The notes under the pieces: model-generated
What the model was told of the DNA's origin: nothing
Databases searched by the model: none
What the model saw: only the letters and a program-made list of their open reading frames with translations
Shown: one piece after another, positions 1 through 64,000 of the stretch
Position numbering within the stretch: position 1 is the stretch's first letter
Layout of the letters: each line of letters starts with the position of its first letter
Source of the DNA: Phycisphaerales bacterium
GTDB taxonomy: Bacteria > Planctomycetota > Phycisphaerae > Phycisphaerales > UBA1924
NCBI GenBank assembly: GCA_029260295.1
Contig: JAJDDN010000008.1
Coordinates: 558,001-622,000 of the forward strand
Direction: 5' to 3'
DNA length: 64,000 nt
Program-made: the position numbers and the translations under genes

Positions 1-499
1 CACGCTTCACATTACCAGTCACATCGAGTGCCCGGTAAATCCCCTTCTCACGCACTTCTTCACTCAGTGCCACCGGGATCTTAAACTGCGGAATCTCGAT
101 CTCTACCAAGGGACGCTCGCCATCTTTGAGCACTGAGATATCTACTAATCCGAGATTGCGGTTCGGGATAGATTCACCATCGGCGGTGAGTTCTTCTCGA
201 TCCCATCCACCAAGCGTAAACTTAAACTCAAGACCAACACCATGCAGATCGCGATCAATCACAATCTGCCATCGTGTGTCTGACCGACCACTCAGGATCA
301 TTTCTTCGTCAGACGGATTCCAGCCGTTGATACTCGACGCTAAGTAAATCGGATTGTCTTTATTAGCCATCCCGGAGCTGTCTTTTACGATCAAGACAAA
401 CCCTTGTGGCAATGTCTCAGGACGAACCATCTCAGGCTCTAGTCCAAAGCTCGACATTACACAACCGACCAAACACGATACAGCAACAAGTAAACGCAC
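1..499 (-). CDS. Lipoprotein with starch-binding-like domain (3' part cut by window edge)
   Basis: The reading frame runs on the minus strand from a GTG at 499 to the left edge with no stop, so the C-terminus is missing. AAAGGAG lies five bases before the GTG and decides this start over an in-frame ATG at 517. The N-terminus (VRLLVAVSCLVGC) is a short lipoprotein signal with an LVGC lipobox. Residues about 35-100 contain IYLASSINGWNP followed by RWQIVIDRDLHG and LEFKFTLGGWDREE, the pattern of a small beta-sandwich carbohydrate-binding domain (CBM20/CBM48-like) that often precedes an esterase or glycosidase domain. Its place beside amylase and glucosidase genes suggests a role in glucan binding or hydrolysis. 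The catalytic part, if any, lies outside the window, so the enzyme class is unknown. Confidence 0.65.
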   Translation of the reverse strand, partial: MRLLVAVSCLVGCVMSSFGLEPEMVRPETLPQGFVLIVKDSSGMANKDNPIYLASSINGWNPSDEEMILSGRSDTRWQIVIDRDLHGVGLEFKFTLGGWDREELTADGESIPNRNLGLVDISVLKDGERPLVEIEIPQFKIPVALSEEVREKGIYRALDVTGNVKR

Positions 500-548
500 A
501 GGATCTCCTTTATCCATACAGTCAAATAGCCCATTCAGTGTAGTCAAT

Positions 549-578
549 AAAAAAGGTGCCCACAATCATGTGGGCACC
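549..578 (-). terminator. Intrinsic terminator of the dockerin gene at 615-2627
   Basis: GGTGCCCACA (555-564) and TGTGGGCACC (569-578) form a perfect 10-bp stem with a 4-base loop. Read on the minus strand, it is followed directly by six T (549-554). It lies 37 bases past the stop of the minus-strand gene and separates it from the lipoprotein gene. Confidence 0.85.
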
Positions 579-614
579 CTATCAGATCATTCATTGTCTT
601 TTCAGATCAAATGA

Positions 615-2627
615 TTACGGGCATCCGGCCTGGAAGTCGCCGAGGAAGTTGACGATATCAAAGAAGTCGAAGACCGTATCGCCGTTGTAATCAGTAAGAT
701 TACTCAAGAGCATAACGATATCGAAGAAGTCCAAGGCACCATCACCATTCAGATCTGCTGGGCAGTTTGGAGCAGGCGGAGCCGAAAGATTGATAAACTG
801 ATCGCCAACAATGTTGTTGAAGTCCAGATCAATAATCCCGTCACCATCTGAGTCACGATCGCCAACATTGTCTGAACCATCAGGGATCCCGCCAAGGATC
901 TGGTTCGACAAGAACGAGAATGAGTCATTCGAAATCCAGCCGGCCATCAGAATGTCCTGAGCACCGTCCCAGCCGAGCTCATCAAGATCAATGCAGATCT
1001 CGATACCGGAGTTCACCGCTGCCGCAGCAGCAGGGTCAGCCGCCACATCAGTCACGCCGGCAACATTCGAGTTGTCGATCGCGATCTGAATAAGTGCAGG
1101 CATTGGATTAAACGGGTCAGCCTCAAGAAGGCGCGGTGCATACTCAGCGAACAAGCTCCCGAAGGTGCCGTCCTGGATATCAGCCCGTGGACCAGAGAAA
1201 TCCATAACTGGCGTAGCCACAACTTCGCCACCAAAGAATGAACCGTAATCGGTAATCACACCAAAGAACGGATCAATGTTGGCACCGTTGGTACGGAGAG
1301 TCGCCGCATCGGTGAAGTTGAGCAGGTCATCACCGCTGACACCGTTGTTCGTGTTCATCCAGTAATCAGGCTCAAACCCGGCATCAAAGGTGATCCCAGC
1401 CATCCCGTTAAGATTGTTAAAGCTGATATCAACATTGTTGTCAAGCAACACATTCTGGCCGCCAGGCTGAACATCAAAGAAGAAGTTCAGCTTGTTCCAG
1501 TTGTTCTGCATGTTGCCACCGATGAAGATGTACAAACGATGATTCAAGTCATCGATGTACACACGACAGTTATCAAGCTCTGAGCCGTACGCCCAGTTGG
1601 TGTCAGGCGAAACCGGTGTAGGCGAAGCCTGCGACCCAAGAACACCAGCAATATTCGAGTTATCAATGCCCATGCTCACACCGCCAACAAGTGCGCCAGC
1701 GTTTGCCGCACCGTAGCCAGCCAGTGAACCAAGATCGTCAATCGTCGAGGCCATTGCACCAAAGTATGCACGAGGCACATTTGGGGTCGTCCCGTCATCC
1801 GCATCATCGTTCCAAGCATCAACCGAGAAGAGGTAGTCAGCATCAAAGCCCGCGTCAAAAACCAAGCCCGACTGGCCATCAATGATGAACCCGCCGTCGC
1901 CAGTACCATTTCCGAGAGTCGCGTCGCCGCCAGCACCTGTATCAATATACAGATCAACAGCGTTGCCGTTGTTCTCAAGATTACCAGCAACAAAGATGTA
2001 GAGGTTGGTAGCATCCTTGGCCATGTAGATCCCGTCGATCTCCGAGCCGCCACCGTTGGGGCCAGAGCCATCGGCTGTGCCGTCGGTTTCGTTACCGAAC
2101 CCGGTGTAGTTCCCTTGAAGGAATGCGTTTGTGTACGCCGCGCCACCAACGCCGCCATCGAGTGCACCATCAACAACAGGCGTTCCCGAAGCGATTGCGC
2201 TCAAGTCAACGGTAATGTGCTGTGTTGTGGTGTCAAATGGAGCAGCATTCAGGTCTTGTGCACCACCAAGGTTATTTGTATCAACAATCAAATCGCCAAC
2301 AATCTGGTTGGATTTGAATGTCCGGTCGCCTGAGTTCACCCAGCCAGCGATGCGGATGGTTTCGCCGCCCGAAAGCCCAAGCGATGCCAATGGGATACAG
2401 ATTTCAACACCCGAAGCAACAGTTTCAGGATCACCAAAGACGCCGCCTTGAAACAATCCTGGGCCATTATCACCGAATGCAGTCGCGTTGTTATTCACCC
2501 AGATTACATCTGAGTAGAGGCCGCCTTCAGTTCCGGCGTCATACAGCCCGTCAACTACTGGCTGAGCCATAACCGAGCCCGCACATGCCGCAATGGTTGC
2601 AGCCATCATTGATCTTGAAACTCTCAT
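615..2627 (-). CDS. Secreted GC-type dockerin-tailed protein
   Basis: 670 residues. The start at 2627 is set by GAGGAGA seven bases upstream; the frame extends further but without a ribosome site. MRVSRSMMAATIAACAGSVMA is a signal peptide with an AxA-like cleavage site. The body is low in cysteine, rich in Asp, Asn and Gly, and contains repeated beta-rich segments of the type NLYIFVAGNLENNGNAVDLY and RLYIFIGGNMQNNWNKLNFF, each followed by a 'GLVFDAGF' or 'GITFDAGF' stretch, so it is built from at least two copies of one extracellular domain. The C-terminus has two calcium-loop repeats (ADLNGDGALDFFDI and YNGDTVFDFFDI) ending in GCP, the planctomycete GC-type dockerin tail. The function of the body is unknown. 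The location next to amylases makes a glucan-related surface role possible, but this is only inference. Confidence 0.8.
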   Translation of the reverse strand: MRVSRSMMAATIAACAGSVMAQPVVDGLYDAGTEGGLYSDVIWVNNNATAFGDNGPGLFQGGVFGDPETVASGVEICIPLASLGLSGGETIRIAGWVNSGDRTFKSNQIVGDLIVDTNNLGGAQDLNAAPFDTTTQHITVDLSAIASGTPVVDGALDGGVGGAAYTNAFLQGNYTGFGNETDGTADGSGPNGGGSEIDGIYMAKDATNLYIFVAGNLENNGNAVDLYIDTGAGGDATLGNGTGDGGFIIDGQSGLVFDAGFDADYLFSVDAWNDDADDGTTPNVPRAYFGAMASTIDDLGSLAGYGAANAGALVGGVSMGIDNSNIAGVLGSQASPTPVSPDTNWAYGSELDNCRVYIDDLNHRLYIFIGGNMQNNWNKLNFFFDVQPGGQNVLLDNNVDISFNNLNGMAGITFDAGFEPDYWMNTNNGVSGDDLLNFTDAATLRTNGANIDPFFGVITDYGSFFGGEVVATPVMDFSGPRADIQDGTFGSLFAEYAPRLLEADPFNPMPALIQIAIDNSNVAGVTDVAADPAAAAAVNSGIEICIDLDELGWDGAQDILMAGWISNDSFSFLSNQILGGIPDGSDNVGDRDSDGDGIIDLDFNNIVGDQFINLSAPPAPNCPADLNGDGALDFFDIVMLLSNLTDYNGDTVFDFFDIVNFLGDFQAGCP

Positions 2628-2805
2628 TCTGATCTCCTCAAAAGATTCTGTGTATAAACACCACGGTCCAACGCGGTGAATTAGTTCAAAACGCCACGCA
2701 AAAGCCGCGACCAAACATGACCACCTTATCACAAAATCCGTGATTCGATCGCTGAAAACTGTCTAATTTACAGAAAATTTGACTTTGTGCCAAATCATCA
2801 GCGGC

Positions 2806-4698
2806 CTACTCCCCCCATTCAATCAATCTCAAATCCACCCCCCAGCACGAGGAACCACGCTCAAACCGATGACTCACTTCCGATATCAATCCCTCAGTAT
2901 TCCCATCCACGCCCTCTCCCCAAGAAGTCCCGCATGGTCCGATAGAAACTACCAACGCCCGATCACCAATCCACCGAGTCACCCGAACCCCCGCCTTATC
3001 CTCGCTCGCTTCCCACTCCGCATCACCGAATCGGATCAGATCCCCAAAATCAGGATTCCGATTGAGCCCCATGATCCACCGAACCTCTTCCCGAAACCAT
3101 CCGCTCCGAGCATCCAGACCACCCTGAGCAAAATGCCCGGGATGAATTGGGTGCCGATCATCAGGATCATCCGCCCCCACCATCCCAAACTCATCACCAT
3201 TATAAATCATCGACGACCCAGGATTCGCAACCATCATCATGTACGCAACCAACGCCCGCACCAAAGCATCATCACTGACCCTGTTCCGGTCGTATGTCTT
3301 TGAATCCCTCCATGGATGGGACCCATTATCAAACGACCGCTGGTGGTCATTGTGCATAAGTGACGCCAGCCGCTCGGTATCATGCGAACTCATCAGGTTC
3401 AACTGACTCAGATCCGTCTCCAGATCATGCGTGTATACCTCACGGAGCCTGGCCACCAGCGAACCCGCGTCCCCTTTCATATGCCCGATTGAGAGCCAAT
3501 CCGCCACCGGATACGCCATCGGATAGTTCATCTGCGCATCAAACGCGGTCCCATCAAAGTACTCCCGGGCATCAAACCAGATTTCCCCGACAATCAAAGC
3601 CTCTGGATTCAGGCTCTTGACCAACCGCCGCCAATCCTCCCAGAACGGCCTCCCCACCTCATTGGCCACATCGAGCCTCCATCCATCAATACCGTCAGAC
3701 GGGTCCCCATCACCATTGGGATCCATCCATCGCCTCGTCACCGCCATCATGTGCGCCTTTGGCCCAGGAGCCAAATCTCCCGTTTCGGTCTGTAAAAACA
3801 CGGGTAAACCACCATTCTTCCCGCCCCATGATTTCCACCCGAGCAACTGACCACTCCCCCAATAGTCCTCAAACTCGGCCTCAAACCACCCCGCATACTT
3901 CGATGCACTCCCGTGCTCCAGCACATCGTTAAAAGCCCAGTGATCCCTCCCCACATGGTTCCAGACCCCATCGAGCATGATCTTCATCCCCCGTTCATGA
4001 ACCGCCTGAATAAAGGTTTCAACAAACCAAACATCCGCAGGCGTCCAGCCCCAGGTCGATTCATCGCTCGGATCACCAACATCCGAAGCCTTCACCACCC
4101 CCACCCCCCCATTTGTGGATATCTTTCCAGGATCGCCCAATGTCGGGTCAATATGCCGATGGTCAGCCGCATCGTATTTATGAAGTGAGGTCGATGTAAA
4201 CACCGGGCAAATGTAGATCCCCTCCACTCCCAACTCCTGAAGCTCATCAAGACGCCCAAGTACCCCTTGCAGGTCACCCCCGTACCGCCTACTAAAAATG
4301 ATATTGGCAATTGCTCCCCCAGATCGTCCGGGATCAAACCCATATCGCATCGGCTCGCCGGCCGAAAGCATCCATCCCCGCTCAATTTCCTCGATTGTCG
4401 GCTCATCAAACGGCTGGTTCCATAACACCGTAGTGCTCTTGGCCTGAATAGGATCATTCCCCGGATTCCCATTGGCAAATCGCTCTGGGAACACCTGATA
4501 CCACACCATACCACGCGACCAAACCGGCCCAAACCGGCTATCTTGATCAATTTCAGACTCATCCGGTGCAATCACCCTAATCCCAGAGTCATCAGATTCT
4601 CCAACCGCTTCAACTCCGTAGGACAACTCATCCAGAGCCATAACAGCCAAAAAAGCCACCAATTTCAATCCCAATAACGAAAACTGATTTACATACAT
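2806..4698 (-). CDS. GH13 alpha-amylase family (cyclomaltodextrinase/neopullulanase-like)
   Basis: 630 residues. WYQVFPERFANG near the N-terminus is the entry motif of neopullulanase and cyclomaltodextrinase-type GH13 enzymes. The conserved regions appear in order: DGVWNHVG (region I), DGWRLDVANEV with the nucleophile Asp at about 343, LIVGEIWFD with the acid/base Glu at about 372, and SSHDTERL with the third Asp at about 440. The N-terminus MYVNQFSLLGLKLVAFLAVMA is hydrophobic and suggests export. I chose ATG 4698, with AGGGAA upstream, because the longer frame would overlap the divergent pseudopilin promoter. It should cleave alpha-1,4 bonds in maltodextrins or cyclodextrins and feed the sugar transporter at 5.9-9.8 kb. 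No dockerin tail is present, unlike the GH13 enzyme at 12.2 kb. Confidence 0.9.
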   Translation of the reverse strand: MYVNQFSLLGLKLVAFLAVMALDELSYGVEAVGESDDSGIRVIAPDESEIDQDSRFGPVWSRGMVWYQVFPERFANGNPGNDPIQAKSTTVLWNQPFDEPTIEEIERGWMLSAGEPMRYGFDPGRSGGAIANIIFSRRYGGDLQGVLGRLDELQELGVEGIYICPVFTSTSLHKYDAADHRHIDPTLGDPGKISTNGGVGVVKASDVGDPSDESTWGWTPADVWFVETFIQAVHERGMKIMLDGVWNHVGRDHWAFNDVLEHGSASKYAGWFEAEFEDYWGSGQLLGWKSWGGKNGGLPVFLQTETGDLAPGPKAHMMAVTRRWMDPNGDGDPSDGIDGWRLDVANEVGRPFWEDWRRLVKSLNPEALIVGEIWFDAREYFDGTAFDAQMNYPMAYPVADWLSIGHMKGDAGSLVARLREVYTHDLETDLSQLNLMSSHDTERLASLMHNDHQRSFDNGSHPWRDSKTYDRNRVSDDALVRALVAYMMMVANPGSSMIYNGDEFGMVGADDPDDRHPIHPGHFAQGGLDARSGWFREEVRWIMGLNRNPDFGDLIRFGDAEWEASEDKAGVRVTRWIGDRALVVSIGPCGTSWGEGVDGNTEGLISEVSHRFERGSSCWGVDLRLIEWGE

Positions 4699-4821
4699 AG
4701 CGTTTCCCTGTTGACGCGGCCCAATTGATCCAGTAAAGTCCCGGTTGGGAACATAGAGGCATTTTTGCAAACTCCATTTTTGCAGGCCTCATCGCAAAGA
4801 TCGTATAGAAGGATACCACCA

Positions 4822-5817
4822 ATGCACCCCCATCGCCGACTGGCTTTCACCCTGATCGAACTCCTCGTTGTGATCGCCATCATCGCATTGCTCATAGGCA
4901 TCCTCCTGCCAGCTCTCGGCAAAGCACGACAGTCTGCTCAAGACATCAAGTGTCAGGTGAGCAACAGAACAGTCGCACAGTCAATGTCACTCTACGGCGA
5001 CGACAACAAGGGCTGGCTCCCCATGATCCCAACAGAAAGCCAATCAAACCCATTCCCATCTCGTGGTCAGCGTGTTGACGCACAAAGCAGTGCCGGCGGA
5101 CTCGCCGGTTTTTTCTCGCTCATGCAGGTCGGCGATGCCCCATGGGACGGCGGACCAGCACCAACTTCTGGTGATCGCGGATATGTCGGAGCATTCGGTG
5201 TCGGCTTCGGGGTCTACGCAAATGGACAAGACCACGCCGTCATGGATGGCTACATGGATGCCTTCGAAGTGCTCCTTTGTGCCCGCGACAAATCTGACAG
5301 CTATTTTCCATGGGGTGGACCATCAAACACCAACAGGTACGATGACAGTGACCGCAAAGAAAAGACTCCAGAGCCCGCAGGTGTTCCTGAGGAAGTCATC
5401 AGCTACAACCTAAGCTACCTATACATCGCAGGATTACGCCTTGACGAACCGGGCCTCCCCTACGCAATTCCCTTCTTCGGTGACGAAACCAACACCAATG
5501 ACATCGCACTCAACGCGTGGTACGGCTACAACTGGGCAGACAATCAGCCCGGCCAAGAGAATCAATCGGTACTCGACGAAGTCGGGTACAACCCAGTCAC
5601 CGGGTACGCAGATGTTGACAATCACGGCGATGCCGGCGGATACTTTGCCTTCACAGATGGCCATGTTGACTTTATCGAGAAAAACCCACAAAGAACATTC
5701 TTTGCCAACCCTGACAATGTTGACGATGAGGATCTCCGCAGGCAGCTTTCTACCGAAGGATTGAGCATGGAACTTTACAAACCTGGCCGAAGCAGGTATG
5801 TCCATACTATGGACTAG
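4822..5817 (+). CDS. Type II secretion pseudopilin-like protein (prepilin N-terminus, H-x9-DG-like end)
   Basis: 331 residues. RRLAFTLIELLVVIAIIALL at the N-terminus is a classic prepilin cleavage/methylation segment: basic leader, FTLIE cut site and a long hydrophobic helix. The C-terminal part has GGYFAFTDGHVDFIEK, matching the H-x9-DG-type end of the large planctomycete pseudopilin family. AGAAGGA lies about ten bases upstream of ATG 4822. These proteins are numerous in planctomycetes and are presumed to form minor fibres or substrate-specific pilins. It is divergent from the GH13 gene at 2806-4698 and followed after 64 bases by the sugar permease, so it may be co-expressed with the glucan genes. 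Its substrate is unknown. Confidence 0.85.
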   Translation: MHPHRRLAFTLIELLVVIAIIALLIGILLPALGKARQSAQDIKCQVSNRTVAQSMSLYGDDNKGWLPMIPTESQSNPFPSRGQRVDAQSSAGGLAGFFSLMQVGDAPWDGGPAPTSGDRGYVGAFGVGFGVYANGQDHAVMDGYMDAFEVLLCARDKSDSYFPWGGPSNTNRYDDSDRKEKTPEPAGVPEEVISYNLSYLYIAGLRLDEPGLPYAIPFFGDETNTNDIALNAWYGYNWADNQPGQENQSVLDEVGYNPVTGYADVDNHGDAGGYFAFTDGHVDFIEKNPQRTFFANPDNVDDEDLRRQLSTEGLSMELYKPGRSRYVHTMD

Positions 5818-5881
5818 TTCCAAGCCGTTATCATTCTCTTCCCAAGCTCACCACGACCATGACGATTGATCGAGGCGAACC

Positions 5882-7138
5882 GTGACAACAGCGAAACACG
5901 CTCCCAAAACATCCAGCACCAAACCACCGTTCATCAAACGACTCATGGCACACCAAGAGTCCGGATTGGTTCTGGTCATCATCCTCATCGCCCTCGGGCT
6001 CACGCTCTTCGGCGCTGTCAATCCCGTTGAAACAAAGACCGCCATCGAACGCCCCGCAGGATCGCAGGTCATCCTCCTCGACGCCCAAGGCAACGCACAC
6101 GAGAACGGCACCATCGCCCGCACAAAGATCGCGACTTTCCGAGTTCAATCAGGCGACTCCAACACCGACTACCCCGCCGAAACAATTAAAAACTACGACT
6201 CCACAACCGACACCCTCTACAAACTCACCACACTCAACCCATTCCTCAACAAATCAAACCTCGTCCTGGTCACCAAGGACGCGAGCTTCTTCGCCATCAT
6301 CGCCGTCGGCATGACCGGCGTCATCATACTCGCAGGCATCGACCTCTCCGTCGGTTCCATCTATGGCTTATCAGCAATCATCGGCGCCATGGCACTCCAA
6401 GCACTCCCCGCCGACACCGGTTGGATCGTCGCTGTCCCCGTTGCGCTCATCGTCTGCATGACGGTCGGAACACTCTGCGGGCTCGCCAACGGCTCGATGA
6501 GCGTCGGCCTAGGAGTCCACCCCTTCGTCATCACACTCGGAATGATGGCCATCCTCCGAGGACTCACCGTCGTCATCCCCCAAGAGTTCTACGGCACCCA
6601 GTCCATCGGCGGATTCCCAACCAGCTTCACCACAGGATTCTTCAAAGCCGAGTTCTACGGCGTCTACCCCGTCCCCGTCATCATCATGATCTTGTGTGGC
6701 ATCGTCGGATGGTTCGTACTCGCCAAAACGGTCTTCGGCCGCCGTGTATTTGCCATCGGCGGGAACGAAGTCGCCGCCAAGTACGCCGGCATCCCGGTCG
6801 GACGCGTCAAGATCCTCGTCTACACCATCACCGGTGCCCTCTGCGGGCTCTCGGCGTGTGCCTACCTCGGCTACTACGGAGCCGCCGAAACCAACGCGGG
6901 CAACGCCTACGAACTCCAGGTCATTGCCGCCACCGTCATCGGCGGCGCCTCGCTCATGGGCGGGCGTGGCACCGTCATCGGAGCAGTCCTTGGCGCAATT
7001 ATCATCCAGCTCATCAACAACACCTTGATCATCTTCGAGGTGGACACCAGTTATAATCAGATCGTCATGGGTGCCGCCATTATCATCGCGGTGGTCATCG
7101 ACCAAACCAAACAAAGAATCCAAGCCCGCAAGGCCTAA
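5882..7138 (+). CDS. Sugar ABC transporter permease (RbsC/CUT2 family) with N-terminal insertion
   Basis: 418 residues, GTG start with GAGG upstream. The core has eight to ten hydrophobic segments and the CUT2 permease signatures LAGIDLSVGSIYGLSA, HPFVITLGMMAILRGLT and GGASLMGGRGTVIGAVLGA. It would form the membrane channel with the ATPase at 8191-9798. The family is normally about 320-340 residues. The extra length is a polar stretch of roughly 80 residues (about 48-130) between the first membrane helix and the rest, predicted to lie outside the membrane. It is the first gene of an apparent three-gene operon (gap of 20 bases to the binding protein). The transported sugar cannot be read from the sequence. 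Confidence 0.92.
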   Translation: MTTAKHAPKTSSTKPPFIKRLMAHQESGLVLVIILIALGLTLFGAVNPVETKTAIERPAGSQVILLDAQGNAHENGTIARTKIATFRVQSGDSNTDYPAETIKNYDSTTDTLYKLTTLNPFLNKSNLVLVTKDASFFAIIAVGMTGVIILAGIDLSVGSIYGLSAIIGAMALQALPADTGWIVAVPVALIVCMTVGTLCGLANGSMSVGLGVHPFVITLGMMAILRGLTVVIPQEFYGTQSIGGFPTSFTTGFFKAEFYGVYPVPVIIMILCGIVGWFVLAKTVFGRRVFAIGGNEVAAKYAGIPVGRVKILVYTITGALCGLSACAYLGYYGAAETNAGNAYELQVIAATVIGGASLMGGRGTVIGAVLGAIIIQLINNTLIIFEVDTSYNQIVMGAAIIIAVVIDQTKQRIQARKA

Positions 7139-7158
7139 AGAAAGCACGGAGCAATAAA

Positions 7159-8181
7159 ATGCGAATCCAGAATACACTTCTCTCACTCGTCACGGTATCA
7201 GCACTGGCCCTCGTCGGCTGCTCGGGCTCCACAGACTCTGATAAACCAGCCGCCACCGACACCGCAGCCGAAAGCTCTGGCGACATCGTCTACAAAATCG
7301 GCGTCATCGCCAAAAGCAACTCCAACCCCGTCTTCCTCGCCGCCAAGAACGGTGCACAAGCCGCAGGCGAACGCCTGAGTAAAGAACTGGACGGCGCGAC
7401 CGTAGAAATCCTCTGGCAGACCCCTGCGATGGAAGACGCCCAAGTCCAGGCTCAATATGTTGAAACCCTCGTCGCCTCAGGCGTCGATGGCATCGCCATC
7501 TCCTGCACCGACGCCAACCTCCTGACCGGGGCCCTCAAGGCCGCGGTGGACAAAGGCGTCATCGTCGTCACCTTCGACTCCGACGCCCCAGACTCAGGCC
7601 GCATGGCCTACTACGGCGTTGACGACTACGAAGCCGGCAAAGAACTCATGCGTCAACTCGCAGGCGTTCTCAACAACGAAGGCAAGGTCGCTGTCCTGAC
7701 CGGCAACCCAGCCGCTACGAATCTCCAAGCCCGCGTCAACGGCGTCATCGAACAAGCCGCCGAGTACGCCGGGATAGAAACCCCAGTCGTCTACTCCTTC
7801 ATGCCAGAAACCGCAACAGAAGCCGCCGCCAAGATGCAGCAGGTCCAAACCGCAAACCCAGACATCACCGGCTGGGCACTCGTCGGTGGATGGCCCCTCT
7901 ACACCGACAACGCCCTCGACGGCATCTACGAAAACGCCAAGATCGCCTCGATGGACCCACTCCCGCTCCCGCTCGAATACGCCATGAAGGGTCAGGTCCA
8001 GGTCCTCGTCGGCCAGCCGTACTACGGCTGGGGTGAAAAATCAGTCGAGATGATTGTCGACAAACTCCACTTCGACCGCTCCCCAGCATCGGACATGGTC
8101 ATCGCTGACTTCGACATCGTCACCACCGAAACCGCCGAAGAGTTCTCAAAGAACTGGGAGCTCTGGCTCGGCGAAGATTGA
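7159..8181 (+). CDS. Sugar ABC transporter substrate-binding lipoprotein
   Basis: 340 residues. MRIQNTLLSLVTVSALALVGC is a lipoprotein signal with an LVGC lipobox and a following Ser/Asp/Ala-rich linker. The mature part has the type I periplasmic binding fold of ribose-type proteins: YKIGVIAKSNSNPVFLA at the start, VASGVDGIAISCTD and VAVLTGNPAATNLQAR as later strands. It would deliver a sugar to the permease encoded directly upstream. The stop is 9 bases before the ATPase start, consistent with one operon. Binding proteins of this class usually take monosaccharides, which is notable beside polysaccharide hydrolases. The specificity is not predictable here. Confidence 0.93.
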   Translation: MRIQNTLLSLVTVSALALVGCSGSTDSDKPAATDTAAESSGDIVYKIGVIAKSNSNPVFLAAKNGAQAAGERLSKELDGATVEILWQTPAMEDAQVQAQYVETLVASGVDGIAISCTDANLLTGALKAAVDKGVIVVTFDSDAPDSGRMAYYGVDDYEAGKELMRQLAGVLNNEGKVAVLTGNPAATNLQARVNGVIEQAAEYAGIETPVVYSFMPETATEAAAKMQQVQTANPDITGWALVGGWPLYTDNALDGIYENAKIASMDPLPLPLEYAMKGQVQVLVGQPYYGWGEKSVEMIVDKLHFDRSPASDMVIADFDIVTTETAEEFSKNWELWLGED

Positions 8182-8190
8182 TCCCGGTTT

Positions 8191-9798
8191 ATGTCTGACA
8201 CCACACCAAACCTGATCGCCACCGGCATCTCAAAGCGCTTCGGAAACACCCAAGCGCTCGACGATGTCAGCGTGTCCTTCCTCCCCGGAGAAGTCCACGC
8301 GCTCATGGGTGAAAACGGCGCAGGCAAATCCACCCTCGGCAAAGTCCTTGCCGGACTCCACGCCCAAAACACAGGCACAGTCCTCCTCAACGGACGCGAG
8401 CTCATCCCCGGTTCTCTCGACGACGCATTCCACGCCGGCGTCCGGATCGTCCACCAAGAACTCGCCCAGTGCCCAAACTTGTCGGTCGCCGAAAACCTCT
8501 GCCTCCATGACATCCCGACCAAAGGCATCACCGTCAACTTCGCAGAAATGGAACGACGCGCCAAAACGCTCGTCCACCAACTCGACCCAAGTATCGATGT
8601 CTCCAAACCCCTCGGGTTCCTCTCTCCAGGACGACGCCAGATCTGCCAAATCGCCGCGTCCCTCGACAAAAACCCCGACGGCTCCATGATCGCCAAAGTC
8701 ATCGTCCTCGACGAGCCCACCTCCTCGCTGTCGATCTCCGAAGCATCCGTCCTCATGGACATTGCCCGCGACCTCGCCTCCCAAGGGCTGAGCATCATCT
8801 ATGTCTCCCACCGCATGAGCGAGATATTCACCTGCTGCGACCGCGTTACCATCCTCCGCGATGGCAAGTTCGTCGCGACCAATATCGTCAGCGAGATCGA
8901 CGAGCCGACCCTCGTCGAGCAGATGATCGGCCGCCGCATCGAGACCCCCACCGCCAAAGCCAACGGCTCAAAGCAATCAATAGAAACCCAAGCACTCAAA
9001 GCCGAGATCGGTACCGCCGACCACACCCCCGTCTCTCACAGCGGCGACCCCCGCCTCGTGATCCGCAATGTCAGCTCCCCAGGCAAACTCGACGACTGCT
9101 CCCTCGACCTCTACCCCGGAGAAGTCCTCGGCATCGGAGGTCTCGTCGGCGCAGGACGCTCCGAACTCTTCGACGCCATCTTCAACATCGACACCCGCGC
9201 CAAAGGCTCGGTCAAAGTAGACGGCGACGAGATCCTCGGCAAAGGCATCCGAGGAGCAATAGACGCCGGTGTCGGGCTCGGGTATGTCCCCGAAGACCGC
9301 CGCATCCAAGGCCTCTTCTTCAACCTCGGCATCGACGAAAACATCATCGCCCCGATCATGAACCGCATGGCCAGCTCAATCGGAATCCGGGACCGAGCCG
9401 CAGAGCTTGAAACCGTTCGGCGGCGCATCGGTCGTTTCCAGATTAAAACCGCTTCCCTCTCCCAAACCACCCCCGGCGAACTCTCCGGCGGCAACCAACA
9501 AAAACTCCTCATCGCCCGCTGGATGACCCAGCACACCAAGGTCCTCCTCCTCGACGAACCCACCCGAGGCATCGATGTCGGCACCAAAGCCGAAATCTAC
9601 AAACTCATCCGCGAAGCCGCCGACAGCGGGCTCTCAATCCTCCTCGTCTCCTCAGAAATGCCCGAACTTCTCGCACTCTCCGACCGCATCCTCGTCATGG
9701 GCGACGGCCAGATCAAGGGCGAACTGACCGGCAACGAGATGACCCAAACCAAAATCCTCACACTGGCAACACAAGAAAAAGCCCACGCCTTAATCTAA
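8191..9798 (+). CDS. Sugar ABC transporter ATP-binding protein, double ATPase (RbsA/MglA type)
   Basis: 535 residues with two ATPase halves. The first has Walker A GENGAGKST (about residue 40), a degenerate signature LSPGRRQICQIAA and Walker B VIVLDEPTSSLS. The second half has GLVGAGRSELFD in place of a canonical Walker A, signature LSGGNQQKLLIARW and Walker B VLLLDEPTRGIDVG. This asymmetry is normal for RbsA/MglA. It powers uptake through the permease at 5882. It is the third gene of the operon, and its stop codon lies inside the stem of a bidirectional terminator. Confidence 0.94.
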   Translation: MSDTTPNLIATGISKRFGNTQALDDVSVSFLPGEVHALMGENGAGKSTLGKVLAGLHAQNTGTVLLNGRELIPGSLDDAFHAGVRIVHQELAQCPNLSVAENLCLHDIPTKGITVNFAEMERRAKTLVHQLDPSIDVSKPLGFLSPGRRQICQIAASLDKNPDGSMIAKVIVLDEPTSSLSISEASVLMDIARDLASQGLSIIYVSHRMSEIFTCCDRVTILRDGKFVATNIVSEIDEPTLVEQMIGRRIETPTAKANGSKQSIETQALKAEIGTADHTPVSHSGDPRLVIRNVSSPGKLDDCSLDLYPGEVLGIGGLVGAGRSELFDAIFNIDTRAKGSVKVDGDEILGKGIRGAIDAGVGLGYVPEDRRIQGLFFNLGIDENIIAPIMNRMASSIGIRDRAAELETVRRRIGRFQIKTASLSQTTPGELSGGNQQKLLIARWMTQHTKVLLLDEPTRGIDVGTKAEIYKLIREAADSGLSILLVSSEMPELLALSDRILVMGDGQIKGELTGNEMTQTKILTLATQEKAHALI

Positions 9799-9808
9799 GG
9801 CATGGGCT
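9780..9808. terminator. Bidirectional terminator between convergent ABC and GH31 genes
   Basis: AGCCCACGCCTTA (9780-9792) and TAAGGCATGGGCT (9796-9808) form a 13-bp stem with a 3-base loop. The single C/A mismatch on the + strand becomes a G-U pair on the minus strand. A-rich sequence to the left (AAGAAAAA) gives a T run for minus transcripts, and a T-rich stretch at about 9824-9829 follows on the + side. The TAA stop of the ATPase gene is the first three bases of the right arm. Confidence 0.8.
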
Positions 9809-9841
9809 ACTAGTTTCTATGGTGTTTTTTAGGCCGTCGCG

Positions 9842-12001
9842 TTATTTAACGACAACATGAACCGGCTTATCCGATCCGATCACCCGAGCGCTGATCGTGC
9901 GGTCAGGATACGAAATCGATCCGCCTACACGCTTCACATACACGACGATCTTGTCGCCAGCATCCTTGGCATACAACGACGACTCAAGATACTCGCCCAT
10001 CATGTACCCGAAGCCCTCGCCCTCGTCTTCATACATCGTGCCCTTGGCGTAGCCATCAGCATTGAGATGCACGATCAGCGTCAACTCATCGCGTGAATCA
10101 GGGCGATCGCCAAAGTGCTGCGTCACCGGAGCCGTGGGAATGATCCCGCCAGGACGGATAAACAACTCTGGAAGATTCTCATCTTTCGAATCCCGCCCAG
10201 AATCAAAGTCAACAAAATCAAACGCCGCCCATGCAACTCCATCGACCGCCTTTGGCATCACCGAAACCCGGTCACCCTCGGGGGTCGCCTTGGTCACGAT
10301 CAGCATATCAGCGCCGAGCAAGAACGAATCGTCTTCAGAACGCAGCGCCGGATCAGCAGGATCCGCAAAGAAGGTCGGCCGAGCAATCGGCATCCCGGTA
10401 TCCGAAGACTCCTTAAACAGCGTATACATATACGGCATCAACCGGTACCGCCGCTCAAGACCGCGCCGGCAGGTCGCTTCGACCTCATCACCAAACGACC
10501 AAGGCTCTTTATCAATGTTCCCCTTGGCCGTATGCCCACGCGAGAACGGGAACAGCGTACCGAACCCCATCCACCGCTGGAACAACTCGCCATCGCCGTT
10601 GTACGCAAACCCACCAATATCCGGCCCGACAAACGGCTGCCCCGACAAACTCAGGTTCAGCGACATCGCGATCGACATATCAAGGTGCGCCCAGTTGGCA
10701 CTGTTGTCACCGGTCCAGGTCGCCCCGTAGCGCTGTCCACCAATAAAGTTGGCCCGCGAGAGCACGAACGGCCGCTTATCAGGATTGGTCGCCATCACGC
10801 CCTCGCGCGTGGCGCGGATCATCTGCATCCCGTACACATTGTGGTAGCGGGCGTGCGTATCGGTCCCGCCCAACTCAGGGTCGGCCCGGTGCACATTGCT
10901 CTCAGGCATGGTCTTTGAGGCCACATTAAACACCGCGGGCTCGTTCATATCGTTCCACACGCCGTCGATGTTGTAGGCCATGAACTCCTCGTAGAGCCCC
11001 GCCCACCAGTTGCGGACATCCTTGTTCAGGTAGTCAGGGAACACACACACGCCCGGCCACACATTGCCGTTGAAGACATTCCCGTCCTTGTCCCGGACCC
11101 AAGCGTTATGCTCATCGCCCGAATCAGAAACAAAGTACCCGTCTTCATCTTTAACACCCGGATCAATCATCCAGACATTCGAAAACCCCTTTGTATCAAG
11201 CCAATCATTGAGCCCCTTAGGATCAGGGAACTGCTCCGGATCAAAGGTAAAGACGCGGTATTCGTCCATGTAATCAATGTCCATCCAGATCACATCAGCA
11301 GGCAGCTTCCGATCCCGGAACTCATTGACAACCTCCTTGACCCGTGAGTCAGGGTTGTACGAATACCGGCACTGGTGATACCCAACGGCCCACTTAGGAG
11401 GCATCGCAATCGTTCCGGTCAGCACACCAAGCCCGAGCATCACTTCTTGCGGAGAATCACCATCAATAATGATGACCGCAAAGTCACCGCCCTCGGCCCG
11501 GAATGTAATCCCGTCCCGAAGATCTATCTGGCATCGGTAGGTCGTATCGGCAAGCACACCAAACGCGGAACCATCGGCACGAACAGCCAATACCCACGGG
11601 TGCGATGTATATAGATTCTCAGCATCAAGCCCGTACCCGAACGCATCCAGATTCCAGGTCTCGGTCACAAAGCCATTACGAAGCAACGGCCCAGCCGTCT
11701 GCCCAGTGCCATACAACGAGGTCCCCGCATCGATCGAGATCGAGGCAACCGTCCGCCCGGTGACCTTATCTGTGGAGTACGCCGGAACCTCACTCAGTGA
11801 GCCCAGCCCAACATCTCCAATCGACTCAAATGGGTGTGCCAACGCAAATGATGGCTTCCGGTCCTGGCGAGCCTCCAAGGTCCGATCAAAGCGAACAATT
11901 CCTTCGCCGATAACCTGAGCCACCTGAGCCTGGGAACTCCCAATGAATCCAAGTGACATACATCCGAGCACAAGAATCTGGTTCAATAACTGCTTTTTCA
12001 C
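9842..12001 (-). CDS. GH31 alpha-glucosidase, exported
   Basis: 719 residues, GTG start with GAGG about nine bases upstream. The N-terminus (KKQLLNQILVLGCMSLGFIG, then SSQAQA-like) is a signal peptide. An N-terminal beta-sandwich is followed by the GH31 barrel: WMDIDYMDEYRVFTFD, GVWNDMNEPAVF with the catalytic nucleophile Asp at about 351, and ATWTGDNSANW with the acid/base Asp at about 432. The length is normal for GH31. It should release glucose from the non-reducing ends of malto-oligosaccharides outside the cytoplasm, which would supply the neighbouring CUT2 transporter. Alpha-xylosidase activity cannot be excluded from motifs alone. The gene converges with the ABC operon and has its own 240-base upstream region shared with the divergent GH13 gene at 12243. 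Confidence 0.93.
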   Translation of the reverse strand: MKKQLLNQILVLGCMSLGFIGSSQAQVAQVIGEGIVRFDRTLEARQDRKPSFALAHPFESIGDVGLGSLSEVPAYSTDKVTGRTVASISIDAGTSLYGTGQTAGPLLRNGFVTETWNLDAFGYGLDAENLYTSHPWVLAVRADGSAFGVLADTTYRCQIDLRDGITFRAEGGDFAVIIIDGDSPQEVMLGLGVLTGTIAMPPKWAVGYHQCRYSYNPDSRVKEVVNEFRDRKLPADVIWMDIDYMDEYRVFTFDPEQFPDPKGLNDWLDTKGFSNVWMIDPGVKDEDGYFVSDSGDEHNAWVRDKDGNVFNGNVWPGVCVFPDYLNKDVRNWWAGLYEEFMAYNIDGVWNDMNEPAVFNVASKTMPESNVHRADPELGGTDTHARYHNVYGMQMIRATREGVMATNPDKRPFVLSRANFIGGQRYGATWTGDNSANWAHLDMSIAMSLNLSLSGQPFVGPDIGGFAYNGDGELFQRWMGFGTLFPFSRGHTAKGNIDKEPWSFGDEVEATCRRGLERRYRLMPYMYTLFKESSDTGMPIARPTFFADPADPALRSEDDSFLLGADMLIVTKATPEGDRVSVMPKAVDGVAWAAFDFVDFDSGRDSKDENLPELFIRPGGIIPTAPVTQHFGDRPDSRDELTLIVHLNADGYAKGTMYEDEGEGFGYMMGEYLESSLYAKDAGDKIVVYVKRVGGSISYPDRTISARVIGSDKPVHVVVK

Positions 12002-12242
12002 GCGGCAACCTCACTAAAAACTGCGTATAGACCCACACACGGCGCATGAGTAAAACGACTGTCGGTACACAATACTTCTCGGACTGCTCTTCGTGCAGGG
12101 AATCTGTGAGAAAACATCGCAAACAGTCATATTTTTAGTTCACAGGATGAGCAAAATCGTCAATAATCATCATGCGGCTATGTCCATCGCGTAAATAGCC
12201 ATTTTTAGGCTCGTTTTGATCGGCTTCATTGAAAGGCCATAC

Positions 12243-15008
12243 ATGACATCATCCTCAATTTCTCATCGCTCCGCCGTCATCATCGGGGCCATAATTGCCT
12301 CAACAAGCATCGCTACCCTGCCAGCTCAAGCCCAAAACAAACTCAACTACCTCCAATGGTTCGAAACAGAATGGGATGATATCGAACGCCGCTCACCAGA
12401 TGTCTTCCTCGCCGGTTACGACGCACTCTGGCTCCCACCACCCGCAAAATCTTCATTCGGCTCTGTGGGCTACGACCCCTTCGACAGATTTGACCTCGGA
12501 AAGCCACCGCTGCTCACCTTCTCCCCATCACGAGATCGCACAACCTACGGCACCGAAGCAACCTTCCAAGCGATGATCGACGAACTCCAACGAGCCGGAG
12601 CCGAAATCTACATCGACGGCATCTTCAACCACAACGGCGGTAGAACAACCTCAGACGCCTTCCTTGCCCAAGGCGGTTACCCAGGATTCTGGATCCCTCG
12701 AGAAAACCCACCCCGCAATAAACTCCCAACAGACGACTGGGGCGATTTCCACAACGGGAACGCGTCAGGCTTCCTCCAATCAGAAAACCCCGGAGGCTTT
12801 AACTTCGATCTCCATAGAGGCGACCTCGTCGCCTTGGTGGATATTGCGCAAGAAGAAAACTACCCCTTTATCCGCCAGCCTGTCAACGCAGGAGACCCCC
12901 AAAACATACCCGGCGGCACAATCTTCAACAACCCAGATCCAAACAACGCACGCTTCTACACAGACCAAGCACTCTCACCAGACAACTTTGTCAACCCAGG
13001 AACCAGTAGAAACCCAGGCGCCCAATCCTTCACCCGCTTCCCATTCAACACCATAGATCAAATGCAAGGAGATGCAGTCGCCGACAACGGCACCGGCATG
13101 CTCATGCGCTGGGCGCAGTGGATGGTCCAGGTCCAAGGCGTAGACGGCTTCCGCCTCGATGCACTCAAACACACACCAAGCTGGTTCTGGGATGGTTTCT
13201 TCGACTCCGCAGTCCACAACCTGCGCGTCCGTCCAAGCGGAGGGACCGTCAATCCATTCACATTCGGTGAGAATATCACCGGAAACTTTGACATGCTCAG
13301 CAACTACATCCGCAAAGACACCTTCGCAAACCGCGACGGACTCGATATCCAAGGAGCCGCAAGACTCCGAGACCTTCTTAACGCAAACGGGCTCGGCACA
13401 TGGGGAGGAATCACCTCAAACATCGACTCTTCGCACCTCGATGTCGCCGATGATGGTATCGTCAACGGCTCAATGGGTGTCAACCATGTATTCTCACACG
13501 ACAACGGCTCCGTCGGCTCAGGAAGCTCCCTGCCCCCATTCCCCACCGCCAAGCAGCAGGGCTACGCCATGCACGCCTATATGCTCATGCGCCCGGGCCG
13601 GGCGATCGTCTATCACAACGGGCGAGCCATCATCTCTCGTTCCAACGGCTTCTTCCCACGCGAAGGCATCCCCGTCGCCCTGGGATACGACCCAACCACC
13701 CAGCAACTCGACGACACCATGACCACGCTAGTCAAAATCCGCAACCAGGTCGGATTCGGGCAATATTTCCAGCTCAACTCAAACCTCAACGATGTCATGA
13801 TCTTCGAACGCGCATTCAACGGCACAGCCAACTCCGTCACCGCCGTCAACGACCGCTTCGATGCAGGCTTCCAGACCGTCGCTGTCGTCACTTCCTACCC
13901 ACAAGGCACCCGAATCCATGAAATGACCGGGAACGCCGCAGATCCAGTCGTAGACCCCAACAACGACATTCCAGAAACCCTCGTCGTAGGCTTCGGGGGC
14001 ACCGTCACCTTCAAAGTCCCAAATAACGCTTCCAGTGCCGGAACCCATGGCAAGGGCTATGTGATCTACGCAGAATCACTCCCAGAAGCCGCCGTCACCT
14101 TCATAGGTCAAAACGGCACCATCGACCCAGATCCAACGAACTTCCCAGACTGGCTCCAACGACTCAGCGAAATTGCCGTCATACAGAGCGATTCATTCGA
14201 GATCCGTCTCCAAACAACCGCCGGCGACCCCCTCGATCCCAACACAGACGACAACGCAATGTTCACATGGGACAACCGCACCCGCGACTGGAACGGCAAC
14301 GGGGCCCCCGACATCTCCCCATCAGCCCTCGGGCTCGCAGGCTTCGAACAGTTCCTGACCATCAACAACCCATTGTACAACTCAGGAAACCCATTCGGGC
14401 TCTACCGCCAAGTCATCGATGCCACCTCAATGGACGAAGGCATGCACTATCTCACCACCATCGCCTTCCGCCATCGCAACCCAGGCACCACCCCGATCTA
14501 CCGAGAAACCCGGAAGGTCGTCTACATCGACCGCCTCCCACCAGAAGTCTCCCTCGAACAAGCCGGGCAAACCCTCGAAGACAATCAGCCCCAGTTCATC
14601 GTCCACGCCTTGGACCGCACCACCACCGCGCTCCACCTCCTCCTCAATGTCCCCGATGGCGTTGACCCCCTCACGCTCATCAACTCAGGGAACCAGATCC
14701 CCCCATACGACCGCTTCGAGTTCCGCCACATCTTCAACGGCGCCCTCGACGACGGCCTCAACGAGATCACCATGGTCGCGATCGAAGATTCAGGCACAAC
14801 CAATGTCGTCACCGAATCCGTCATCATCGGCGGATTGACTTGCAAGGCAGACCTGACAGGCGATGGCCAGCTCGACTTCTTTGATATCTCCACCTTCTTA
14901 ACGCTCTTCGGTAATCAAGATCCGGCCGCTGACTTCTCAGGCGATGGAGCATTCGACTTCTTCGATATTTCCACCTTCCTCACCGAGTTCTCAGCGGGAT
15001 GCCCATAA
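12243..15008 (+). CDS. Secreted GH13 alpha-amylase with GC-type dockerin tail
   Basis: 921 residues. ATG 12243, preceded by GAAAGG, gives a signal peptide ending in LPAQAQ. The GH13 regions are present: EIYIDGIFNHNG (region I), DGFRLDALKH with the nucleophile Asp at about 306, FTFGENITG with the acid/base Glu at about 343, and VFSHDNGS with the third Asp at about 420. About 400 further residues follow, beta-rich and without recognised motifs, then two dockerin loops (DLTGDGQLDFFDI and DFSGDGAFDFFDI) and a final GCP. The loop spacing around region I is unlike that of the shorter GH13 enzyme at 2.8 kb, so the two probably differ in substrate. It is likely the large extracellular depolymerase of the glucan region. 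Confidence 0.9.
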   Translation: MTSSSISHRSAVIIGAIIASTSIATLPAQAQNKLNYLQWFETEWDDIERRSPDVFLAGYDALWLPPPAKSSFGSVGYDPFDRFDLGKPPLLTFSPSRDRTTYGTEATFQAMIDELQRAGAEIYIDGIFNHNGGRTTSDAFLAQGGYPGFWIPRENPPRNKLPTDDWGDFHNGNASGFLQSENPGGFNFDLHRGDLVALVDIAQEENYPFIRQPVNAGDPQNIPGGTIFNNPDPNNARFYTDQALSPDNFVNPGTSRNPGAQSFTRFPFNTIDQMQGDAVADNGTGMLMRWAQWMVQVQGVDGFRLDALKHTPSWFWDGFFDSAVHNLRVRPSGGTVNPFTFGENITGNFDMLSNYIRKDTFANRDGLDIQGAARLRDLLNANGLGTWGGITSNIDSSHLDVADDGIVNGSMGVNHVFSHDNGSVGSGSSLPPFPTAKQQGYAMHAYMLMRPGRAIVYHNGRAIISRSNGFFPREGIPVALGYDPTTQQLDDTMTTLVKIRNQVGFGQYFQLNSNLNDVMIFERAFNGTANSVTAVNDRFDAGFQTVAVVTSYPQGTRIHEMTGNAADPVVDPNNDIPETLVVGFGGTVTFKVPNNASSAGTHGKGYVIYAESLPEAAVTFIGQNGTIDPDPTNFPDWLQRLSEIAVIQSDSFEIRLQTTAGDPLDPNTDDNAMFTWDNRTRDWNGNGAPDISPSALGLAGFEQFLTINNPLYNSGNPFGLYRQVIDATSMDEGMHYLTTIAFRHRNPGTTPIYRETRKVVYIDRLPPEVSLEQAGQTLEDNQPQFIVHALDRTTTALHLLLNVPDGVDPLTLINSGNQIPPYDRFEFRHIFNGALDDGLNEITMVAIEDSGTTNVVTESVIIGGLTCKADLTGDGQLDFFDISTFLTLFGNQDPAADFSGDGAFDFFDISTFLTEFSAGCP

Positions 15009-15063
15009 TCCCCCCTGCCCAATAGCACACCCTTGAGCGTGTCTTTGACAATCTAAAAAAGAA

Positions 15064-15092
15064 GCGGGGCCGGATGAATCATCCGGCCCCGC
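15064..15092. terminator. Bidirectional terminator between GH13 and PEP-CTERM genes
   Basis: GCGGGGCCGGAT (15064-15075) pairs perfectly with ATCCGGCCCCGC (15081-15092), loop of five bases. It lies between the convergent stops at 15008 and 15121. The + side continues ATTCATTTTG and the minus side TTCTTTTTTAG, so both directions have a T-rich tail, stronger on the minus side. Confidence 0.75.
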
Positions 15093-15120
15093 ATTCATTT
15101 TGTATCAATCGTCGCTAGGT

Positions 15121-15813
15121 TTAGCGGCGACGGCGTCCAGCAACCAGACCGCCAAGACCAATCAACGCCAGTGATGACGGAGTTGGAACAACGGTGTAGC
15201 TCAGGAACGCACCAGAAGTGGACATGTCGCCCCAGCCTGGAGTCGACATGCCAGCAACGCTCAAGTGATCAACACCTGGATCGCCACCACCACCACCGGT
15301 GGATGCGACATCAAAGCCAAAGGAATCGCCAACGGTCAGCCCGAGAGCTGCAAGCGAAACAGCGATGCGTTGGGTACCAGCAGCGTGATTGGTGTCATCA
15401 CCCATGATCTCAGTACCAGCAAGGTAAGTCGCATCTGTCAAGGCCCAAGCACCACCGTTGAGAGCGTGCAGTTCGCCGCCCGCGCCCGAGCCGCCATCGT
15501 CTGCCCAGCTACCGACATAATCGGTGATGCCAGCGCCCCAGCTGATGTTGCGTCCCCAGCCACCAGTGGTGCTGCCAGCTTCGCGACCGGTATCCATTCC
15601 AACCAGGTACTTGCCCCAGTTGGTTGCATCCAAATCACCAGCAACAGTGATATCGAAGTACAAGAAGCTCGCATCGTTGGTCACTTCAACCGAAACGATA
15701 TCCAAGTGGGTAAAGTTGTTGTCAAAGAGTTCGCCAGTAGCATCGCCGTAAACATCTGCGCTTGCTGCACCAGCGAGCGAAGCAATGGCTGCAGCCATTA
15801 GTACATTTCTCAT
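15121..15813 (-). CDS. PEP-CTERM-like sorted extracellular protein
   Basis: 230 residues. MRNVLMAAAIASLAGAASA is a signal peptide, preceded by TAGGGAGA. The C-terminus has the three-part sorting signal VVPTPSSLALIGLGGLVAGR followed by a final RRR: a short VPTP motif, one hydrophobic helix and an arginine cluster, the form typical of planctomycete PEP-CTERM proteins. The body is Gly- and Asp-rich with FDITVAGDLDATNWGKYLVG, which resembles the strands of the dockerin proteins nearby. It is expected to be exported and processed by an exosortase-type enzyme; none is in the window. The function is unknown. A 179-base region upstream holds no gene. Confidence 0.82.
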   Translation of the reverse strand: MRNVLMAAAIASLAGAASADVYGDATGELFDNNFTHLDIVSVEVTNDASFLYFDITVAGDLDATNWGKYLVGMDTGREAGSTTGGWGRNISWGAGITDYVGSWADDGGSGAGGELHALNGGAWALTDATYLAGTEIMGDDTNHAAGTQRIAVSLAALGLTVGDSFGFDVASTGGGGGDPGVDHLSVAGMSTPGWGDMSTSGAFLSYTVVPTPSSLALIGLGGLVAGRRRR

Positions 15814-15992
15814 ATCTGTCTCCCTATTCTCTCAAAAAAAGGTCCACGCCTCAGACAAATTGAGAACATGGTGTGAAATACAACCTCTAATGTACAGCCC
15901 CCTCACACTCAACACAAGCCCGAAAGCCCCGTTTTTAAAGACTTTTTCATCTTCAATGCGGCCAATATTGGGCAACTACCCCGAATATCGGA

Positions 15993-16766
15993 CTACAAAG
16001 ATAGATCCGCCACCACCATCGCATGATCCGAGATTTCAAGCCCGCTCGCCCGGTCAATAAAGCACCCTGTCAGTCGATTCCTCGCCGCCTTGTTCATCAA
16101 CAGGTAATCAATCCGCCACCCCCGATCCAGAGCCCTCGCCTGCCCACGATTCGACCACCAAGAATACGGCCCATCCACATCCCCGCTCGCTTCCCGAACC
16201 ACATCAGACCATCCCATATCAATCAAATCCCCCATCCAAGCCCGCTCATGGGGCAAAAAACCCGACGACTTCTGATTCCCCTTCGCATAAAAAATATCCC
16301 GCTCCGTATGGGCGATGTTCAAATCACCACCCAGTACCGTCGGAATCTTCGATCTGAGCATCGGCTCGGCCCAGTCCATAAAGAATCCCAGCCACCGATC
16401 CTTCTCCGCCTGACGGATCTCGCTCGATGATCCCGATGGCAGATACACACTCACCACCCGCAACTTCCCAACCCGCCCAACAATCACCCGCCCCTCCGGA
16501 TCGCTTTCCCCTGCACCCCGCTCCACCTCCTTGAGCCCACCCCCCACACGCGACCAGATCGCGGTCCCAGAGTACCCCTTCTTCTCCGCAGGATGCCAAA
16601 GGCAATCCCACCCCTTTGGCTCCTGCCAATCCTCAGGCAACTGCTCCTTGAGTGCCCGTACCTCTTGCATCAGCAGCACATCGGGACCAATCCGATCCAG
16701 ATGCCCCGCCATGCCCTTCCGAAGTGCCGCCCGAAGCCCGTTCACATTCCATGTCGCGATTCTCAT
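15993..16766 (-). CDS. xthA: Exodeoxyribonuclease III / AP endonuclease
   Basis: 257 residues, full length for the ExoIII family. MRIATWNVNGLRAALRKG opens the fold, LLMQEVRA carries the metal-binding Glu, GGDLNIAHTERD carries the Asp and Asn of the active site, YSWWSNRGQARALDRGWRID is the DNA-binding loop, and SDHAMV holds the catalytic His. It acts in base-excision repair at abasic sites and as a 3'-phosphodiesterase. The start is ATG 16766. There is no Shine-Dalgarno; a TAGAGT hexamer ends six bases before the ATG, which suggests a leaderless message. It is divergent from the M24 peptidase with only 27 bases between the two start codons. Confidence 0.95.
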   Translation of the reverse strand: MRIATWNVNGLRAALRKGMAGHLDRIGPDVLLMQEVRALKEQLPEDWQEPKGWDCLWHPAEKKGYSGTAIWSRVGGGLKEVERGAGESDPEGRVIVGRVGKLRVVSVYLPSGSSSEIRQAEKDRWLGFFMDWAEPMLRSKIPTVLGGDLNIAHTERDIFYAKGNQKSSGFLPHERAWMGDLIDMGWSDVVREASGDVDGPYSWWSNRGQARALDRGWRIDYLLMNKAARNRLTGCFIDRASGLEISDHAMVVADLSL

Positions 16767-16772
16767 GCCCCC

Positions 16773-16788
16773 ACTCTAGGTCTATCGT
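16773..16788. promoter_or_regulatory. Back-to-back -10 hexamers for xthA and the M24 peptidase
   Basis: Within the 27-base gap between divergent starts, TAGAGT (minus strand, 16778-16773) ends six bases before the xthA ATG, and TATCGT (+ strand, 16783-16788) ends five bases before the peptidase ATG 16794. Neither gene has a Shine-Dalgarno. The spacing would start transcription at or next to the start codons. Any -35 elements would lie inside the opposite coding regions. Confidence 0.5.
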
Positions 16789-16793
16789 TCCCC

Positions 16794-17954
16794 ATGGCCG
16801 ATCAAAAACAAAACCACGCCGTAGTCTTCGCGGGCTCCCCGATGACCAACCTCGCCCTCTACCACCAGATACGCTTCGCGGTCGGCGATCCCACAGCCCT
16901 CATAATACTGCCCGGCCCCCACCGCCTCCTCATGATCCGAAACATCGAGATGGCCCGAGCCAAAAAAACCGCCCGCGCCGACGAGGTCGTCTGCCCAGAA
17001 GAGTTCAAATCCAAGAACTGGCAAGCCGGCGACCGCGAACTCGTAACCGCCCAGTCCGTCGCCGAATGCCTGACCCAAAAAGGCATCAAGAGCATCACCG
17101 CCGACCGCACCCTCCCCGCCATCTACGCCCACTACATCACCAAAGCAGGCATCTCCATCACCTGTGACCCAAACCTCGGCGTCATGGACCGCCGATCAAA
17201 AGACCCTGAAGAACTCGACCACCTCCGCAACGCCCAAGCAATCACCGAAGGCTGCATGCGCATGGCGTGCGAAACCATCGCAAACGCAACCGCTGATTCC
17301 AAAGGCCAACTACAACTCGACGGCTCCACCCTCACCTCCGAACGCATGTTCAAACTTATCGACATCCACTTCCTCCAAAACGGCGGCTCCACCCCCCACG
17401 GCTCAATCGTCGCCGGCGGCATCATCGGCGCCGACTGCCACGATCGAGGACACGGCCCGCTCTACACCGGCCAGCCCGTTATCATCGATCTCTTCCCGTA
17501 CATCAAAGAATCCCACTACCACGGCGACTGCACCCGCTGCGTAGTCCACGGCGACATCCCCGACGAAGTCGCAAAAATGCACGCAACTGTTTTAGAAGCC
17601 AAAGCCGCCGCCGAAAGCGCGACCAAGCCCGGCGTTACTGCTGACTCCGTCCACGCCGCAGCAATCAAAGTCATCAAAGCCAATGGCTACCAATCCGGCA
17701 TCCCCGCAGATAACGCCCCAGACTCAACCTGCTCAATGGTCCACGGCACCGGACACGGCATCGGCCTCGATGTCCACGAACCACCACTCCTCGATGTAGG
17801 CGGCCCAGCCCTCGTCGAAGGCGATGTCCTCACCATCGAACCCGGTCTCTACTGCAAAGCAATCGGAGGCATCCGCATCGAAGACATGGTCGCCGTCACC
17901 AAAAATGGCATCGAAAACTTCAACACCCTCCCCACCGGGTTGACTTGGACCTAA
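16794..17954 (+). CDS. M24 family aminopeptidase (Xaa-Pro peptidase type)
   Basis: 386 residues. ATG 16794 is chosen because the longer frame would run through xthA and has no start signal. The C-terminal 'pita-bread' domain shows the metal ligands in order: VIIDLFPY (first Asp), HGDCTRC (second Asp), MVHGTGHGIGLDVHEPP (His), LTIEPGLY (Glu) and GIRIEDM (Glu). The N-terminal creatinase-like domain has AHYITKAGISI and PNLGVMDRRSKDPEELDHLR. It should cleave Xaa-Pro dipeptides or N-terminal residues before proline in the cytoplasm. No signal peptide is present. It ends directly at the large inverted repeat 17955-18029. Confidence 0.88.
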   Translation: MADQKQNHAVVFAGSPMTNLALYHQIRFAVGDPTALIILPGPHRLLMIRNIEMARAKKTARADEVVCPEEFKSKNWQAGDRELVTAQSVAECLTQKGIKSITADRTLPAIYAHYITKAGISITCDPNLGVMDRRSKDPEELDHLRNAQAITEGCMRMACETIANATADSKGQLQLDGSTLTSERMFKLIDIHFLQNGGSTPHGSIVAGGIIGADCHDRGHGPLYTGQPVIIDLFPYIKESHYHGDCTRCVVHGDIPDEVAKMHATVLEAKAAAESATKPGVTADSVHAAAIKVIKANGYQSGIPADNAPDSTCSMVHGTGHGIGLDVHEPPLLDVGGPALVEGDVLTIEPGLYCKAIGGIRIEDMVAVTKNGIENFNTLPTGLTWT

Positions 17955-18029
17955 ACGAGCCGCGACCGTAAGGGAGTGGTCTTCGATTTTATACCAAGTT
18001 CACCGCTCCCTCACGGTCGCGGCTCGTTC
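17955..18029. repeat. Long inverted repeat (REP-like palindrome) between convergent genes
   Basis: The left arm (17955-17977, AACGAGCCGCGACCGTAAGG and three more bases) and the right arm (18007-18029) match over 23 bases with one A/G difference and enclose a 29-base loop. It fills the whole gap between the M24 peptidase stop (17954) and the gpmA stop (18036). It may act as a terminator for both genes, although there is no clear T tract on either side. From memory, sequences of the GAGCCGCGACCGTnAGGGAG type recur in planctomycete genomes, so a REP-type element is likely; this was not checked. Confidence 0.7.
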
Positions 18030-18035
18030 AGAATC

Positions 18036-18782
18036 TCACTTCGCCTTCCCCTGAGCAGCAACCGCGGCCATCGCTGCCTCAACAGCCGCCGCGTCCCCAA
18101 GGTACCGCTTTGAGATCGGCTTGAGATCCGCATCCAGCTCATACACCAAAGGCATCCCCGTCGGGATATTGACCCCAACAATATCATCATCCGAAATCCC
18201 ATCCAAAAACTTCACCATTGCCCGCAGCGAGTTGCCGTGAGCCGCGATGATCAGTTTCTCACCGGCCTTGATCTTCGGAGCGATCTCAGATTCCCAGTAC
18301 GGGATCACCCGCTCAACGGTGTCCTTGAGACACTCAGTCGTCGGGATGACCTTGGGATCTAGATTCGCGTACCGGGGGTCATGCCCGGGCCAGCGCTCAT
18401 CGGAAGTTTCGAGGGCTGGCGGTGGCGTATCGTACGACCGCCTCCACACCTTGACCTGATCCTCCCCATGCTTCTCAGCGGTCTCAGACTTATTCAGTCC
18501 CTGCAGCGCCCCGTAGTGCCGCTCGTTGAGCTTCCATGCCCGTGTCACCGGCAGCCACATCAGGTCCATCTCTTCGAGCACATGCCAAAGCGTCCCGATC
18601 GCCCGCTTGAGCACCGAGGTGTACGCATGATCAAAGGCAAACCCCTCCGCCGCCAGCAGCTTCCCGGCCGCGATCGCCTCTTCATGCCCCTGATCACTCA
18701 GTGGCACATCCCACCAGCCCGTGAACCGGTTCTCTTTGTTCCAAGTGCTCTGCCCATGACGAATTAAAACAAGTGTGTACAC
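18036..18782 (-). CDS. gpmA: 2,3-bisphosphoglycerate-dependent phosphoglycerate mutase
   Basis: 248 residues, the usual length of the dPGM family. [20 protein letters not shown] contains the phospho-accepting His (residue 9), and [17 protein letters not shown] contains the second catalytic His near 183. [15 protein letters not shown] supplies the Glu/Arg substrate loop. It interconverts 3- and 2-phosphoglycerate in glycolysis. The start is GTG 18782 with AGGAG seven bases upstream. The C-terminus is slightly extended and Ala-rich ([18 protein letters not shown]). Confidence 0.95.
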
Positions 18783-18834
18783 GCGATACTCCTTTGATCG
18801 TGACTCGAAGCAAGATCATAGACAGAAAAACGAA

Positions 18835-18866
18835 CAGTGGCCGATGTCCAAGGACACCGGCCACTG
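18835..18866 (-). terminator. Terminator of the two-partner secretion operon
   Basis: CAGTGGCCGATGTCC (18835-18849) pairs with GGACACCGGCCACTG (18852-18866), one wobble, two-base loop. On the minus strand it is followed by TTCGTTTTTC. It lies 25 bases past the stop of the TpsA-like gene. Confidence 0.8.
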
Positions 18867-18891
18867 CCAAAGTTTCAATATTGAAGCCGAA

Positions 18892-21471
18892 TCAGTTCTT
18901 GGCCCACTGTGAGCGGAACTGTGCCGAATCCATCGATTCTGGACGGATCATTTCGAGCAGTTTCGACTGGGCCGTTTCGATCTCCACCGGGCTCAGTTCG
19001 AGCAGTGCGATCCGGTCGAGAACAAGCCCGATCTGTGACATCAGCACATCAATCTCGTCTTCGTTGCCACTGGCAAGAGTCTCAGAAATCTTTGCGATCC
19101 CAGGACGGCTGCCGTCTTCTGTGTTCCGCTGACCAAACAGGCCAATGTACGCTTCGGTCAACCGCTCAACACTCCGTGGCGAAAGCCGGTCGAGTGTCAA
19201 CGCCCCAGCAGCATTCTTGTCAAATCGCTCCAGGCCCGATGCAGCACCGTCACGAACAACCTCGTCACTTACCAAGGAAGGTGCAACAGTGAGTTCGATG
19301 AGTACCTGCTGCTGTGCGAGATACGGGGCATCATCACGAAGTTTCATGATGTCCTCAGCTACAAATGAAGTCGCAAGATTCGCATCTGCAGGCTGGGTAA
19401 ACGCACCGAGAGTCAGGTCGTAGGCGTATGCCATCCCTTCACTCCCAGGCTGATTCCCCAAGAAGTTGGCGAGTGATACGCCACCTGGGAACTCAATGAT
19501 CTCAAGCCCAAGAATAGTCGAAGCACCGACATCATTTGCCAGAATCACCGAGTTTGCACCGAGCAAAGCACCGGCACTATCTTCAGTCAGCGTGCCACGG
19601 AGCGTAATATCACCCGAAGCGATGAGCTCAGCACCCTGCTCGTCATATCCGGTGTTGTCACGGTCTGCCTCGTTATCCACGCCGTGGATGGTCTCGCCGA
19701 GGTGACCGAGCAATGTAAGCTCACCACCAAGACGACCACGCGATTCGATGACCAGGTCACCAAGCACATTGACATCGCCAATCTCAACAGTCGTAAACCC
19801 AAGGCCCTTAGCAGAAATCTGCAGCGAACCAAACGAGGTGATCTTCTGACCGCGACCCGTGTAAATACCTTCTGTTGCCGAAACAAAGAACTGTTGTGAA
19901 AGGTCGATTGCCGACGCGTCCATCAGGTCTGTGCCCTCAGCGGCAGCGTTGGAGAATAAGAAGCTCGCCGCAACCATCGAACCTGAAACATCGCCACCGA
20001 AGTTGATCGTCTTAAACGCACCAGAGTTCGGGGTTAACCTGAGAGCAGGCTGAGCACCGATGCTGCCACGGAACTTGAACGGCGTGCGGCCTTCGCCAAC
20101 ACCCGTAGTGACATCGCCGTCATACATAAAGGCAACACTCGATTCGCCAACTTCTGACGAGTAAATATCGCCACCGAACAAGGCCGAACCCGTCCCGGTG
20201 TGGAAGGTCACGCTCTCGCCGAGAATCTCGGTCAAACCCATCAGGGTCATCCCATCGCGGGTCGAAACATCATCCATGTAGATCGAACGACGGGCGTCCG
20301 CATCTAGGAATCCAAGACGCATATCACTGGTTGGATCAGCACCTACGCTGCCGCCAAAGAACACATCGCCGTTCGTTGCAAAGACATTGAGCGTATTGAA
20401 CTCACCAGCTTCTGAGAACACATCACCATTAAACTCGGTAAGGCTCAAAGTGCCGGTGCTTGAAAGTGAAACATTATCAGTCAGACGCACATCGCCGTTC
20501 AAGAAGATGCCATTTGCTGTAGATGAAATATTGACACCAAGATCAATAACCCCGCCAAGCCCAGCATTAATCACAACAGTGCCACCAGTAATCGGCACAC
20601 CGAATGACGCCGTTGGAGTCACAGGGCCTGAAAGGAATACATTCTCACCAGTGATCTCAATCGATCCGCCGCCAGCACCGCTCGCAGCGATCGTGCCTGT
20701 ATTCTCAACATTTGCACCAGCGGTTTTGATGATCACGGTCTCTGAAACGATTGAGCCAGAGTTCCAAGCCGCGATCGAGAAGATGTCACCCGCGGTAAGA
20801 CTGCTGTCGTTGAAGGCTTGATCTTCACCCCCGAACCCACCGGCCGGGATCTCGATCTCCACAAACCGGTTCCCGAGATGGCTTCCAATAAGAACCTGAC
20901 GGCCGGCAGCCATAATCACGGTCCCTTCAGGAGCAGAGATTGAACCAATATTGGCGACCTGAGCACCGATCAACGCAACCAGATCACCCTGGATCAGCCC
21001 GTGGTTCTCAACGGAACCCTGAAGATCAGTAAAGCGGTATGTGCCGGTCCGGAAGTTGGTGTTCGAGATATTGCCCGCCGCAGCGTACAACGCGCCGACA
21101 TTGACCACAGCACCCTGACCAAACACAACGCCAGCCGGATTCACAATGAATACCTGCCCGTTGGAAGTCAGTGAACCCATGATCTCAGTCGGGGTCGGAC
21201 CGATGATCCGATTCAAAACCCGTGAGTTGGAGTTGAGCATATTGAAAATCACAGATTCATTCATACCAATGCTGAATGATTCCCACTCAATAATGGACAT
21301 GTGCCCGGAATCGATTGTCAGTGTGTTACCATTATGTGTAAAGGTGACCACCCCATCAATGACATTCCAGCCTTCAGGATTTGCCTGAGCAATGCCCGCG
21401 GTAAGCCCCGCCATTGCTGCCAAGGTAAGTCCAAAGCGTGCGCCGCGTAAATTCGTATTTTGAGTTGTCAT
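18892..21471 (-). CDS. Filamentous-haemagglutinin-type exoprotein (TpsA family)
   Basis: 859 residues. GGAGGA about eight bases upstream picks ATG 21471. After a signal peptide (LTLAAMAGLTAGIAQA) comes the TPS secretion domain: FTHNGNTLTIDSGHMSIIEW, then NRIIGPTPTEIMGSLTSNGQ and VFIVNPAGVVFGQGAVVNVG. These match the N-terminal domain of haemagglutinin-type adhesins, including the NPxGvvFG motif. The middle is a long series of beta-helix-like repeats (GDVFFGG, GEFNTLNVFA, GDINLRGT-like). The last 150 residues are helical and charged, not repeat-like. It would be secreted through the outer-membrane partner encoded 29 bases upstream. The likely role is adhesion or surface structure; at under 900 residues it is short for an adhesin of this class. 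Confidence 0.85.
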   Translation of the reverse strand: MTTQNTNLRGARFGLTLAAMAGLTAGIAQANPEGWNVIDGVVTFTHNGNTLTIDSGHMSIIEWESFSIGMNESVIFNMLNSNSRVLNRIIGPTPTEIMGSLTSNGQVFIVNPAGVVFGQGAVVNVGALYAAAGNISNTNFRTGTYRFTDLQGSVENHGLIQGDLVALIGAQVANIGSISAPEGTVIMAAGRQVLIGSHLGNRFVEIEIPAGGFGGEDQAFNDSSLTAGDIFSIAAWNSGSIVSETVIIKTAGANVENTGTIAASGAGGGSIEITGENVFLSGPVTPTASFGVPITGGTVVINAGLGGVIDLGVNISSTANGIFLNGDVRLTDNVSLSSTGTLSLTEFNGDVFSEAGEFNTLNVFATNGDVFFGGSVGADPTSDMRLGFLDADARRSIYMDDVSTRDGMTLMGLTEILGESVTFHTGTGSALFGGDIYSSEVGESSVAFMYDGDVTTGVGEGRTPFKFRGSIGAQPALRLTPNSGAFKTINFGGDVSGSMVAASFLFSNAAAEGTDLMDASAIDLSQQFFVSATEGIYTGRGQKITSFGSLQISAKGLGFTTVEIGDVNVLGDLVIESRGRLGGELTLLGHLGETIHGVDNEADRDNTGYDEQGAELIASGDITLRGTLTEDSAGALLGANSVILANDVGASTILGLEIIEFPGGVSLANFLGNQPGSEGMAYAYDLTLGAFTQPADANLATSFVAEDIMKLRDDAPYLAQQQVLIELTVAPSLVSDEVVRDGAASGLERFDKNAAGALTLDRLSPRSVERLTEAYIGLFGQRNTEDGSRPGIAKISETLASGNEDEIDVLMSQIGLVLDRIALLELSPVEIETAQSKLLEMIRPESMDSAQFRSQWAKN

Positions 21472-21500
21472 CACCCATTCCTCCGGTCTGAAGTTTTCCG

Positions 21501-23480
21501 TCAATAAACCACGGTTGCTGAAAAATGCAACCTGGAATCGCCCACATCCGTGACCACCCCGGCACCAGTGCCGATCCGGGTCAATGCCATGCCATAGTTA
21601 ACACGCACAGTGAGGTTCCGCTTTAACTGTGCCTCAAGTCCAACACCCACGCCAACCAAGGTCTCATCATTTTCAAAGGTCAGTGCGTCCTGTACCGTTA
21701 CCCGTCCGATATCCACAAAACCAGAAAAGATCAAATCCCAGTCAGAAGCACCGTAAGGGCGTGTTCTGGCGTTTCGGAACGCAGATCCAAACAATGTTGT
21801 GGTATTGGTAGTTATCGGGGTCGCCTTGCCCAAATGGAACCGGTACTCCAAAGAACCAACGATCGCGTTGTCTCCAACGGCGACCGATTCCTTATATCCC
21901 CGAACACTCGAAGCCCCGCCCGCAACCATCTGGAAGTTGGGAACAAGCCGCGAACCAAGCGAACTCTGCCCACGCACCGACAGCACAATCTCATGAGCGA
22001 GTGTCATCTTGTCCTGACCACGATCCCCCTTAAATCCCTTGGGATCAAAGATCGGCTCAAGAAAGAACGAATGCGATACCTGACCGGTAATTCTTGAGAA
22101 CTCGTTCTCTACTCCAGTCCGCCCAAGCGTGCTAAGAGCAGGAGTCTCATCCGTCCCCGCGGCCGATGCCAGATTCGTCTCAAATCGGAACTCGGCAAAC
22201 GCGGTATGCAACGGCGTGTTCTTCTGGAAACGCATTCCAGCAAACGGAAGCAAGAAATCATCCTCACCATGAATAGTCAGGGCAAAGATCGTGTTATCAA
22301 CCTCAATATGCTCATAACGAACACCAGCAAACACATCTACAAACGCGGCTCCGTCGTTCCAAAGATTCCGAGAAACCTCCGCACCGAACTCATAGCCCTC
22401 ACCCTTAAAGTCCGCAAAGCCAAGCCCAAGGTCCGTCGCAGTGTACTGGTTCCAACGCCCACTAATCCGAGCCCGGTAATCAGGCCCAAGATCAAACGCG
22501 TACGAAGCAAGCACAGCGTGCGAAGCATCGAACCCAGCGGTGATGTAATCAATACTAAAGACATCATCCTGACCGGTCAGCTGCCGGTGCACAAACCCGA
22601 ACCGCTCTTGCCATTCGTTGGTGCTCTTGGTACCCGTATTTGAAATACTCGCATACACCGACCACTGCTTGGGTTCAGAAACTAGATAATCAAGCACAAC
22701 CGCACCCTGATCAGCAGACGGTGCGATCGACACATCCAATCTCCGCCCAGAGTGACGATTAAAGTGATGAATCTCCCGGTCAACCTTTGGCTTGGTCAGA
22801 AGATCGCCAGGAACAATCTCGATCCGATCACGGATCCGCTGGTGAGCCGCATGATTCACATTCGAATCCTCGTCCTCATCATTCCGCTCAGCGATCCGAT
22901 CCCCACGCGCAACGGTACGGACCTCGCCCACAACCGCACGCCAGATTAAAATCGTAACAGCATGGTCCCCGTCACCACGCAAATCCTCTTGCGTTGTCTC
23001 AAACGCAATCTCGGTCGGCGATGGCGTCACCAGATGACCAAGCAGCTCATACCGAGACTCCATCTCATCTCTCACCGCCTGGATCATCGCAGCCAGAGCA
23101 CTACCGTAAATCGTTTCGACCCCATCCCGCCCAATCTCTCCGAGAACCACAGGAACCGTCACCGAACCAGAGACCGGGCCAATATACCCACCATCAACCG
23201 GGGTAAGCATGACCTCAAGACCCAATACCTCACCAAGATCAGGCAGATCAGCATGCGCGATCCCATACCCAAGCTGGATTGAGGTCGCTCGGTAAGCAAC
23301 ACCATCGCGAGCGGAATCAACACCCACCGGCGAGCTCTCAGGCTGCACGATGTCGACAGAGCTGACATGGGCAACCGCAGGGGTTATCACACCCCCAACA
23401 CCAAACCCCGCAACAACCGCAAGTAACCAAGCGGCATTTCTTTCAAAGGAACAAACAAACTTCTTGCACTGGTGCGGCAT
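21501..23480 (-). CDS. Two-partner secretion outer-membrane transporter (TpsB, ShlB/FhaC family)
   Basis: 659 residues. ATG 23480 is chosen because GGAGTG lies six bases upstream; an ATG four codons earlier contains that GGAG. A signal peptide (AAWLLAVVAGFGVGGVITPAVA) is followed by about 250 residues with POTRA-like alternation of helices and strands, then a beta-barrel. QMVAGGASSVRGYKES at about residue 526 is the VRGY signature of the loop that plugs the barrel in this family. Strands continue to a terminal LHFSATVVY, with an aromatic last residue typical of outer-membrane barrels. It sits directly upstream of, and in operon with, the TpsA-like exoprotein, its presumed substrate. The pair also argues for a real outer membrane in this organism. 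Confidence 0.87.
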   Translation of the reverse strand: MPHQCKKFVCSFERNAAWLLAVVAGFGVGGVITPAVAHVSSVDIVQPESSPVGVDSARDGVAYRATSIQLGYGIAHADLPDLGEVLGLEVMLTPVDGGYIGPVSGSVTVPVVLGEIGRDGVETIYGSALAAMIQAVRDEMESRYELLGHLVTPSPTEIAFETTQEDLRGDGDHAVTILIWRAVVGEVRTVARGDRIAERNDEDEDSNVNHAAHQRIRDRIEIVPGDLLTKPKVDREIHHFNRHSGRRLDVSIAPSADQGAVVLDYLVSEPKQWSVYASISNTGTKSTNEWQERFGFVHRQLTGQDDVFSIDYITAGFDASHAVLASYAFDLGPDYRARISGRWNQYTATDLGLGFADFKGEGYEFGAEVSRNLWNDGAAFVDVFAGVRYEHIEVDNTIFALTIHGEDDFLLPFAGMRFQKNTPLHTAFAEFRFETNLASAAGTDETPALSTLGRTGVENEFSRITGQVSHSFFLEPIFDPKGFKGDRGQDKMTLAHEIVLSVRGQSSLGSRLVPNFQMVAGGASSVRGYKESVAVGDNAIVGSLEYRFHLGKATPITTNTTTLFGSAFRNARTRPYGASDWDLIFSGFVDIGRVTVQDALTFENDETLVGVGVGLEAQLKRNLTVRVNYGMALTRIGTGAGVVTDVGDSRLHFSATVVY

Positions 23481-23676
23481 CGGGCACTCCACTCTTTAAA
23501 TATCAGCCATTTTCTACTTCATAAACTAGCATAAACGGCCAATAAAAACCTTGATCCATACGCATTCTAGCAACATTCACCCTTGTATCGACAGATTTAA
23601 CGCGCAAAGTTTGTCACTACCTCATTCTTCAGCTAAACCACCAAACCAAGCCACGGTTCCGTTCGATGACTTGTTC

Positions 23677-23982
23677 ATGTGTAACACAAATCGCCCATCA
23701 ATCCGTGCGACAATCATCGTCGCGTCCTGCTCAGCCCTGACTCTCCTCGGAGCCTGCAGCCCACAAAGATCCGCAGAACTCTCGCAATCCGAGAATATGG
23801 TGATCCTTGAGGAACTCAGCCTCCAATCAGGCCCCGCCGGATACACACTCCCGCATACAGAAGGCCCAGTCCTCGTTGCCGGGGACTGGCTCGCAATCCA
23901 ATGCGCATCTGCCGGAAACTACTTCGAGGATTTCGATTGGGCACCGGTCTATGCCAATGTCGAAACATCTGATTTCGAGTAA
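23677..23982 (+). CDS. Small lipoprotein of unknown function
   Basis: 101 residues from ATG 23677. RATIIVASCSALTLLGAC is a lipoprotein signal with an LGAC lipobox at Cys27. The mature part (about 75 residues) is acidic and has no motif I recognise; VILEELSLQSGPAGYTLP and GDWLAIQCASAGNYFEDFDW are its most distinctive parts. No ribosome site is visible before the chosen ATG; a longer frame opens at 23551 but lacks a signal. It lies between the divergent TpsB gene and the convergent EF-hand gene. The lipobox is the main support. Confidence 0.55.
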   Translation: MCNTNRPSIRATIIVASCSALTLLGACSPQRSAELSQSENMVILEELSLQSGPAGYTLPHTEGPVLVAGDWLAIQCASAGNYFEDFDWAPVYANVETSDFE

Positions 23983-24009
23983 ACCAGATCGTTCCGGACA
24001 ACCATGTCT

Positions 24010-24975
24010 TTATTCCGACACGGCATTCGCGCGTTCGGTCATATCTCGGAACATCACAACATCATCCATGTTGAAGATCCCGTCCCGGTTCACATCACCA
24101 TAAGGCTCCTGCTTCCCATAAGCATCGGTAAACCGCTCGGTGTCGCTCGTCCCCACTTCGCCATCCTTATTGGAGTCATAACGCCTCAGAAAGCTATCGA
24201 GTTCCCGCTGCTCGATCATTGAGTTCATCGCATCAGCCCGCTCATCGGTGTCCAGATTCCCATCCCCATCTTGATCAAACTGGATCGCAAAGTCATCCAT
24301 CCTCGACCGACGATCGCTCGTCTGCTGATCCTGCATCGCCAGAGTCTCTTCCACCGACATAACGCCATCGCCATCGGTGTCATATTGCTTGACAATTCCT
24401 GCCATCCGCTCAGCATCACGCTCATCGAGCGTCTCATTCATCGCAGCCGTTTCAGCCTCATTGAGCACCCCGTCCCCATCAAGATCAAACTCCGCCTGCA
24501 TCCGTTCCCCACGACGCGAATCAAGCATGAACCCACGCCGAGCAGCGAACTGTTCTTCGATGCTCACCACCCCATCACCGTCTGCATCAAACCGCTCAGT
24601 CATCCGCTGGCGCATTGCCGCGGCCATCGCGTCGCGTTCGCTCTGATCAAGGATCCCGTCACCATCGGCATCAAACTGCATCAGCCGTTCTTCCATCCGC
24701 TCCATCCCCCCGAATCCGCGCCCACCTTCGCGACCCCGGTCCCCACGCGCCGCCTGTAGATCCCGAGGCTCAATGTCAACTTCGATCGCCTCCTCAACAT
24801 CCCCCTGTGCAATCTCATAGGCGCTCACCCCCGAATCCATATCAATCACCTGGTTCCCAGCACCGCTCGTCTGCTGGACCCGGGCCCCTTCATTGCCGGC
24901 ACCCAAGATCAGCACACCGGCAATCCCAAGCAGTCCAATGCCCACAATACCACCCACGAGAATCTTCGCATCCAT
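24010..24975 (-). CDS. Membrane-anchored protein with seven EF-hand loops
   Basis: 321 residues. GGAGT before ATG 24975 sets the start. Residues 3-24 (AKILVGGIVGIGLLGIAGVL) form one membrane helix or uncleaved signal. Seven calcium loops follow: DADGDGILDQSE, DADGDGVVSIEE, DLDGDGVLNEAE, DTDGDGVMSVEE, DQDGDGNLDTDE, DSNKDGEVGTSD and DVNRDGIFNMDD. The first five have the regular D-x-D-G-D-G spacing; the sixth is weaker. The loops are separated by Arg/Glu/Met-rich helices, as in other planctomycete EF-hand proteins. Calcium binding outside the cytoplasmic membrane is expected. The function is unknown. It ends 27 bases from the convergent lipoprotein gene. Confidence 0.82.
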   Translation of the reverse strand: MDAKILVGGIVGIGLLGIAGVLILGAGNEGARVQQTSGAGNQVIDMDSGVSAYEIAQGDVEEAIEVDIEPRDLQAARGDRGREGGRGFGGMERMEERLMQFDADGDGILDQSERDAMAAAMRQRMTERFDADGDGVVSIEEQFAARRGFMLDSRRGERMQAEFDLDGDGVLNEAETAAMNETLDERDAERMAGIVKQYDTDGDGVMSVEETLAMQDQQTSDRRSRMDDFAIQFDQDGDGNLDTDERADAMNSMIEQRELDSFLRRYDSNKDGEVGTSDTERFTDAYGKQEPYGDVNRDGIFNMDDVVMFRDMTERANAVSE

Positions 24976-25090
24976 AAGTAACTCCATTCTGATTACCCAG
25001 ATTAACGCATTACCACTCATCAAATGACAGAAAATCCGATAAAAAAAGAAACGCCGCCCCACAAAATATGGACCGGCGTCATCAGTTAAG

Positions 25091-25164
25091 TGGCGAGAGA
25101 GAGACTTGAACTCTCGACCTATGGGTTATGAATCCATCGCTCTGACCGACTGAGCTACCTCGCC
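25091..25164 (-). tRNA. tRNA-Met (anticodon CAU), elongator type
   Basis: A cloverleaf folds on the minus strand: acceptor GGCGAGG with TCTCGCC, D stem GCTC/GAGC, anticodon arm ATGGA-TTCATAA-CCCAT with an A-C mismatch at the bottom of the stem, and T arm GAGAG-TTCAAGT-CTCTC. The first pair is G-C, so it is not the initiator. CCA is not encoded. A lysidine-modified tRNA-Ile(CAU) is the alternative; the acceptor stem and TAGCTCAG D arm fit Met better but do not settle it. Confidence 0.85.
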
Positions 25165-25276
25165 AAAGGTCAATCAGGATTGAATCACGAGTGAATCAAC
25201 AATGATTGGTCGGAATGATAAGCACCCCAATGCCCTCTGGAAAGCCAGATTCAGGCAAAACAGTGCTGGTCTGATT

Positions 25277-25588
25277 TCATGACTTGTTCTCGTCCGAAGA
25301 CGACTCATTCGACTGAGCAACCGGGGTCGCCGTCGTATGGGCCGAGCCCATCATATCGGGATTATTCGGGGCTTTCGCCGCATCAAACTTCGGTGGCTGT
25401 GCAGTTTCATTGGCCTGGACATTGATCTCGTCACCAACCTCCTTGAGCCCTTTTTTAAACTGCACAATGCCCTGCCCAAGACTCTTTCCAACCTCCGGAA
25501 GCCGACGACCAAACAACAACAGCATCACGATGCCGATGATGAGCATTTCGGGCCAGCCAAGATTGGGTAAGAATGCAAGTGTGTTCAT
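25277..25588 (-). CDS. tatA: Twin-arginine translocase subunit TatA/TatB family
   Basis: 103 residues from ATG 25588. LGWPEMLIIGIVMLLLFG is the short N-terminal membrane helix, FGRRLPEVGKSLGQGIVQFK is the FGxxLPE hinge and amphipathic helix, followed by a polar, Ser/Pro/Asn-rich tail. These are the defining features of TatA. It forms the pore that carries folded proteins across the inner membrane. It lies 64 bases downstream of folD on the same strand and probably shares its transcript. No tatC is in the window. The start has no clear ribosome site; a longer frame begins inside folD but lacks support. Confidence 0.88.
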   Translation of the reverse strand: MNTLAFLPNLGWPEMLIIGIVMLLLFGRRLPEVGKSLGQGIVQFKKGLKEVGDEINVQANETAQPPKFDAAKAPNNPDMMGSAHTTATPVAQSNESSSDENKS

Positions 25589-25652
25589 GGGGTTATTCAA
25601 TGGTTCAGCCCTCCAAGAGTCAATGACAAAGTCTATTTCCGATCCCAATGCC

Positions 25653-26513
25653 TCAATTTTCAGCCAGATCGACCACATTATGAAGCAGCACCGCCACCGT
25701 CATCGGTCCAACACCCCCAGGAACCGGAGAAACCCACCCCGCAACCCCACAAACCTCATCAAAATCCACATCCCCCACAGTTCGCTTCTTCCCCGTCTCA
25801 GGATCAACCACCCGATTCACCCCCACATCCACCACAAGCGCCCCCGCCTTGACCATATCCGCCCTGATCAACCCCGCGACCCCCGCCGCAGGAATCAGCA
25901 CATCCGCCGATCGACAGAGCTCCCCAAGCCCCTCGGTATATTTATTACAACTCATCACCGTCGCCTCCCGCTGCATCAGAAGCACCGCAATCGGCCTCCC
26001 CACCACAACCGAAGCCCCAACCACCACACACCGCTTCCCTTTGAGATCTATCCCTGTCGAATCAATCAGTTTCAGCGTCGCAAGAGCAGTACACGGGGCA
26101 CGCATCGACTGCCCGTACACCACATTCCCGATATTGGCCGGGTTGACCCCCTCAACATCCTTATCAGGATCAATCAGCATCTTGATCCGGTGGTCATCAA
26201 CCACCTCAGGCAAAGGCATATGCACCATCATCGCATGCACCCCATTATCCCGGTTCAGTTCTTGAACCTTTGCCTCGATCACCCCCTGGGACGATCCCAT
26301 CGCCAGTTCATGGAGCGTGTACTCAATCCCAAGCTTCTCACAAGTCCGCGCCTGATTCTCCGCGTACACCCGCGCCCCATTATCCCCAGAATCCACCAAA
26401 ATCGCATCGAGCTTGGCCGGCTTCCCTGAATCGCGCAGCTCCCCCGCCCGGATCGCCGTCTGCGTCCGAAACTCATCAGCCAGTGCTTTTCCATCAATCA
26501 ACTGTGCGGCCAT
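25653..26513 (-). CDS. folD: FolD-type methylenetetrahydrofolate dehydrogenase lacking the cyclohydrolase residues
   Basis: 286 residues, the normal FolD length. VDSGDNGARVYAENQARTCE, DKDVEGVNPANIGNVVYGQS, VVVGASVVVGRPIAVLL and SPVPGGVGPMTVAVLL mark the folate and dinucleotide domains. Alignment by hand to E. coli FolD places Tyr50 correctly, but the catalytic Lys54 is Gln, Gln98 is His (MMVHMPLP) and Asp121 is Glu (DKDVEG). In the family these three residues drive the cyclohydrolase step, so this protein may be a dehydrogenase only. The NADP site looks intact. There is no Shine-Dalgarno; TATGAT ends five bases before the ATG. It is divergent from ligA and leads into tatA. Confidence 0.9.
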   Translation of the reverse strand: MAAQLIDGKALADEFRTQTAIRAGELRDSGKPAKLDAILVDSGDNGARVYAENQARTCEKLGIEYTLHELAMGSSQGVIEAKVQELNRDNGVHAMMVHMPLPEVVDDHRIKMLIDPDKDVEGVNPANIGNVVYGQSMRAPCTALATLKLIDSTGIDLKGKRCVVVGASVVVGRPIAVLLMQREATVMSCNKYTEGLGELCRSADVLIPAAGVAGLIRADMVKAGALVVDVGVNRVVDPETGKKRTVGDVDFDEVCGVAGWVSPVPGGVGPMTVAVLLHNVVDLAEN

Positions 26514-26518
26514 GGAAG

Positions 26519-28733
<2,215 letters not shown>

Positions 28734-28752
28734 AACGGCCGATACACCACCC

Positions 28753-29301
28753 ATGAAGAACCTCGAATGGAAAGCAGAGCTCCGCGACCCGAACCTGGCG
28801 CGATTGATCTGCAAAAAAATGGGCGCGACACCCGTCGCCAAGATCCGCCAGACCGACACCTATTACAATGTCGCCCGAGGCCGCCTCAAAAAACGAGAAG
28901 CCGTCGCCGTCGAGCGAGGCATCGGCTCACCAGAACCCATCGAATACATCTTCTATGAACGCCCCGACACCGTGGCGCCAAAGGTTTCCGACTACACCAT
29001 CTACACCCACGACCAGGTCCTCGAACGCTTCGGTCAGGCCCCCCTCCCTGTCTGGCTCACCGTCACCAAGGTCCGCGAGCTCTACCTCTTCAACTCCATC
29101 CGCATCCACATCGACGATGTACACGACCTCGGCTGGCACTTCGAGTTCGAGATCCTCATGAACTCAGAAAAAGACGCCGAGACCGCTCCCGAGCGAGCCG
29201 AGAAACTCAAATCAACCTTCCTCCCCGCCCTCGGCGAACCAATCCGCATGTCCTACGCCGACCTCCTCGAACAGCACATCGCCATCCAAGCAAAGTCCTA
29301 G
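28753..29301 (+). CDS. CYTH-domain protein (class IV adenylate cyclase/thiamine-triphosphatase-like)
   Basis: 182 residues. NLEWKAELRD at the N-terminus is the E-x-K-A start of the CyaB-type CYTH tunnel; QTDTYYNVARGRLKKRE supplies the next strand with basic residues, and WHFEFEILM gives a later acidic strand. CYTH proteins bind triphosphates with metal; members are adenylate cyclases or triphosphatases, and the sequence does not decide which. The C-terminal helix ends at 29301, where the gene overlaps the convergent ThrE-like gene by four bases. It probably follows ligA in the same transcript. Confidence 0.8.
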   Translation: MKNLEWKAELRDPNLARLICKKMGATPVAKIRQTDTYYNVARGRLKKREAVAVERGIGSPEPIEYIFYERPDTVAPKVSDYTIYTHDQVLERFGQAPLPVWLTVTKVRELYLFNSIRIHIDDVHDLGWHFEFEILMNSEKDAETAPERAEKLKSTFLPALGEPIRMSYADLLEQHIAIQAKS

Positions 29302-30539
29302 AGCACCTTCCGAGGCGGCACAATCACATTGGCCAGCAGTAACCCCACAACAAGCGCCGCGCCAATGATGAACACACCCACGGCCGACTGCATCCCCATA
29401 ATCGTGTCCTCATCGATAAACATCTGCAAACTCTGAAACCCCATCGACCCAGGCACCAGCATCAACAATCCCGGCAGCAAAACCGTCGCCGCCGGACGAT
29501 CCATCATCCGTGCATACAAGTTCCCAAGCACCCCAACGCACCCCGCGGTAAAGCACACCCCAAACTCAAGCCCAAAATTCGCAACCCCGAACCGCGATCC
29601 ATAAAACGACACAAACACCGCCAGCACCATCCCCCAAGCATCAGACCACTTGGCCCGGAACAGAATCACAAACAACAACGCCGAAACAAAGGCCGCCAGA
29701 ATATTCCAACCCTCAGCCAGCCGCTGCGGCTCCACAGATTCAGGCAACTCAAAGAACACATGAGCCGCCTGGTTCCCCACCGCCGCGCCAAACCCCATCA
29801 GCAAGAAAATCATCAACGCCCCGATCAGCCGTGCCGATCCGGACACCACATTTCTTGTCGCAAGCTCCGTCATCGACATCGTCAGCGTCAGCCCCGGAAT
29901 GAAAATAATAATCCCCGCGATCATCGCCACCGCCGGCGCATAAGGCCCAATCAACAGCGTCAGCATCCAAGCAATCCCCGCCGCAACAAGCCCCGCCAAA
30001 AACTCCATCAGCCGAGCGTACTCCCGGTTCTTCCCCACGAACATCCCAAGCACACCCACCGATCCACCAATGATGCTCGCCGCCGCCATCTCCCGCAGCC
30101 CACCCCCAAAGAACACCGCCGCCGATGCTGAAACAACAGCAATGCTCCCCACATGCATCCACGCCGGCACCGTGTCGGGCTCATGAACAATCTGCTTGAC
30201 CTTCCGCACACCCGCCTTGGGCGAGACCCTCCCAACAATCACCGCATTAAACAACTCATCGAGCCGCCGCAGCTTGGCCAGATTGATCTCCCCCGCATTA
30301 ACCCGCGAAAGATAAGTCGAATAGTTCCCATCCATCTCCACAGACAAAAATACCGAAGTCGGCGTAGAAAACACATGGCATTCAAGCCCAAACTCATGGG
30401 CACACAACCCGATCGTCTCTTCGAGCCGATGCGCCGCTGTGCCATAGGTCCCAAGCGCACGCGACAACTCGATCAAAAATCGAACTCGTGGGTCATCGGG
30501 CCGGGGCGCCCGTCGGATGGAGCGCGCCAGGTGGTCCAT
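29298..30539 (-). CDS. ThrE-family threonine/serine exporter-like membrane protein
   Basis: 413 residues. The first 120 residues are cytoplasmic and match the DUF1212 part (LSRALGTYGTAAHRLEETI, with HVFSTPTSVFLSV). Then come about ten membrane helices in two groups of five: VGSIAVVSASAAVFFGGGL to MIFLLMGFGAAVGN, and WNILAAFVSALLFVILF to FIIGAALVVGLLLANVI. IPGLTLTMSMTELATRNVVS and LPGLLMLVPGSMGFQSL are the conserved ThrE loops of each half. It would export small amino acids. It starts three bases after the ATPase gene stop, so the two are translated from one message, although no functional link between the families is known to me. Confidence 0.85.
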   Translation of the reverse strand: MDHLARSIRRAPRPDDPRVRFLIELSRALGTYGTAAHRLEETIGLCAHEFGLECHVFSTPTSVFLSVEMDGNYSTYLSRVNAGEINLAKLRRLDELFNAVIVGRVSPKAGVRKVKQIVHEPDTVPAWMHVGSIAVVSASAAVFFGGGLREMAAASIIGGSVGVLGMFVGKNREYARLMEFLAGLVAAGIAWMLTLLIGPYAPAVAMIAGIIIFIPGLTLTMSMTELATRNVVSGSARLIGALMIFLLMGFGAAVGNQAAHVFFELPESVEPQRLAEGWNILAAFVSALLFVILFRAKWSDAWGMVLAVFVSFYGSRFGVANFGLEFGVCFTAGCVGVLGNLYARMMDRPAATVLLPGLLMLVPGSMGFQSLQMFIDEDTIMGMQSAVGVFIIGAALVVGLLLANVIVPPRKVL

Positions 30540-30542
30540 CGT

Positions 30543-31427
30543 CTACATCGCGCCGCCATCAAAGACGACACGCTCTTTGGTCCGCCGAGGGTTGGGCTCG
30601 GGAACCGCCGACAAAAGCGACTGGGTGTATTTATGCTGAGGATTCCCAATAATCTCCTCACGGCTACCCTCTTCAACAATCTTGCCCTTGTACATCACCG
30701 CGATCCGCTTGCAAACATGCTGGATAACAGCCATATCGTGCGAGATGAACAGGTAACTCAGCCCAAACTCTTCCTGCAGATCCATCAGCAGGTTAATCAC
30801 CTGCGCCTGAATCGACACATCAAGAGCACTGGTCGGCTCGTCACACACAATAAACTTGGGCTCAAGAGCAAGCGCACGGGCGATCCCGATCCGCTGACGC
30901 TGCCCACCAGAGAACTCGTGTGGATACCGGTCCGCCGCCGCCCGAGGCATCCCACAGCGCTCAAGCAAGCTCTCGACCCGCTCCCGAAGCTCGGCCTTGT
31001 CGGTCACCATCCCGTGAATAATCATCGGCTCCCCAACAATCGAAGCGATCCGCATCCTGGGGTTCAGTGATCCCGCGGGGTCCTGGAACACGATCTGCAT
31101 ATCACTGCGGAGTTTCTGGAGTTCAGATCCCGCCGCCGTGAACATATTGTGACCCTCAAAGGTCACCGTCCCAGCAGTCGCAGGAACCAATCTCAGCAGC
31201 GTCCGACCAACAGTCGTCTTCCCACACCCAGACTCCCCCACAAGCCCCAGGGTCTCGCCCTTGCCGATCTTAAAGGACACATCGTCGACCGCCTTAAAAT
31301 GATCCGTCACCCGCTGAAGCAACCCAGAACGGATAGGAAAATAAGTCTTGAGCCCCCGAACATCGAGCAACGGCTCAATATGCTCGGAAGCGGACGAAGA
31401 TTTTGGTTCAGCAGCGGTTTGTGTCAT
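30543..31427 (-). CDS. Oligopeptide/dipeptide-type ABC transporter ATPase (OppF/DppF family), orphan
   Basis: 294 residues. Walker A is [10 protein letters not shown], the Q loop is [16 protein letters not shown], the signature is [15 protein letters not shown] and Walker B is [14 protein letters not shown]. The C-terminal [16 protein letters not shown] is the oligopeptide-family extension. It would energise peptide uptake, but no permease, binding protein or OppD partner is adjacent, so it is an orphan here. TACCAT ends six bases before ATG 31427 with no Shine-Dalgarno, a leaderless pattern. ThrE follows three bases after its stop. Confidence 0.92.
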
Positions 31428-31572
31428 GGCGGTATGGTATCCGTAAACTAGCCCCAGAGCATGCCCCCGGACCCTACAAAGCCCGGTAATCAGCCCACCC
31501 CCTCAAACCCATACCGACCACCCTCAGATCCCCCTGACAGACTTCACTTGAACGAACAATCGCCCGATCCAG

Positions 31573-31600
31573 TTGACGCGGGCAAGTTACGGTCTATTCT
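31573..31600 (+). promoter_or_regulatory. Sigma-70-type promoter of tRNA-Phe
   Basis: TTGACG (31573-31578) and TATTCT (31595-31600) are spaced by 16 bases and lie 31 bases upstream of the tRNA 5' end, a normal distance for a short leader. Confidence 0.6.
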
Positions 31601-31630
31601 TGCTTCTCGGCATCCATAATCGGGTGTGTC

Positions 31631-31703
31631 GGGCTGGTAGCTCAGTTGGTAGAGCACGGCATTGAAAATGCCGGTGTCCCCGGTTCAAGTCCGGGTCAGC
31701 CCA
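31631..31703 (+). tRNA. tRNA-Phe (anticodon GAA)
   Basis: Acceptor GGGCTGG with TCAGCCC, D stem GCTC/GAGC, anticodon arm CGGCA-TTGAAAA-TGCCG giving GAA, and T arm CCCGG-TTCAAGT-CCGGG all pair. The discriminator is A and CCA is not encoded. A terminator follows within ten bases. Confidence 0.95.
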
Positions 31704-31709
31704 TTAAAG

Positions 31710-31742
31710 AAAAAGGGCCATCCACATTGGATGGCCCTTTTT
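31710..31742. terminator. Bidirectional terminator after tRNA-Phe
   Basis: GGGCCATCC (31715-31723) and GGATGGCCC (31729-31737) form a 9-bp stem, flanked by AAAAA on the left and TTTTT on the right. It serves the tRNA on the + strand and the dockerin gene ending at 31770 on the minus strand. Confidence 0.9.
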
Positions 31743-31769
31743 CAATTCAACTCCAAAAGCTCGCCTAAC

Positions 31770-33083
31770 TCAAAGACACCCCGAACACCCCAAAGTAAAG
31801 TCGCTGAGGAACTCCACGATATCGAAAAAATCGAAGACCGTGTCACCATTGTAATCGAGCGTGTAAGTCAAAAATGTAGAGATATCAAAGAAATCAAGCA
31901 CGCCATCAGCATTCACATCGGCCGGGCAAACACATACCCCCCCAGGCCCATACAACACCGTCTGAAAGTGCGCCGCCGGGGTATACCCAGAACCCGGCAC
32001 ACCAGGAAGCGTGCACGCCAAACCACCAAACCACCAAGGACCATCGATAGAAAAGCTACCGAAAGAATCTACATGAGCAGTAGTAAACATATCCTCAGTC
32101 TTCCCCGCCGTCGGTCCATCAGATACCCAACTCCAAGAATCAGCATCCGAGTCATACTCTGGATGGCCAGGACTCGGCGAACCAAACACCACACCAGCGG
32201 TGCCGGTATTCCATGGATCCCCGTCAATTCCGGTAGCCGGATCAGAGTCACCATCGGCATTGTCAACATCAATCGTTCCCGGTTGATTAAATGTCAATGA
32301 CCAACCCCAGTCGGCAAGCCCGTCAAGATCAAGATCAATGTCCGGGACGCCCGGAAGCGTACTGAATGAATCATCTAAGTTAGCATTATGAAACGCAGCC
32401 CCTTGAAGATCCGAGTCGGTATCACCAATCTCAAAGATCATCGAAGTACCAAACGATCCCGAGACTCCCAGATCAACATCCATAGTGTACAGCACAAGGG
32501 GGAAGATGCCTTGCGAATCTGATAGAGAACCAGGGAGGTTGTATAGCCCAAAAGAAATGATCGGCAAAACAAGACAAGCAAAGTCAGTACCACGCCCATT
32601 AAACGCGTCGTAGTATGTCCAGTTCCCCGCAAACCCAAGAACTCCATCACCCACACCATCGAGATCGGTGTCGGTATCGCTGTGATTGGTAATCCAGTGC
32701 ACCTGAACACAATCAACAACCGTGTCCATCGCAATATCGCCCCAATCAAAGAACCATTCTTCGGTGGTCGAGTTCATGGCACCACTTGTAGTAAAGCTGA
32801 AGCGGTCGATACTCCAAAAATAGCTAGTTAAATCACCCTGTGATTCACACTGAGCGCCGATGTTAGCAATCCAAATTTCGGACCCCGCCGCCCCATCCGC
32901 CGGGCTCTGAACCCCGTCCTGCATCAGCGTGGTGATCTTCTCACCCGTCGCGATGTTGTAGTAAATATGAGCAACATGCTTCACCTGACCAACACTCGGA
33001 TCAACCCTCGTCGGCTCCTCGCCCCCCACAGCCGAACCAACCAACCCCGCGACTGCAAATACACTCAAAGCTTTCGCTTTCAT
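31770..33083 (-). CDS. Secreted GC-type dockerin protein, copy 2 of a tandem pair
   Basis: 437 residues. MKAKALSVFAVAGLVGSAVGG is a signal peptide; AAAGG lies about eleven bases upstream. The body shares long stretches with the protein at 33258-34571 (YYNIATGEKITTLMQDGVQS, GTSMIFEIGDTDSDLQGAA, WGWSLTFNQPGTIDVDNADG), and both are exactly 437 residues. The C-terminus has the two dockerin loops ADVNADGVLDFFDI and YNGDTVFDFFDI, then an unusual GCSGCL instead of GCP. No enzyme motif is visible. The role is unknown; the tail suggests surface attachment. Confidence 0.8.
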   Translation of the reverse strand: MKAKALSVFAVAGLVGSAVGGEEPTRVDPSVGQVKHVAHIYYNIATGEKITTLMQDGVQSPADGAAGSEIWIANIGAQCESQGDLTSYFWSIDRFSFTTSGAMNSTTEEWFFDWGDIAMDTVVDCVQVHWITNHSDTDTDLDGVGDGVLGFAGNWTYYDAFNGRGTDFACLVLPIISFGLYNLPGSLSDSQGIFPLVLYTMDVDLGVSGSFGTSMIFEIGDTDSDLQGAAFHNANLDDSFSTLPGVPDIDLDLDGLADWGWSLTFNQPGTIDVDNADGDSDPATGIDGDPWNTGTAGVVFGSPSPGHPEYDSDADSWSWVSDGPTAGKTEDMFTTAHVDSFGSFSIDGPWWFGGLACTLPGVPGSGYTPAAHFQTVLYGPGGVCVCPADVNADGVLDFFDISTFLTYTLDYNGDTVFDFFDIVEFLSDFTLGCSGCL

Positions 33084-33206
33084 GGCAAAACCTTTCTACC
33101 CAAAACGAGAATAAATCAAAATTAGAATAACAAACAACTATCAACCCATAATCTACCACAAACAGATTATAAAAACTACAAAATCCGAGCCCGATTCTAC
33201 ATAAAT

Positions 33207-33230
33207 GGGACCACCCAACTGGGTGGCCCC
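33207..33230 (-). terminator. Weak hairpin after the upstream copy of the tandem pair
   Basis: GGGACCACCCA (33207-33217) pairs with TGGGTGGCCCC (33220-33230) apart from one wobble, with a 2-base loop. It is 27 bases past the stop of the gene at 33258. The minus-strand tail is ATTTAT, not a full T run, so termination is probable but weak. Confidence 0.5.
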
Positions 33231-33257
33231 GCTTGAACAAATGCTCATTCGCCTATA

Positions 33258-34571
33258 TCAAGGACACCCAACAGAAAAATCACTGAGGAATGCTGCTATA
33301 TCAAAGAAATCAAACACAGCGTCATTGTTGTAATCGATCGCGCTTGACAAGAAACTGAAAATATCGAAGAAGTCTAGAACCCCGTCACAGTTCAAATCAG
33401 GAGGGCAGCATACAACACCACCAGGCCCATACAACACAATCGCAAAGCTCCCAGGAGGAACAAAGACGCCACCGGGAGGTGCCGGCGGAACAGGGCAATA
33501 CATTCCACCAAACCAGAATGGCCCATCCAAAACCAATCCATCCGGCTCCGTTTGAATATGACCAAGATTAAACAAATCCTCAGTCGAACCAGGGTTCATG
33601 CCATCGTAAATCCAGCCCCAAGTGTCAGACGCCGAATCATACACAGGATGCCCAGGGCTCGGCAATCCAAAGACCACACCAGTGGTGCCGGTATTCAATG
33701 GATCGCCATCGATACCGGTCAAAGGGTCTGAGTCACTATCAGCATTGTCAACATCAACAGTGCCTGGTTGGTTGAAAGTGAGCGACCAGCCCCAGTCAGC
33801 AAGACCATCACTATCGGGATCGATGTCAGGAACGCCCGGCAATCCAGTGAATGACTCATCAAGGTTTGCATTATGAACCGCCGCACCCTGAAGATCGGAA
33901 TCGGTATCACCGATCTCGAAGATCAACGAGGTGCCAAAGGAGCCCGATGCGCCAAGATCAATATCAGCGGTGTACAAGAACAGCGGGAACTCGCCAGTAC
34001 CAAGTGAATCAAGCGACCCCGGAAGGTTGAAGAACCCCAGACTAATCAGCGGAGCATTAATACAACTAAACTCGGGCTCACGCCCGTTCATCGCATCATA
34101 GTAAACCCAGTTGGCAGCAAACCCAGGAACACCATCGGCATTGCCATCGAAATCAGTGTCAGTGTCCGCATGATTAGTAACCCAGTGGATCTGAACGCAA
34201 TCAACAACAGTATCCATCGGGATATCAGCCCAGTCAAAGAGCCAGTCCTCAATGGTCGAGTCCACCACGCCACCGCTGCTGGTACTGAAGCTATCGATCG
34301 CAAAGAAATAACTGGTGGTCCCATCACCACCAACACACTCAACCAAACCGCCCATGACCCAAATCTCAGTCCCAGGCTCCCCATCGGCCGGGCTCTGTAC
34401 CCCATCCCGAATCAGAGTAGTGATCTTCTCCCCGGTCACGATGTTGTAATAAATATGAGCAACATGCTCAACCTGACCGACACTCGGATCAACCTTGGTA
34501 GGCTCAACGCCTCCAATAGCTGATCCAGCCAGCCCCGCAACTACGAACGCATTCAATATTTTCGCCTTCAT
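33258..34571 (-). CDS. Secreted GC-type dockerin protein, copy 1 of a tandem pair
   Basis: 437 residues. MKAKILNAFVVAGLAGSAIGG is a signal peptide with AAAGG upstream, in the same local context (GGGTAGAAAGG) as the second copy. The body matches the downstream paralogue across its length, including VDPSVGQVEHVAHIYYNI and DLQGAAVHNANLDESFTGLP. The C-terminal dockerin loops are DLNCDGVLDFFDI and YNNDAVFDFFDI, then GCP. The pair arose by tandem duplication and both copies look intact. The function is unknown. Confidence 0.8.
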   Translation of the reverse strand: MKAKILNAFVVAGLAGSAIGGVEPTKVDPSVGQVEHVAHIYYNIVTGEKITTLIRDGVQSPADGEPGTEIWVMGGLVECVGGDGTTSYFFAIDSFSTSSGGVVDSTIEDWLFDWADIPMDTVVDCVQIHWVTNHADTDTDFDGNADGVPGFAANWVYYDAMNGREPEFSCINAPLISLGFFNLPGSLDSLGTGEFPLFLYTADIDLGASGSFGTSLIFEIGDTDSDLQGAAVHNANLDESFTGLPGVPDIDPDSDGLADWGWSLTFNQPGTVDVDNADSDSDPLTGIDGDPLNTGTTGVVFGLPSPGHPVYDSASDTWGWIYDGMNPGSTEDLFNLGHIQTEPDGLVLDGPFWFGGMYCPVPPAPPGGVFVPPGSFAIVLYGPGGVVCCPPDLNCDGVLDFFDIFSFLSSAIDYNNDAVFDFFDIAAFLSDFSVGCP

Positions 34572-35018
34572 GGCAACAACCTTTCTACCCTAACGAGAAA
34601 TAAAATAAAACAGCAATCCAAATGGATGCCAAAACACAATCTACTAAACTACAAATAAATAAAAGTAGACTTTACAAACACAACTACGCGGCCAGTCATA
34701 GAAATCGGCCGCATCCCAAAGGTCTCACCCACCACATCCTACACAACTATCAAAAATTGTGCTTTGTACAAATATGTGCTTTCATGCGAGAGACCCTCTC
34801 AATTTAAACATTGCCAAAAATGGCACCAAGACATAGCCTGTTCGCCTTTGCTACAAAATGGTTGCACAAAATATCTCAACATATAAACTATTTATATCCA
34901 TTTTCAGCACCCACTTTCAGCCAATCCCCCCGAATCATCCCAAACGCCCCATTTCCAGCCTTTCCTCAACGACCGACATATCATCCCAAACCACGATTAA
35001 GCCCACCGGAGCCCCAAT
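34572..35018. other. Gene-free AT-rich spacer
   Basis: 447 bases between divergent genes with no supportable coding frame. It is clearly richer in A and T than its surroundings, has short inverted repeats such as TTGCCAAAAATGGCA at about 34811, and must hold promoters of the dockerin pair and of the mutase. I could not assign a specific promoter. Confidence 0.6.
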
Positions 35019-36725
35019 ATGTCACACGCAACTTCCATCTCAGGCCCAAACCTCGAAAACATCGACCCACACGCCGTCACCATCTCAGGACTCGTCCTCG
35101 ATCCCTCCTACACACCAGAAAATCTCCCCACCTCCCTCCAAAACTTCGACCGCGACATCAACAACCCCGGAGAGTACCCCTACACCAGAGGCCTCTTCCC
35201 CAACGGCTACCTCTCCCGCCTCTGGACCATGCGCCAGTTCGCAGGCTTCGGCTCCGCAGACGACACCAACGCACGATTCAAATACCTCCTCGAAGCCGCC
35301 AAAACATCAACAAAAGCAAACACCGGCTTATCGACCGCCTTCGACCTCCCCACCCTCATGGGACGCGACTCAGACGACATGCTCTCAATTGGCGAGGTCG
35401 GCAAGTGCGGCGTCGCGATCGACACCATTGAAGACATGCACAGACTCTACAAAGACATCCCCATCGACTCCGTCACCGTCTCCCAAACAATCAACGGCCC
35501 CGCATGCGTCATCTGGGCAATGTACCTCGCGATGGCCAAACAACTCAACATCTCCTGGGACACCCTCGGAGGCACACTCCAAAACGACATCCTCAAAGAG
35601 TTCCACGCACAAAACGAGTTCATCTACCCGCCCGAGGCCTCAGTAAAACTCGTCGTCGACACCATCGAGTTCCAAGCCCAACACCTCCCAAAATGGAACT
35701 CCGTCTCCATCTCAGGCTACCACATCCGCGAAGCCGGCTCCTCGGCACCACAAGAACTCGCCTTCACCCTCAGAGACGGCATGGAATATGTCGAGGCCTG
35801 CCTCCTAAGGGGCATGGACATCGATAGCTTCGCACCACGCCTCTCCTACTTCTTCAACGCCCACAACGAGTTCTTCGAAGAAATCTGCAAGCTCAGAGCA
35901 GCCCGCAGAATCTGGGCACGCATGATGCGTGAACGCTACGGCGCCAAAAACGAACGCTCATGGTTCATGAAAACCCATGTCCAAACCGCAGGCTGCTCCC
36001 TCACCGAGCAACAACCACTCAACAACATCGTCCGCGTCGCCTACCAAGCCATGGCCGGCGTCCTCGGCGGCTGCCAATCACTCCACACCGACTCCATGGA
36101 CGAAACCCTCGGCCTCCCAACAGAACAAGCCGTCACCGTCGCACTCCGCACACAACAAATCTTGGCGCACGAAACCGGCGTCACCCGCACCGTCGACCCC
36201 CTCGGCGGCTCCTACTTCATCGAAGCCCTCACCGACAAAATGGAAGCCGAGGCCCTCGACTACATCGAGCAAATCGACAACATGGGCCGAGGCCCCTGGA
36301 AACCAGAACACGCCACAACATCCTCCATCGACGAAGGTGGCTGCGTCGGAGGCATCCACAAGGGCTACTTCCGCCGACAAATCGCCGAGGCCAGCTACCG
36401 CTTCTCCGAAGAATGCGAAGCAGGCGACCGAATCATCGTCGGCGTCAACCAATACACCGACGACAACGAAGACCGCCCCATCGACATCCTCACCATCTCC
36501 GAAGAAGTCGAAACCGTCCAAAACCAACGCCTCACCGACTTCAAACAACGCCGCGACGACGCAGCCGTAGAAGCCGCCCTCCAATCCATCCGCAACGACG
36601 CCAAAGCCAACAAAAATGTCATGCCCGCCCTAGTAGAAGGCGCCCTCGCCAACTGCACCCTAGGCGAAATGGTCCAAGCCATGGCCGACATCTACGGCCG
36701 CTACACCGGCGGCCCGGAGTGGTAA
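35019..36725 (+). CDS. Coenzyme-B12 acyl-CoA mutase large subunit (isobutyryl-CoA mutase-like)
   Basis: 568 residues; GGAG lies nine bases before the ATG. YPYTRGLFPNGYLSRLWTMR, NDILKEFHAQNEFIYPPEAS and SISGYHIREAGSSAPQELAF mark the barrel domain of methylmalonyl-CoA-type mutases. The protein ends at YGRYTGGPEW without the B12-binding domain, so it needs a separate small subunit, not present here. Residues that set substrate in this family are Phe74 (RQFAGFG) and Gln198 (HAQN), as in isobutyryl-CoA mutase, not the Tyr and Arg of methylmalonyl-CoA mutase. The position that is Asp in 2-hydroxyisobutyryl-CoA mutase is Ala107. A five-residue insertion (KTSTK region) precedes it. It probably rearranges a branched acyl-CoA in the cytoplasm; the true substrate is inferred only. 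Confidence 0.88.
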   Translation: MSHATSISGPNLENIDPHAVTISGLVLDPSYTPENLPTSLQNFDRDINNPGEYPYTRGLFPNGYLSRLWTMRQFAGFGSADDTNARFKYLLEAAKTSTKANTGLSTAFDLPTLMGRDSDDMLSIGEVGKCGVAIDTIEDMHRLYKDIPIDSVTVSQTINGPACVIWAMYLAMAKQLNISWDTLGGTLQNDILKEFHAQNEFIYPPEASVKLVVDTIEFQAQHLPKWNSVSISGYHIREAGSSAPQELAFTLRDGMEYVEACLLRGMDIDSFAPRLSYFFNAHNEFFEEICKLRAARRIWARMMRERYGAKNERSWFMKTHVQTAGCSLTEQQPLNNIVRVAYQAMAGVLGGCQSLHTDSMDETLGLPTEQAVTVALRTQQILAHETGVTRTVDPLGGSYFIEALTDKMEAEALDYIEQIDNMGRGPWKPEHATTSSIDEGGCVGGIHKGYFRRQIAEASYRFSEECEAGDRIIVGVNQYTDDNEDRPIDILTISEEVETVQNQRLTDFKQRRDDAAVEAALQSIRNDAKANKNVMPALVEGALANCTLGEMVQAMADIYGRYTGGPEW

Positions 36726-36739
36726 ATCCTGTGATAGCT

Positions 36740-36748
36740 TGCTATAAT
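36740..36748 (+). promoter_or_regulatory. Extended -10 promoter of the TIR-like gene
   Basis: TGCTATAAT is a perfect extended -10 element. It ends seven bases before ATG 36756, so transcription should begin at or next to that ATG. There is no Shine-Dalgarno. Confidence 0.6.
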
Positions 36749-36755
36749 GATCATC

Positions 36756-37973
36756 ATGGCAAAAAAGACAACAAAGAAAAAAGCAACTAAGAAGAAAGCC
36801 GCCAAGAAAGCGACTAAAAAAACTACATCAACTAGCGGGAATAGCCGTCGGCAACGGCGCGAGAAACCATTTCCTACGATGCCTCTCGAAGATGCTTTGC
36901 TGATCGCTTCTACTATTGAATCTGAAGCTGCAGGACAGCCGATGCGCCGTTTAACTTTGTTTGATACGCTGGGTAAATCACCTGACTCTGGACCAAGTAG
37001 ATCGTTAATTACTGCTTCAACTAAATACGGACTCACTACTGGAAGTTATACAGCTGCTGAACTCAAACTAACGGAGTTAGGCAAGAAGATTGTCTCCGAG
37101 CAATCTAGGCCAAGAATCCGAAAACAAGCAGAGTTTGACGCCGCAATTAGTGGCATTCAAGCCTTTAAATCTATCCATGAAAAATTTGTTAATGGAAAAT
37201 TGCCCAGTGAAAGTGTATTGCAAGATTTTCTTCGCGACACAAATGATATTCCTGATGATTTGGTCCAAGAGTGTATTGACACATTTGTCGTAAACGCCAA
37301 GCATGTCGGAATTTTGAAAGAAATTGCTGGAGCAGAACGACTCCTGCCAATTGATCACACTCTTGAAGAATTACCGGCACAAACATCGACTCAGATCAAC
37401 CCTTCGATTGAAATTACAGACAGTATTGATGCCGGCGAGAATGCCGACGCTACAGATAGTGCAATAACTGATTGGAATACCACTTGCTTTTATGTGACTC
37501 CAATTGGAGAGAAAGACAGCGATCTCAGGAGGCATTCTGATCTATTTTTGGAGCACATTGTCGAGCCTGCGCTATCCAAACTTAACATCAATGTTGTTCG
37601 CGCGGACAAAATCGGCAAGCCGGGCATGATCACAAAACGAGTCCTTGAATTTGTACTACGATCGCGTCTGGTTGTCGCTGATTTGTCTTTCCATAACCCC
37701 AATGTATTCTATGAATTATCATTGAGACATGCCTGTGGCCTGCCAGCAATTCAAATAATACGAGATAGAGATCGTATTCCGTTCGATTTAAAAGACTTCG
37801 ACACTATACAAATTGATGATTCTTCTGTCTACTCATTAATTCCTAAGCTTGAAGTTTATCGCTCCCAACTTGCCACGCAGGCCAGGGCAGCGATCGAAGA
37901 TGACGCGACAGTTGACAATCCGATACTAACATATTTCCCTAACTTGCAAGTCACCTTGCCGGGTGCCATGTAG
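36756..37973 (+). CDS. AT-rich gene: Lys-rich tail, helical DNA-binding-like region, TIR/deoxyribosyltransferase-like domain
   Basis: 405 residues from ATG 36756; an ATG nine bases earlier is in frame but falls inside the promoter spacer. Residues 1-28 are a Lys/Ala/Thr tail (MAKKTTKKKATKKKAAKKAT). Residues about 40-200 are helical with YGLTTGSYTAAELKLTELGK, winged-helix-like. Residues about 240-355 form one alpha/beta domain: CFYVTPIGEKDSDLRRHSD, INVVRADKIGKPGMI, LVVADLSFHNPNVFYELSLR and IPFDLKDFDTI. The DLSxxNPNVFYELxxRHA pattern belongs to a family related to nucleoside deoxyribosyltransferases and TIR domains, often seen in predicted immune effectors. One hand-counted line of 60 bases has 38% G+C against 53% in the mutase gene. 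Function is unknown; a nucleotide-processing effector is my best guess. Confidence 0.7.
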   Translation: MAKKTTKKKATKKKAAKKATKKTTSTSGNSRRQRREKPFPTMPLEDALLIASTIESEAAGQPMRRLTLFDTLGKSPDSGPSRSLITASTKYGLTTGSYTAAELKLTELGKKIVSEQSRPRIRKQAEFDAAISGIQAFKSIHEKFVNGKLPSESVLQDFLRDTNDIPDDLVQECIDTFVVNAKHVGILKEIAGAERLLPIDHTLEELPAQTSTQINPSIEITDSIDAGENADATDSAITDWNTTCFYVTPIGEKDSDLRRHSDLFLEHIVEPALSKLNINVVRADKIGKPGMITKRVLEFVLRSRLVVADLSFHNPNVFYELSLRHACGLPAIQIIRDRDRIPFDLKDFDTIQIDDSSVYSLIPKLEVYRSQLATQARAAIEDDATVDNPILTYFPNLQVTLPGAM

Positions 37974-37999
37974 GTGGCGTCTTCGCCTCCTGCATGTCT

Positions 38000-38563
38000 T
38001 CATCCCCCCATCGCCCCCCGAATCACCCCCGCAACCTCCTCCTTCCCATACCCCCCCTTGCAAGGCACATGCACAATCGGAATCCCCGCCGCCCCATACA
38101 CCGAATCCACAAACGCATCCCGCGCCTTAGCCTTCTTCGAGTTGTGCGACGAATCATCCAACTCAATCACACACATCACCCCCATATCCCCCGGCCGCAC
38201 CAGCACAAAATCCACATGCTTGGACTTAATCCGATTAAACGCCCGCTGATTCGTAGATCGATCCAGCCCCTTCTTCACCCCCACCAAATCCATCATCCCC
38301 ACCTTGCACATCACCACCGCCTGATCCGCCCCATTGGGATCCGTCGGATGCCGCAACGCCTCCCGCAGCACACGATAAAACACCAACTCCGCCTCAGTCA
38401 AAATCCCCTCACAGGCTTCATACAAATCCCCCGGCTCATCCCCCTCAACCCCCTCAACCACCAACTCCGAGTTCGAACTCTCCCCCGCATTCCGCTCCAA
38501 AACCTGCAAAACAAACCACATCCCAGAAACCAACAACACCATTATCACAATCGTCCAAACCAT
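38000..38563 (-). CDS. Membrane-anchored DUF2726 protein
   Basis: 187 residues from ATG 38563, with AAAGGGGA upstream. MVWTIVIMVLLVSGMWFVLQ is a single N-terminal membrane helix. The rest matches DUF2726: EAELVFYRVLREAL, VGMMDLVGVKKG, NRIKSKHVDFVLVRPGDMGV and VIELDDSSHNSKKAKARDAF. In this family the D..E/D-rich core resembles a restriction-endonuclease-like fold, so a nuclease or nucleic-acid role is possible. It converges with the TIR-like gene, 26 bases apart. No partner gene is evident. Confidence 0.8.
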   Translation of the reverse strand: MVWTIVIMVLLVSGMWFVLQVLERNAGESSNSELVVEGVEGDEPGDLYEACEGILTEAELVFYRVLREALRHPTDPNGADQAVVMCKVGMMDLVGVKKGLDRSTNQRAFNRIKSKHVDFVLVRPGDMGVMCVIELDDSSHNSKKAKARDAFVDSVYGAAGIPIVHVPCKGGYGKEEVAGVIRGAMGG

Positions 38564-38603
38564 AATGTCCCCTTTCAATAAACAGTATGATTTCATTATA
38601 CAT

Positions 38604-38632
38604 AAAAAACGGGCGTCCAAACAGACCGCCCG
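38604..38632 (-). terminator. Possible terminator upstream of the DUF2726 gene
   Basis: CGGGCG (38610-38615) pairs with CGCCCG (38627-38632), with an 11-base loop, and on the minus strand is followed by six T (38609-38604). It could insulate the DUF2726 gene from minus-strand transcription arriving from the PEP-CTERM gene. Confidence 0.45.
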
Positions 38633-38950
38633 CCACAGATTACCCCACGAGCTCTCAAACAACCGCCCGAGGCATAACCCGCTCTCTCCCTACCCTTCTC
38701 AAACACCTCTCTCAAGACCATCAAAATCTCTACACACCGATAGCCCGCAACCAAACCCCGCAGCGTCACAACAACACCGCACGCATCAGCTTCCTAATTC
38801 AATTTTAAGTTTCAATAGGGCCAACAAAGAACTCATCAACCCAAGACCCAAACACCACAGGCCTTCATCTACTCACACAACACTATCCGTACCGTGTTTC
38901 AACCGGTTCCAACCCCTGCCCCACAAGATCCATTCCCCCCACTACTCCAC
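38633..38950. other. Gene-free spacer
   Basis: 318 bases between two minus-strand terminators. No reading frame with coding character, start signal or known motif was found on either strand. It has a short AT-rich centre (AATTCAATTTTAAGTTTC at about 38798-38815). Confidence 0.55.
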
Positions 38951-38981
38951 AAAAAAACGGGCATCCCCAAAGGGACACCCG
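38951..38981 (-). terminator. Terminator of the PEP-CTERM gene at 39013
   Basis: CGGGCATCCC (38958-38967) pairs with GGGACACCCG (38972-38981), with two wobbles on the minus strand and a 4-base loop, followed there by seven T (38957-38951). Confidence 0.85.
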
Positions 38982-39012
38982 CAAGAATGCAGATCAAACG
39001 ATCATCAACAAC

Positions 39013-39552
39013 TCATCGTTTCCGACGAACCACCAAGAACCCACCAATCCCAAACAACGCCAACCCACCAGGCGTAGGAACCACCCGATCCATATTCAGC
39101 TCGCCAACAGCAAACGCCGGCGCACCAATCTGATCAAAGATCTCATAATCAATATCAACCGAATCCCCAAACGCAATCCCACGCAAGGTAATCAACGGAA
39201 AGAATCCGCCCGCAGCATCAGCAAGATCAATCGCAATATTCCCCGCAAGATCAACCCCGCCGCTCATCGTGCCAAACCCAGGATCAGCAAACGGATCAGC
39301 TACAAAGCCGGTCGCCCCAACACTCCCTGTAATCACAAACGCAGGCGGATCCGCCTGCCCAAACACATTCCCATCCAGATCAATCGTGATCGAAATATCA
39401 GCCCCCCCAAGACTCTCGATCAACATCGAAGCCGCCCCTGAAGAACCAAAGGTAAAGTTGTCCCATTGTCCTTCAAAGTCCCCTAGATTCAGTTGTGCCC
39501 CTGCAACCGCTGAACATCCCGCGATTGCGCCGATAGCTATGAGTGTGCGCAT
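39013..39552 (-). CDS. PEP-CTERM-like sorted extracellular protein
   Basis: 179 residues. MRTLIAIGAIAGCSAVAGAQ is a signal peptide, with GGAGA about nine bases before the ATG. The C-terminus VVPTPGGLALFGIGGFLVVR with a final RKR is a complete PEP-CTERM-like signal (VPTP, hydrophobic helix, basic end). The body is short, beta-rich and Gly/Asp-rich (DISITIDLDGNVFGQADPPA). It is expected at the cell surface after exosortase processing. The function is unknown. It has its own terminator and a 200-base upstream region shared with the divergent esterase gene. Confidence 0.8.
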   Translation of the reverse strand: MRTLIAIGAIAGCSAVAGAQLNLGDFEGQWDNFTFGSSGAASMLIESLGGADISITIDLDGNVFGQADPPAFVITGSVGATGFVADPFADPGFGTMSGGVDLAGNIAIDLADAAGGFFPLITLRGIAFGDSVDIDYEIFDQIGAPAFAVGELNMDRVVPTPGGLALFGIGGFLVVRRKR

Positions 39553-39754
39553 TGTGTGTCTCCATTAAGATTAGAAAGTCTGTCCATTAGAGAATCTGCC
39601 CCAGCTTTCATCCCCTCGCAACCAAAGTCCGAGATTCATCCACCCCAGCCTTCAAAAACGCCCCTTTCGATTCATCAGCCCATCTTTAACCCCAATTATT
39701 TTTGAAACCAAACCCCTCTTCGCGCGGTATATCTCTCACACAGGAGACCACTTC

Positions 39755-40753
39755 ATGCGCACAGTCCTCGCCATCCTCGCAATCGCCCTCACCATCACAA
39801 CAGCCCACGCCCAAACCGACAATCAACTCATCAACCGCTACGACAAATCCGTAACCGCCCAAAGCTACAAAGCCGCCCTCATCACCGCCCAGAAAATCAT
39901 CGAACGCTACCCAGAATCCGCCACCTGGAACTTCAACCTCGGCTCAATGCACGCACGCAACAACAACACCGACCAAGCCATCGAAGCCCTCCAAAAATCC
40001 GCCGACCTCGGATACACCGGCGTCCGCTCCTTCGAACAATCCGAAGACCTCGATTCACTCCGCCAAGACAAACGCTTCATCAAAACACTCAAGAATGTCC
40101 AGCAAAACGCCGCCAAACGACTCAACGAGTTCACCAAAGAAGCAAACGCCCACAAACCAAAGACACACATCCCGAAAACCATAACCGACTCCCCACCCCT
40201 CATCCTCGCGCTCCATGGCACAGGCATGCGAGGCACCGACATGATCAAAGCACTCAAAGACACCGCCGATGAACTCAACATGATCCTCATCGCCCCAGAC
40301 GCACTCCGCCCAGCCGCCAGCGGCGGCTTCTCATGGACCTACCGCGACGAATCCGAATGGATGGTCAACCACATAATCCAACAAGCAATAGAAAAACACA
40401 ACATCGACCCAACCCAAATCTACCTCGTCGGCTTCTCGCAGGGAGCCAACATCGCACTCATCATGGGACAAACATCCCCAGACCTCTTCGCCGGAGTCAT
40501 CCCAATCTGCGGCCACTACGAACCACAAAACGCATCCGCCGAAGAAAGCACAACACTCCCACCCTTCTACCTCATGACCGGCGTCAGAGACCCCTGGAAA
40601 AAAACCTACGCAAAAGCAAAGCGTGACTTCTCAAAGAACGAATCACCAGTCCAAGTCAAAATGCTCGCAGGCAAAGGCCACGAACTCCCCGCAGGAAAAT
40701 CAGGTACCAAAGAACTCGTCAAAGCAATCAAGTGGTGCAAATCCCAAGACTAA
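39755..40753 (+). CDS. Exported alpha/beta-hydrolase (esterase) with N-terminal TPR-like repeats
   Basis: 332 residues. AGGAGA precedes the ATG, and MRTVLAILAIALTITTAHAQ is a signal peptide. Residues 25-110 form two TPR-like helical pairs (YKAALITAQKIIERYPESAT and TDQAIEALQKSADLGY). From about 145 an alpha/beta-hydrolase follows: LILALHGTGMRGTDMI (oxyanion loop), LVGFSQGANIALIMG with the nucleophile Ser, TGVRDPWKKTYAK with the likely acid Asp, and LAGKGHELP with the His. It resembles carboxylesterase/feruloyl-esterase-type secreted hydrolases. The substrate is unknown. Its stop overlaps the convergent asnB stop by four bases. Confidence 0.85.
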   Translation: MRTVLAILAIALTITTAHAQTDNQLINRYDKSVTAQSYKAALITAQKIIERYPESATWNFNLGSMHARNNNTDQAIEALQKSADLGYTGVRSFEQSEDLDSLRQDKRFIKTLKNVQQNAAKRLNEFTKEANAHKPKTHIPKTITDSPPLILALHGTGMRGTDMIKALKDTADELNMILIAPDALRPAASGGFSWTYRDESEWMVNHIIQQAIEKHNIDPTQIYLVGFSQGANIALIMGQTSPDLFAGVIPICGHYEPQNASAEESTTLPPFYLMTGVRDPWKKTYAKAKRDFSKNESPVQVKMLAGKGHELPAGKSGTKELVKAIKWCKSQD

Positions 40754-42594
40754 GACAGAACGCCCGAATCCTCAGCCGACCCAGCAAACACCTCATCAAC
40801 CACCGCGCTATCACCCCACCAACGCTCACCCCAGATCGCCAAGTTCATCATCGGCCAAGTAAGATTCCAGTTCGACCCCGGATCCCCAACAACCGCATCA
40901 ATCGCCTCACCCCGGAAGATGTGCCGAGCAAACTCTGACCGGTTCAGCACATCAACCCGCCCCCCAATCCAATCCTGGAACGGCAGCGGAAAACTCGCCT
41001 TAGGCCGTTCAACAACCTCACCCGGAAGCCGATCCGCAAACGCCCGGCGCAACGCGATCTTCGTCTGCACCGGACTGCCATTGACAAACTTGTCATCCAT
41101 CTCAAGCGACTGAGCAAAGTCCGAAACCACCCGGTCCGCCAATGGCGTACGCCCCTCCACCGAACACAACATCGAAGCCGTATCAAGCCGCCGCAGCAAG
41201 TTCGGTAGGTTCATCCGCCTATGAAACGCCAGATGCGCCTGCATCGAACCAGAGCACCCAGCGCGGAGTTTATCAAACGACAACTGATACCACACCTTGA
41301 GCAGCGAATCCGAATCCGTCGCCCCCGCCCAATCCTCCTGCATAACCACAGGCTTCAGTTCATCGTTCACCCAAGCATTCGACTGCAGATGAAACAAACC
41401 CGCAGACAAATCCGAACTAGGAATATGATCAACATACGACTGCGCCTGAATCATCGGCAGCTCATACCCACCAAACAACTCATCGGCCCCCTCGCCAGAC
41501 AACGCCACCGCAAACCCACGCCCACGCAAAGCACTGCACACCTCATAGATCGCAACCTCATTGGGCGTTGACAAAGGCACCCCCGTCGCATCAACCATCC
41601 CACGCCACCGGTCCAAAAATCCAGCAGGACCAATCTCCACCTCCGTGTGATTAGTCCCAAGATACGCCGCAACCTTGGCCGCCATCTTAAAGTCGTCGGC
41701 AAACCCATCACTCCGCGCCCCCGCACAAAAAGTATGCAACTCTCCAAGCTGATCCATCGCGATCCGCGCGATGATCGAGCTGTCAATCCCGCCAGAAAGC
41801 AACGAGCACATCGGCACATCCGTACGAAGATGCCGAATGACCGAATCCTCGATCACCGACCGTGTATCAGCAATATCCGAAACGCACCCGATCCCGGCCC
41901 CGCTGCCCCCGCTGTCCCAGCACGAACAACTCTCCAAACATTCATAACGACTCGTCGAATACGACGCCCACTCCCCAGGCTCCAAAGCCGACACACCCTC
42001 AAACATCGTCCGCCGCCCAAACTCAGGCCGGATCGTCGACAAGTACGCGCTCATCGTGAGCAGATCAGGCTGAACATCGAACTTCGGATGCGCCAGCACC
42101 GCACGGATCTCTGAGGCAAACAACATCACCCCAGCCGCGCCGCCAGTCCGCGCCGTATACAAAGGCTTGATCCCCATCGAATCCCGCCCAAGCAAACACC
42201 GCCGCTGCGCTGTATCAACAAACCCAAACGCGTACATCCCCCGAAGCTTGTGCCGTGCCTCTACGCCCCATCGCACGAGCGCATGGAGCACCGTTTCAGA
42301 ATCGCACCGCGACCGAAAAACAACCCCGAGCGATTCGAGTTCCCGCCGAAGATCTTCATCGTTGTACAGTTCGCCGTTGTACACCAATGTGTACCGGCCA
42401 TCCTCGGTGCTCATCGGCTGGTGCCCATGCTCGCTCAAATCCACCACACTCAACCGCGTGTGCCCCAGCGTCCCGCACACCGTCGCCAATACCCCCGCAT
42501 CATCAGGCCCCCGATGCACCAACTGACGGCGCATCGCAAGCACATCTTGCCGATCTACCGGGAGTTCAGATATCACACCAACAATGCCGCACAT
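40750..42594 (-). CDS. asnB: Glutamine-hydrolysing asparagine synthetase
   Basis: 614 residues. ATG 42594 is the right start because it places the catalytic Cys directly after Met (MCGIVGVI), as the N-terminal glutaminase requires; a TTG two codons earlier is in frame. HRGPDDAGV, RLSVVDLSEHGHQPM and YNGELYND follow. The synthetase domain has SLLSGGIDSSIIARI (PP-loop) at about residue 267 and ALSGEGADELFGGY. It makes asparagine from aspartate, glutamine and ATP. The length and order are normal, though related enzymes act on other amide acceptors in surface polysaccharide loci. A TAGATT hexamer lies four bases upstream of the ATG and there is no Shine-Dalgarno. Confidence 0.92.
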   Translation of the reverse strand: MCGIVGVISELPVDRQDVLAMRRQLVHRGPDDAGVLATVCGTLGHTRLSVVDLSEHGHQPMSTEDGRYTLVYNGELYNDEDLRRELESLGVVFRSRCDSETVLHALVRWGVEARHKLRGMYAFGFVDTAQRRCLLGRDSMGIKPLYTARTGGAAGVMLFASEIRAVLAHPKFDVQPDLLTMSAYLSTIRPEFGRRTMFEGVSALEPGEWASYSTSRYECLESCSCWDSGGSGAGIGCVSDIADTRSVIEDSVIRHLRTDVPMCSLLSGGIDSSIIARIAMDQLGELHTFCAGARSDGFADDFKMAAKVAAYLGTNHTEVEIGPAGFLDRWRGMVDATGVPLSTPNEVAIYEVCSALRGRGFAVALSGEGADELFGGYELPMIQAQSYVDHIPSSDLSAGLFHLQSNAWVNDELKPVVMQEDWAGATDSDSLLKVWYQLSFDKLRAGCSGSMQAHLAFHRRMNLPNLLRRLDTASMLCSVEGRTPLADRVVSDFAQSLEMDDKFVNGSPVQTKIALRRAFADRLPGEVVERPKASFPLPFQDWIGGRVDVLNRSEFARHIFRGEAIDAVVGDPGSNWNLTWPMMNLAIWGERWWGDSAVVDEVFAGSAEDSGVLS

Positions 42595-42655
42595 GCCCAA
42601 TCTATCGGCACATTCATCGCCCCACCGTCAATTGCCCGCCCGCAGAGTGTAATTC

Positions 42656-43483
42656 TCAATCGTCCCCGGCCCCATCAAGATCATCAGGCTTGCACACCTT
42701 GCACGCTTTAAGCGAATCTTCGATCTCGTTCCGATCCTTGGCAATCCCAGAACCCCGTACATGCTGGCAATCCTTCGAGTGGTACTTCGAGCCAAACTCG
42801 GTCACATACACCATCGAAGATTCCACCGCCTGTTCGACTTCAACTTCTTCGGCAATCTCCTCAGGAACCTCAACGGCCCCGGCCCCATCGGTACTCACGA
42901 CATCGACCGCCGCCGGCTTAGGAACCGGAAGCCAAACACCCTTCCGGGCATCCCGCGCCCGATCCTGTGCCCAAAGCATCACCGAATCATTGAACCCCGA
43001 TGGATCTCGCGCATGCTTGGAAAAACCGAGCCGGACCATCTCAAGATTCACAAACAACCCATCAGGCATCCGGTACACATACCCCCGCCGATGCCCCCTC
43101 GGGTTGATCCCTCGCCTCGGATCGGTCATCACCGCCAGTTGTTCGCCGTCGAGAAGCGATTTCAGATAACTCCGCGCCTCAGCACTCCCCCTGAGAATGG
43201 CCGCCCCATCGCCTTTGCCGTCTTCGGTGAGTATGTCCGGCGAATCCGCACCGGCAAGCTCATACCGAACCACCGCACCCTGAACAAAGAGCTCAACAGA
43301 ATCCCCATCAATCACCCGGTGCAGCACCGCAGCCACCAGCCGATCCGCATCAGGCTCAATCACCCGAGGCATTGGCCGAGCCGCCGGCTCATCGCCTACT
43401 GCGACAGCCTGAGCAAAAAAAAGAACAGCGCCGAGCATCACCCGCCGCCGCCTCTTCCAAACTGACACCGACAACTCAATCAT
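42656..43483 (-). CDS. Exported thermonuclease-like (SNase) protein
   Basis: 275 residues. A signal-anchor-like start (RRRRVMLGAVLFFAQAVAVG) precedes an SNase fold: VLHRVIDGDSVELFVQG with the metal Asp, VRYELAGADSPDIL, EARSYLKSLLDGEQLAV, HRRGYVYRMPDGLFVNLEM and RLGFSKHAR. The C-terminal part has MVYVTEFGSKYHSKDCQHVR and LKACKVCKPDD, a small Cys/His motif (C, H, C, C) often attached to extracellular nucleases of this family. The usual catalytic Arg-Glu pair is only partly preserved, so activity is uncertain. It starts one base past the upstream gene's stop region (TAATGAATG), which indicates coupled translation. Confidence 0.8.
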   Translation of the reverse strand: MIELSVSVWKRRRRVMLGAVLFFAQAVAVGDEPAARPMPRVIEPDADRLVAAVLHRVIDGDSVELFVQGAVVRYELAGADSPDILTEDGKGDGAAILRGSAEARSYLKSLLDGEQLAVMTDPRRGINPRGHRRGYVYRMPDGLFVNLEMVRLGFSKHARDPSGFNDSVMLWAQDRARDARKGVWLPVPKPAAVDVVSTDGAGAVEVPEEIAEEVEVEQAVESSMVYVTEFGSKYHSKDCQHVRGSGIAKDRNEIEDSLKACKVCKPDDLDGAGDD

Positions 43484-43486
43484 TCA

Positions 43487-43930
43487 TTAGACCCACACAT
43501 TGACAATGAGGTTGGGTTCTTTGAGCTTGCCCGACCAGGTCCCCATCGAACTCGTCACCATCTTGACTTCGTACTCTGGGTGGTCATCGAGCCATTCGTT
43601 GATCTGACGATCAAGGAACTCAAGCGAGTCCCCAGTCAGCCGGCAGTGAAAGCTTTTGACATGAATCGCCCCGGTCCCGGTCGCATTGGGCGAGCGGGTC
43701 CACTGGTCTTCATGCCGTTTGGAGCTGAGCTTCTGCTCGAATGTTGTAATCTTGGACTGCCCCGGCTGAGCGGCGGGAACCGGCTCAGTCGAAAGATCGA
43801 TCGGCAGCGTGTCGTCAAGCCCAAGCTCGTTGGACTCATCATCAGGCGACTGCTCGACTGGCAAACTCTTTTTTTTCTTGACCGGCCCAGAATACCCAGG
43901 CGGCAATGGATCAAACAGTGGTCCCTGCAT
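43487..43930 (-). CDS. Conserved-looking protein of unknown function
   Basis: 147 residues. GAGGAGG lies nine bases before ATG 43930, a strong ribosome site, so the gene is real. The first 90 residues are polar and Pro/Ser-rich, with a KKKK cluster and no fold. The last 60 residues look folded: AIHVKSFHCRLTGDSLEFLD, NEWLDDHPEYEVKMVTSSMG and KLKEPNLIVNVWV. I do not recognise the family. The pattern of a C-terminal strand-helix-strand unit would fit a small ligand- or RNA-binding domain, but this is speculation. It is co-translated with the SNase gene downstream and is the second gene left of the putative origin. Confidence 0.7.
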   Translation of the reverse strand: MQGPLFDPLPPGYSGPVKKKKSLPVEQSPDDESNELGLDDTLPIDLSTEPVPAAQPGQSKITTFEQKLSSKRHEDQWTRSPNATGTGAIHVKSFHCRLTGDSLEFLDRQINEWLDDHPEYEVKMVTSSMGTWSGKLKEPNLIVNVWV

Positions 43931-43975
43931 CACGGAGAACCTCCTCATATTACTATTGTATCAAATATTGCTCCG

Positions 43976-44428
43976 TTATGCGAGCCCTATCTGATCACCG
44001 CGAAAACACCACCGATTCTGTGCGGTTTTTTCCCCAAAGTACCGCACAACCCATGGCTCATCATCAATTTCTTCCCAGCCAATCTGGATCACAAGTTTGC
44101 CCCCCTCAACATCCCCCCGGAACCCGCTGCAAACCCCGGAGGCCTTGCGGATTACATCCCCCCGCCCACCGCCGATATCGCCCTGAAAATCGAGGTAATG
44201 GGCCCGGTGATTGACCAATTGTTCCACGTGGAACAATTGGTCCGGGACCCACAAATCCGGCCGCTCACCGCACCTGAAGGTCAGGAGACGGTGTTCGTCT
44301 GGGCAGCCGGGGATTTCGATCATCCAATCGAAATGGCTTGTGGCGTCGCTGAGTGTGTGCTTGAGGATGACCGCGCGGGTGGGGTCGGGGATGGAATCCT
44401 TGGGTGGGTGTGGTGAATCGTTGGGCAT
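43976..44428 (-). CDS. Unknown conserved protein whose coding sequence contains parS
   Basis: 150 residues from ATG 44428. A longer frame to 44749 overlaps the opposite lipoprotein gene and is not favoured. Recognisable parts are AVILKHTLSDATSHFDWMIE, RLLTFRCGERPDLWV, HRAHYLDFQGDIGGGRGDVI and KLVIQIGWEEIDDE. The order 'H.L......HFDWMIE...LLTFR....HRAHYLD..G.ISGGRG' is one I associate with a small uncharacterised planctomycete/verrucomicrobial family, without a known function. Residues LFHVEQL are encoded by the 30-bp palindrome with the parS core, and base composition flips strand bias inside this gene. No Shine-Dalgarno is visible. Confidence 0.7.
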   Translation of the reverse strand: MPNDSPHPPKDSIPDPTRAVILKHTLSDATSHFDWMIEIPGCPDEHRLLTFRCGERPDLWVPDQLFHVEQLVNHRAHYLDFQGDIGGGRGDVIRKASGVCSGFRGDVEGGKLVIQIGWEEIDDEPWVVRYFGEKTAQNRWCFRGDQIGLA

Positions 44429-44470
44429 TGAGCTATATTCAATACAGACCACTACCTGGAGTCGAGCATG
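44150..44470. other. GC-skew switch point, candidate replication origin region
   Basis: Hand counts of 60-base lines on the + strand: 44101-44160 has 29 C and 11 G; 44161-44220 has 20 C and 15 G; 44221-44280 has 21 C and 16 G; 44281-44340 has 13 C and 20 G; 44341-44400 has 11 C and 28 G. Long C-rich sequence lies to the left for tens of kilobases and G-rich sequence to the right, whichever strand genes use. A C-to-G change is the pattern of an origin, and parS coincides. I found no clear cluster of DnaA boxes and no dnaA gene, so the exact initiation site is not located. Confidence 0.65.
44213..44242. promoter_or_regulatory. parS-type ParB binding site in a perfect 30-bp palindrome
   Basis: GACCAATTGTTCCAC (44213-44227) and GTGGAACAATTGGTC (44228-44242) are exact reverse complements. 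The central 16 bases (44220-44235) read TGTTCCACGTGGAACA, which fits the bacterial parS consensus TGTTnCACGTGnAACA. parS sites bind ParB and cluster near replication origins. This one lies within coding sequence, as many do. No second exact copy was noticed in the window. Confidence 0.85.
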
Positions 44471-45157
44471 TTCACGAGATCGATTTTTACACTGATTACA
44501 GTTTCCGTCGCCATTCTGCTGAGCTCTTGCGGGCCTACGCAGAAAGTGAAGCGGACCTTTGCCCTCAATGATTTGTCTCTCAAGGCACGAGCGGCGGCTC
44601 GGGATGGGGATGACCAGCGGTCGTTGGAGCTTTGGCAGGAGTATGTTGTGCGGCGGCCGCATGCTCATTATGCTCAGTATGAGCTTGGGGTGACCGAATC
44701 TCGGATGGGGATGTACTCTGCGGCGATCGGGCATCTGACGACTGCTCACGATCTTCGGCCTGGGAATGTTGAATACATTGAGACGCTGGGCGATACCTTT
44801 ATTTTGGCTGGACGGGCCGAGAAAATGATGTCGCTGATGCGGGGGACGGTTGCTGAGGGCGGGAAAGTTTCTGGGCAGTTGCGGCTCGGCCGGTATGCCC
44901 AGAGTGTGGGGATGCTCGATGAGGCGAAGCAGGCGATTGGTTTGGCGATGATGTATTCCAATGGGGAATCGGTTGAGCCATATATGGCTATGGCTGATTT
45001 CGCCCGGGCTATTGGGGATTCAGTGCTCGAAGAGGATTCACTGAGAAAGGCGTTGTGGTTCGATACGGGCTCCGATAACCTTGATTCTCGATTCCTCGCC
45101 CTTGGTATTACTCCTGGGCCGTCGCTGGCGATAAACCCCTCTGAGGATCAGGATTAA
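44468..45157 (+). CDS. TPR-repeat lipoprotein
   Basis: 229 residues; GGAGT lies before the ATG. SIFTLITVSVAILLSSC is a lipoprotein signal with an LSSC lipobox. The mature part has TPR-like helical pairs: LSLKARAAARDGDDQRSLEL, AHYAQYELGVTESRMGMYSA and NVEYIETLGDTFILAGRAEK, then further repeats to residue 200. It is probably anchored on a periplasmic membrane face and mediates protein contacts; no specific role can be given. It is the first gene on the G-rich side of the skew switch and points away from it. Confidence 0.8.
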   Translation: MFTRSIFTLITVSVAILLSSCGPTQKVKRTFALNDLSLKARAAARDGDDQRSLELWQEYVVRRPHAHYAQYELGVTESRMGMYSAAIGHLTTAHDLRPGNVEYIETLGDTFILAGRAEKMMSLMRGTVAEGGKVSGQLRLGRYAQSVGMLDEAKQAIGLAMMYSNGESVEPYMAMADFARAIGDSVLEEDSLRKALWFDTGSDNLDSRFLALGITPGPSLAINPSEDQD

Positions 45158-45214
45158 GGGTTTATTGAGATTTATTGCTGAATTGTTTGACGAAATCGGA
45201 ATGAGCCGCTAGTC

Positions 45215-45236
45215 TATATCCGTATATGCGGATATA
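45215..45236 (+). promoter_or_regulatory. Operator-like inverted repeat of the ArsR-methyltransferase gene
   Basis: TATATCCG (45215-45222) and CGGATATA (45229-45236) form a perfect inverted repeat around a six-base spacer, just seven bases before ATG 45243. ArsR-family repressors bind palindromes of this size. Its overlap with AT-rich -10-like sequence and the start suggests autorepression. Confidence 0.6.
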
Positions 45237-45242
45237 TGGCTT

Positions 45243-46229
45243 ATGGCAAAACCAACACACACTCCATCTCAACTAACTGCTGCTGAATCTTTGAGCCAGC
45301 TGAGTGACCCGATCCGGCTCCGGATGATGCGGGTGCTTTGCACGCATGAGCTTTCTGTGGGCGAGTTGATTCGGGTGGTTCAGATTCCTCAGTCTTCGGG
45401 CTCACGGCATTTGAAGCTGCTTGCTGAGGGCGGCTGGGTTGTTCGGCGGTCTGTTGGGCCTGCGACTTTTTACAGGGTGGTGCTTGATGATTTGCCTGCG
45501 ACGATGCGGGGGATTTGGCTTGCGGTTCGCGATGAGCTTGACGGGCTTGCTGATGCGCAGGGGGATGACCAGCGGGTGCGGTCGGTGTTGTCTGAACGGA
45601 TGACTGATTCGGGCGCGTTCTTTGGGGAGCACGCGGGTGAGTGGGACGGGGTTCGGAATGACATGTTTGGGCGGTTCTTTACGGACCGTGCGCTGCTGAG
45701 TTTGATTGATCCGCGGTGGCGGGTGGCGGATCTTGGGTGCGGGACGGGGAACTGCACGGAACTGCTTGCGCCTTGGGTTGAGCGGGTTGTGGCGATTGAT
45801 CGTTCGCCTGAGATGCTTGAGGGGGCACGGGCGAGGCTTGAGAATGCGAGCATCGAGAGCAGCCATATTGACTTTGTTGTCGGGGATTTATCGAAGGTTC
45901 CGTTGGCAGCAGGCAGTGTAGATGCGGCGGTGTGCATGCTTGTGATTCATCATATTGATGAGCCTGTGGAAGCACTCAAGGAGATCCGGCGGGTGCTGAC
46001 ATCTGAGCGTGGGGGCGGGGTTGTGCTGCTTGTTGATATGTGCGAGCATACGAATGATGAGTACCGGCGGGGGATGGGGCATAAGCATTTGGGGTTCTCG
46101 AATCAGGCGGTTATCGGAATGTTGGGGGAGGCCGGTTTTGGATCGATTCGGGTGAATAACTTACGGCCTGATGTGAACTCATCTGGGCCCCCACTCTTTG
46201 CCGCGGTGGCGAGGGTTTTGAACGAATAA
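45243..46229 (+). CDS. ArsR-type regulator fused to a SAM-dependent methyltransferase
   Basis: 328 residues. Residues 10-90 are an ArsR/SmtB winged helix (LSQLSDPIRLRMMRVLCTHE, SVGELIRVVQIPQSSGSRHL, KLLAEGGWVVRRSVG) with no obvious metal-binding Cys pair in the recognition helix. Residues 140-320 are a class I methyltransferase: VADLGCGTGNCTELLAPW (SAM loop), VVAIDRSPEMLEGAR and DAAVCMLVIHHIDEPVEALK. The neighbours ahcY and metF belong to the methionine cycle, and ArsR-like regulators responding to S-adenosylhomocysteine (SahR) control such genes elsewhere. I infer that this protein senses SAM or SAH through the methyltransferase fold. The palindrome upstream supports autoregulation. Confidence 0.88.
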   Translation: MAKPTHTPSQLTAAESLSQLSDPIRLRMMRVLCTHELSVGELIRVVQIPQSSGSRHLKLLAEGGWVVRRSVGPATFYRVVLDDLPATMRGIWLAVRDELDGLADAQGDDQRVRSVLSERMTDSGAFFGEHAGEWDGVRNDMFGRFFTDRALLSLIDPRWRVADLGCGTGNCTELLAPWVERVVAIDRSPEMLEGARARLENASIESSHIDFVVGDLSKVPLAAGSVDAAVCMLVIHHIDEPVEALKEIRRVLTSERGGGVVLLVDMCEHTNDEYRRGMGHKHLGFSNQAVIGMLGEAGFGSIRVNNLRPDVNSSGPPLFAAVARVLNE

Positions 46230-46270
46230 TTGGCGCGGAATTGACGCGAAGAGAGACGACAGACTAAGAA

Positions 46271-46290
46271 ATCGGTGTCTCAACACCGAT
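46271..46290 (+). other. Stem-loop in the ahcY leader
   Basis: ATCGGTGT (46271-46278) and ACACCGAT (46283-46290) form a perfect 8-bp stem with loop CTCA, 26 bases before the ahcY ATG. It has no T tract and does not resemble the SAH riboswitch. It could stabilise the mRNA or bind a regulator. Confidence 0.45.
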
Positions 46291-46316
46291 ACAAGGAATA
46301 ACAAAAGGAATCACCA

Positions 46317-47813
46317 ATGACAGCAACAGCAACGACACCGTCTTTGACAGCAGACACGATTAACGGGCTTGATTTCAAGGTTTTGGACCTTGGTCTTGCG
46401 GAACACGGCCGGAAGGAGCTTCGGCTCGCAGAACATGAGATGCCTGGTTTGATGTCGCTCCGTGCTCAATACGGGGAGAGCAAGCCGCTCAAGGGTTTGA
46501 AGATCATGGGCTCGCTGCATATGACTGTGCAGACGGCGGTGCTTATTGAAACTCTGACCGCGCTTGGCGCCAATGTGCGTTGGTGCTCTTGCAATATTTT
46601 CTCAACGCAGGACTTTGCGGCTGCGGCGGTGGTTGTCGGGCGCACCGAGGACGGCGGGACACCTGAGAATCCTAAGGGCGTTCCTGTGTTTGCTTGGAAG
46701 GGCGAGACACTTGAAGAGTACTGGTGGTGCACCAAGCAGGCGCTCACCTACCCAGACGGATCCGGCCCTGAGCAGATTGTTGATGACGGCGGCGACGCTT
46801 CGTTGTTCATGATCAACGGGATGGATTACGAGAACTCGGGTAGTGTTCCTGTTTGGGACGAACAGAATGATGCTGAGGAATGGAAGCATGTGCTTGCGAC
46901 AATCCGCGGGACAATCGAGGGGAATCCTGGTTGGTTCCAGAAGAACACGCCTTTGATTCGTGGTATCTCTGAAGAGACCACGACTGGCGTGCACCGTTTG
47001 TACCAGCTCGCTGCAGAGGGCAAGCTGCCTTTCCCGGCGATCAATGTGAACGACTCGGTGACCAAGTCGAAGTTTGACAATGTGTACGGCTGCCGGCACT
47101 CGCTTGTTGACGGCCTGAACCGGGCATCTGATGTGATGCTTTCGGGCAAGGTTGCTGTTGTGTGTGGCTACGGCGATGTTGGCAAGGGCTGCTGCCAGTC
47201 GCTTAAGGGTCAGGGATGTCGCGTGATTGTCACCGAGATTGATCCGATCTGTGCTTTGCAGGCGGCGATGGAGGGCTACCAGGTCCTTACACTCGAAGAC
47301 GCTGTTGAGTATGCGGATATCTTTGTGACCACGACTGGGAACAAGGACATCATCACGCTTGAGCACATGAAGCGGATGAAGAACAAGGCGATCGTGGGGA
47401 ACATTGGTCACTTTGACAATGAGATCCAGATGGAGCCTTTGATGAAGGATGCGGATGTTGAGCGGATCAACATCAAGCCACAGTTTGACGAGTTCCTGTT
47501 CAAGTCCAAGGGCACGAGTATCTTGATTCTTGCTGAGGGTCGTTTGCTGAACCTTGGCTGCGCGACTGGTCACCCGAGTTTTGTGATGAGCGCGAGCTTT
47601 ACGAACCAGGTGATCGCTCAGGTTGAGCTTGCTGGGAACCTTGAGAAGTATGACAACTCGGTGCATGTGCTTCCTAAGCATCTTGACGAGCAGGTTGCTC
47701 GTTTGCATCTTGGTCAGCTTGGTGTCAAGCTGACGAAGTTGACTGATGATCAGTCGAAGTATTTGGATATTCCTGTGGACGGGCCTTACAAGCCGCACCA
47801 CTACCGGTACTAA
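46317..47813 (+). CDS. ahcY: S-adenosylhomocysteine hydrolase
   Basis: 498 residues, with AAAAGGA upstream. It is the long form of the enzyme, carrying the extra segment around [20 protein letters not shown] in the catalytic domain that short forms (about 430) lack. [37 protein letters not shown] and [19 protein letters not shown] (NAD site) are diagnostic; [19 protein letters not shown] holds the substrate His, and the end [20 protein letters not shown] with HHYRY is the conserved tail. It splits SAH into adenosine and homocysteine, removing the inhibitor of methyltransferases. It is followed by a terminator and metF. Confidence 0.97.
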
Positions 47814-47824
47814 AGTTATTTATG

Positions 47825-47858
47825 ATCGCCGTCTCGAAAGGGGCGGCGATTGTTTTTT
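47825..47858 (+). terminator. Terminator/attenuator between ahcY and metF
   Basis: ATCGCCGTCTC (47825-47835) and GGGGCGGCGAT (47840-47850) pair over 11 bp with two wobbles and a GAAA tetraloop, followed by TGTTTTTT that runs into the metF ATG (47859). It ends ahcY transcripts. Because the right arm contains the only G-rich ribosome-site candidate of metF, it could also control metF. Confidence 0.8.
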
Positions 47859-48791
47859 ATGATCCGCAAACTGCTTGATTCTGGTACTACTTTTTCGTTT
47901 GAGTTCTTTCCGCCTAAAGATGCGGCGGGGGCCGAGCGTTTGTTTGAGAATATTGTGAAACTTGAGAGCCTAGGGCCTTCGTTTGTTTCGATTACTTATG
48001 GCGCTGGCGGGGGGACACGAAAGCTGACGCGGGATGTTGTGCACCGGGTGAAGGATCAGACCGGGCTTGCGACGATGCCTCATTTGACTTGTGTTGGTCA
48101 TAGCGAGGCGGAGATCAATGAGATCCTTGAGGGGTATGCGGAGCGGGGGATTAGTGATATTTTGGCGTTGCGAGGGGATGCGCCGTCGGATGGGTATGAC
48201 TGGTCGGGGGATCACTTTCAGTTCGCGTCGCAGCTTGTTGAGCACATTGTGAAGTTTAATGAACGGCACAAGAGTTCGAGTGCTGGGGGGTTTGGGGGGT
48301 TTGATATTGGGGTCGCTGGTTTTCCCGAGGGGCATCCTGGGACTGCAAATCGGCTCGATGAGATGAATCATCTGAAGGCGAAGGTTGATGCGGGGGCGGG
48401 GTTTGTGGTGACGCAGATGTTCTTTGAGAACCGGGACTACTTTGATTTTTGTGATCGGTGCGTGCTTGGGGGCATCAAAGTGCCTGTGGTGGCGGGGATT
48501 ATGCCTGTGCAGTCGATTCCGGGGATGAAACGGATGGCGGATCTTGCGCTGGGGATGCGGTTCCCCGCTTCGCTGCTGCGCGCGGTTCGGCGGACTGATG
48601 GAAAGAGTGAATCGGTCCGGCGGGTGGGTGTGCACTGGGCGACGGAGCAGAGCCGGGATCTTTTGGATCATGGGGCTTGCGGGATTCATTTTTATACTTT
48701 GAATCAGTCGGATGCGACGGTGAAGATTTATCAGTCGCTTGGGGTTTCGAACTCGAGCCAGCTTGCTGATGGTCCGACGCTGGATTTTTAA
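47859..48791 (+). CDS. metF: 5,10-methylenetetrahydrofolate reductase
   Basis: 310 residues from ATG 47859; a TTG three codons earlier is in frame. FSFEFFPPKDAAGAERLFEN carries the active-site Glu, SITYGAGGGTRKLTRDV and PHLTCVGHSEAEINEIL are the FAD-binding strands, LALRGDAPSDGYDW the nucleotide loop and VVTQMFFENRDYFDF the substrate region. It reduces methylene-THF to methyl-THF for methionine synthesis, in line with the neighbouring ahcY. Translation may depend on the hairpin that ends at its start codon. Confidence 0.95.
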   Translation: MIRKLLDSGTTFSFEFFPPKDAAGAERLFENIVKLESLGPSFVSITYGAGGGTRKLTRDVVHRVKDQTGLATMPHLTCVGHSEAEINEILEGYAERGISDILALRGDAPSDGYDWSGDHFQFASQLVEHIVKFNERHKSSSAGGFGGFDIGVAGFPEGHPGTANRLDEMNHLKAKVDAGAGFVVTQMFFENRDYFDFCDRCVLGGIKVPVVAGIMPVQSIPGMKRMADLALGMRFPASLLRAVRRTDGKSESVRRVGVHWATEQSRDLLDHGACGIHFYTLNQSDATVKIYQSLGVSNSSQLADGPTLDF

Positions 48792-48801
48792 GACCGGCCA
48801 C

Positions 48802-49491
48802 TTAAGACTTGATCGCGTCGATGAGTTTATTGAATAGGTTTTGGCCGAGGTTTTGGTCTTCGGTTCGTTCTGGGTGCCATTGGATTCCTAGGCGGAACTT
48901 TGCGGCGGGGTCGTGGATGGCTTCGATGATGCCGTCGGGTGCGGTGGCGAGGATTTGGTAGGTTCCGGGGTTGTCTACGGCTTGGTGGTGGGCGGAGAAG
49001 GATGTGCCACTGGGGAGGATTGATTCGTTGTTGGAGATGATGGGGTGTTGTTTTTTCCAGTGGTCGGCGTGGGATGGGTGGGTGTCTGGGAGGTATTGGT
49101 TGAGGGAGCCGCCTGTGGAGAGGGCGAGCATTTGCATGCCTAGGCAGATACAAAGGACTGGGATATGGGGGTTGTTGTGGAGTTCTTTGATGAGCTGTGT
49201 TTCGAATGTTTGGCGGGCAGCTAGGACAGGGGTGATTTCTTGATGGGAGGGGATGCCGAAGGGTTCGGTTTTGGGGTCGTCTCCGCCTGAGAGGATGAAG
49301 GCGTCGAAGCGGGTGATGAGGGTGGCGATGGTGTCTGGATCGGGCGTGGTTGGGGGGAGGATGACGGGGATGGCTCCGGCGTTGTGGACTGCCTTGGCGT
49401 AGGTCATGGTGAGGTAGGCGGTGGGATGATCTTTACGGATCATGAGGTCCGAGGTGATGGCGACGAGGGGTTTGGGTGATGTGGCAGGCAT
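48802..49491 (-). CDS. Class I glutamine amidotransferase-like hydrolase (peptidase C26 / PuuD-like)
   Basis: 229 residues. FDAFILSGGDDPKTEPFG is the oxyanion strand, IPVLCICLGMQMLALSTGGS carries the nucleophile Cys, and FRLGIQWHPERTEDQNLG carries the His-Pro-Glu end of the triad. VAITSDLMIRKDHPTAYLTM at the start matches gamma-glutamyl-GABA hydrolase-type members. It probably hydrolyses a gamma-glutamyl amide in the cytoplasm. It converges with metF, ten bases apart, and is divergent from the DUF4340 gene. No ribosome site is obvious. Confidence 0.87.
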   Translation of the reverse strand: MPATSPKPLVAITSDLMIRKDHPTAYLTMTYAKAVHNAGAIPVILPPTTPDPDTIATLITRFDAFILSGGDDPKTEPFGIPSHQEITPVLAARQTFETQLIKELHNNPHIPVLCICLGMQMLALSTGGSLNQYLPDTHPSHADHWKKQHPIISNNESILPSGTSFSAHHQAVDNPGTYQILATAPDGIIEAIHDPAAKFRLGIQWHPERTEDQNLGQNLFNKLIDAIKS

Positions 49492-49552
49492 GTTGGTTGA
49501 ATGTCGGTTGTTTTGGGCGGGCGGGGAGAGGATTGGTCGAATAGAGTGTGGT

Positions 49553-50950
49553 ATGTCTTTGAGAACTGTATTGATGTCGCTGATTGTTGCTGGGGTGCTG
49601 GCGGGGCTTGTGCTGGTCTCTGGGAGCGTAGGAGGGCATGCGGGTGATGATCCCGATTTGAAAGCTCACCAGATCGGCATTGATGGGGTATCGATTGTTG
49701 AGGTTCGAATTGAGACCGAGGAACTGGGTTTGCAGATTGCTCGGCGGGTGGAGGGGACGGTTGATGGGTGGGAGTTGCAGCTGAGCGATGACGAGAAGGA
49801 TGTTTGGGGTGGGAACTCGGCGCGGATTCGGACGGTGCTTCGGGTGCTTGGGTCGGCGCCGGTTGGGGTTTCGGATGATGATGAGATCGGGGATCTCTTT
49901 GGGACGCTGGCGGTTGTTGATCACGACGGCCTATCGACTGAGATCCGGTTTGGGACTGAGGCTGCGGGTGGGTTTGTCCGGGCGGAGGTTGTTTCGCGGG
50001 GGCTTGATGGGATCGCGACGAGCCGATGGTTTGGGCGGATTGAGCGTTCGCTTCGGGATTCGCTCTTGGCTGAGGGGCTGGAGTCTTGGCGGGCTACGGG
50101 GTTGTTTGATTTTACGATGTCGCAGGTGTTTGGGGCGGAGGTTACGGCTGGGGATACACATGTTGGGCTACGGAGAACGGGGGATGGGTGGCGTGTTGTT
50201 GAGCCTTGGTCTGTTGGGGCTGACTCTGCGATGGTGCAGTCGATGCTTGGGCTGAGCCTTGGGCTTGAGGCGGAGCGGTTTTATGATTCGTCTGTGTATA
50301 CGGATGACCTGACTGGCCTTGAATCGCCGATGGCTCGGATTCGTATTTCTGGACGCGAAACTGGTATTCCATCTGGGGCGGTGATTGAGATCGGGGCGGC
50401 GGTTGACACTTCTGGGTCTGAAATATTTGCCCGGTACAGCGTAGATGGTGGAAACCCTGTGCTTGTGGCGATCAAGACCGAGGGGCTCAATCAGTTGATA
50501 CCGGCACCGCTGGCGTATGTGCATCAGACAGCGGGCGTGATGATGCGGGCTGATGTTGCAACGCTACGGATACTTGGTCCTGACGGGGATGAGCGGTTTG
50601 CGTGCGAACCCCGGCTTGATTCATGGATAGCTGACGGGATCGCGGTAACGCCGACCCAGGGGGAAGCGATCGAACGATTGATCGGGGTGGTGACGGCGGA
50701 GCGGGCGAACAATATCTTTGTTCGCGGAATTAACGACGAGTCTTCGGAGGCTGAGGTCGGAGCGATCGAGTTGATCGATCGGAATGGGAATATGGTGGTG
50801 TATCAGGTTTCGCTTGAAGGCGGCGACCAGGGGATCCAGCTGCATCTTTCGCGCGATATGGGCGGCGGGACAACGCTGGTGTGGGTGTGCGGCTCTGCGG
50901 AGGCTGCTGGAAGCGGGGCCTGGATGACGGCGCTGATCGCTTGGGACTGA
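49553..50950 (+). CDS. Membrane-anchored DUF4340-like protein
   Basis: 465 residues from ATG 49553. MSLRTVLMSLIVAGVLAGLV is one membrane helix. The periplasmic-side part repeats the scheme of DUF4340: GTVDGWELQLSDDEKDVWGG then RTVLRVLGSAPVG, and again LRRTGDGWRVVEPWSVGADS then MVQSMLGLSLGLEAERFYD, so each half pairs a beta-strand unit with a helix. Such proteins occur beside gliding or ABC-type exporter genes, but no such partner is here. TAGAGT ends five bases before the ATG without a Shine-Dalgarno. An upstream frame to 49442 overlaps the divergent gene and is rejected. Confidence 0.7.
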   Translation: MSLRTVLMSLIVAGVLAGLVLVSGSVGGHAGDDPDLKAHQIGIDGVSIVEVRIETEELGLQIARRVEGTVDGWELQLSDDEKDVWGGNSARIRTVLRVLGSAPVGVSDDDEIGDLFGTLAVVDHDGLSTEIRFGTEAAGGFVRAEVVSRGLDGIATSRWFGRIERSLRDSLLAEGLESWRATGLFDFTMSQVFGAEVTAGDTHVGLRRTGDGWRVVEPWSVGADSAMVQSMLGLSLGLEAERFYDSSVYTDDLTGLESPMARIRISGRETGIPSGAVIEIGAAVDTSGSEIFARYSVDGGNPVLVAIKTEGLNQLIPAPLAYVHQTAGVMMRADVATLRILGPDGDERFACEPRLDSWIADGIAVTPTQGEAIERLIGVVTAERANNIFVRGINDESSEAEVGAIELIDRNGNMVVYQVSLEGGDQGIQLHLSRDMGGGTTLVWVCGSAEAAGSGAWMTALIAWD

Positions 50951-50963
50951 GTTTTTAAAGGTA

Positions 50964-52295
50964 TCAGATCTTGGCAGGGACTTGCTTGCTGGTTGGGGCG
51001 GCGATGTCGGTGCGGAGGTGTTTGTCTTTGAAGTCGATGAGATCGGCGGCGGCGTAGGCTCGGTCGCGGGCTTGTTCTTGCGTTGATCCTGTGGCGGTGA
51101 TGGAGAGGACCCGGCCGCCGTTGGTGTAGAGGTCGCCTTTGGTGAGCTTTGTGCCTGCGTGGTGGATGTGGACGCCTTGGAGCTTTTCGGCTTGTTCGAC
51201 TCCGGTGATGACATCGCCGATGCGTGGTTTCATTGGGTAGCCATCTACGGCGAGGACGACGGTGACGGCGTGGTCGTTTGAGAACTGGACATCGGCTTTG
51301 TCGAGGGTGCCCGCGGCGGTTGCTGTCAAGAGTTCGAGCGCATCAGTTTCGAGGAGTGCGAGGAGGGGTTGGCATTCTGGATCGCCGAAGCGGACATTGA
51401 ACTCGAGGACCTTTGGGCCTCCGGGGGTGAGCATGATGCCGGCGTAGAGGACGCCTTTGAAGTCGATTTCGTCGCGGCGGAGAGCGTCTGCGACGGGAAC
51501 GAGTACTTCGGATTCGATCTGGAGGCTGAGTTTATCTGAGAGGGTGCCTGATGGACAGAAGGCGCCCATGCCACCGGTGTTTGGACCGAGGTCGTTATCT
51601 TTGAGGCGTTTGTGGTCTTGGCACGGGGGGAGGACGAGTATATTTTTGCCGTCGTAGAGGGCGAGGACGGAGACTTCGGTGCCTTTGAGTTTCTCTTCGA
51701 TAAGGATTTCGTTTCCGGCGTCTCCGAAGGCGCGTTTGCGGAGGATCTGGTCGATGGCGTCTAGGGCTTCTTCGGTGGTGTTTGGGACGATGACGCCTTT
51801 GCCTTTGGCGAGGCCTGTGGCTTTGACGACATAGGGCTCGTCGCGGGTTTTCATGTAGTCGTCGGCGTGGTCGGCGTTTGTAAAGACTTTGCCTTCTGCT
51901 GTTGGGATCGAGGCGCCGCGCATGACTTGTTTGGCGTAGGCCTTATCTGCTTCGAGTTTGGTGCCGTTTTGTGAGGGTCCAAAGACGAGGCGCGGGGAGC
52001 CGTCGGCTCGTTTGGCGAGTTTGTCTGCCCAGCCATCGGCGAGGGGGTCTTCTGGGCCTATGACGACGAGGTGGACATCCTGCTGGTCACAGAACTGGAC
52101 GAGGCGGTAGAATTTTTCGTTTGCGTAGTCGACATCGATGGATTGGGCGAGGGTTGCGATGCCGGGGTTTTGGGTGTGGGTGGCGTATAGGGTGCCGAGC
52201 TTTGGGGATTTGGCGATTGCTTGGGCGAGTGCGTGCTCGCGGGAGCCGCCTCCTATGAGGAGGACATTGATTTGATCGTTTGGAGTGGTGGTCAT
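50964..52295 (-). CDS. purD: Phosphoribosylamine-glycine ligase
   Basis: 443 residues. VLLIGGGSREHALAQAIAKS is the N-terminal signature; VIGPEDPLADGWADKLAK, YVVKATGLAKGKGVIVPNT and ILIEEKLKGTEVSVLALYDG build the ATP-grasp domain, and LEFNVRFGDPECQPLLALLE is the metal-binding motif. It makes glycinamide ribonucleotide in purine synthesis. TACGAT ends six bases before ATG 52295, with no Shine-Dalgarno, again the leaderless pattern. It converges with the DUF4340 gene. Confidence 0.96.
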   Translation of the reverse strand: MTTTPNDQINVLLIGGGSREHALAQAIAKSPKLGTLYATHTQNPGIATLAQSIDVDYANEKFYRLVQFCDQQDVHLVVIGPEDPLADGWADKLAKRADGSPRLVFGPSQNGTKLEADKAYAKQVMRGASIPTAEGKVFTNADHADDYMKTRDEPYVVKATGLAKGKGVIVPNTTEEALDAIDQILRKRAFGDAGNEILIEEKLKGTEVSVLALYDGKNILVLPPCQDHKRLKDNDLGPNTGGMGAFCPSGTLSDKLSLQIESEVLVPVADALRRDEIDFKGVLYAGIMLTPGGPKVLEFNVRFGDPECQPLLALLETDALELLTATAAGTLDKADVQFSNDHAVTVVLAVDGYPMKPRIGDVITGVEQAEKLQGVHIHHAGTKLTKGDLYTNGGRVLSITATGSTQEQARDRAYAAADLIDFKDKHLRTDIAAPTSKQVPAKI

Positions 52296-52332
52296 GGGGG
52301 AATCGTAGGCGTTTTGGATTGGGTTTGGGCGT

Positions 52333-52360
52333 AAAAAAACCGGGAGTTGTCTCCCGGTTT
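52333..52360 (-). terminator. Terminator of the subtilase gene
   Basis: AAACCGGGAG (52337-52346) and CTCCCGGTTT (52351-52360) form a perfect stem with loop TTGT; the minus strand continues with seven T (52339-52333 overlap the stem base). It lies 23 bases past the subtilase stop. Confidence 0.88.
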
Positions 52361-52382
52361 GTGAGTGATCTGGATGGGCTGG

Positions 52383-55300
52383 TTATGGGCAGCCGGCGGA
52401 GAAGAGGGTGAGGAATGATGAGATGTCAAAGAAGTCCCATTGGCCATCTTGGTTGATGTCGGCTGATGGGTCGTTGCTGGAGAAGAGGGTGAGGAATGCG
52501 GAGATGTCAAAGAAGTCGAGAGCACCATCGCCTGTGAAGTCTGCTTGGCAGTTGTTTGGAGCTGGATATGTAGAGAGGTCTGATTGGATGAAATCTGGGT
52601 CTTCTCCAACGCCTTCGGAGATGCCGACAATGCAATCGTTGGTGTCGAGCCGCTCCCATGAGATGACGATAGTGCCATCAAAGTGAAGTTCGATCTGGAA
52701 GGTGTTCTGATTTCCTGCAAAGAACTCTGTGACTGCGTCCCAACTGATGACCATGCGGTCAGCGAGTTGTTGGTAGTAGACGGTACCCGCATCTGATGGG
52801 TTCAGGTCATCAAAGATGCCTGAGACTCTTGGGGTATCGAAATGGTCGCCGATGGATTCTGAGAAATCGGTATCGGAGGCACTGAATGTGACATACCCGT
52901 TTGATCCGACATGGAAGCTGCTGAATGACTGGCCATAGATTTCGACGGTGTTCCCACCTGTAATGGAAACAAACTCTGAGTCATCATCGGTGAGGGGGAG
53001 GGGTGTTCCGTTTGTTGGTTCAAATGGAAGCACGCCTCCTGCGAGTGGCTCGATGGCGGCCTCGTAGCCTTCAACACTTGGGCTTGGTGTCAAGGTGAGG
53101 GTGAGCCCTTCGAGGTCGATTGATCCATCAAACTGTTCTGTGAAGAAGTCTGGGATGTCTGGGGTCGTGAAGGTATACCCGAGGCCACTGTTGTCGTCGG
53201 TGGTGGAGTTTCCTGCTTGATCTTCTGCACTGACCGAGTAGAAGTATGTGGTATTGTCTGTGAGGCCTGCGATGTTGATGGAGTGTACAGTGTTGAAGGC
53301 TCCACTTGTGACCGAATCATTGAGTGAGAACATGCTTAGACCATAGTTCACAGTCACACGGGCGGCTTCGTCTGTGCCTGCATCGACTGTTGCTGATCTT
53401 GGCTCAATGTTTGATGTTGCCACATTAATGATTGCTGGTGGTGAGCAATCGACGACCATGGTGGACTCTACGAGTACATTTGAGCCTCCGGATCCGTCGT
53501 TTGCATCGAGGTAGGCTGCGGTGACGGTATCCCCTTCGTTGACGAGGAGGTCTGATCCGCCGCTGTCTGAGAATGAGAAGGTTGCGAGGAAGGCGGCAGA
53601 TTCTGGTGCCGACTCTGTAAGGGTAAGCATGAATCCGGCGTCAGAGTCTGAGGAGATCATGACATCAACTGTGTCGATAATTGAATCCGAGGTGTTGAGG
53701 TCACAATCGATAACCTGAACGCCTGTGGTGCCTGAGCACTGGACGAGTTGTGAGCCGAGTGAGATGAGCCCTCCGGAGGAGCAGTTGACGAGGAAGCCGT
53801 TGGCTACGGCGCCGAAGGACTGGGTTGGTCCTTGGGCGATGTTGAAACCGACGACTTCGACGGTGTATGCGCCTGCGGGGGCGTTGTCGATAGCGACCTG
53901 CTCGATGTTGTTGAGGCCGTCACGGACGGTGCGGACGGCGACCCCGCCTGGGTTGCTTGGGTTGAGCGTCCAGGGGAGGTGGACATTGCTGCCGGCGTCG
54001 ATGATTTTGAGATCGAGGTCATTGACGAGGGAGGGTGAGACATTGGGGCTCCCTGGTGCGTCGTCCCATGCGATGGTGACTTTGAGGTCTCCGCCTTGGT
54101 GGATGACAACGAAGCGGTAGGTGTTGCCTTGGGCGACTTCTGCTTCGATGATGTTTCCGGCGATGACGGTGTCGATGGCGTCTACTGCTCGGATTGAGCC
54201 GTAGCCATATTTGTAGTCTGGGCCGATGTTTCCGCTGTCATCGGCGGTGTTTGCGAGGAGGGCTTTGAGGGTTGAGTTTCGGAGATCTGTGCGGTCTGGG
54301 AAGGATGCTCTGTATTGCTGGAGGATGAGAGCACTGATTCCTGTGGTGGTTGGCGAGGCCATCGAGGTGCCGCAGAATGTTGTGTAACCGCCTGAGGATG
54401 AGGTTGAGGTGACGCCGCCGTCGCCGTTTGTTTGGCAGCCTGGCGCGGAGATGTCTGGTTTGATTCGGCCGTCGTCTGTTGGGCCCCATGAGGAGAAGGA
54501 GCTGGTGAGGTCTGTGTTGGAATCAACGGAACCGACGGTGATGTGATTTTTTGCACATGCGGGCGGGGCTGTTGAGAAGAACTGTCCGAAGTTTCCGTTG
54601 TCATCGCCTTGGCAGCGGGAGGAGCCTCGCTCGTTGCCGTTGGCCCAGACGATTCGGAATGGGTCTCCGAGTGATCCTTGGACGATGGAGTCGATGAGTG
54701 CTGAGGTGATGCCGTAGTTCCCTGTCCAGTCGCAGGGGTAGCCGTTGGGTGCGGTGTTGGTACCGATGGAGTTGTTTGCGATGACTGAGCTGTAGAGACC
54801 GATTGCTTCGGTGTAGTCTGCTTCGATGTCACCCGGGTCTGTGTAGAGGAAGCCTTCTTGGAGGCCACCGGCTTGTTCGAATCCATAGGAGATGAGGTCT
54901 ACGGCGGGTGCCATGCCTCTGTTGTTCCCGCTCGAGGCTGAGCCATCTCCGCCGACGGTGCCGCCGACATGAGTGGCGTGTCCGGAGATCCCTGAGGTGT
55001 CGGACTGGCCAACTGTTAGGCGTGAGCCGAAATCGGTGTGGTTGGCCATTCTGCCGGCGTCGTAGATGAGTGCGGTGACGCCTGAGCCGTCTAGGTTGTA
55101 GGGGGCAGTCTGGAGTGTGTTGACGCCGGTGAGGACTCTGTTTTCTGCGTTGAGGGTTGTCATGCCTGGGAGGGGTGGCTCTGCCCACATGACGGCGTCA
55201 TCGCTGGCGAGTTCATTGAGGCGAGAAGCTGGTATGTGAAGGATGGCTGAGTTGACGGAATAGATCTCGGAGGCGACCTTGGCGCCGAGCTCGTTTGCGA

Positions 55301-55907
55301 GGCGGAGGGCGTGGGGATTGAAGTTGGCGTCCTTGTGGAACATGACGACCACGGCGATGGTTGGGTCGATGCCTTGACGGTTGTATTCATCGAGGAGGAT
55401 TGACTCGGTGTTCATGCGGTCCTTGAGGGAGGACTTGGCGACCGGGCCTTGGTTAGAAACTGCCCATGGGTGGATGACGCCTGCGATGAGGTCTTTGTGG
55501 AGTTTCTGGTGGGACTTGATTGATGAGACGCTTGCGAGGGTTGATTGGGCGAGGGCTGTAGTGTTGGCGTCGCGGCTGAGTGTTGCGAAGTAGTTTGTGG
55601 AGCCGAGCGGGCTCAGGAGTGTGAGGCCTTGGGTTTGGAGTGTGGCGCGTTGTGTATCGGTGATTGCTTGGTTCAGCGTGACGAGAACTCGGGTGGCGTC
55701 TTGCCGTTTGGAGAGATGATCGAGTTCACTCTTGAGTTGTGCGGGGGTCATGATGTTGACCCGATCGGAGATGCCGTTGGCCCAACGGAGCGAGTTGGAT
55801 ATTGGCGACACCTGCGTTGGGGCGGGTGCGGCGAGTGTGGTGCCTGAAACTGTTGCTATAACGAGCGCTCCGCAGAGTGTGCGGGGCGAGATTGGGGCAA
55901 GGCGCAT
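52383..55907 (-). CDS. Large secreted subtilisin-like (S8) protease with dockerin tail
   Basis: 1174 residues; AGGAG precedes ATG 55907 and GALVIATVSGTTLA ends the signal peptide. A pro-region precedes the S8 domain: LIYDAGRMANHTDF with the catalytic Asp (about 283), SGHATHVGGTVGGDG with the His (about 310) and FCGTSMASPTTTG with the Ser (about 515). LRNSTLKALLANTADDSGNI and VNDLDLKIIDAGSNVHLPW belong to the C-terminal jelly-roll of large subtilases. Then come a fibronectin-III-like part (TYFYSVSAEDQAGNSTTDDN), a sheet-rich part (FHVGSNGYVTFSASDTDF) and two dockerin loops (DFTGDGALDFFDI, DINQDGQWDFFDI) ending GCP. The enzyme should degrade proteins outside the cell or at its surface. Confidence 0.93.
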   Translation of the reverse strand: MRLAPISPRTLCGALVIATVSGTTLAAPAPTQVSPISNSLRWANGISDRVNIMTPAQLKSELDHLSKRQDATRVLVTLNQAITDTQRATLQTQGLTLLSPLGSTNYFATLSRDANTTALAQSTLASVSSIKSHQKLHKDLIAGVIHPWAVSNQGPVAKSSLKDRMNTESILLDEYNRQGIDPTIAVVVMFHKDANFNPHALRLANELGAKVASEIYSVNSAILHIPASRLNELASDDAVMWAEPPLPGMTTLNAENRVLTGVNTLQTAPYNLDGSGVTALIYDAGRMANHTDFGSRLTVGQSDTSGISGHATHVGGTVGGDGSASSGNNRGMAPAVDLISYGFEQAGGLQEGFLYTDPGDIEADYTEAIGLYSSVIANNSIGTNTAPNGYPCDWTGNYGITSALIDSIVQGSLGDPFRIVWANGNERGSSRCQGDDNGNFGQFFSTAPPACAKNHITVGSVDSNTDLTSSFSSWGPTDDGRIKPDISAPGCQTNGDGGVTSTSSSGGYTTFCGTSMASPTTTGISALILQQYRASFPDRTDLRNSTLKALLANTADDSGNIGPDYKYGYGSIRAVDAIDTVIAGNIIEAEVAQGNTYRFVVIHQGGDLKVTIAWDDAPGSPNVSPSLVNDLDLKIIDAGSNVHLPWTLNPSNPGGVAVRTVRDGLNNIEQVAIDNAPAGAYTVEVVGFNIAQGPTQSFGAVANGFLVNCSSGGLISLGSQLVQCSGTTGVQVIDCDLNTSDSIIDTVDVMISSDSDAGFMLTLTESAPESAAFLATFSFSDSGGSDLLVNEGDTVTAAYLDANDGSGGSNVLVESTMVVDCSPPAIINVATSNIEPRSATVDAGTDEAARVTVNYGLSMFSLNDSVTSGAFNTVHSINIAGLTDNTTYFYSVSAEDQAGNSTTDDNSGLGYTFTTPDIPDFFTEQFDGSIDLEGLTLTLTPSPSVEGYEAAIEPLAGGVLPFEPTNGTPLPLTDDDSEFVSITGGNTVEIYGQSFSSFHVGSNGYVTFSASDTDFSESIGDHFDTPRVSGIFDDLNPSDAGTVYYQQLADRMVISWDAVTEFFAGNQNTFQIELHFDGTIVISWERLDTNDCIVGISEGVGEDPDFIQSDLSTYPAPNNCQADFTGDGALDFFDISAFLTLFSSNDPSADINQDGQWDFFDISSFLTLFSAGCP

Positions 55908-56063
55908 GTGGATCTCCTCTGATGATCGCGAATGGACCGATAACACGGCGACACAGTTGCCGCTGAGCGTGCATGGTCGCAGATTTCGGGCGATTTGTCA
56001 ACAGGATAGCGGCCGTTTTTAGGGAGAAATAGCACTATCTGGTCTGGATTGGATGAGCCTGGA

Positions 56064-57845
56064 TCAGCCGATGGCATCGAGGCAGGTTTGGAGGATTTCG
56101 GATCTGGAAACCATGCCTGCTTTGCCTTGGTCGGTGCGGCGTTTGAACTCTACTTCGCCGGCTTCGATTGCCTTGGATGAGATGATGATCCGGAGTGGGA
56201 TGCCGATGAGGTCGGCGTCTTTGAACTTGGGACCTGGTCGTTCGTTGCGGTCGTCTACCAAGACATCGAGTCCACTTTCGGCTAGTTCCTGTGCGAGCGT
56301 AAAGGCGTGGTCGAGGACGCCTTCATCGTTTGGTTTGATGGTGACGATGTGGACATGGTATGGGGCGATGGCGGCGGGCATGATGATGCCGTTGTCGTCG
56401 TGGGAGGATTCGATGCACGAGGCGAGGGTGCGAGAGACGCCGATGCCGTAGCAGCCCATGATGACGGGGGTTTTCTTTTGGTCCTTGTTGAGAACGGAGA
56501 GGCCCATGGCTTCTGAGTATTTGGTGCCGAGCTTGAAGATGTGTCCGACTTCGATTCCGCGCTTGGCTTCGAGGGATACACCGTCGGCTCGTGGTGATGG
56601 ATCGCCCGCTTCGGCGTTGCGGATGTCGGCGACGATTGCTTTGTCCTTGGCCGATGGAAGATCGCGGGACCAGTTGAACCCGGTGATGTGGTGGTCTTTT
56701 TCGTCTGCGCCGGTGGCCCATGAGCCGTGGTTGATGGCGTCTGGGTCGATGACCATGGTGACTTCGGTCTTATCGAGCATTTTGGGGGAAACATAGCCGA
56801 TGACGAAGCCGGCGGCAATGGATTCTTTTTCATCGGCCATTTCGACGGAGGCCCCCACTGCGTCACGGACTTTGGATTCGTTGACATCGTGGTCGCCTCG
56901 GACAACGGCGAGGATCCATTTGGGTTCGTCTTCAACGGTTCGCATGACGAGGGTCTTGAGCATGCCTGCAGCGTTTGTGCCAAGGTGCTCGGCGACGAGG
57001 GCGATGCCTGGCATTCCGGGGGTGTGGTGCTTGGTGACTTCTGATGTCGCGGCTTGGTCCCAGTTGTGGGGACGGTTGCCGATTTCTGCTTTTTCTACAT
57101 TGGCGGCGTAGCCGGATTCTGGGCAGACTAAAATCGTGTCTTCGCCGTTTTCGCAGTTGACCATGAACTCGTGGGATGCGGAGCCGCCGATGGGGCCGGC
57201 TTCGGCTTCGACGGGGGAGAAGTCCAGGCCGCAGCGGGTGAAGATGTTTGTGTAGGCTTGGTACATCTTGTCGTAGGTGTGATTGAGGCCGGCGTCGCCG
57301 TCGAGCTGAAGGTGGAAGGAGTAGGCGTCCTTCATGATGAACTCTCGGCAGCGGAGGAGGCCTGCACGGGGGCGGGCTTCGTCGCGGAACTTGGTTTGGA
57401 TCTGGTAAAGGTTGAGGGGGAACTGTTTGTAGCTGGTTAGGCAGCCGCACATGAGGTCGGTGATGACTTCTTCGTGGGTTGGGCCCAGTGCGGTGGCGCG
57501 GCCGTGGCGGTCATTGAGTTGGAAGAGGAGGTCGCCGTAGTTTTGATCGCGTTTGGTGTCTTTGTAGAGTTCCATTGGCATGAGGGCGGGCATGAGCATT
57601 TCTGAGGCACCTGCGGCGTCGAGCTCTTCTCGGATGATTGCGGATATTTTTTGGAGTGATCTCCAGGCGAGGGGGAGGTAGTTGTAGATGCCTGATCCGA
57701 CTGGGCGGATGTATCCGGCGCGGGTCATGAAGATGTGGGAGGGCATGACGGCGTCTGAGGGGGCTTCGCGGGTCGTTGGGATGAGGGTCTGGGACCAGCG
57801 GTGGACGACGGCTTTGGACTGATTATTGAGTGTTGCTGTGGACAT
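56064..57845 (-). CDS. proS: Prolyl-tRNA synthetase (bacterial type)
   Basis: 593 residues. ATG 57845 is chosen because TACACT ends six bases upstream and the longer frame runs through the ASCH gene. RAGYIRPVGSGIYNYLPLAW (motif 1), FRDEARPRAGLLRCREFIMK (motif 2) and MGCYGIGVSRTLASCIE (motif 3) are class II. Between motifs 2 and 3 lies the INS editing-type insertion (YAANVEKAEIGNRPHNWD onward), so mischarged alanine can probably be removed. The anticodon domain ends the protein. It loads proline on tRNA-Pro. The gene is second to the ASCH gene on the same strand, 31 bases apart, but has its own promoter-like hexamer. Confidence 0.95.
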   Translation of the reverse strand: MSTATLNNQSKAVVHRWSQTLIPTTREAPSDAVMPSHIFMTRAGYIRPVGSGIYNYLPLAWRSLQKISAIIREELDAAGASEMLMPALMPMELYKDTKRDQNYGDLLFQLNDRHGRATALGPTHEEVITDLMCGCLTSYKQFPLNLYQIQTKFRDEARPRAGLLRCREFIMKDAYSFHLQLDGDAGLNHTYDKMYQAYTNIFTRCGLDFSPVEAEAGPIGGSASHEFMVNCENGEDTILVCPESGYAANVEKAEIGNRPHNWDQAATSEVTKHHTPGMPGIALVAEHLGTNAAGMLKTLVMRTVEDEPKWILAVVRGDHDVNESKVRDAVGASVEMADEKESIAAGFVIGYVSPKMLDKTEVTMVIDPDAINHGSWATGADEKDHHITGFNWSRDLPSAKDKAIVADIRNAEAGDPSPRADGVSLEAKRGIEVGHIFKLGTKYSEAMGLSVLNKDQKKTPVIMGCYGIGVSRTLASCIESSHDDNGIIMPAAIAPYHVHIVTIKPNDEGVLDHAFTLAQELAESGLDVLVDDRNERPGPKFKDADLIGIPLRIIISSKAIEAGEVEFKRRTDQGKAGMVSRSEILQTCLDAIG

Positions 57846-57876
57846 GGAGGGAGTGTATTCAGTTGGTTTGGGGTGG

Positions 57877-58395
57877 TCACCTGGAGTTGAACTCTTGGGC
57901 GGATTCTTCTGTGTAGATGACCCGGAACCGTTCGCAGAGCAGGGGCATGGTCTGGGTGGGCTGCTTGCCGATCCTCGGGAGGGTGCGGGAGAAGAAGTCC
58001 CAGTGGGCTTTGCGCCAACCTTCAAGGGTGCGGTCGTTCTCGCCCTCGTGGTAGGCGAAGTCCGCGGCGACCTCGTTGTAGGGGGTTGGGGTGACTGAAA
58101 CGGTCTCGATGATGCAGCGAGGGGTGCCGGAGCCGTCGATGATGACGGCTAGGGTGCCGGGGCTGAGCGGGGTTTCGTTTTCGTGTTCCCATTCCCAGAG
58201 GGATGAGCAGGTCGCGGTTTTGATGCCCTCTAGGATCGGGACCAGTAGATCGTCGGCCATCTTGGGGGAGTCGCCGAAGAAGTCGGTGTCGATTGGCTTG
58301 GTTGCGAGGTCTGGATCGTTGTTGGGGTTGGCGTGGCGGAAGCGCTGAACGAAGGCATTGACGAGAGGTTGGTTAGGGGTGGGATCGAGGGTCAC
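57877..58395 (-). CDS. ASCH-domain protein
   Basis: 172 residues, GTG start. LEGIKTATCSSLWEWEHENE and LAVIIDGSGTPRCIIETVSV are the first strands and the G-x-K-x-x-T motif of ASCH domains (PUA-related, RNA-binding). YNEVAADFAYHEGENDRTLE and GWRKAHWDFF with a final helix complete the fold. Some members bind modified cytidine or tRNA, so a link to proS next door is conceivable but unproven. TACCAT ends five bases before the GTG without a Shine-Dalgarno. It is divergent from top6B, whose real start is 128 bases away. Confidence 0.88.
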   Translation of the reverse strand: MTLDPTPNQPLVNAFVQRFRHANPNNDPDLATKPIDTDFFGDSPKMADDLLVPILEGIKTATCSSLWEWEHENETPLSPGTLAVIIDGSGTPRCIIETVSVTPTPYNEVAADFAYHEGENDRTLEGWRKAHWDFFSRTLPRIGKQPTQTMPLLCERFRVIYTEESAQEFNSR

Positions 58396-58523
58396 TGGGG
58401 ATGGTAGCCGGAGAAGTCAGAGTTCCTCGGCTGGGATTTGCCCGGATCGTCGGCAGAATCGGTCTTGATCGGGTATGCTTTGTGGAATCAATTCAGACCT
58501 ACAGCCCCGCCAAGGAGGGTGGA

Positions 58524-60461
58524 ATGGCCAAGAAGACGACTGGTAAAAAGACCAAACGAACCAAAGCCGATGCGGAGTCGATGGCGACCAAACAGCGGGA
58601 CATTTCTGTGTCCGAGTTTTTCGCTAAGAACCGTCACCTGCTGGGGTTCGACAATCCTCGCAAGGCGCTTTTAACCACCGTTAAAGAGGCCGTGGACAAC
58701 TCGCTTGATGCGTGTGAAGAGGCGTCGATTCTGCCTTCGATCGAGGTCAAGATTGAGGAGATTACGGCTCCACCTTCGGTCCAGAAACCCGGACGGTATC
58801 GGGTGACGATCACGGACAATGGGCCTGGGATTGTGCGGAAGCAGGTCGAAAATATCTTTGGGCGTCTGCTCTATGGGTCCAAGTTCCACCGGCTCAAGAT
58901 GTCGCGTGGTCAGCAGGGGATCGGGATTTCTGCTGCGGGGATGTACGGCTTGATGACGACCGGGAAGCCGATGGTGATCACGACGCGCCCTAAGAAGAAC
59001 AAGCCGGCGCATCATCTTGAGTTGGCGATGGACACGACCAAGAACAAGCCTGAGGTGACGGTTGATGTTGAGACTGAGGACTTCCCGGAAGGCACAGGCA
59101 CGCGCGTCGCGATCGAAATGGAAGCGAAGTTCTTTCGGGGGAAGGGATCGGTTGAGACTTATCTGGAACAAACCGCGATTTCGAATCCGCATTGCGAGAT
59201 TACTTTTATTCCGCCTGACAAGGCTGGGGAGAATCCTGATCTTGCTGAGGCAGCCGAAGAAGTCGAGGCGGATGATCAGGGTGTGGTTCGGACGCAGGAG
59301 TTCAGTGATCGCATTGTGTATCCTCGGACGGTTGATGAGCTTCCGCCGGAGACTGAAGAGATCAAGCCTCACCCGTATGGGGTTGAGCTTGGGACTTTTT
59401 TGACGATGATCAACAAGACCGAGGAGAAGCAGTTGTCGGGGTTCTTCCGCAAGGAGTTCTGCCGGGTGCCTCCGTCTGCGGTGAAGGATCTGACGGCTGC
59501 CGCGTCGATTAAAGGAAAGTCGTATTCCGGATCGACCTGGATCAAGGCGATGGAATCGAGCGATGGGGAGAAGATCTATACCGCGCTCCAGGACGCCAAG
59601 CTCCGCAGCCCCCCTACTGATTGCTTGTCGCCGATTGGTGTTCAGCAGATGCTTGCGGGGATGCTCAAGGGTGTGAAGGCGGAGTTTTATACCGCATCGA
59701 CGCGGAACCCCGCTGTGTATAGGGGCAACCCGTTCCAGATTGAGGCGGCGATTGCGTTTGGTGGGAAGCTGCCGGGGGATCAGCAGGCTCGGATTATTCG
59801 ATATGCGAACCGGGTGCCTTTGCTGTATCAGCAGAGCGCGTGCTGTGCGTTTAAGTCGATTGTTGATACTGGGTGGAAGAACTACGGCTTGCAGCAGCCA
59901 CGCGGTGGGGCTCCGGTTGGGCCGTTGGTGGTGATGATTCATATGGCGAGTGTGTGGGTGCCGTTTACTTCGGAGAGTAAGGAAGCCATCGCGGACTACG
60001 ACGAGATCCGCAAGGAGATGACGCTTGCGCTCAAAGAGTGCGGGCGGAAGCTCGGGCAGTACATCCGCCGGCGCGAACGCATGAAACGCGATGCGCAGAA
60101 GCGGGATGTCTTTGAGCGGTACATCGGCGAGATTTCCAGGGCGTGCAACTACCTGACGGGGACCGACACGCAGGAGCTCTACGACGCACTGCTCACTCAA
60201 GCCAAGGCCAAGACCGAGATCGCCGATGCGCAGCTCGATGATGAGGGCAACTTTATTAAGGACTCGGCGAGCCGGCTCGCCAAGGCGGACGATGTGATCA
60301 TTCTTGATGATGATGGAAAGATTCAGGCCGGCGATGGGGATACCAAATCGAAGCCTGTGATTAAGAAGAAGCGTGTGACGAAGAAGACTGCCAAGAAGAC
60401 GAGCAAGAAGCGGACGACCAAGACATCATCAAAGAAGGCGGCCGCTGGGCTGTTTAACTGA
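58524..60461 (+). CDS. top6B: DNA topoisomerase VI subunit B (ATPase)
   Basis: 645 residues; AAGGAGG before ATG 58524 sets the start and a longer frame is rejected. A GHKL ATPase is clear: TTVKEAVDNSLDACEE with Glu55 and Asn59 (N box), VTITDNGPGIVRKQVE (G1), SRGQQGIGISAAGMYGLMTT (G2) and later VPLLYQQSACCAFKSIV. The transducer domain follows with GVELGTFLTMINKTEEKQ. It ends in a Lys/Thr tail (KKKRVTKKTAKKTSKKRTTK) and begins with a similar one (MAKKTTGKKTKRTKADA), both unlike archaeal Top6B. With the A subunit downstream it would cut and pass DNA duplexes to relax supercoils or decatenate. This enzyme is mainly archaeal and plant, uncommon in bacteria. Confidence 0.93.
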   Translation: MAKKTTGKKTKRTKADAESMATKQRDISVSEFFAKNRHLLGFDNPRKALLTTVKEAVDNSLDACEEASILPSIEVKIEEITAPPSVQKPGRYRVTITDNGPGIVRKQVENIFGRLLYGSKFHRLKMSRGQQGIGISAAGMYGLMTTGKPMVITTRPKKNKPAHHLELAMDTTKNKPEVTVDVETEDFPEGTGTRVAIEMEAKFFRGKGSVETYLEQTAISNPHCEITFIPPDKAGENPDLAEAAEEVEADDQGVVRTQEFSDRIVYPRTVDELPPETEEIKPHPYGVELGTFLTMINKTEEKQLSGFFRKEFCRVPPSAVKDLTAAASIKGKSYSGSTWIKAMESSDGEKIYTALQDAKLRSPPTDCLSPIGVQQMLAGMLKGVKAEFYTASTRNPAVYRGNPFQIEAAIAFGGKLPGDQQARIIRYANRVPLLYQQSACCAFKSIVDTGWKNYGLQQPRGGAPVGPLVVMIHMASVWVPFTSESKEAIADYDEIRKEMTLALKECGRKLGQYIRRRERMKRDAQKRDVFERYIGEISRACNYLTGTDTQELYDALLTQAKAKTEIADAQLDDEGNFIKDSASRLAKADDVIILDDDGKIQAGDGDTKSKPVIKKKRVTKKTAKKTSKKRTTKTSSKKAAAGLFN

Positions 60462-60464
60462 CTC

Positions 60465-60565
60465 GGGTGCCATGGCTTGACCGTCTTCGGCAAGCCATGT
60501 CTTCAGATGCACCAACAACCACACAAGCAAGACACGGCTTGCGAAGACGGCAAGCCGTGGCACCC
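60465..60565. repeat. Paired REP-like palindromes between top6B and top6A
   Basis: Left arm 60465-60503 begins GGGTGCCATGGCTTGACCGT; right arm 60529-60565 ends GCAAGCCGTGGCACCC. Reverse-complemented, the two match over about 37 bases with few changes. Each arm also folds on itself (CATGGCTTG with CAAGCCATG; CACGGCTTGC with GCAAGCCGTG), so the unit is a double hairpin like bacterial interspersed REP pairs. From memory, GTGCCACGGCTTG-type palindromes recur in planctomycetes; not verified. It interrupts the operon and ends 14 bases before the top6A start. Confidence 0.75.
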
Positions 60566-60578
60566 AGAGAAGATACAT

Positions 60579-61793
60579 ATGGCGAAGAAAACAGTTAAAA
60601 AGAAGGTCGTGAAGAAGGTTGCCAAAAAGAAGGTCTCCAAGAAATCACCCTCGAAAACCACCTCGCGCACCGCTGCGGATATGAAGTCCAACAAGGCGGG
60701 GAAGCGGGATATGGAGACGGCCGTCAAACTCAGCGGGATGGCGCAGAACATTGTTACTGCTGTGCACAGCGACAAAGAGCCTGAGATGGATGTGCCGATT
60801 CGGGCCGCGTCCAACACGAACTGGAACGCGAAGAGGGGGATTCTGGAGATGGGCGACTCGGTCGGGAACCGGCAGTTGTTCAATCTTGGGCAGGCCCGCA
60901 AGTTCATGCAGACTTTACTGCATGGGAAGTCGGTTGATGAGTTGCTCGTGGCGGACAAGACGCTCTCGCTTCGTGGGATGTTCTACAAGTCACTGCACAC
61001 CATCGAGGGCACGAAGGAAAAAACCTTCGATGACCAGACCGAGTCGGACGGGATCCTCGAAGACCTCGAAGTCTCGCTCGGATCGCTCCGCGAAGAACTT
61101 CATATCTTCGCCAAGAAACGCGGGACCATGGTCGGGAACATTACTGTTGTTGACAACGGCGACGAGATCAACTGCGCCAAGATGGGTTCGGGCGGGTACG
61201 CGATTCCTTCGATCTGCGAGCCTGAGGTTATTCAGTTCAAGAATGTCAAAGCCAAGTTCATTTTGCATGTCGAGAAGGACACGGTCTGGCAGCGGTTTAA
61301 CGAAGACCGCTTCTGGGAGAAACACAACTGTATTTTGACCGAAGGCTCGGGACAGCCCACGCGGGGCGTGCGACGGATGCTCCACCGTCTCAACAAGGAG
61401 TACAAGCTCCCGGTGTACTGCCTGCTCGATTGCGACCCCTGGGGGCACTACATTTATAGTGTTATCAAGCAGGGCTCGATCTCTCTGGCGTTTGAATCGC
61501 AGCGGCTCGCGATCCCCGATGCGAAGTATCTTGGCATCCGGTCGATCGACTTTGAACGCTGTGGGTTGAGTGACGATGTCAAGATCGACCTCAACGACCG
61601 CGACATCAAACGCGCCAAGCAGATCGCGGCGTACCCGTGGTTTGAGAAGAACAAGGGCTGGCAGAAAGAGATCAAAAAGATGCTCACCAACGGCTTCAAA
61701 ATGGAAGTCGAATCGCTGATTACTAAGGACATCTCGTATGTGACGGAGGAGTATGTGCCTGCACGATTGAAAGCGAAGGATTGGTTGGGATAA
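60579..61793 (+). CDS. top6A: DNA topoisomerase VI subunit A (Spo11-like)
   Basis: 404 residues from ATG 60579; AGAAGA lies six bases upstream. The first 35 residues are a Lys tail (KKTVKKKVVKKVAKKKVSKK). SLRGMFYKSLHTIEG supplies the DNA-cleaving Tyr (Tyr136). The Toprim domain has AKFILHVEKDTVWQRF with Glu232 and LPVYCLLDCDPWGHYIYSVI with the Asp284/Asp286 pair; TEGSGQPTRGVRRMLHRLN lies between. It is the subunit that breaks DNA. The 3' part is less G-rich on the + strand than its 5' part. The last 17 codons have a diverged copy at 62216-62266. Confidence 0.93.
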   Translation: MAKKTVKKKVVKKVAKKKVSKKSPSKTTSRTAADMKSNKAGKRDMETAVKLSGMAQNIVTAVHSDKEPEMDVPIRAASNTNWNAKRGILEMGDSVGNRQLFNLGQARKFMQTLLHGKSVDELLVADKTLSLRGMFYKSLHTIEGTKEKTFDDQTESDGILEDLEVSLGSLREELHIFAKKRGTMVGNITVVDNGDEINCAKMGSGGYAIPSICEPEVIQFKNVKAKFILHVEKDTVWQRFNEDRFWEKHNCILTEGSGQPTRGVRRMLHRLNKEYKLPVYCLLDCDPWGHYIYSVIKQGSISLAFESQRLAIPDAKYLGIRSIDFERCGLSDDVKIDLNDRDIKRAKQIAAYPWFEKNKGWQKEIKKMLTNGFKMEVESLITKDISYVTEEYVPARLKAKDWLG

Positions 61794-61830
61794 TATAACC
61801 ATTTGGACAATGTATCAACGGGAGTTTCAT

Positions 61831-62211
61831 ATGAATGATTTTAATCAGAATGTGTACAGCCAGGACAGCGAGACTGAAACAGCCGGAAAGACCATGCACT
61901 CCGGGCTCGGGGTGAGCTCGTTTGTCATCGCTTGCTTCGGAAGCATCTCAATGTTCGCACTCATCGTGACGGCGGCGGTCATGGAATCCAGTTCACCGAA
62001 CGGCATGGACGAAGAGAGCACCGAAGCGATCGTGCTGGGACTCGCGATGATCGGGACAGCGCTTGGCTTGTTGTTGTCTACGGGGCTCGGGATCGGGAGC
62101 ATCTGCCAAAGCACAAAGAAACGCCTCTTCGGAATCCTCGGCCTCAGCATAAGCGTCGGAGTCGTCGCAATCTTCCTGCTCCTACTCATCGTCGGATTGA
62201 CGATGGGCTGA
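61831..62211 (+). CDS. Small membrane protein with three helices, unknown
   Basis: 126 residues; GGGAG lies before ATG 61831. A polar N-terminal 30 residues (NDFNQNVYSQDSETETAGK) is followed by helices GVSSFVIACFGSISMFALIV, VLGLAMIGTALGLLLSTGLG and LGLSISVGVVAIFLLLLIVG. It resembles the small DUF4190-like or cell-division-neutral membrane proteins but has no decisive motif. It separates top6A from a second, diverged copy of the top6A 3' end, so this gene was probably inserted together with a new gene end. The function is unknown. Confidence 0.6.
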   Translation: MNDFNQNVYSQDSETETAGKTMHSGLGVSSFVIACFGSISMFALIVTAAVMESSSPNGMDEESTEAIVLGLAMIGTALGLLLSTGLGIGSICQSTKKRLFGILGLSISVGVVAIFLLLLIVGLTMG

Positions 62212-62215
62212 GCCT

Positions 62216-62266
62216 GTAACGGTGGAGTATGTCCCCGCACGCCTCAATTCGAAGGATTGGCTGGGG
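62216..62266 (+). pseudogene. Remnant of a second top6A 3' end
   Basis: Translation of this stretch gives VTVEYVPARLNSKDWLG, against VTEEYVPARLKAKDWLG at the end of top6A (61740-61790): 14 of 17 residues match. The DNA differs at most third positions (GTC CCC GCA CGC CTC against GTG CCT GCA CGA TTG), so it is not a recent copy. No start codon or upstream homology is present. It looks like the original gene end, displaced when the segment 61794-62215 was introduced. Confidence 0.75.
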
Positions 62267-62347
62267 CGCTCTGGCGATCTTGGGTCTTGGCGGGCTTGTT
62301 GGCAGCCGTCGGAGAGGATAACGGTTTCGATATCCAATCAAACTCTC

Positions 62348-62376
62348 AAAGCCCCGTCGTCATTGGCGGGGCTTTT
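62348..62376. terminator. Bidirectional terminator
   Basis: AAAGCCCCG (62348-62356) and CGGGGCTTT (62367-62375) pair perfectly around a ten-base loop, with TTTT on the + side and TTTGA on the minus side. It lies between the top6 cluster and the convergent gene at 62402. Confidence 0.8.
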
Positions 62377-62401
62377 ACATTGAGTGCGTGCTACAGAGGA
62401 T

Positions 62402-63238
62402 TTATTTGATTCCGACCATCCTGAGGAATGCGTTGGTCTGGCGGATGGGCAGGCTCGGACGGCCTGCATTGATCTGAATGTACCTTGCCATCGTTCGCGG
62501 GTTGTTCCTTGATGAACTAAAGAGACCCCGGACACGGTAGATGAGAGAATCGAGCATGCCAGTGGAGGCACCGTAGTTCATGCCGTAGCCACAGGTATAA
62601 ACTTGAGCAGTTGGCACGGCGCACTTGATGGAATAGTTCTCTAAGGTACCCAGCCCAACGGGAGTTTGCTGAATCTGTAACGAGATCTTCTCCGACCGCG
62701 CCATGCTCACCCTCTTATGCCGCTTCGGCGATCTCTCCAGAGTCCATTCCCCCGAATCATCAACGGCAAGGCGGACCGGTGTTCTCCAGTTGTATCGATC
62801 ATCAGAGAGCCCCTCACTCTTCTCCCAGTCGGTCAGTTCTTCGATCGGGACATCGATCTCAGGCAGATTCTCAAAACGGAATATCATGCCCGTCGCCCGT
62901 CGCCCGTTGACATCGGTATACATCGGTAGTATCGGCTGGCCCCTCTTTGAAGACCACCAAGCGAGCTGCTCGGTCACGACACTGAACTCATCGGTCTCAA
63001 TGTCATAGACCACCGCGACCGGGATCGTGGAAGGACGGATGATCCAGTCATGGAACCAGACCGATCCAAAGACCGCCACGAGTATCAACGGCACAGCCAA
63101 GAACTCCAGCATACACAAGCCCATACATCTGCGGCCAACGCAACAGACCCTTGATCGCCTTGTGATAGTGTCATCCATACCGAGATATACGATCGGCTTG
63201 ATCAAATGATGCTGATGAATGTAACTATCCAGCAACAT
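62402..63238 (-). CDS. Membrane-anchored protein of unknown function
   Basis: 278 residues from ATG 63238, where GGAAG lies eight bases upstream; a GTG at 63274 is also in frame. A basic, Cys-rich N-terminal part (RRSRVCCVGRRCMGLCM) leads into one helix (LEFLAVPLILVAVFGSVWF). The rest is soluble, with TDEFSVVTEQLAWWSSKRGQ, LTDWEKSEGLSDDRYNWRTP and a final PSLPIRQTNAFLRMVGIK. I do not recognise a family. The Cys cluster before the helix might bind metal or lipid. It converges with the top6 cluster and is divergent from the edge gene. Confidence 0.6.
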   Translation of the reverse strand: MLLDSYIHQHHLIKPIVYLGMDDTITRRSRVCCVGRRCMGLCMLEFLAVPLILVAVFGSVWFHDWIIRPSTIPVAVVYDIETDEFSVVTEQLAWWSSKRGQPILPMYTDVNGRRATGMIFRFENLPEIDVPIEELTDWEKSEGLSDDRYNWRTPVRLAVDDSGEWTLERSPKRHKRVSMARSEKISLQIQQTPVGLGTLENYSIKCAVPTAQVYTCGYGMNYGASTGMLDSLIYRVRGLFSSSRNNPRTMARYIQINAGRPSLPIRQTNAFLRMVGIK

Positions 63239-63415
63239 CTCTAAATCTTCCAAATTACCCACATTGATCAACACCCAAAGTCAAGGCGGTCATCTCCCCC
63301 CTCAGGGTATGACCGCGTTGATTTGTCTCCACACAATCGGCATTCCAGGTCCACAAAGTATGAATTATCGAACTTTGCTGGTCATTGTCCAGTTTCACAA
63401 TGCATTCACATTAAA

Positions 63416-63465
63416 CCCGCCCAAACAGGCGGGAGGACAGTTTTCGTAGGGGGCACCTGTGCCCC
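63416..63465 (+). other. Two stem-loops upstream of the edge gene
   Basis: CCCGCC (63416-63421) pairs with GGCGGG (63428-63433) and is followed by AGGACAGTTTT; GGGGCAC and GTGCCCC (63450-63465) form a second tight hairpin 20 bases before ATG 63485. The first may be a weak terminator, and the second lies in the leader. Function is unknown. Confidence 0.4.
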
Positions 63466-63484
63466 AGAAAGATTGGGACACACC

Positions 63485-64000
63485 ATGAATACAGCATCAC
63501 TCTGCCTCTTCGGCGGCGCACTCCTCGGGGCCGGGCTGAGCAGCACGGCCAACGCTGACCTTATGTACACAGGGCACCTCGACATGATCGAGTCGCACTA
63601 TTCGGGCTACGGCTCTGGCTACCTCAACCTCGGGGGCAGCGCCGATTACAGCTACAACGAAGGGCTCATGGAAGTTCATACATTCAACTTCACCGTCAAC
63701 ACAGGCGGCACCGTGTACCTCGATGCGTTGTCATGGCAGGCGTTTTACTCCTTCACAGACACACAGATCAGACTCTTCCACAACGACGGAAGCGCACTCT
63801 CGAGCCTGAATCATATCGCGCAAAATGATGATTTCGGCTACGACTACATAAGCGGCGGCTACGGCTACGAGGATTTCAACGGCTCAACAAGCTACCTGGA
63901 TTCGTTTATGGAAATCTTCCTCGAAGCCGGCGACTACACCGTCGCCATCGGCGCCCTCTCATTTTCCAGTAGTGAAGCCAACGCTCGAGAAGGCGAAGGA
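63485..64000 (+). CDS. Secreted protein (DVUA0089/PEP-CTERM-type repeat), cut by window edge
   Basis: At least 172 residues, open at the right edge. TASLCLFGGALLGAGLSSTA plus NA is a signal peptide. The mature part is rich in Tyr and Gly (HYSGYGSGYLNLGGSADYSY). DTQIRLFHNDGSALSSLNHI, NDDFGYDYISGGYGYEDFNG and DSFMEIFLEAGDYTVAIGAL match the jelly-roll pattern 'D..I.LF...G......NDD......S...L...Y.VAIG' of the DVUA0089 family, which usually ends in a PEP-CTERM signal. The tail lies outside the window, so sorting cannot be confirmed. Confidence 0.7.
   Translation, partial: MNTASLCLFGGALLGAGLSSTANADLMYTGHLDMIESHYSGYGSGYLNLGGSADYSYNEGLMEVHTFNFTVNTGGTVYLDALSWQAFYSFTDTQIRLFHNDGSALSSLNHIAQNDDFGYDYISGGYGYEDFNGSTSYLDSFMEIFLEAGDYTVAIGALSFSSSEANAREGEG

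What the first reader, a model, noticed from the sequence alone, without database searches (positions are those of the whole stretch)
44100..44470. Likely chromosomal origin region: sharp C-to-G strand switch at a perfect parS palindrome inside a gene
The + strand is C-rich to the left and G-rich to the right whichever strand genes use. Hand counts change from 29 C/11 G (44101-44160) to 11 C/28 G (44341-44400), and the turn lies at the palindrome 44213-44242 with core TGTTCCACGTGGAACA. A C-to-G change is the direction expected at an origin, and parS sites cluster at origins. It is unusual that the switch falls inside a 150-residue gene, within about 100 bases of parS, and that no dnaA gene or DnaA-box cluster is next to it.
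Basis: partly seen in the sequence, partly recalled or inferred. Interest (0 to 1): 0.88.

Follow-up and report, generated by a model that had tools for sequence, protein, structure and literature searches.

The report
Bacterial chromosome with many replication origins?
This site looks like one of about a dozen DNA replication start points on a single bacterial chromosome, most of them carrying the bacterium's chromosome-segregation tag, although bacterial chromosomes are thought to have just one start point.

Summary
In detail: an exact parS (44220-44235) in a 30-bp perfect palindrome sits about 50 bp from a sharp C-to-G skew switch (minimum 44274). "The chromosomal origin" is too small a reading. 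The genome (a Phycisphaerales bacterium, 2.91 Mb, 8 contigs) has 10 exact parS at 9 places, and all 9 lie within 0.8 kb of such a switch; contig C8 alone has three. Sampled skew (46% of the genome) is a sawtooth: sharp rises, each followed by a slow, roughly linear fall over 86-338 kb, and no sharp fall anywhere sampled. In human DNA this N shape is read as many origins with scattered termination. Three further firm switches lack parS. Skew follows the side of the switch, not gene strand. Same-genus species with the same gene order have the window's switch only where parS is present (3 of 3 with, 0 of 8 without). The pattern recurs in same-genus genomes and another genus, but not wherever parS occurs. 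Best reading: a multi-origin bacterial chromosome with a ParB centromere at most origins. No replication was measured; the initiator is unknown.

The parts
44213..44242 (.). 30-bp perfect palindrome containing parS
44220..44235 (.). parS core TGTTCCACGTGGAACA (ParB-binding consensus, recalled), 0 mismatches
44274..44275 (.). C-to-G skew step: cumulative minimum of the window and fitted step; proposed centre of bidirectional initiation
43976..44428 (-). 150-aa gene of unknown function that holds parS in a variable loop (QLFHVEQL); homologues at the same place in the 11 relatives compared (10 same-genus, 1 other genus)
   Evidence: no Pfam match
1..44274 (.). C-rich flank, part of the domain C8:263.6-602.2 kb in which skew falls from about +0.35 to -0.23
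44275..62000 (.). G-rich flank, start of the domain C8:602.2-872.4 kb
44468..45157 (+). TPR-like gene, first gene right of the step; with the minus-strand parS gene it forms a divergent pair
   Evidence: TPR_2, below the curated cut-off
46317..47813 (+). S-adenosylhomocysteine hydrolase gene, used as anchor for the comparison between species

Best explanation
The site is one of about a dozen bidirectional replication origins on this bacterium's chromosome (roughly one per 240 kb). Forks leave each origin both ways; the leading strand gains G and T, which gives the C-to-G step. Neighbouring forks meet at variable places between origins, which gives the slow, roughly linear decline. As domains fall by a similar total whether 86 or 338 kb long, each origin should fire in most cell cycles. 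Nine of the twelve firm steps carry a parS within 0.8 kb; ParB there would segregate the newly copied origin and load SMC. Shown: parS, steps, sawtooth, joint presence of parS and step at the window locus across species, recurrence in relatives. Inferred: that the steps are active origins, and the role of ParB. Unknown: the initiator.
For: (1) 9 of 9 exact-parS places on a C-to-G step, fitted offsets +48 to -799 bp (search limited to 3 kb either side). A scan of 2,259 positions in the sampled stretches finds contrast of 0.35 or more at nine places, exactly these nine, and no fall beyond -0.29 (stretches were partly chosen at parS, and the parS-less steps lie too near stretch ends to score). 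(2) Sawtooth: in seven domains bounded by two firm steps (86-338 kb) r is -0.86 to -0.94 and slope x length -0.51 to -0.77. (3) GC and AT skew anticorrelated, r=-0.86 over 615 bins, the G+T leading-strand signature (recalled). (4) Homology-supported ORFs at eight of the nine loci (n=65): GC3 skew left -0.70 (+ strand)/-0.57 (-), right +0.59/+0.70; 33 of 65 point away from the step; intergenic -0.30/+0.28 over nine loci. (5) Same genus: G062 8 of 8 testable places, steps within 1.03 kb of parS, and repeated sign changes along a 1.43-Mb contig; G003 8 of 8 long loci, one with a 0.5-kb right flank. (6) Another genus, G117: 12 of 13 places examined rise by 0.27-0.65. (7) At the window locus the same genes in the same order have opposite GC3 skew on the two sides in the 3 species with parS, and not in the 8 same-genus species without it. 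(8) 7 of 9 places have a parS at the orthologous place in G062; the step there was testable and present at 6.
Against: No replication was measured. Three firm steps have no parS-like sequence, nor has one in G015. Some parS lack a step: C5:25053 (one mismatch; the identical sequence at the orthologous place in G062 has one), G117 C19:47371, and G077's places; G098 is weak, as are the par loci of G009 and G024. Outside the genus, one parS locus in each of 20 genomes gave contrasts of -0.09 to +0.22 in 19. No DnaA-box cluster, consistent AT-rich element or other motif common to all steps; dnaA is at no step; two DnaA genes occur in outgroups too. Skew records past, not present, fork direction.
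Confidence: 0.72

Rival explanations
1. One active origin at a time: the origin moved often in evolution, or each cell uses only one of many sites, and the steps record past or alternative use.
For: Step positions do turn over between species; some parS have no step.
Against: If one site fired per cycle, each step would be a small part of the amplitude and matching sharp falls would lie elsewhere. Instead domains swing by a similar total whatever their length and no fall beyond -0.29 was found in the sampled 46%. At 6 of 9 places both parS and step are shared with a species whose ParB is 59% identical.
Confidence: 0.1
2. The steps are made not by origins but by something loaded at parS (ParB, SMC) that travels both ways and biases mutation or repair by strand.
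For: Tight link of parS and step, joint presence at the window locus.
Against: Steps of similar size without parS (three firm ones here, one in G015) and parS without a step. SMC is not known to expose single strands (recalled). The decline spans the whole interval between steps, as fork meeting predicts.
Confidence: 0.1
3. Inversions or translocations of a chromosome with one origin.
For: Some synteny breakpoints lie near parS: L239, L214, L246, and the right flanks at C6:488 and C8:872 are not shared with G062.
Against: Gene order and orientation across the window switch are collinear in relatives without the switch, whose same genes show no change of GC3 skew there; both flanks are shared with G062 at four other places. 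Inversions would also give sharp downward steps and flat blocks, not slow declines.
Confidence: 0.03
4. Assembly artefact: contigs misjoined at repeated parS palindromes.
For: parS palindromes of 16-30 bp are repeated, and several contig ends lie near steps.
Against: Both flanks of four of the nine places match single loci of an independent assembly (G062), and the window's flanks are collinear with those of G017 and other relatives. Fitted steps lie up to 0.8 kb from parS. For the other four places joins were not confirmed on both sides.
Confidence: 0.02
5. Transcription or codon bias from divergent gene blocks.
For: At the window the step lies beside a divergent gene pair.
Against: Skew follows side, not strand, also in intergenic DNA; 33 of 65 homology-supported ORFs, or 70 of 158 ORFs by length alone, point away from the step.
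Confidence: 0.02

Closest known systems
Human skew N-domains (Baker et al. 2012, PMC3320577; passages read)
   Same: Two abrupt upward skew jumps bounding a segment of linear decline; read as origins at the borders and a gradient of fork polarity.
   Different: There megabase-sized and linked to open chromatin; here 0.09-0.4 Mb, in a bacterium, with parS at most borders.
Multi-origin archaeal chromosomes such as Sulfolobus (passages in Xia 2012, PMC3269012)
   Same: Several origins on one prokaryotic chromosome, several skew minima.
   Different: Sulfolobus has three origins, tied to Orc1/Cdc6 (recalled); here about a dozen, in a genome with bacterial DnaA and ParB. Orc1/Cdc6 was not searched for.
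Proposed multiple origins in bacteria (Gao 2015, PMC4403523, whole text; Xia 2012, passages)
   Same: In silico suggestion that a bacterial chromosome may have more than one origin.
   Different: Gao: two sites per chromosome next to dnaA, parB or hemE with DnaA boxes; Xia: several skew changes in a few endosymbionts and others. In what I read neither reports a repeated marker, a uniform sawtooth, or gain and loss between species.
Natural Vibrio cholerae strains with a single, fused chromosome (PMC5603330; start of abstract in the listing)
   Same: A natural bacterial chromosome that can hold two origins (recalled).
   Different: Two origins of different type from a fusion of two replicons (recalled), not a dozen alike sites.
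Chromosomal ParABS with origin-proximal parS (recalled; search listings)
   Same: Same 16-bp parS, one ParB gene beside a parS cluster on a skew step.
   Different: parS are normally clustered in one origin region (recalled); here they are spread over five contigs, one place per step.

Membership tests
Chromosomal ParABS partition system | ParB with ParB_N and HTH_ParB domains | tested here: met
   one match to TIGR00180; ParB_N, HTH_ParB and ParB_C present
Chromosomal ParABS partition system | parS near ParB | tested here: met
   three parS (two exact, one with a mismatch) within about 1 kb of the ParB ORF
Chromosomal ParABS partition system | parS confined to one origin region | tested here: not met
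   eight of nine exact-parS places are on other contigs than ParB or 280 kb from it
Chromosomal ParABS partition system | ParA partner | tested here: inconclusive
   no ParA among the 8 ORFs of L010 scanned; rest of the genome not searched
DnaA-type bacterial oriC | skew switch from C-rich to G-rich | tested here: met
DnaA-type bacterial oriC | cluster of DnaA boxes | tested here: not met
   (E. coli-type consensus only; a lineage-specific box is not excluded)
DnaA-type bacterial oriC | AT-rich unwinding element | tested here: inconclusive
   richest 60 bp within 1.5 kb of the window step is 65% AT; 55-78% over 13 sites, two of them 77-78%
DnaA-type bacterial oriC | dnaA beside it | tested here: not met
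   dnaA genes at C6:382.8 kb and C5:82.5 kb, not at a step
Multi-origin chromosome with N-shaped skew domains | several upward jumps on one contiguous molecule | tested here: met
   three on C8, four on C2, two on C6, two on C4
Multi-origin chromosome with N-shaped skew domains | roughly linear decline between jumps with a sign change | tested here: met
   r -0.86 to -0.94 in seven domains bounded by two firm steps; the zero crossing is off-centre in some
Multi-origin chromosome with N-shaped skew domains | replication initiates at the jumps in living cells | not testable with these tools
   needs replication profiling

The most novel reading that the evidence does not exclude
In this lineage the centromere makes or recruits the origin: a parS arising by small changes inside an ordinary gene, as in the loop of the window's 150-aa gene, creates a new replication origin without DnaA boxes, so ParB has taken over origin choice and a bacterium has evolved a eukaryote-like program of many stochastic origins, most with their own centromere.
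Probability: 0.2. Interest if true: 0.98.

Novelty: new variant of a known kind. Interest (0 to 1): 0.9.

Why it matters
One origin per chromosome is treated as the norm for bacteria; [quoted passage not shown] fused Vibrio chromosomes are a later partial exception, recalled). A natural bacterial chromosome with about a dozen origins, most paired with a centromere, would break that norm, would show how a bacterium keeps segregation in step with many initiations, and would give a small-genome model for stochastic origin firing. Related species with the same genes in the same order, differing in whether a given place has parS and a step, make the question 'what creates an origin' directly testable.

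Tried and rejected
Rejected: a single chromosomal origin at the window; inversion; misassembly; transcription bias; chance. On chance: 10 exact copies of a 16-mer against 0 for the reversed pattern; but with up to 2 mismatches the reversed control gave 11 matches against 12, so only exact and one-mismatch sites are used. Contrast at the nine places is 0.24-0.79 against a sampled mean of 0.03 and 95th percentile of 0.28; that sample contains the steps themselves, and one place, C8:872, is below the percentile because its step is 0.8 kb left of parS. DnaA duplication as the innovation: two DnaA in all 9 genomes tested, outgroups included.

Led nowhere: DnaA boxes, a motif shared by all steps. 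A second motif (TTTGTGCGCACRGATGTGG...) lies within about 160 bp of parS at 5 of 9 G000, 4 of 9 G062 and 5 of 8 G003 places, but not at the window nor at parS-less steps. Its PWM was built from 13 of these 14 instances, so those scores are circular; less circular are the k-mer enrichment in three species (G003 had only the G000 background) and 16 one-mismatch hits in 1.09 Mb of background. Complete outgroup G066: ten 12-kb samples with skew near zero, so it says nothing on its origin number.

Weak points in counts. ORFs were picked by length and some are wrong (at the window it took a plus-strand ORF over the real gene); redid it with homology-supported ORFs. A fourth parS-less step, C6:2.4 kb, is doubtful: only 2.4 kb lie to its left, and C3's end, which is G-rich, overlaps C6's start by 131 bp. 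C4:176.0 has 0.7 kb to its right, but C4's end overlaps C5's start, which is G-rich. L214 and L241 end 0.1 and 0.5 kb right of parS; L214 is left out of the G062 count. Of G003's 12 places 8 were fetched long, C25 and C28 short and C91 as L166, all with a rise; C32 was not. G117 13 of 20 places examined, G098 5 of 7, G100 3 of 7, G077 3 of 5. At the window locus 10 of the 20 other same-genus genomes were compared. Smaller rises (C6:329-345, C7:203-219, C8:416-434 kb) were not resolved.

Literature: ten searches in the held open-access library, no preprints; no listed title or start of abstract told of a natural bacterium with many origins marked by parS.

Full report
What was checked. The window is G000:C8:558001-622000 of a 2.91-Mb, 8-contig genome. 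G006, labelled same genus, has the same parS coordinates and contig length as G062, the genome of JASBRY010000009 (Phycisphaerales bacterium BWSM_120), so this is a Phycisphaerales bacterium (Planctomycetota). Its own name was not given.

Many parS. Exact TGTTCCACGTGGAACA occurs 10 times at 9 places on five contigs; two one-mismatch sites exist besides, one within the par cluster and one at C5:25053. The only ParB match is at C6:486.9 kb, beside the cluster of three.

Every exact place is on a switch. With 8-kb flanks (5 kb right of C6:488) skew is -0.23 to -0.35 left and +0.17 to +0.44 right. A step fitted within 3 kb of parS falls at +121, +74, -574, -299, +317, +386, +175, +48 (window) and -799 bp. 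Scanned without reference to parS, the sampled stretches have contrast of 0.35 or more (3-kb flanks) at nine places only, and these are the nine; the deepest fall is -0.29. The stretches were partly chosen at parS, and the parS-less steps lie too near stretch ends to score there.

The genome is a sawtooth. Stretches covering 46% of the genome show skew rising sharply at each place and falling slowly until the next. In seven domains bounded by two firm steps (86-338 kb) r is -0.86 to -0.94 and slope times length -0.51 to -0.77; contig C7 (405 kb, no parS) gives r -0.85 and -0.55, C6:2-208 kb r -0.75 and -0.47; three stretches that start at a contig end fit more poorly (r -0.53 to -0.76). Three steps without parS are firm: C2:85.2, C2:427.1 and C4:176.0 kb (the last 0.7 kb from the contig end, but C5's start overlaps that end and is G-rich); a fourth, C6:2.4 kb, is doubtful. 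No sequence within three mismatches of parS lies within 2 kb of them, as far as sequence was in hand. That makes twelve firm steps.

It is strand composition, not genes. Among 65 homology-supported ORFs at eight loci GC3 skew is -0.70/-0.57 (plus/minus strand) on the left and +0.59/+0.70 on the right, and 33 of 65 point away from the step. ORFs picked by length alone agree (side 0.515, strand -0.094; 70 of 158), as does intergenic DNA (-0.30/+0.28). GC and AT skew are anticorrelated, r=-0.86.

Relatives. In G062 8 of 8 testable parS places and in G003 8 of 8 fetched long are on steps; in G024, another genus, 3 of 3 single places but weaker, one poorly placed, and no rise at its parS pair on C44. 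Among shorter same-genus loci G004 2 of 2, G019 4 of 4 (one a one-mismatch site) and G017 2 of 2 examined rise by 0.26 or more; G009 and G005, one site each, by only 0.10 and 0.08. In G117 (genus g61) 12 of 13 places examined rise by 0.27-0.65; its parS have a different extension (G-run...C-run, against AATT in G000), so the sets look independent. G100: 3 places, +0.05 to +0.28; G098: 5 places, +0.01 to +0.12; G077: 3 places, -0.15 to +0.16. One locus in each of 20 genomes outside the genus: 19 between -0.09 and +0.22, and G023 +0.48 with a 0.27-kb left flank. Exact parS was found in 64 of 145 family genomes, 10 with five or more copies, and in 100 of 247 class genomes, 9 with five or more.

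A natural experiment at the window. The neighbourhood asnB - nuclease-like - hypothetical - parS gene - TPR - methyltransferase - SAHH - MTHFR keeps its order in the ten same-genus relatives read (some have extra DNA between genes, two stretches are short). parS lies in a variable loop of the 150-aa protein. G000, G019 and G017 (one mismatch) have parS and a step about 2.1 kb left of SAHH; G004, G006, G003, G013, G012, G002 and G009 have neither; G015 has no parS, and its step is 7 kb left of SAHH. GC3 skew left/right: -0.49/+0.53, -0.20/+0.41, -0.64/+0.47 with parS; +0.08/-0.06, +0.09/+0.07, -0.27/-0.41, -0.32/-0.37, +0.04/-0.06, +0.45/+0.27, +0.33/+0.40 and (G015) +0.55/+0.46 without. So fork direction, not gene order, seems to have changed. 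By contrast 7 of 9 G000 places have a parS at the orthologous place in G062 (6 with a testable step): both flanks match at four, the left flank only at C4:40, C6:488 and C8:872.

What does not fit. At C5:25053 this genome keeps the same one-mismatch parS that in G062 (L210) sits on a step, without the step: parS is not sufficient. It may be replicated passively from the step at the C4/C5 junction 25 kb away (inference). The parS-less steps show parS is not necessary. G003 steps L238, L242 and L244 map to places in G000 without a sampled step. dnaA is at no step and no DnaA-box cluster was found.

Mechanism. Similar swings in short and long domains suggest that most forks reverse at most steps in most cycles; the slow decline suggests scattered meeting points. 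This is the reading given to human N-domains (PMC3320577, passages). ParB at most origins would move sister origins apart and load SMC (recalled). Whether ParB also helps to initiate is open. Xia 2012 warned that several polarity changes alone do not prove several origins (passages); the repeated marker, the uniform swing and the between-species comparison go beyond that, but a replication measurement is missing.

Noticed in passing
L005, L007, L009, L011, L012 (G000); L211-L213, L215 (G062); L238, L240-L242, L244 (G003): A second conserved motif, TTTGTGCGCACRGATGTGG, lies within about 160 bp of parS at about half of the parS steps (often 24-27 bp to the right); it is not in a consistent coding frame. 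Possible initiator or cofactor site.
   Followed up: partly
G117 loci L280-L294: parS in this genome is mostly extended to G-run...parS...C-run palindromes, unlike AATTG-parS-CAATT in the window genome: lineage-specific extensions.
   Followed up: no
G000 contigs C4 end/C5 start, C3 end/C6 start, C6 end, C7 both ends: Several contig ends lie at or within a few kb of skew steps; C4 end and C5 start share about 160 bp, C3 end and C6 start 131 bp (98%), suggesting joins.
   Followed up: partly
L239, L214, L246; right flanks of L010 and L012: Synteny breakpoints between species fall close to parS steps, in some cases with the two flanks mapping near two different steps of G000, as if recombination joins origins.
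   Followed up: partly
L013:9993 (G000:C5:25053): One-mismatch parS conserved with G062 L210 but without a skew step: a possibly silenced or passively replicated origin.
   Followed up: yes
G000 genome-wide: The parS pattern has 10 exact and 2 one-mismatch matches but no two-mismatch match, while the reversed control has 11 within two mismatches: near-parS sequences may be avoided.
   Followed up: no
G000:C6:382.8 kb and C5:82.5 kb: Two DnaA genes in this genome and in all 9 genomes tested, outgroups included.
   Followed up: partly
L010:1531-14238: No ParA among the 8 ORFs scanned around ParB; its divergent neighbour is a NUDIX protein.
   Followed up: no
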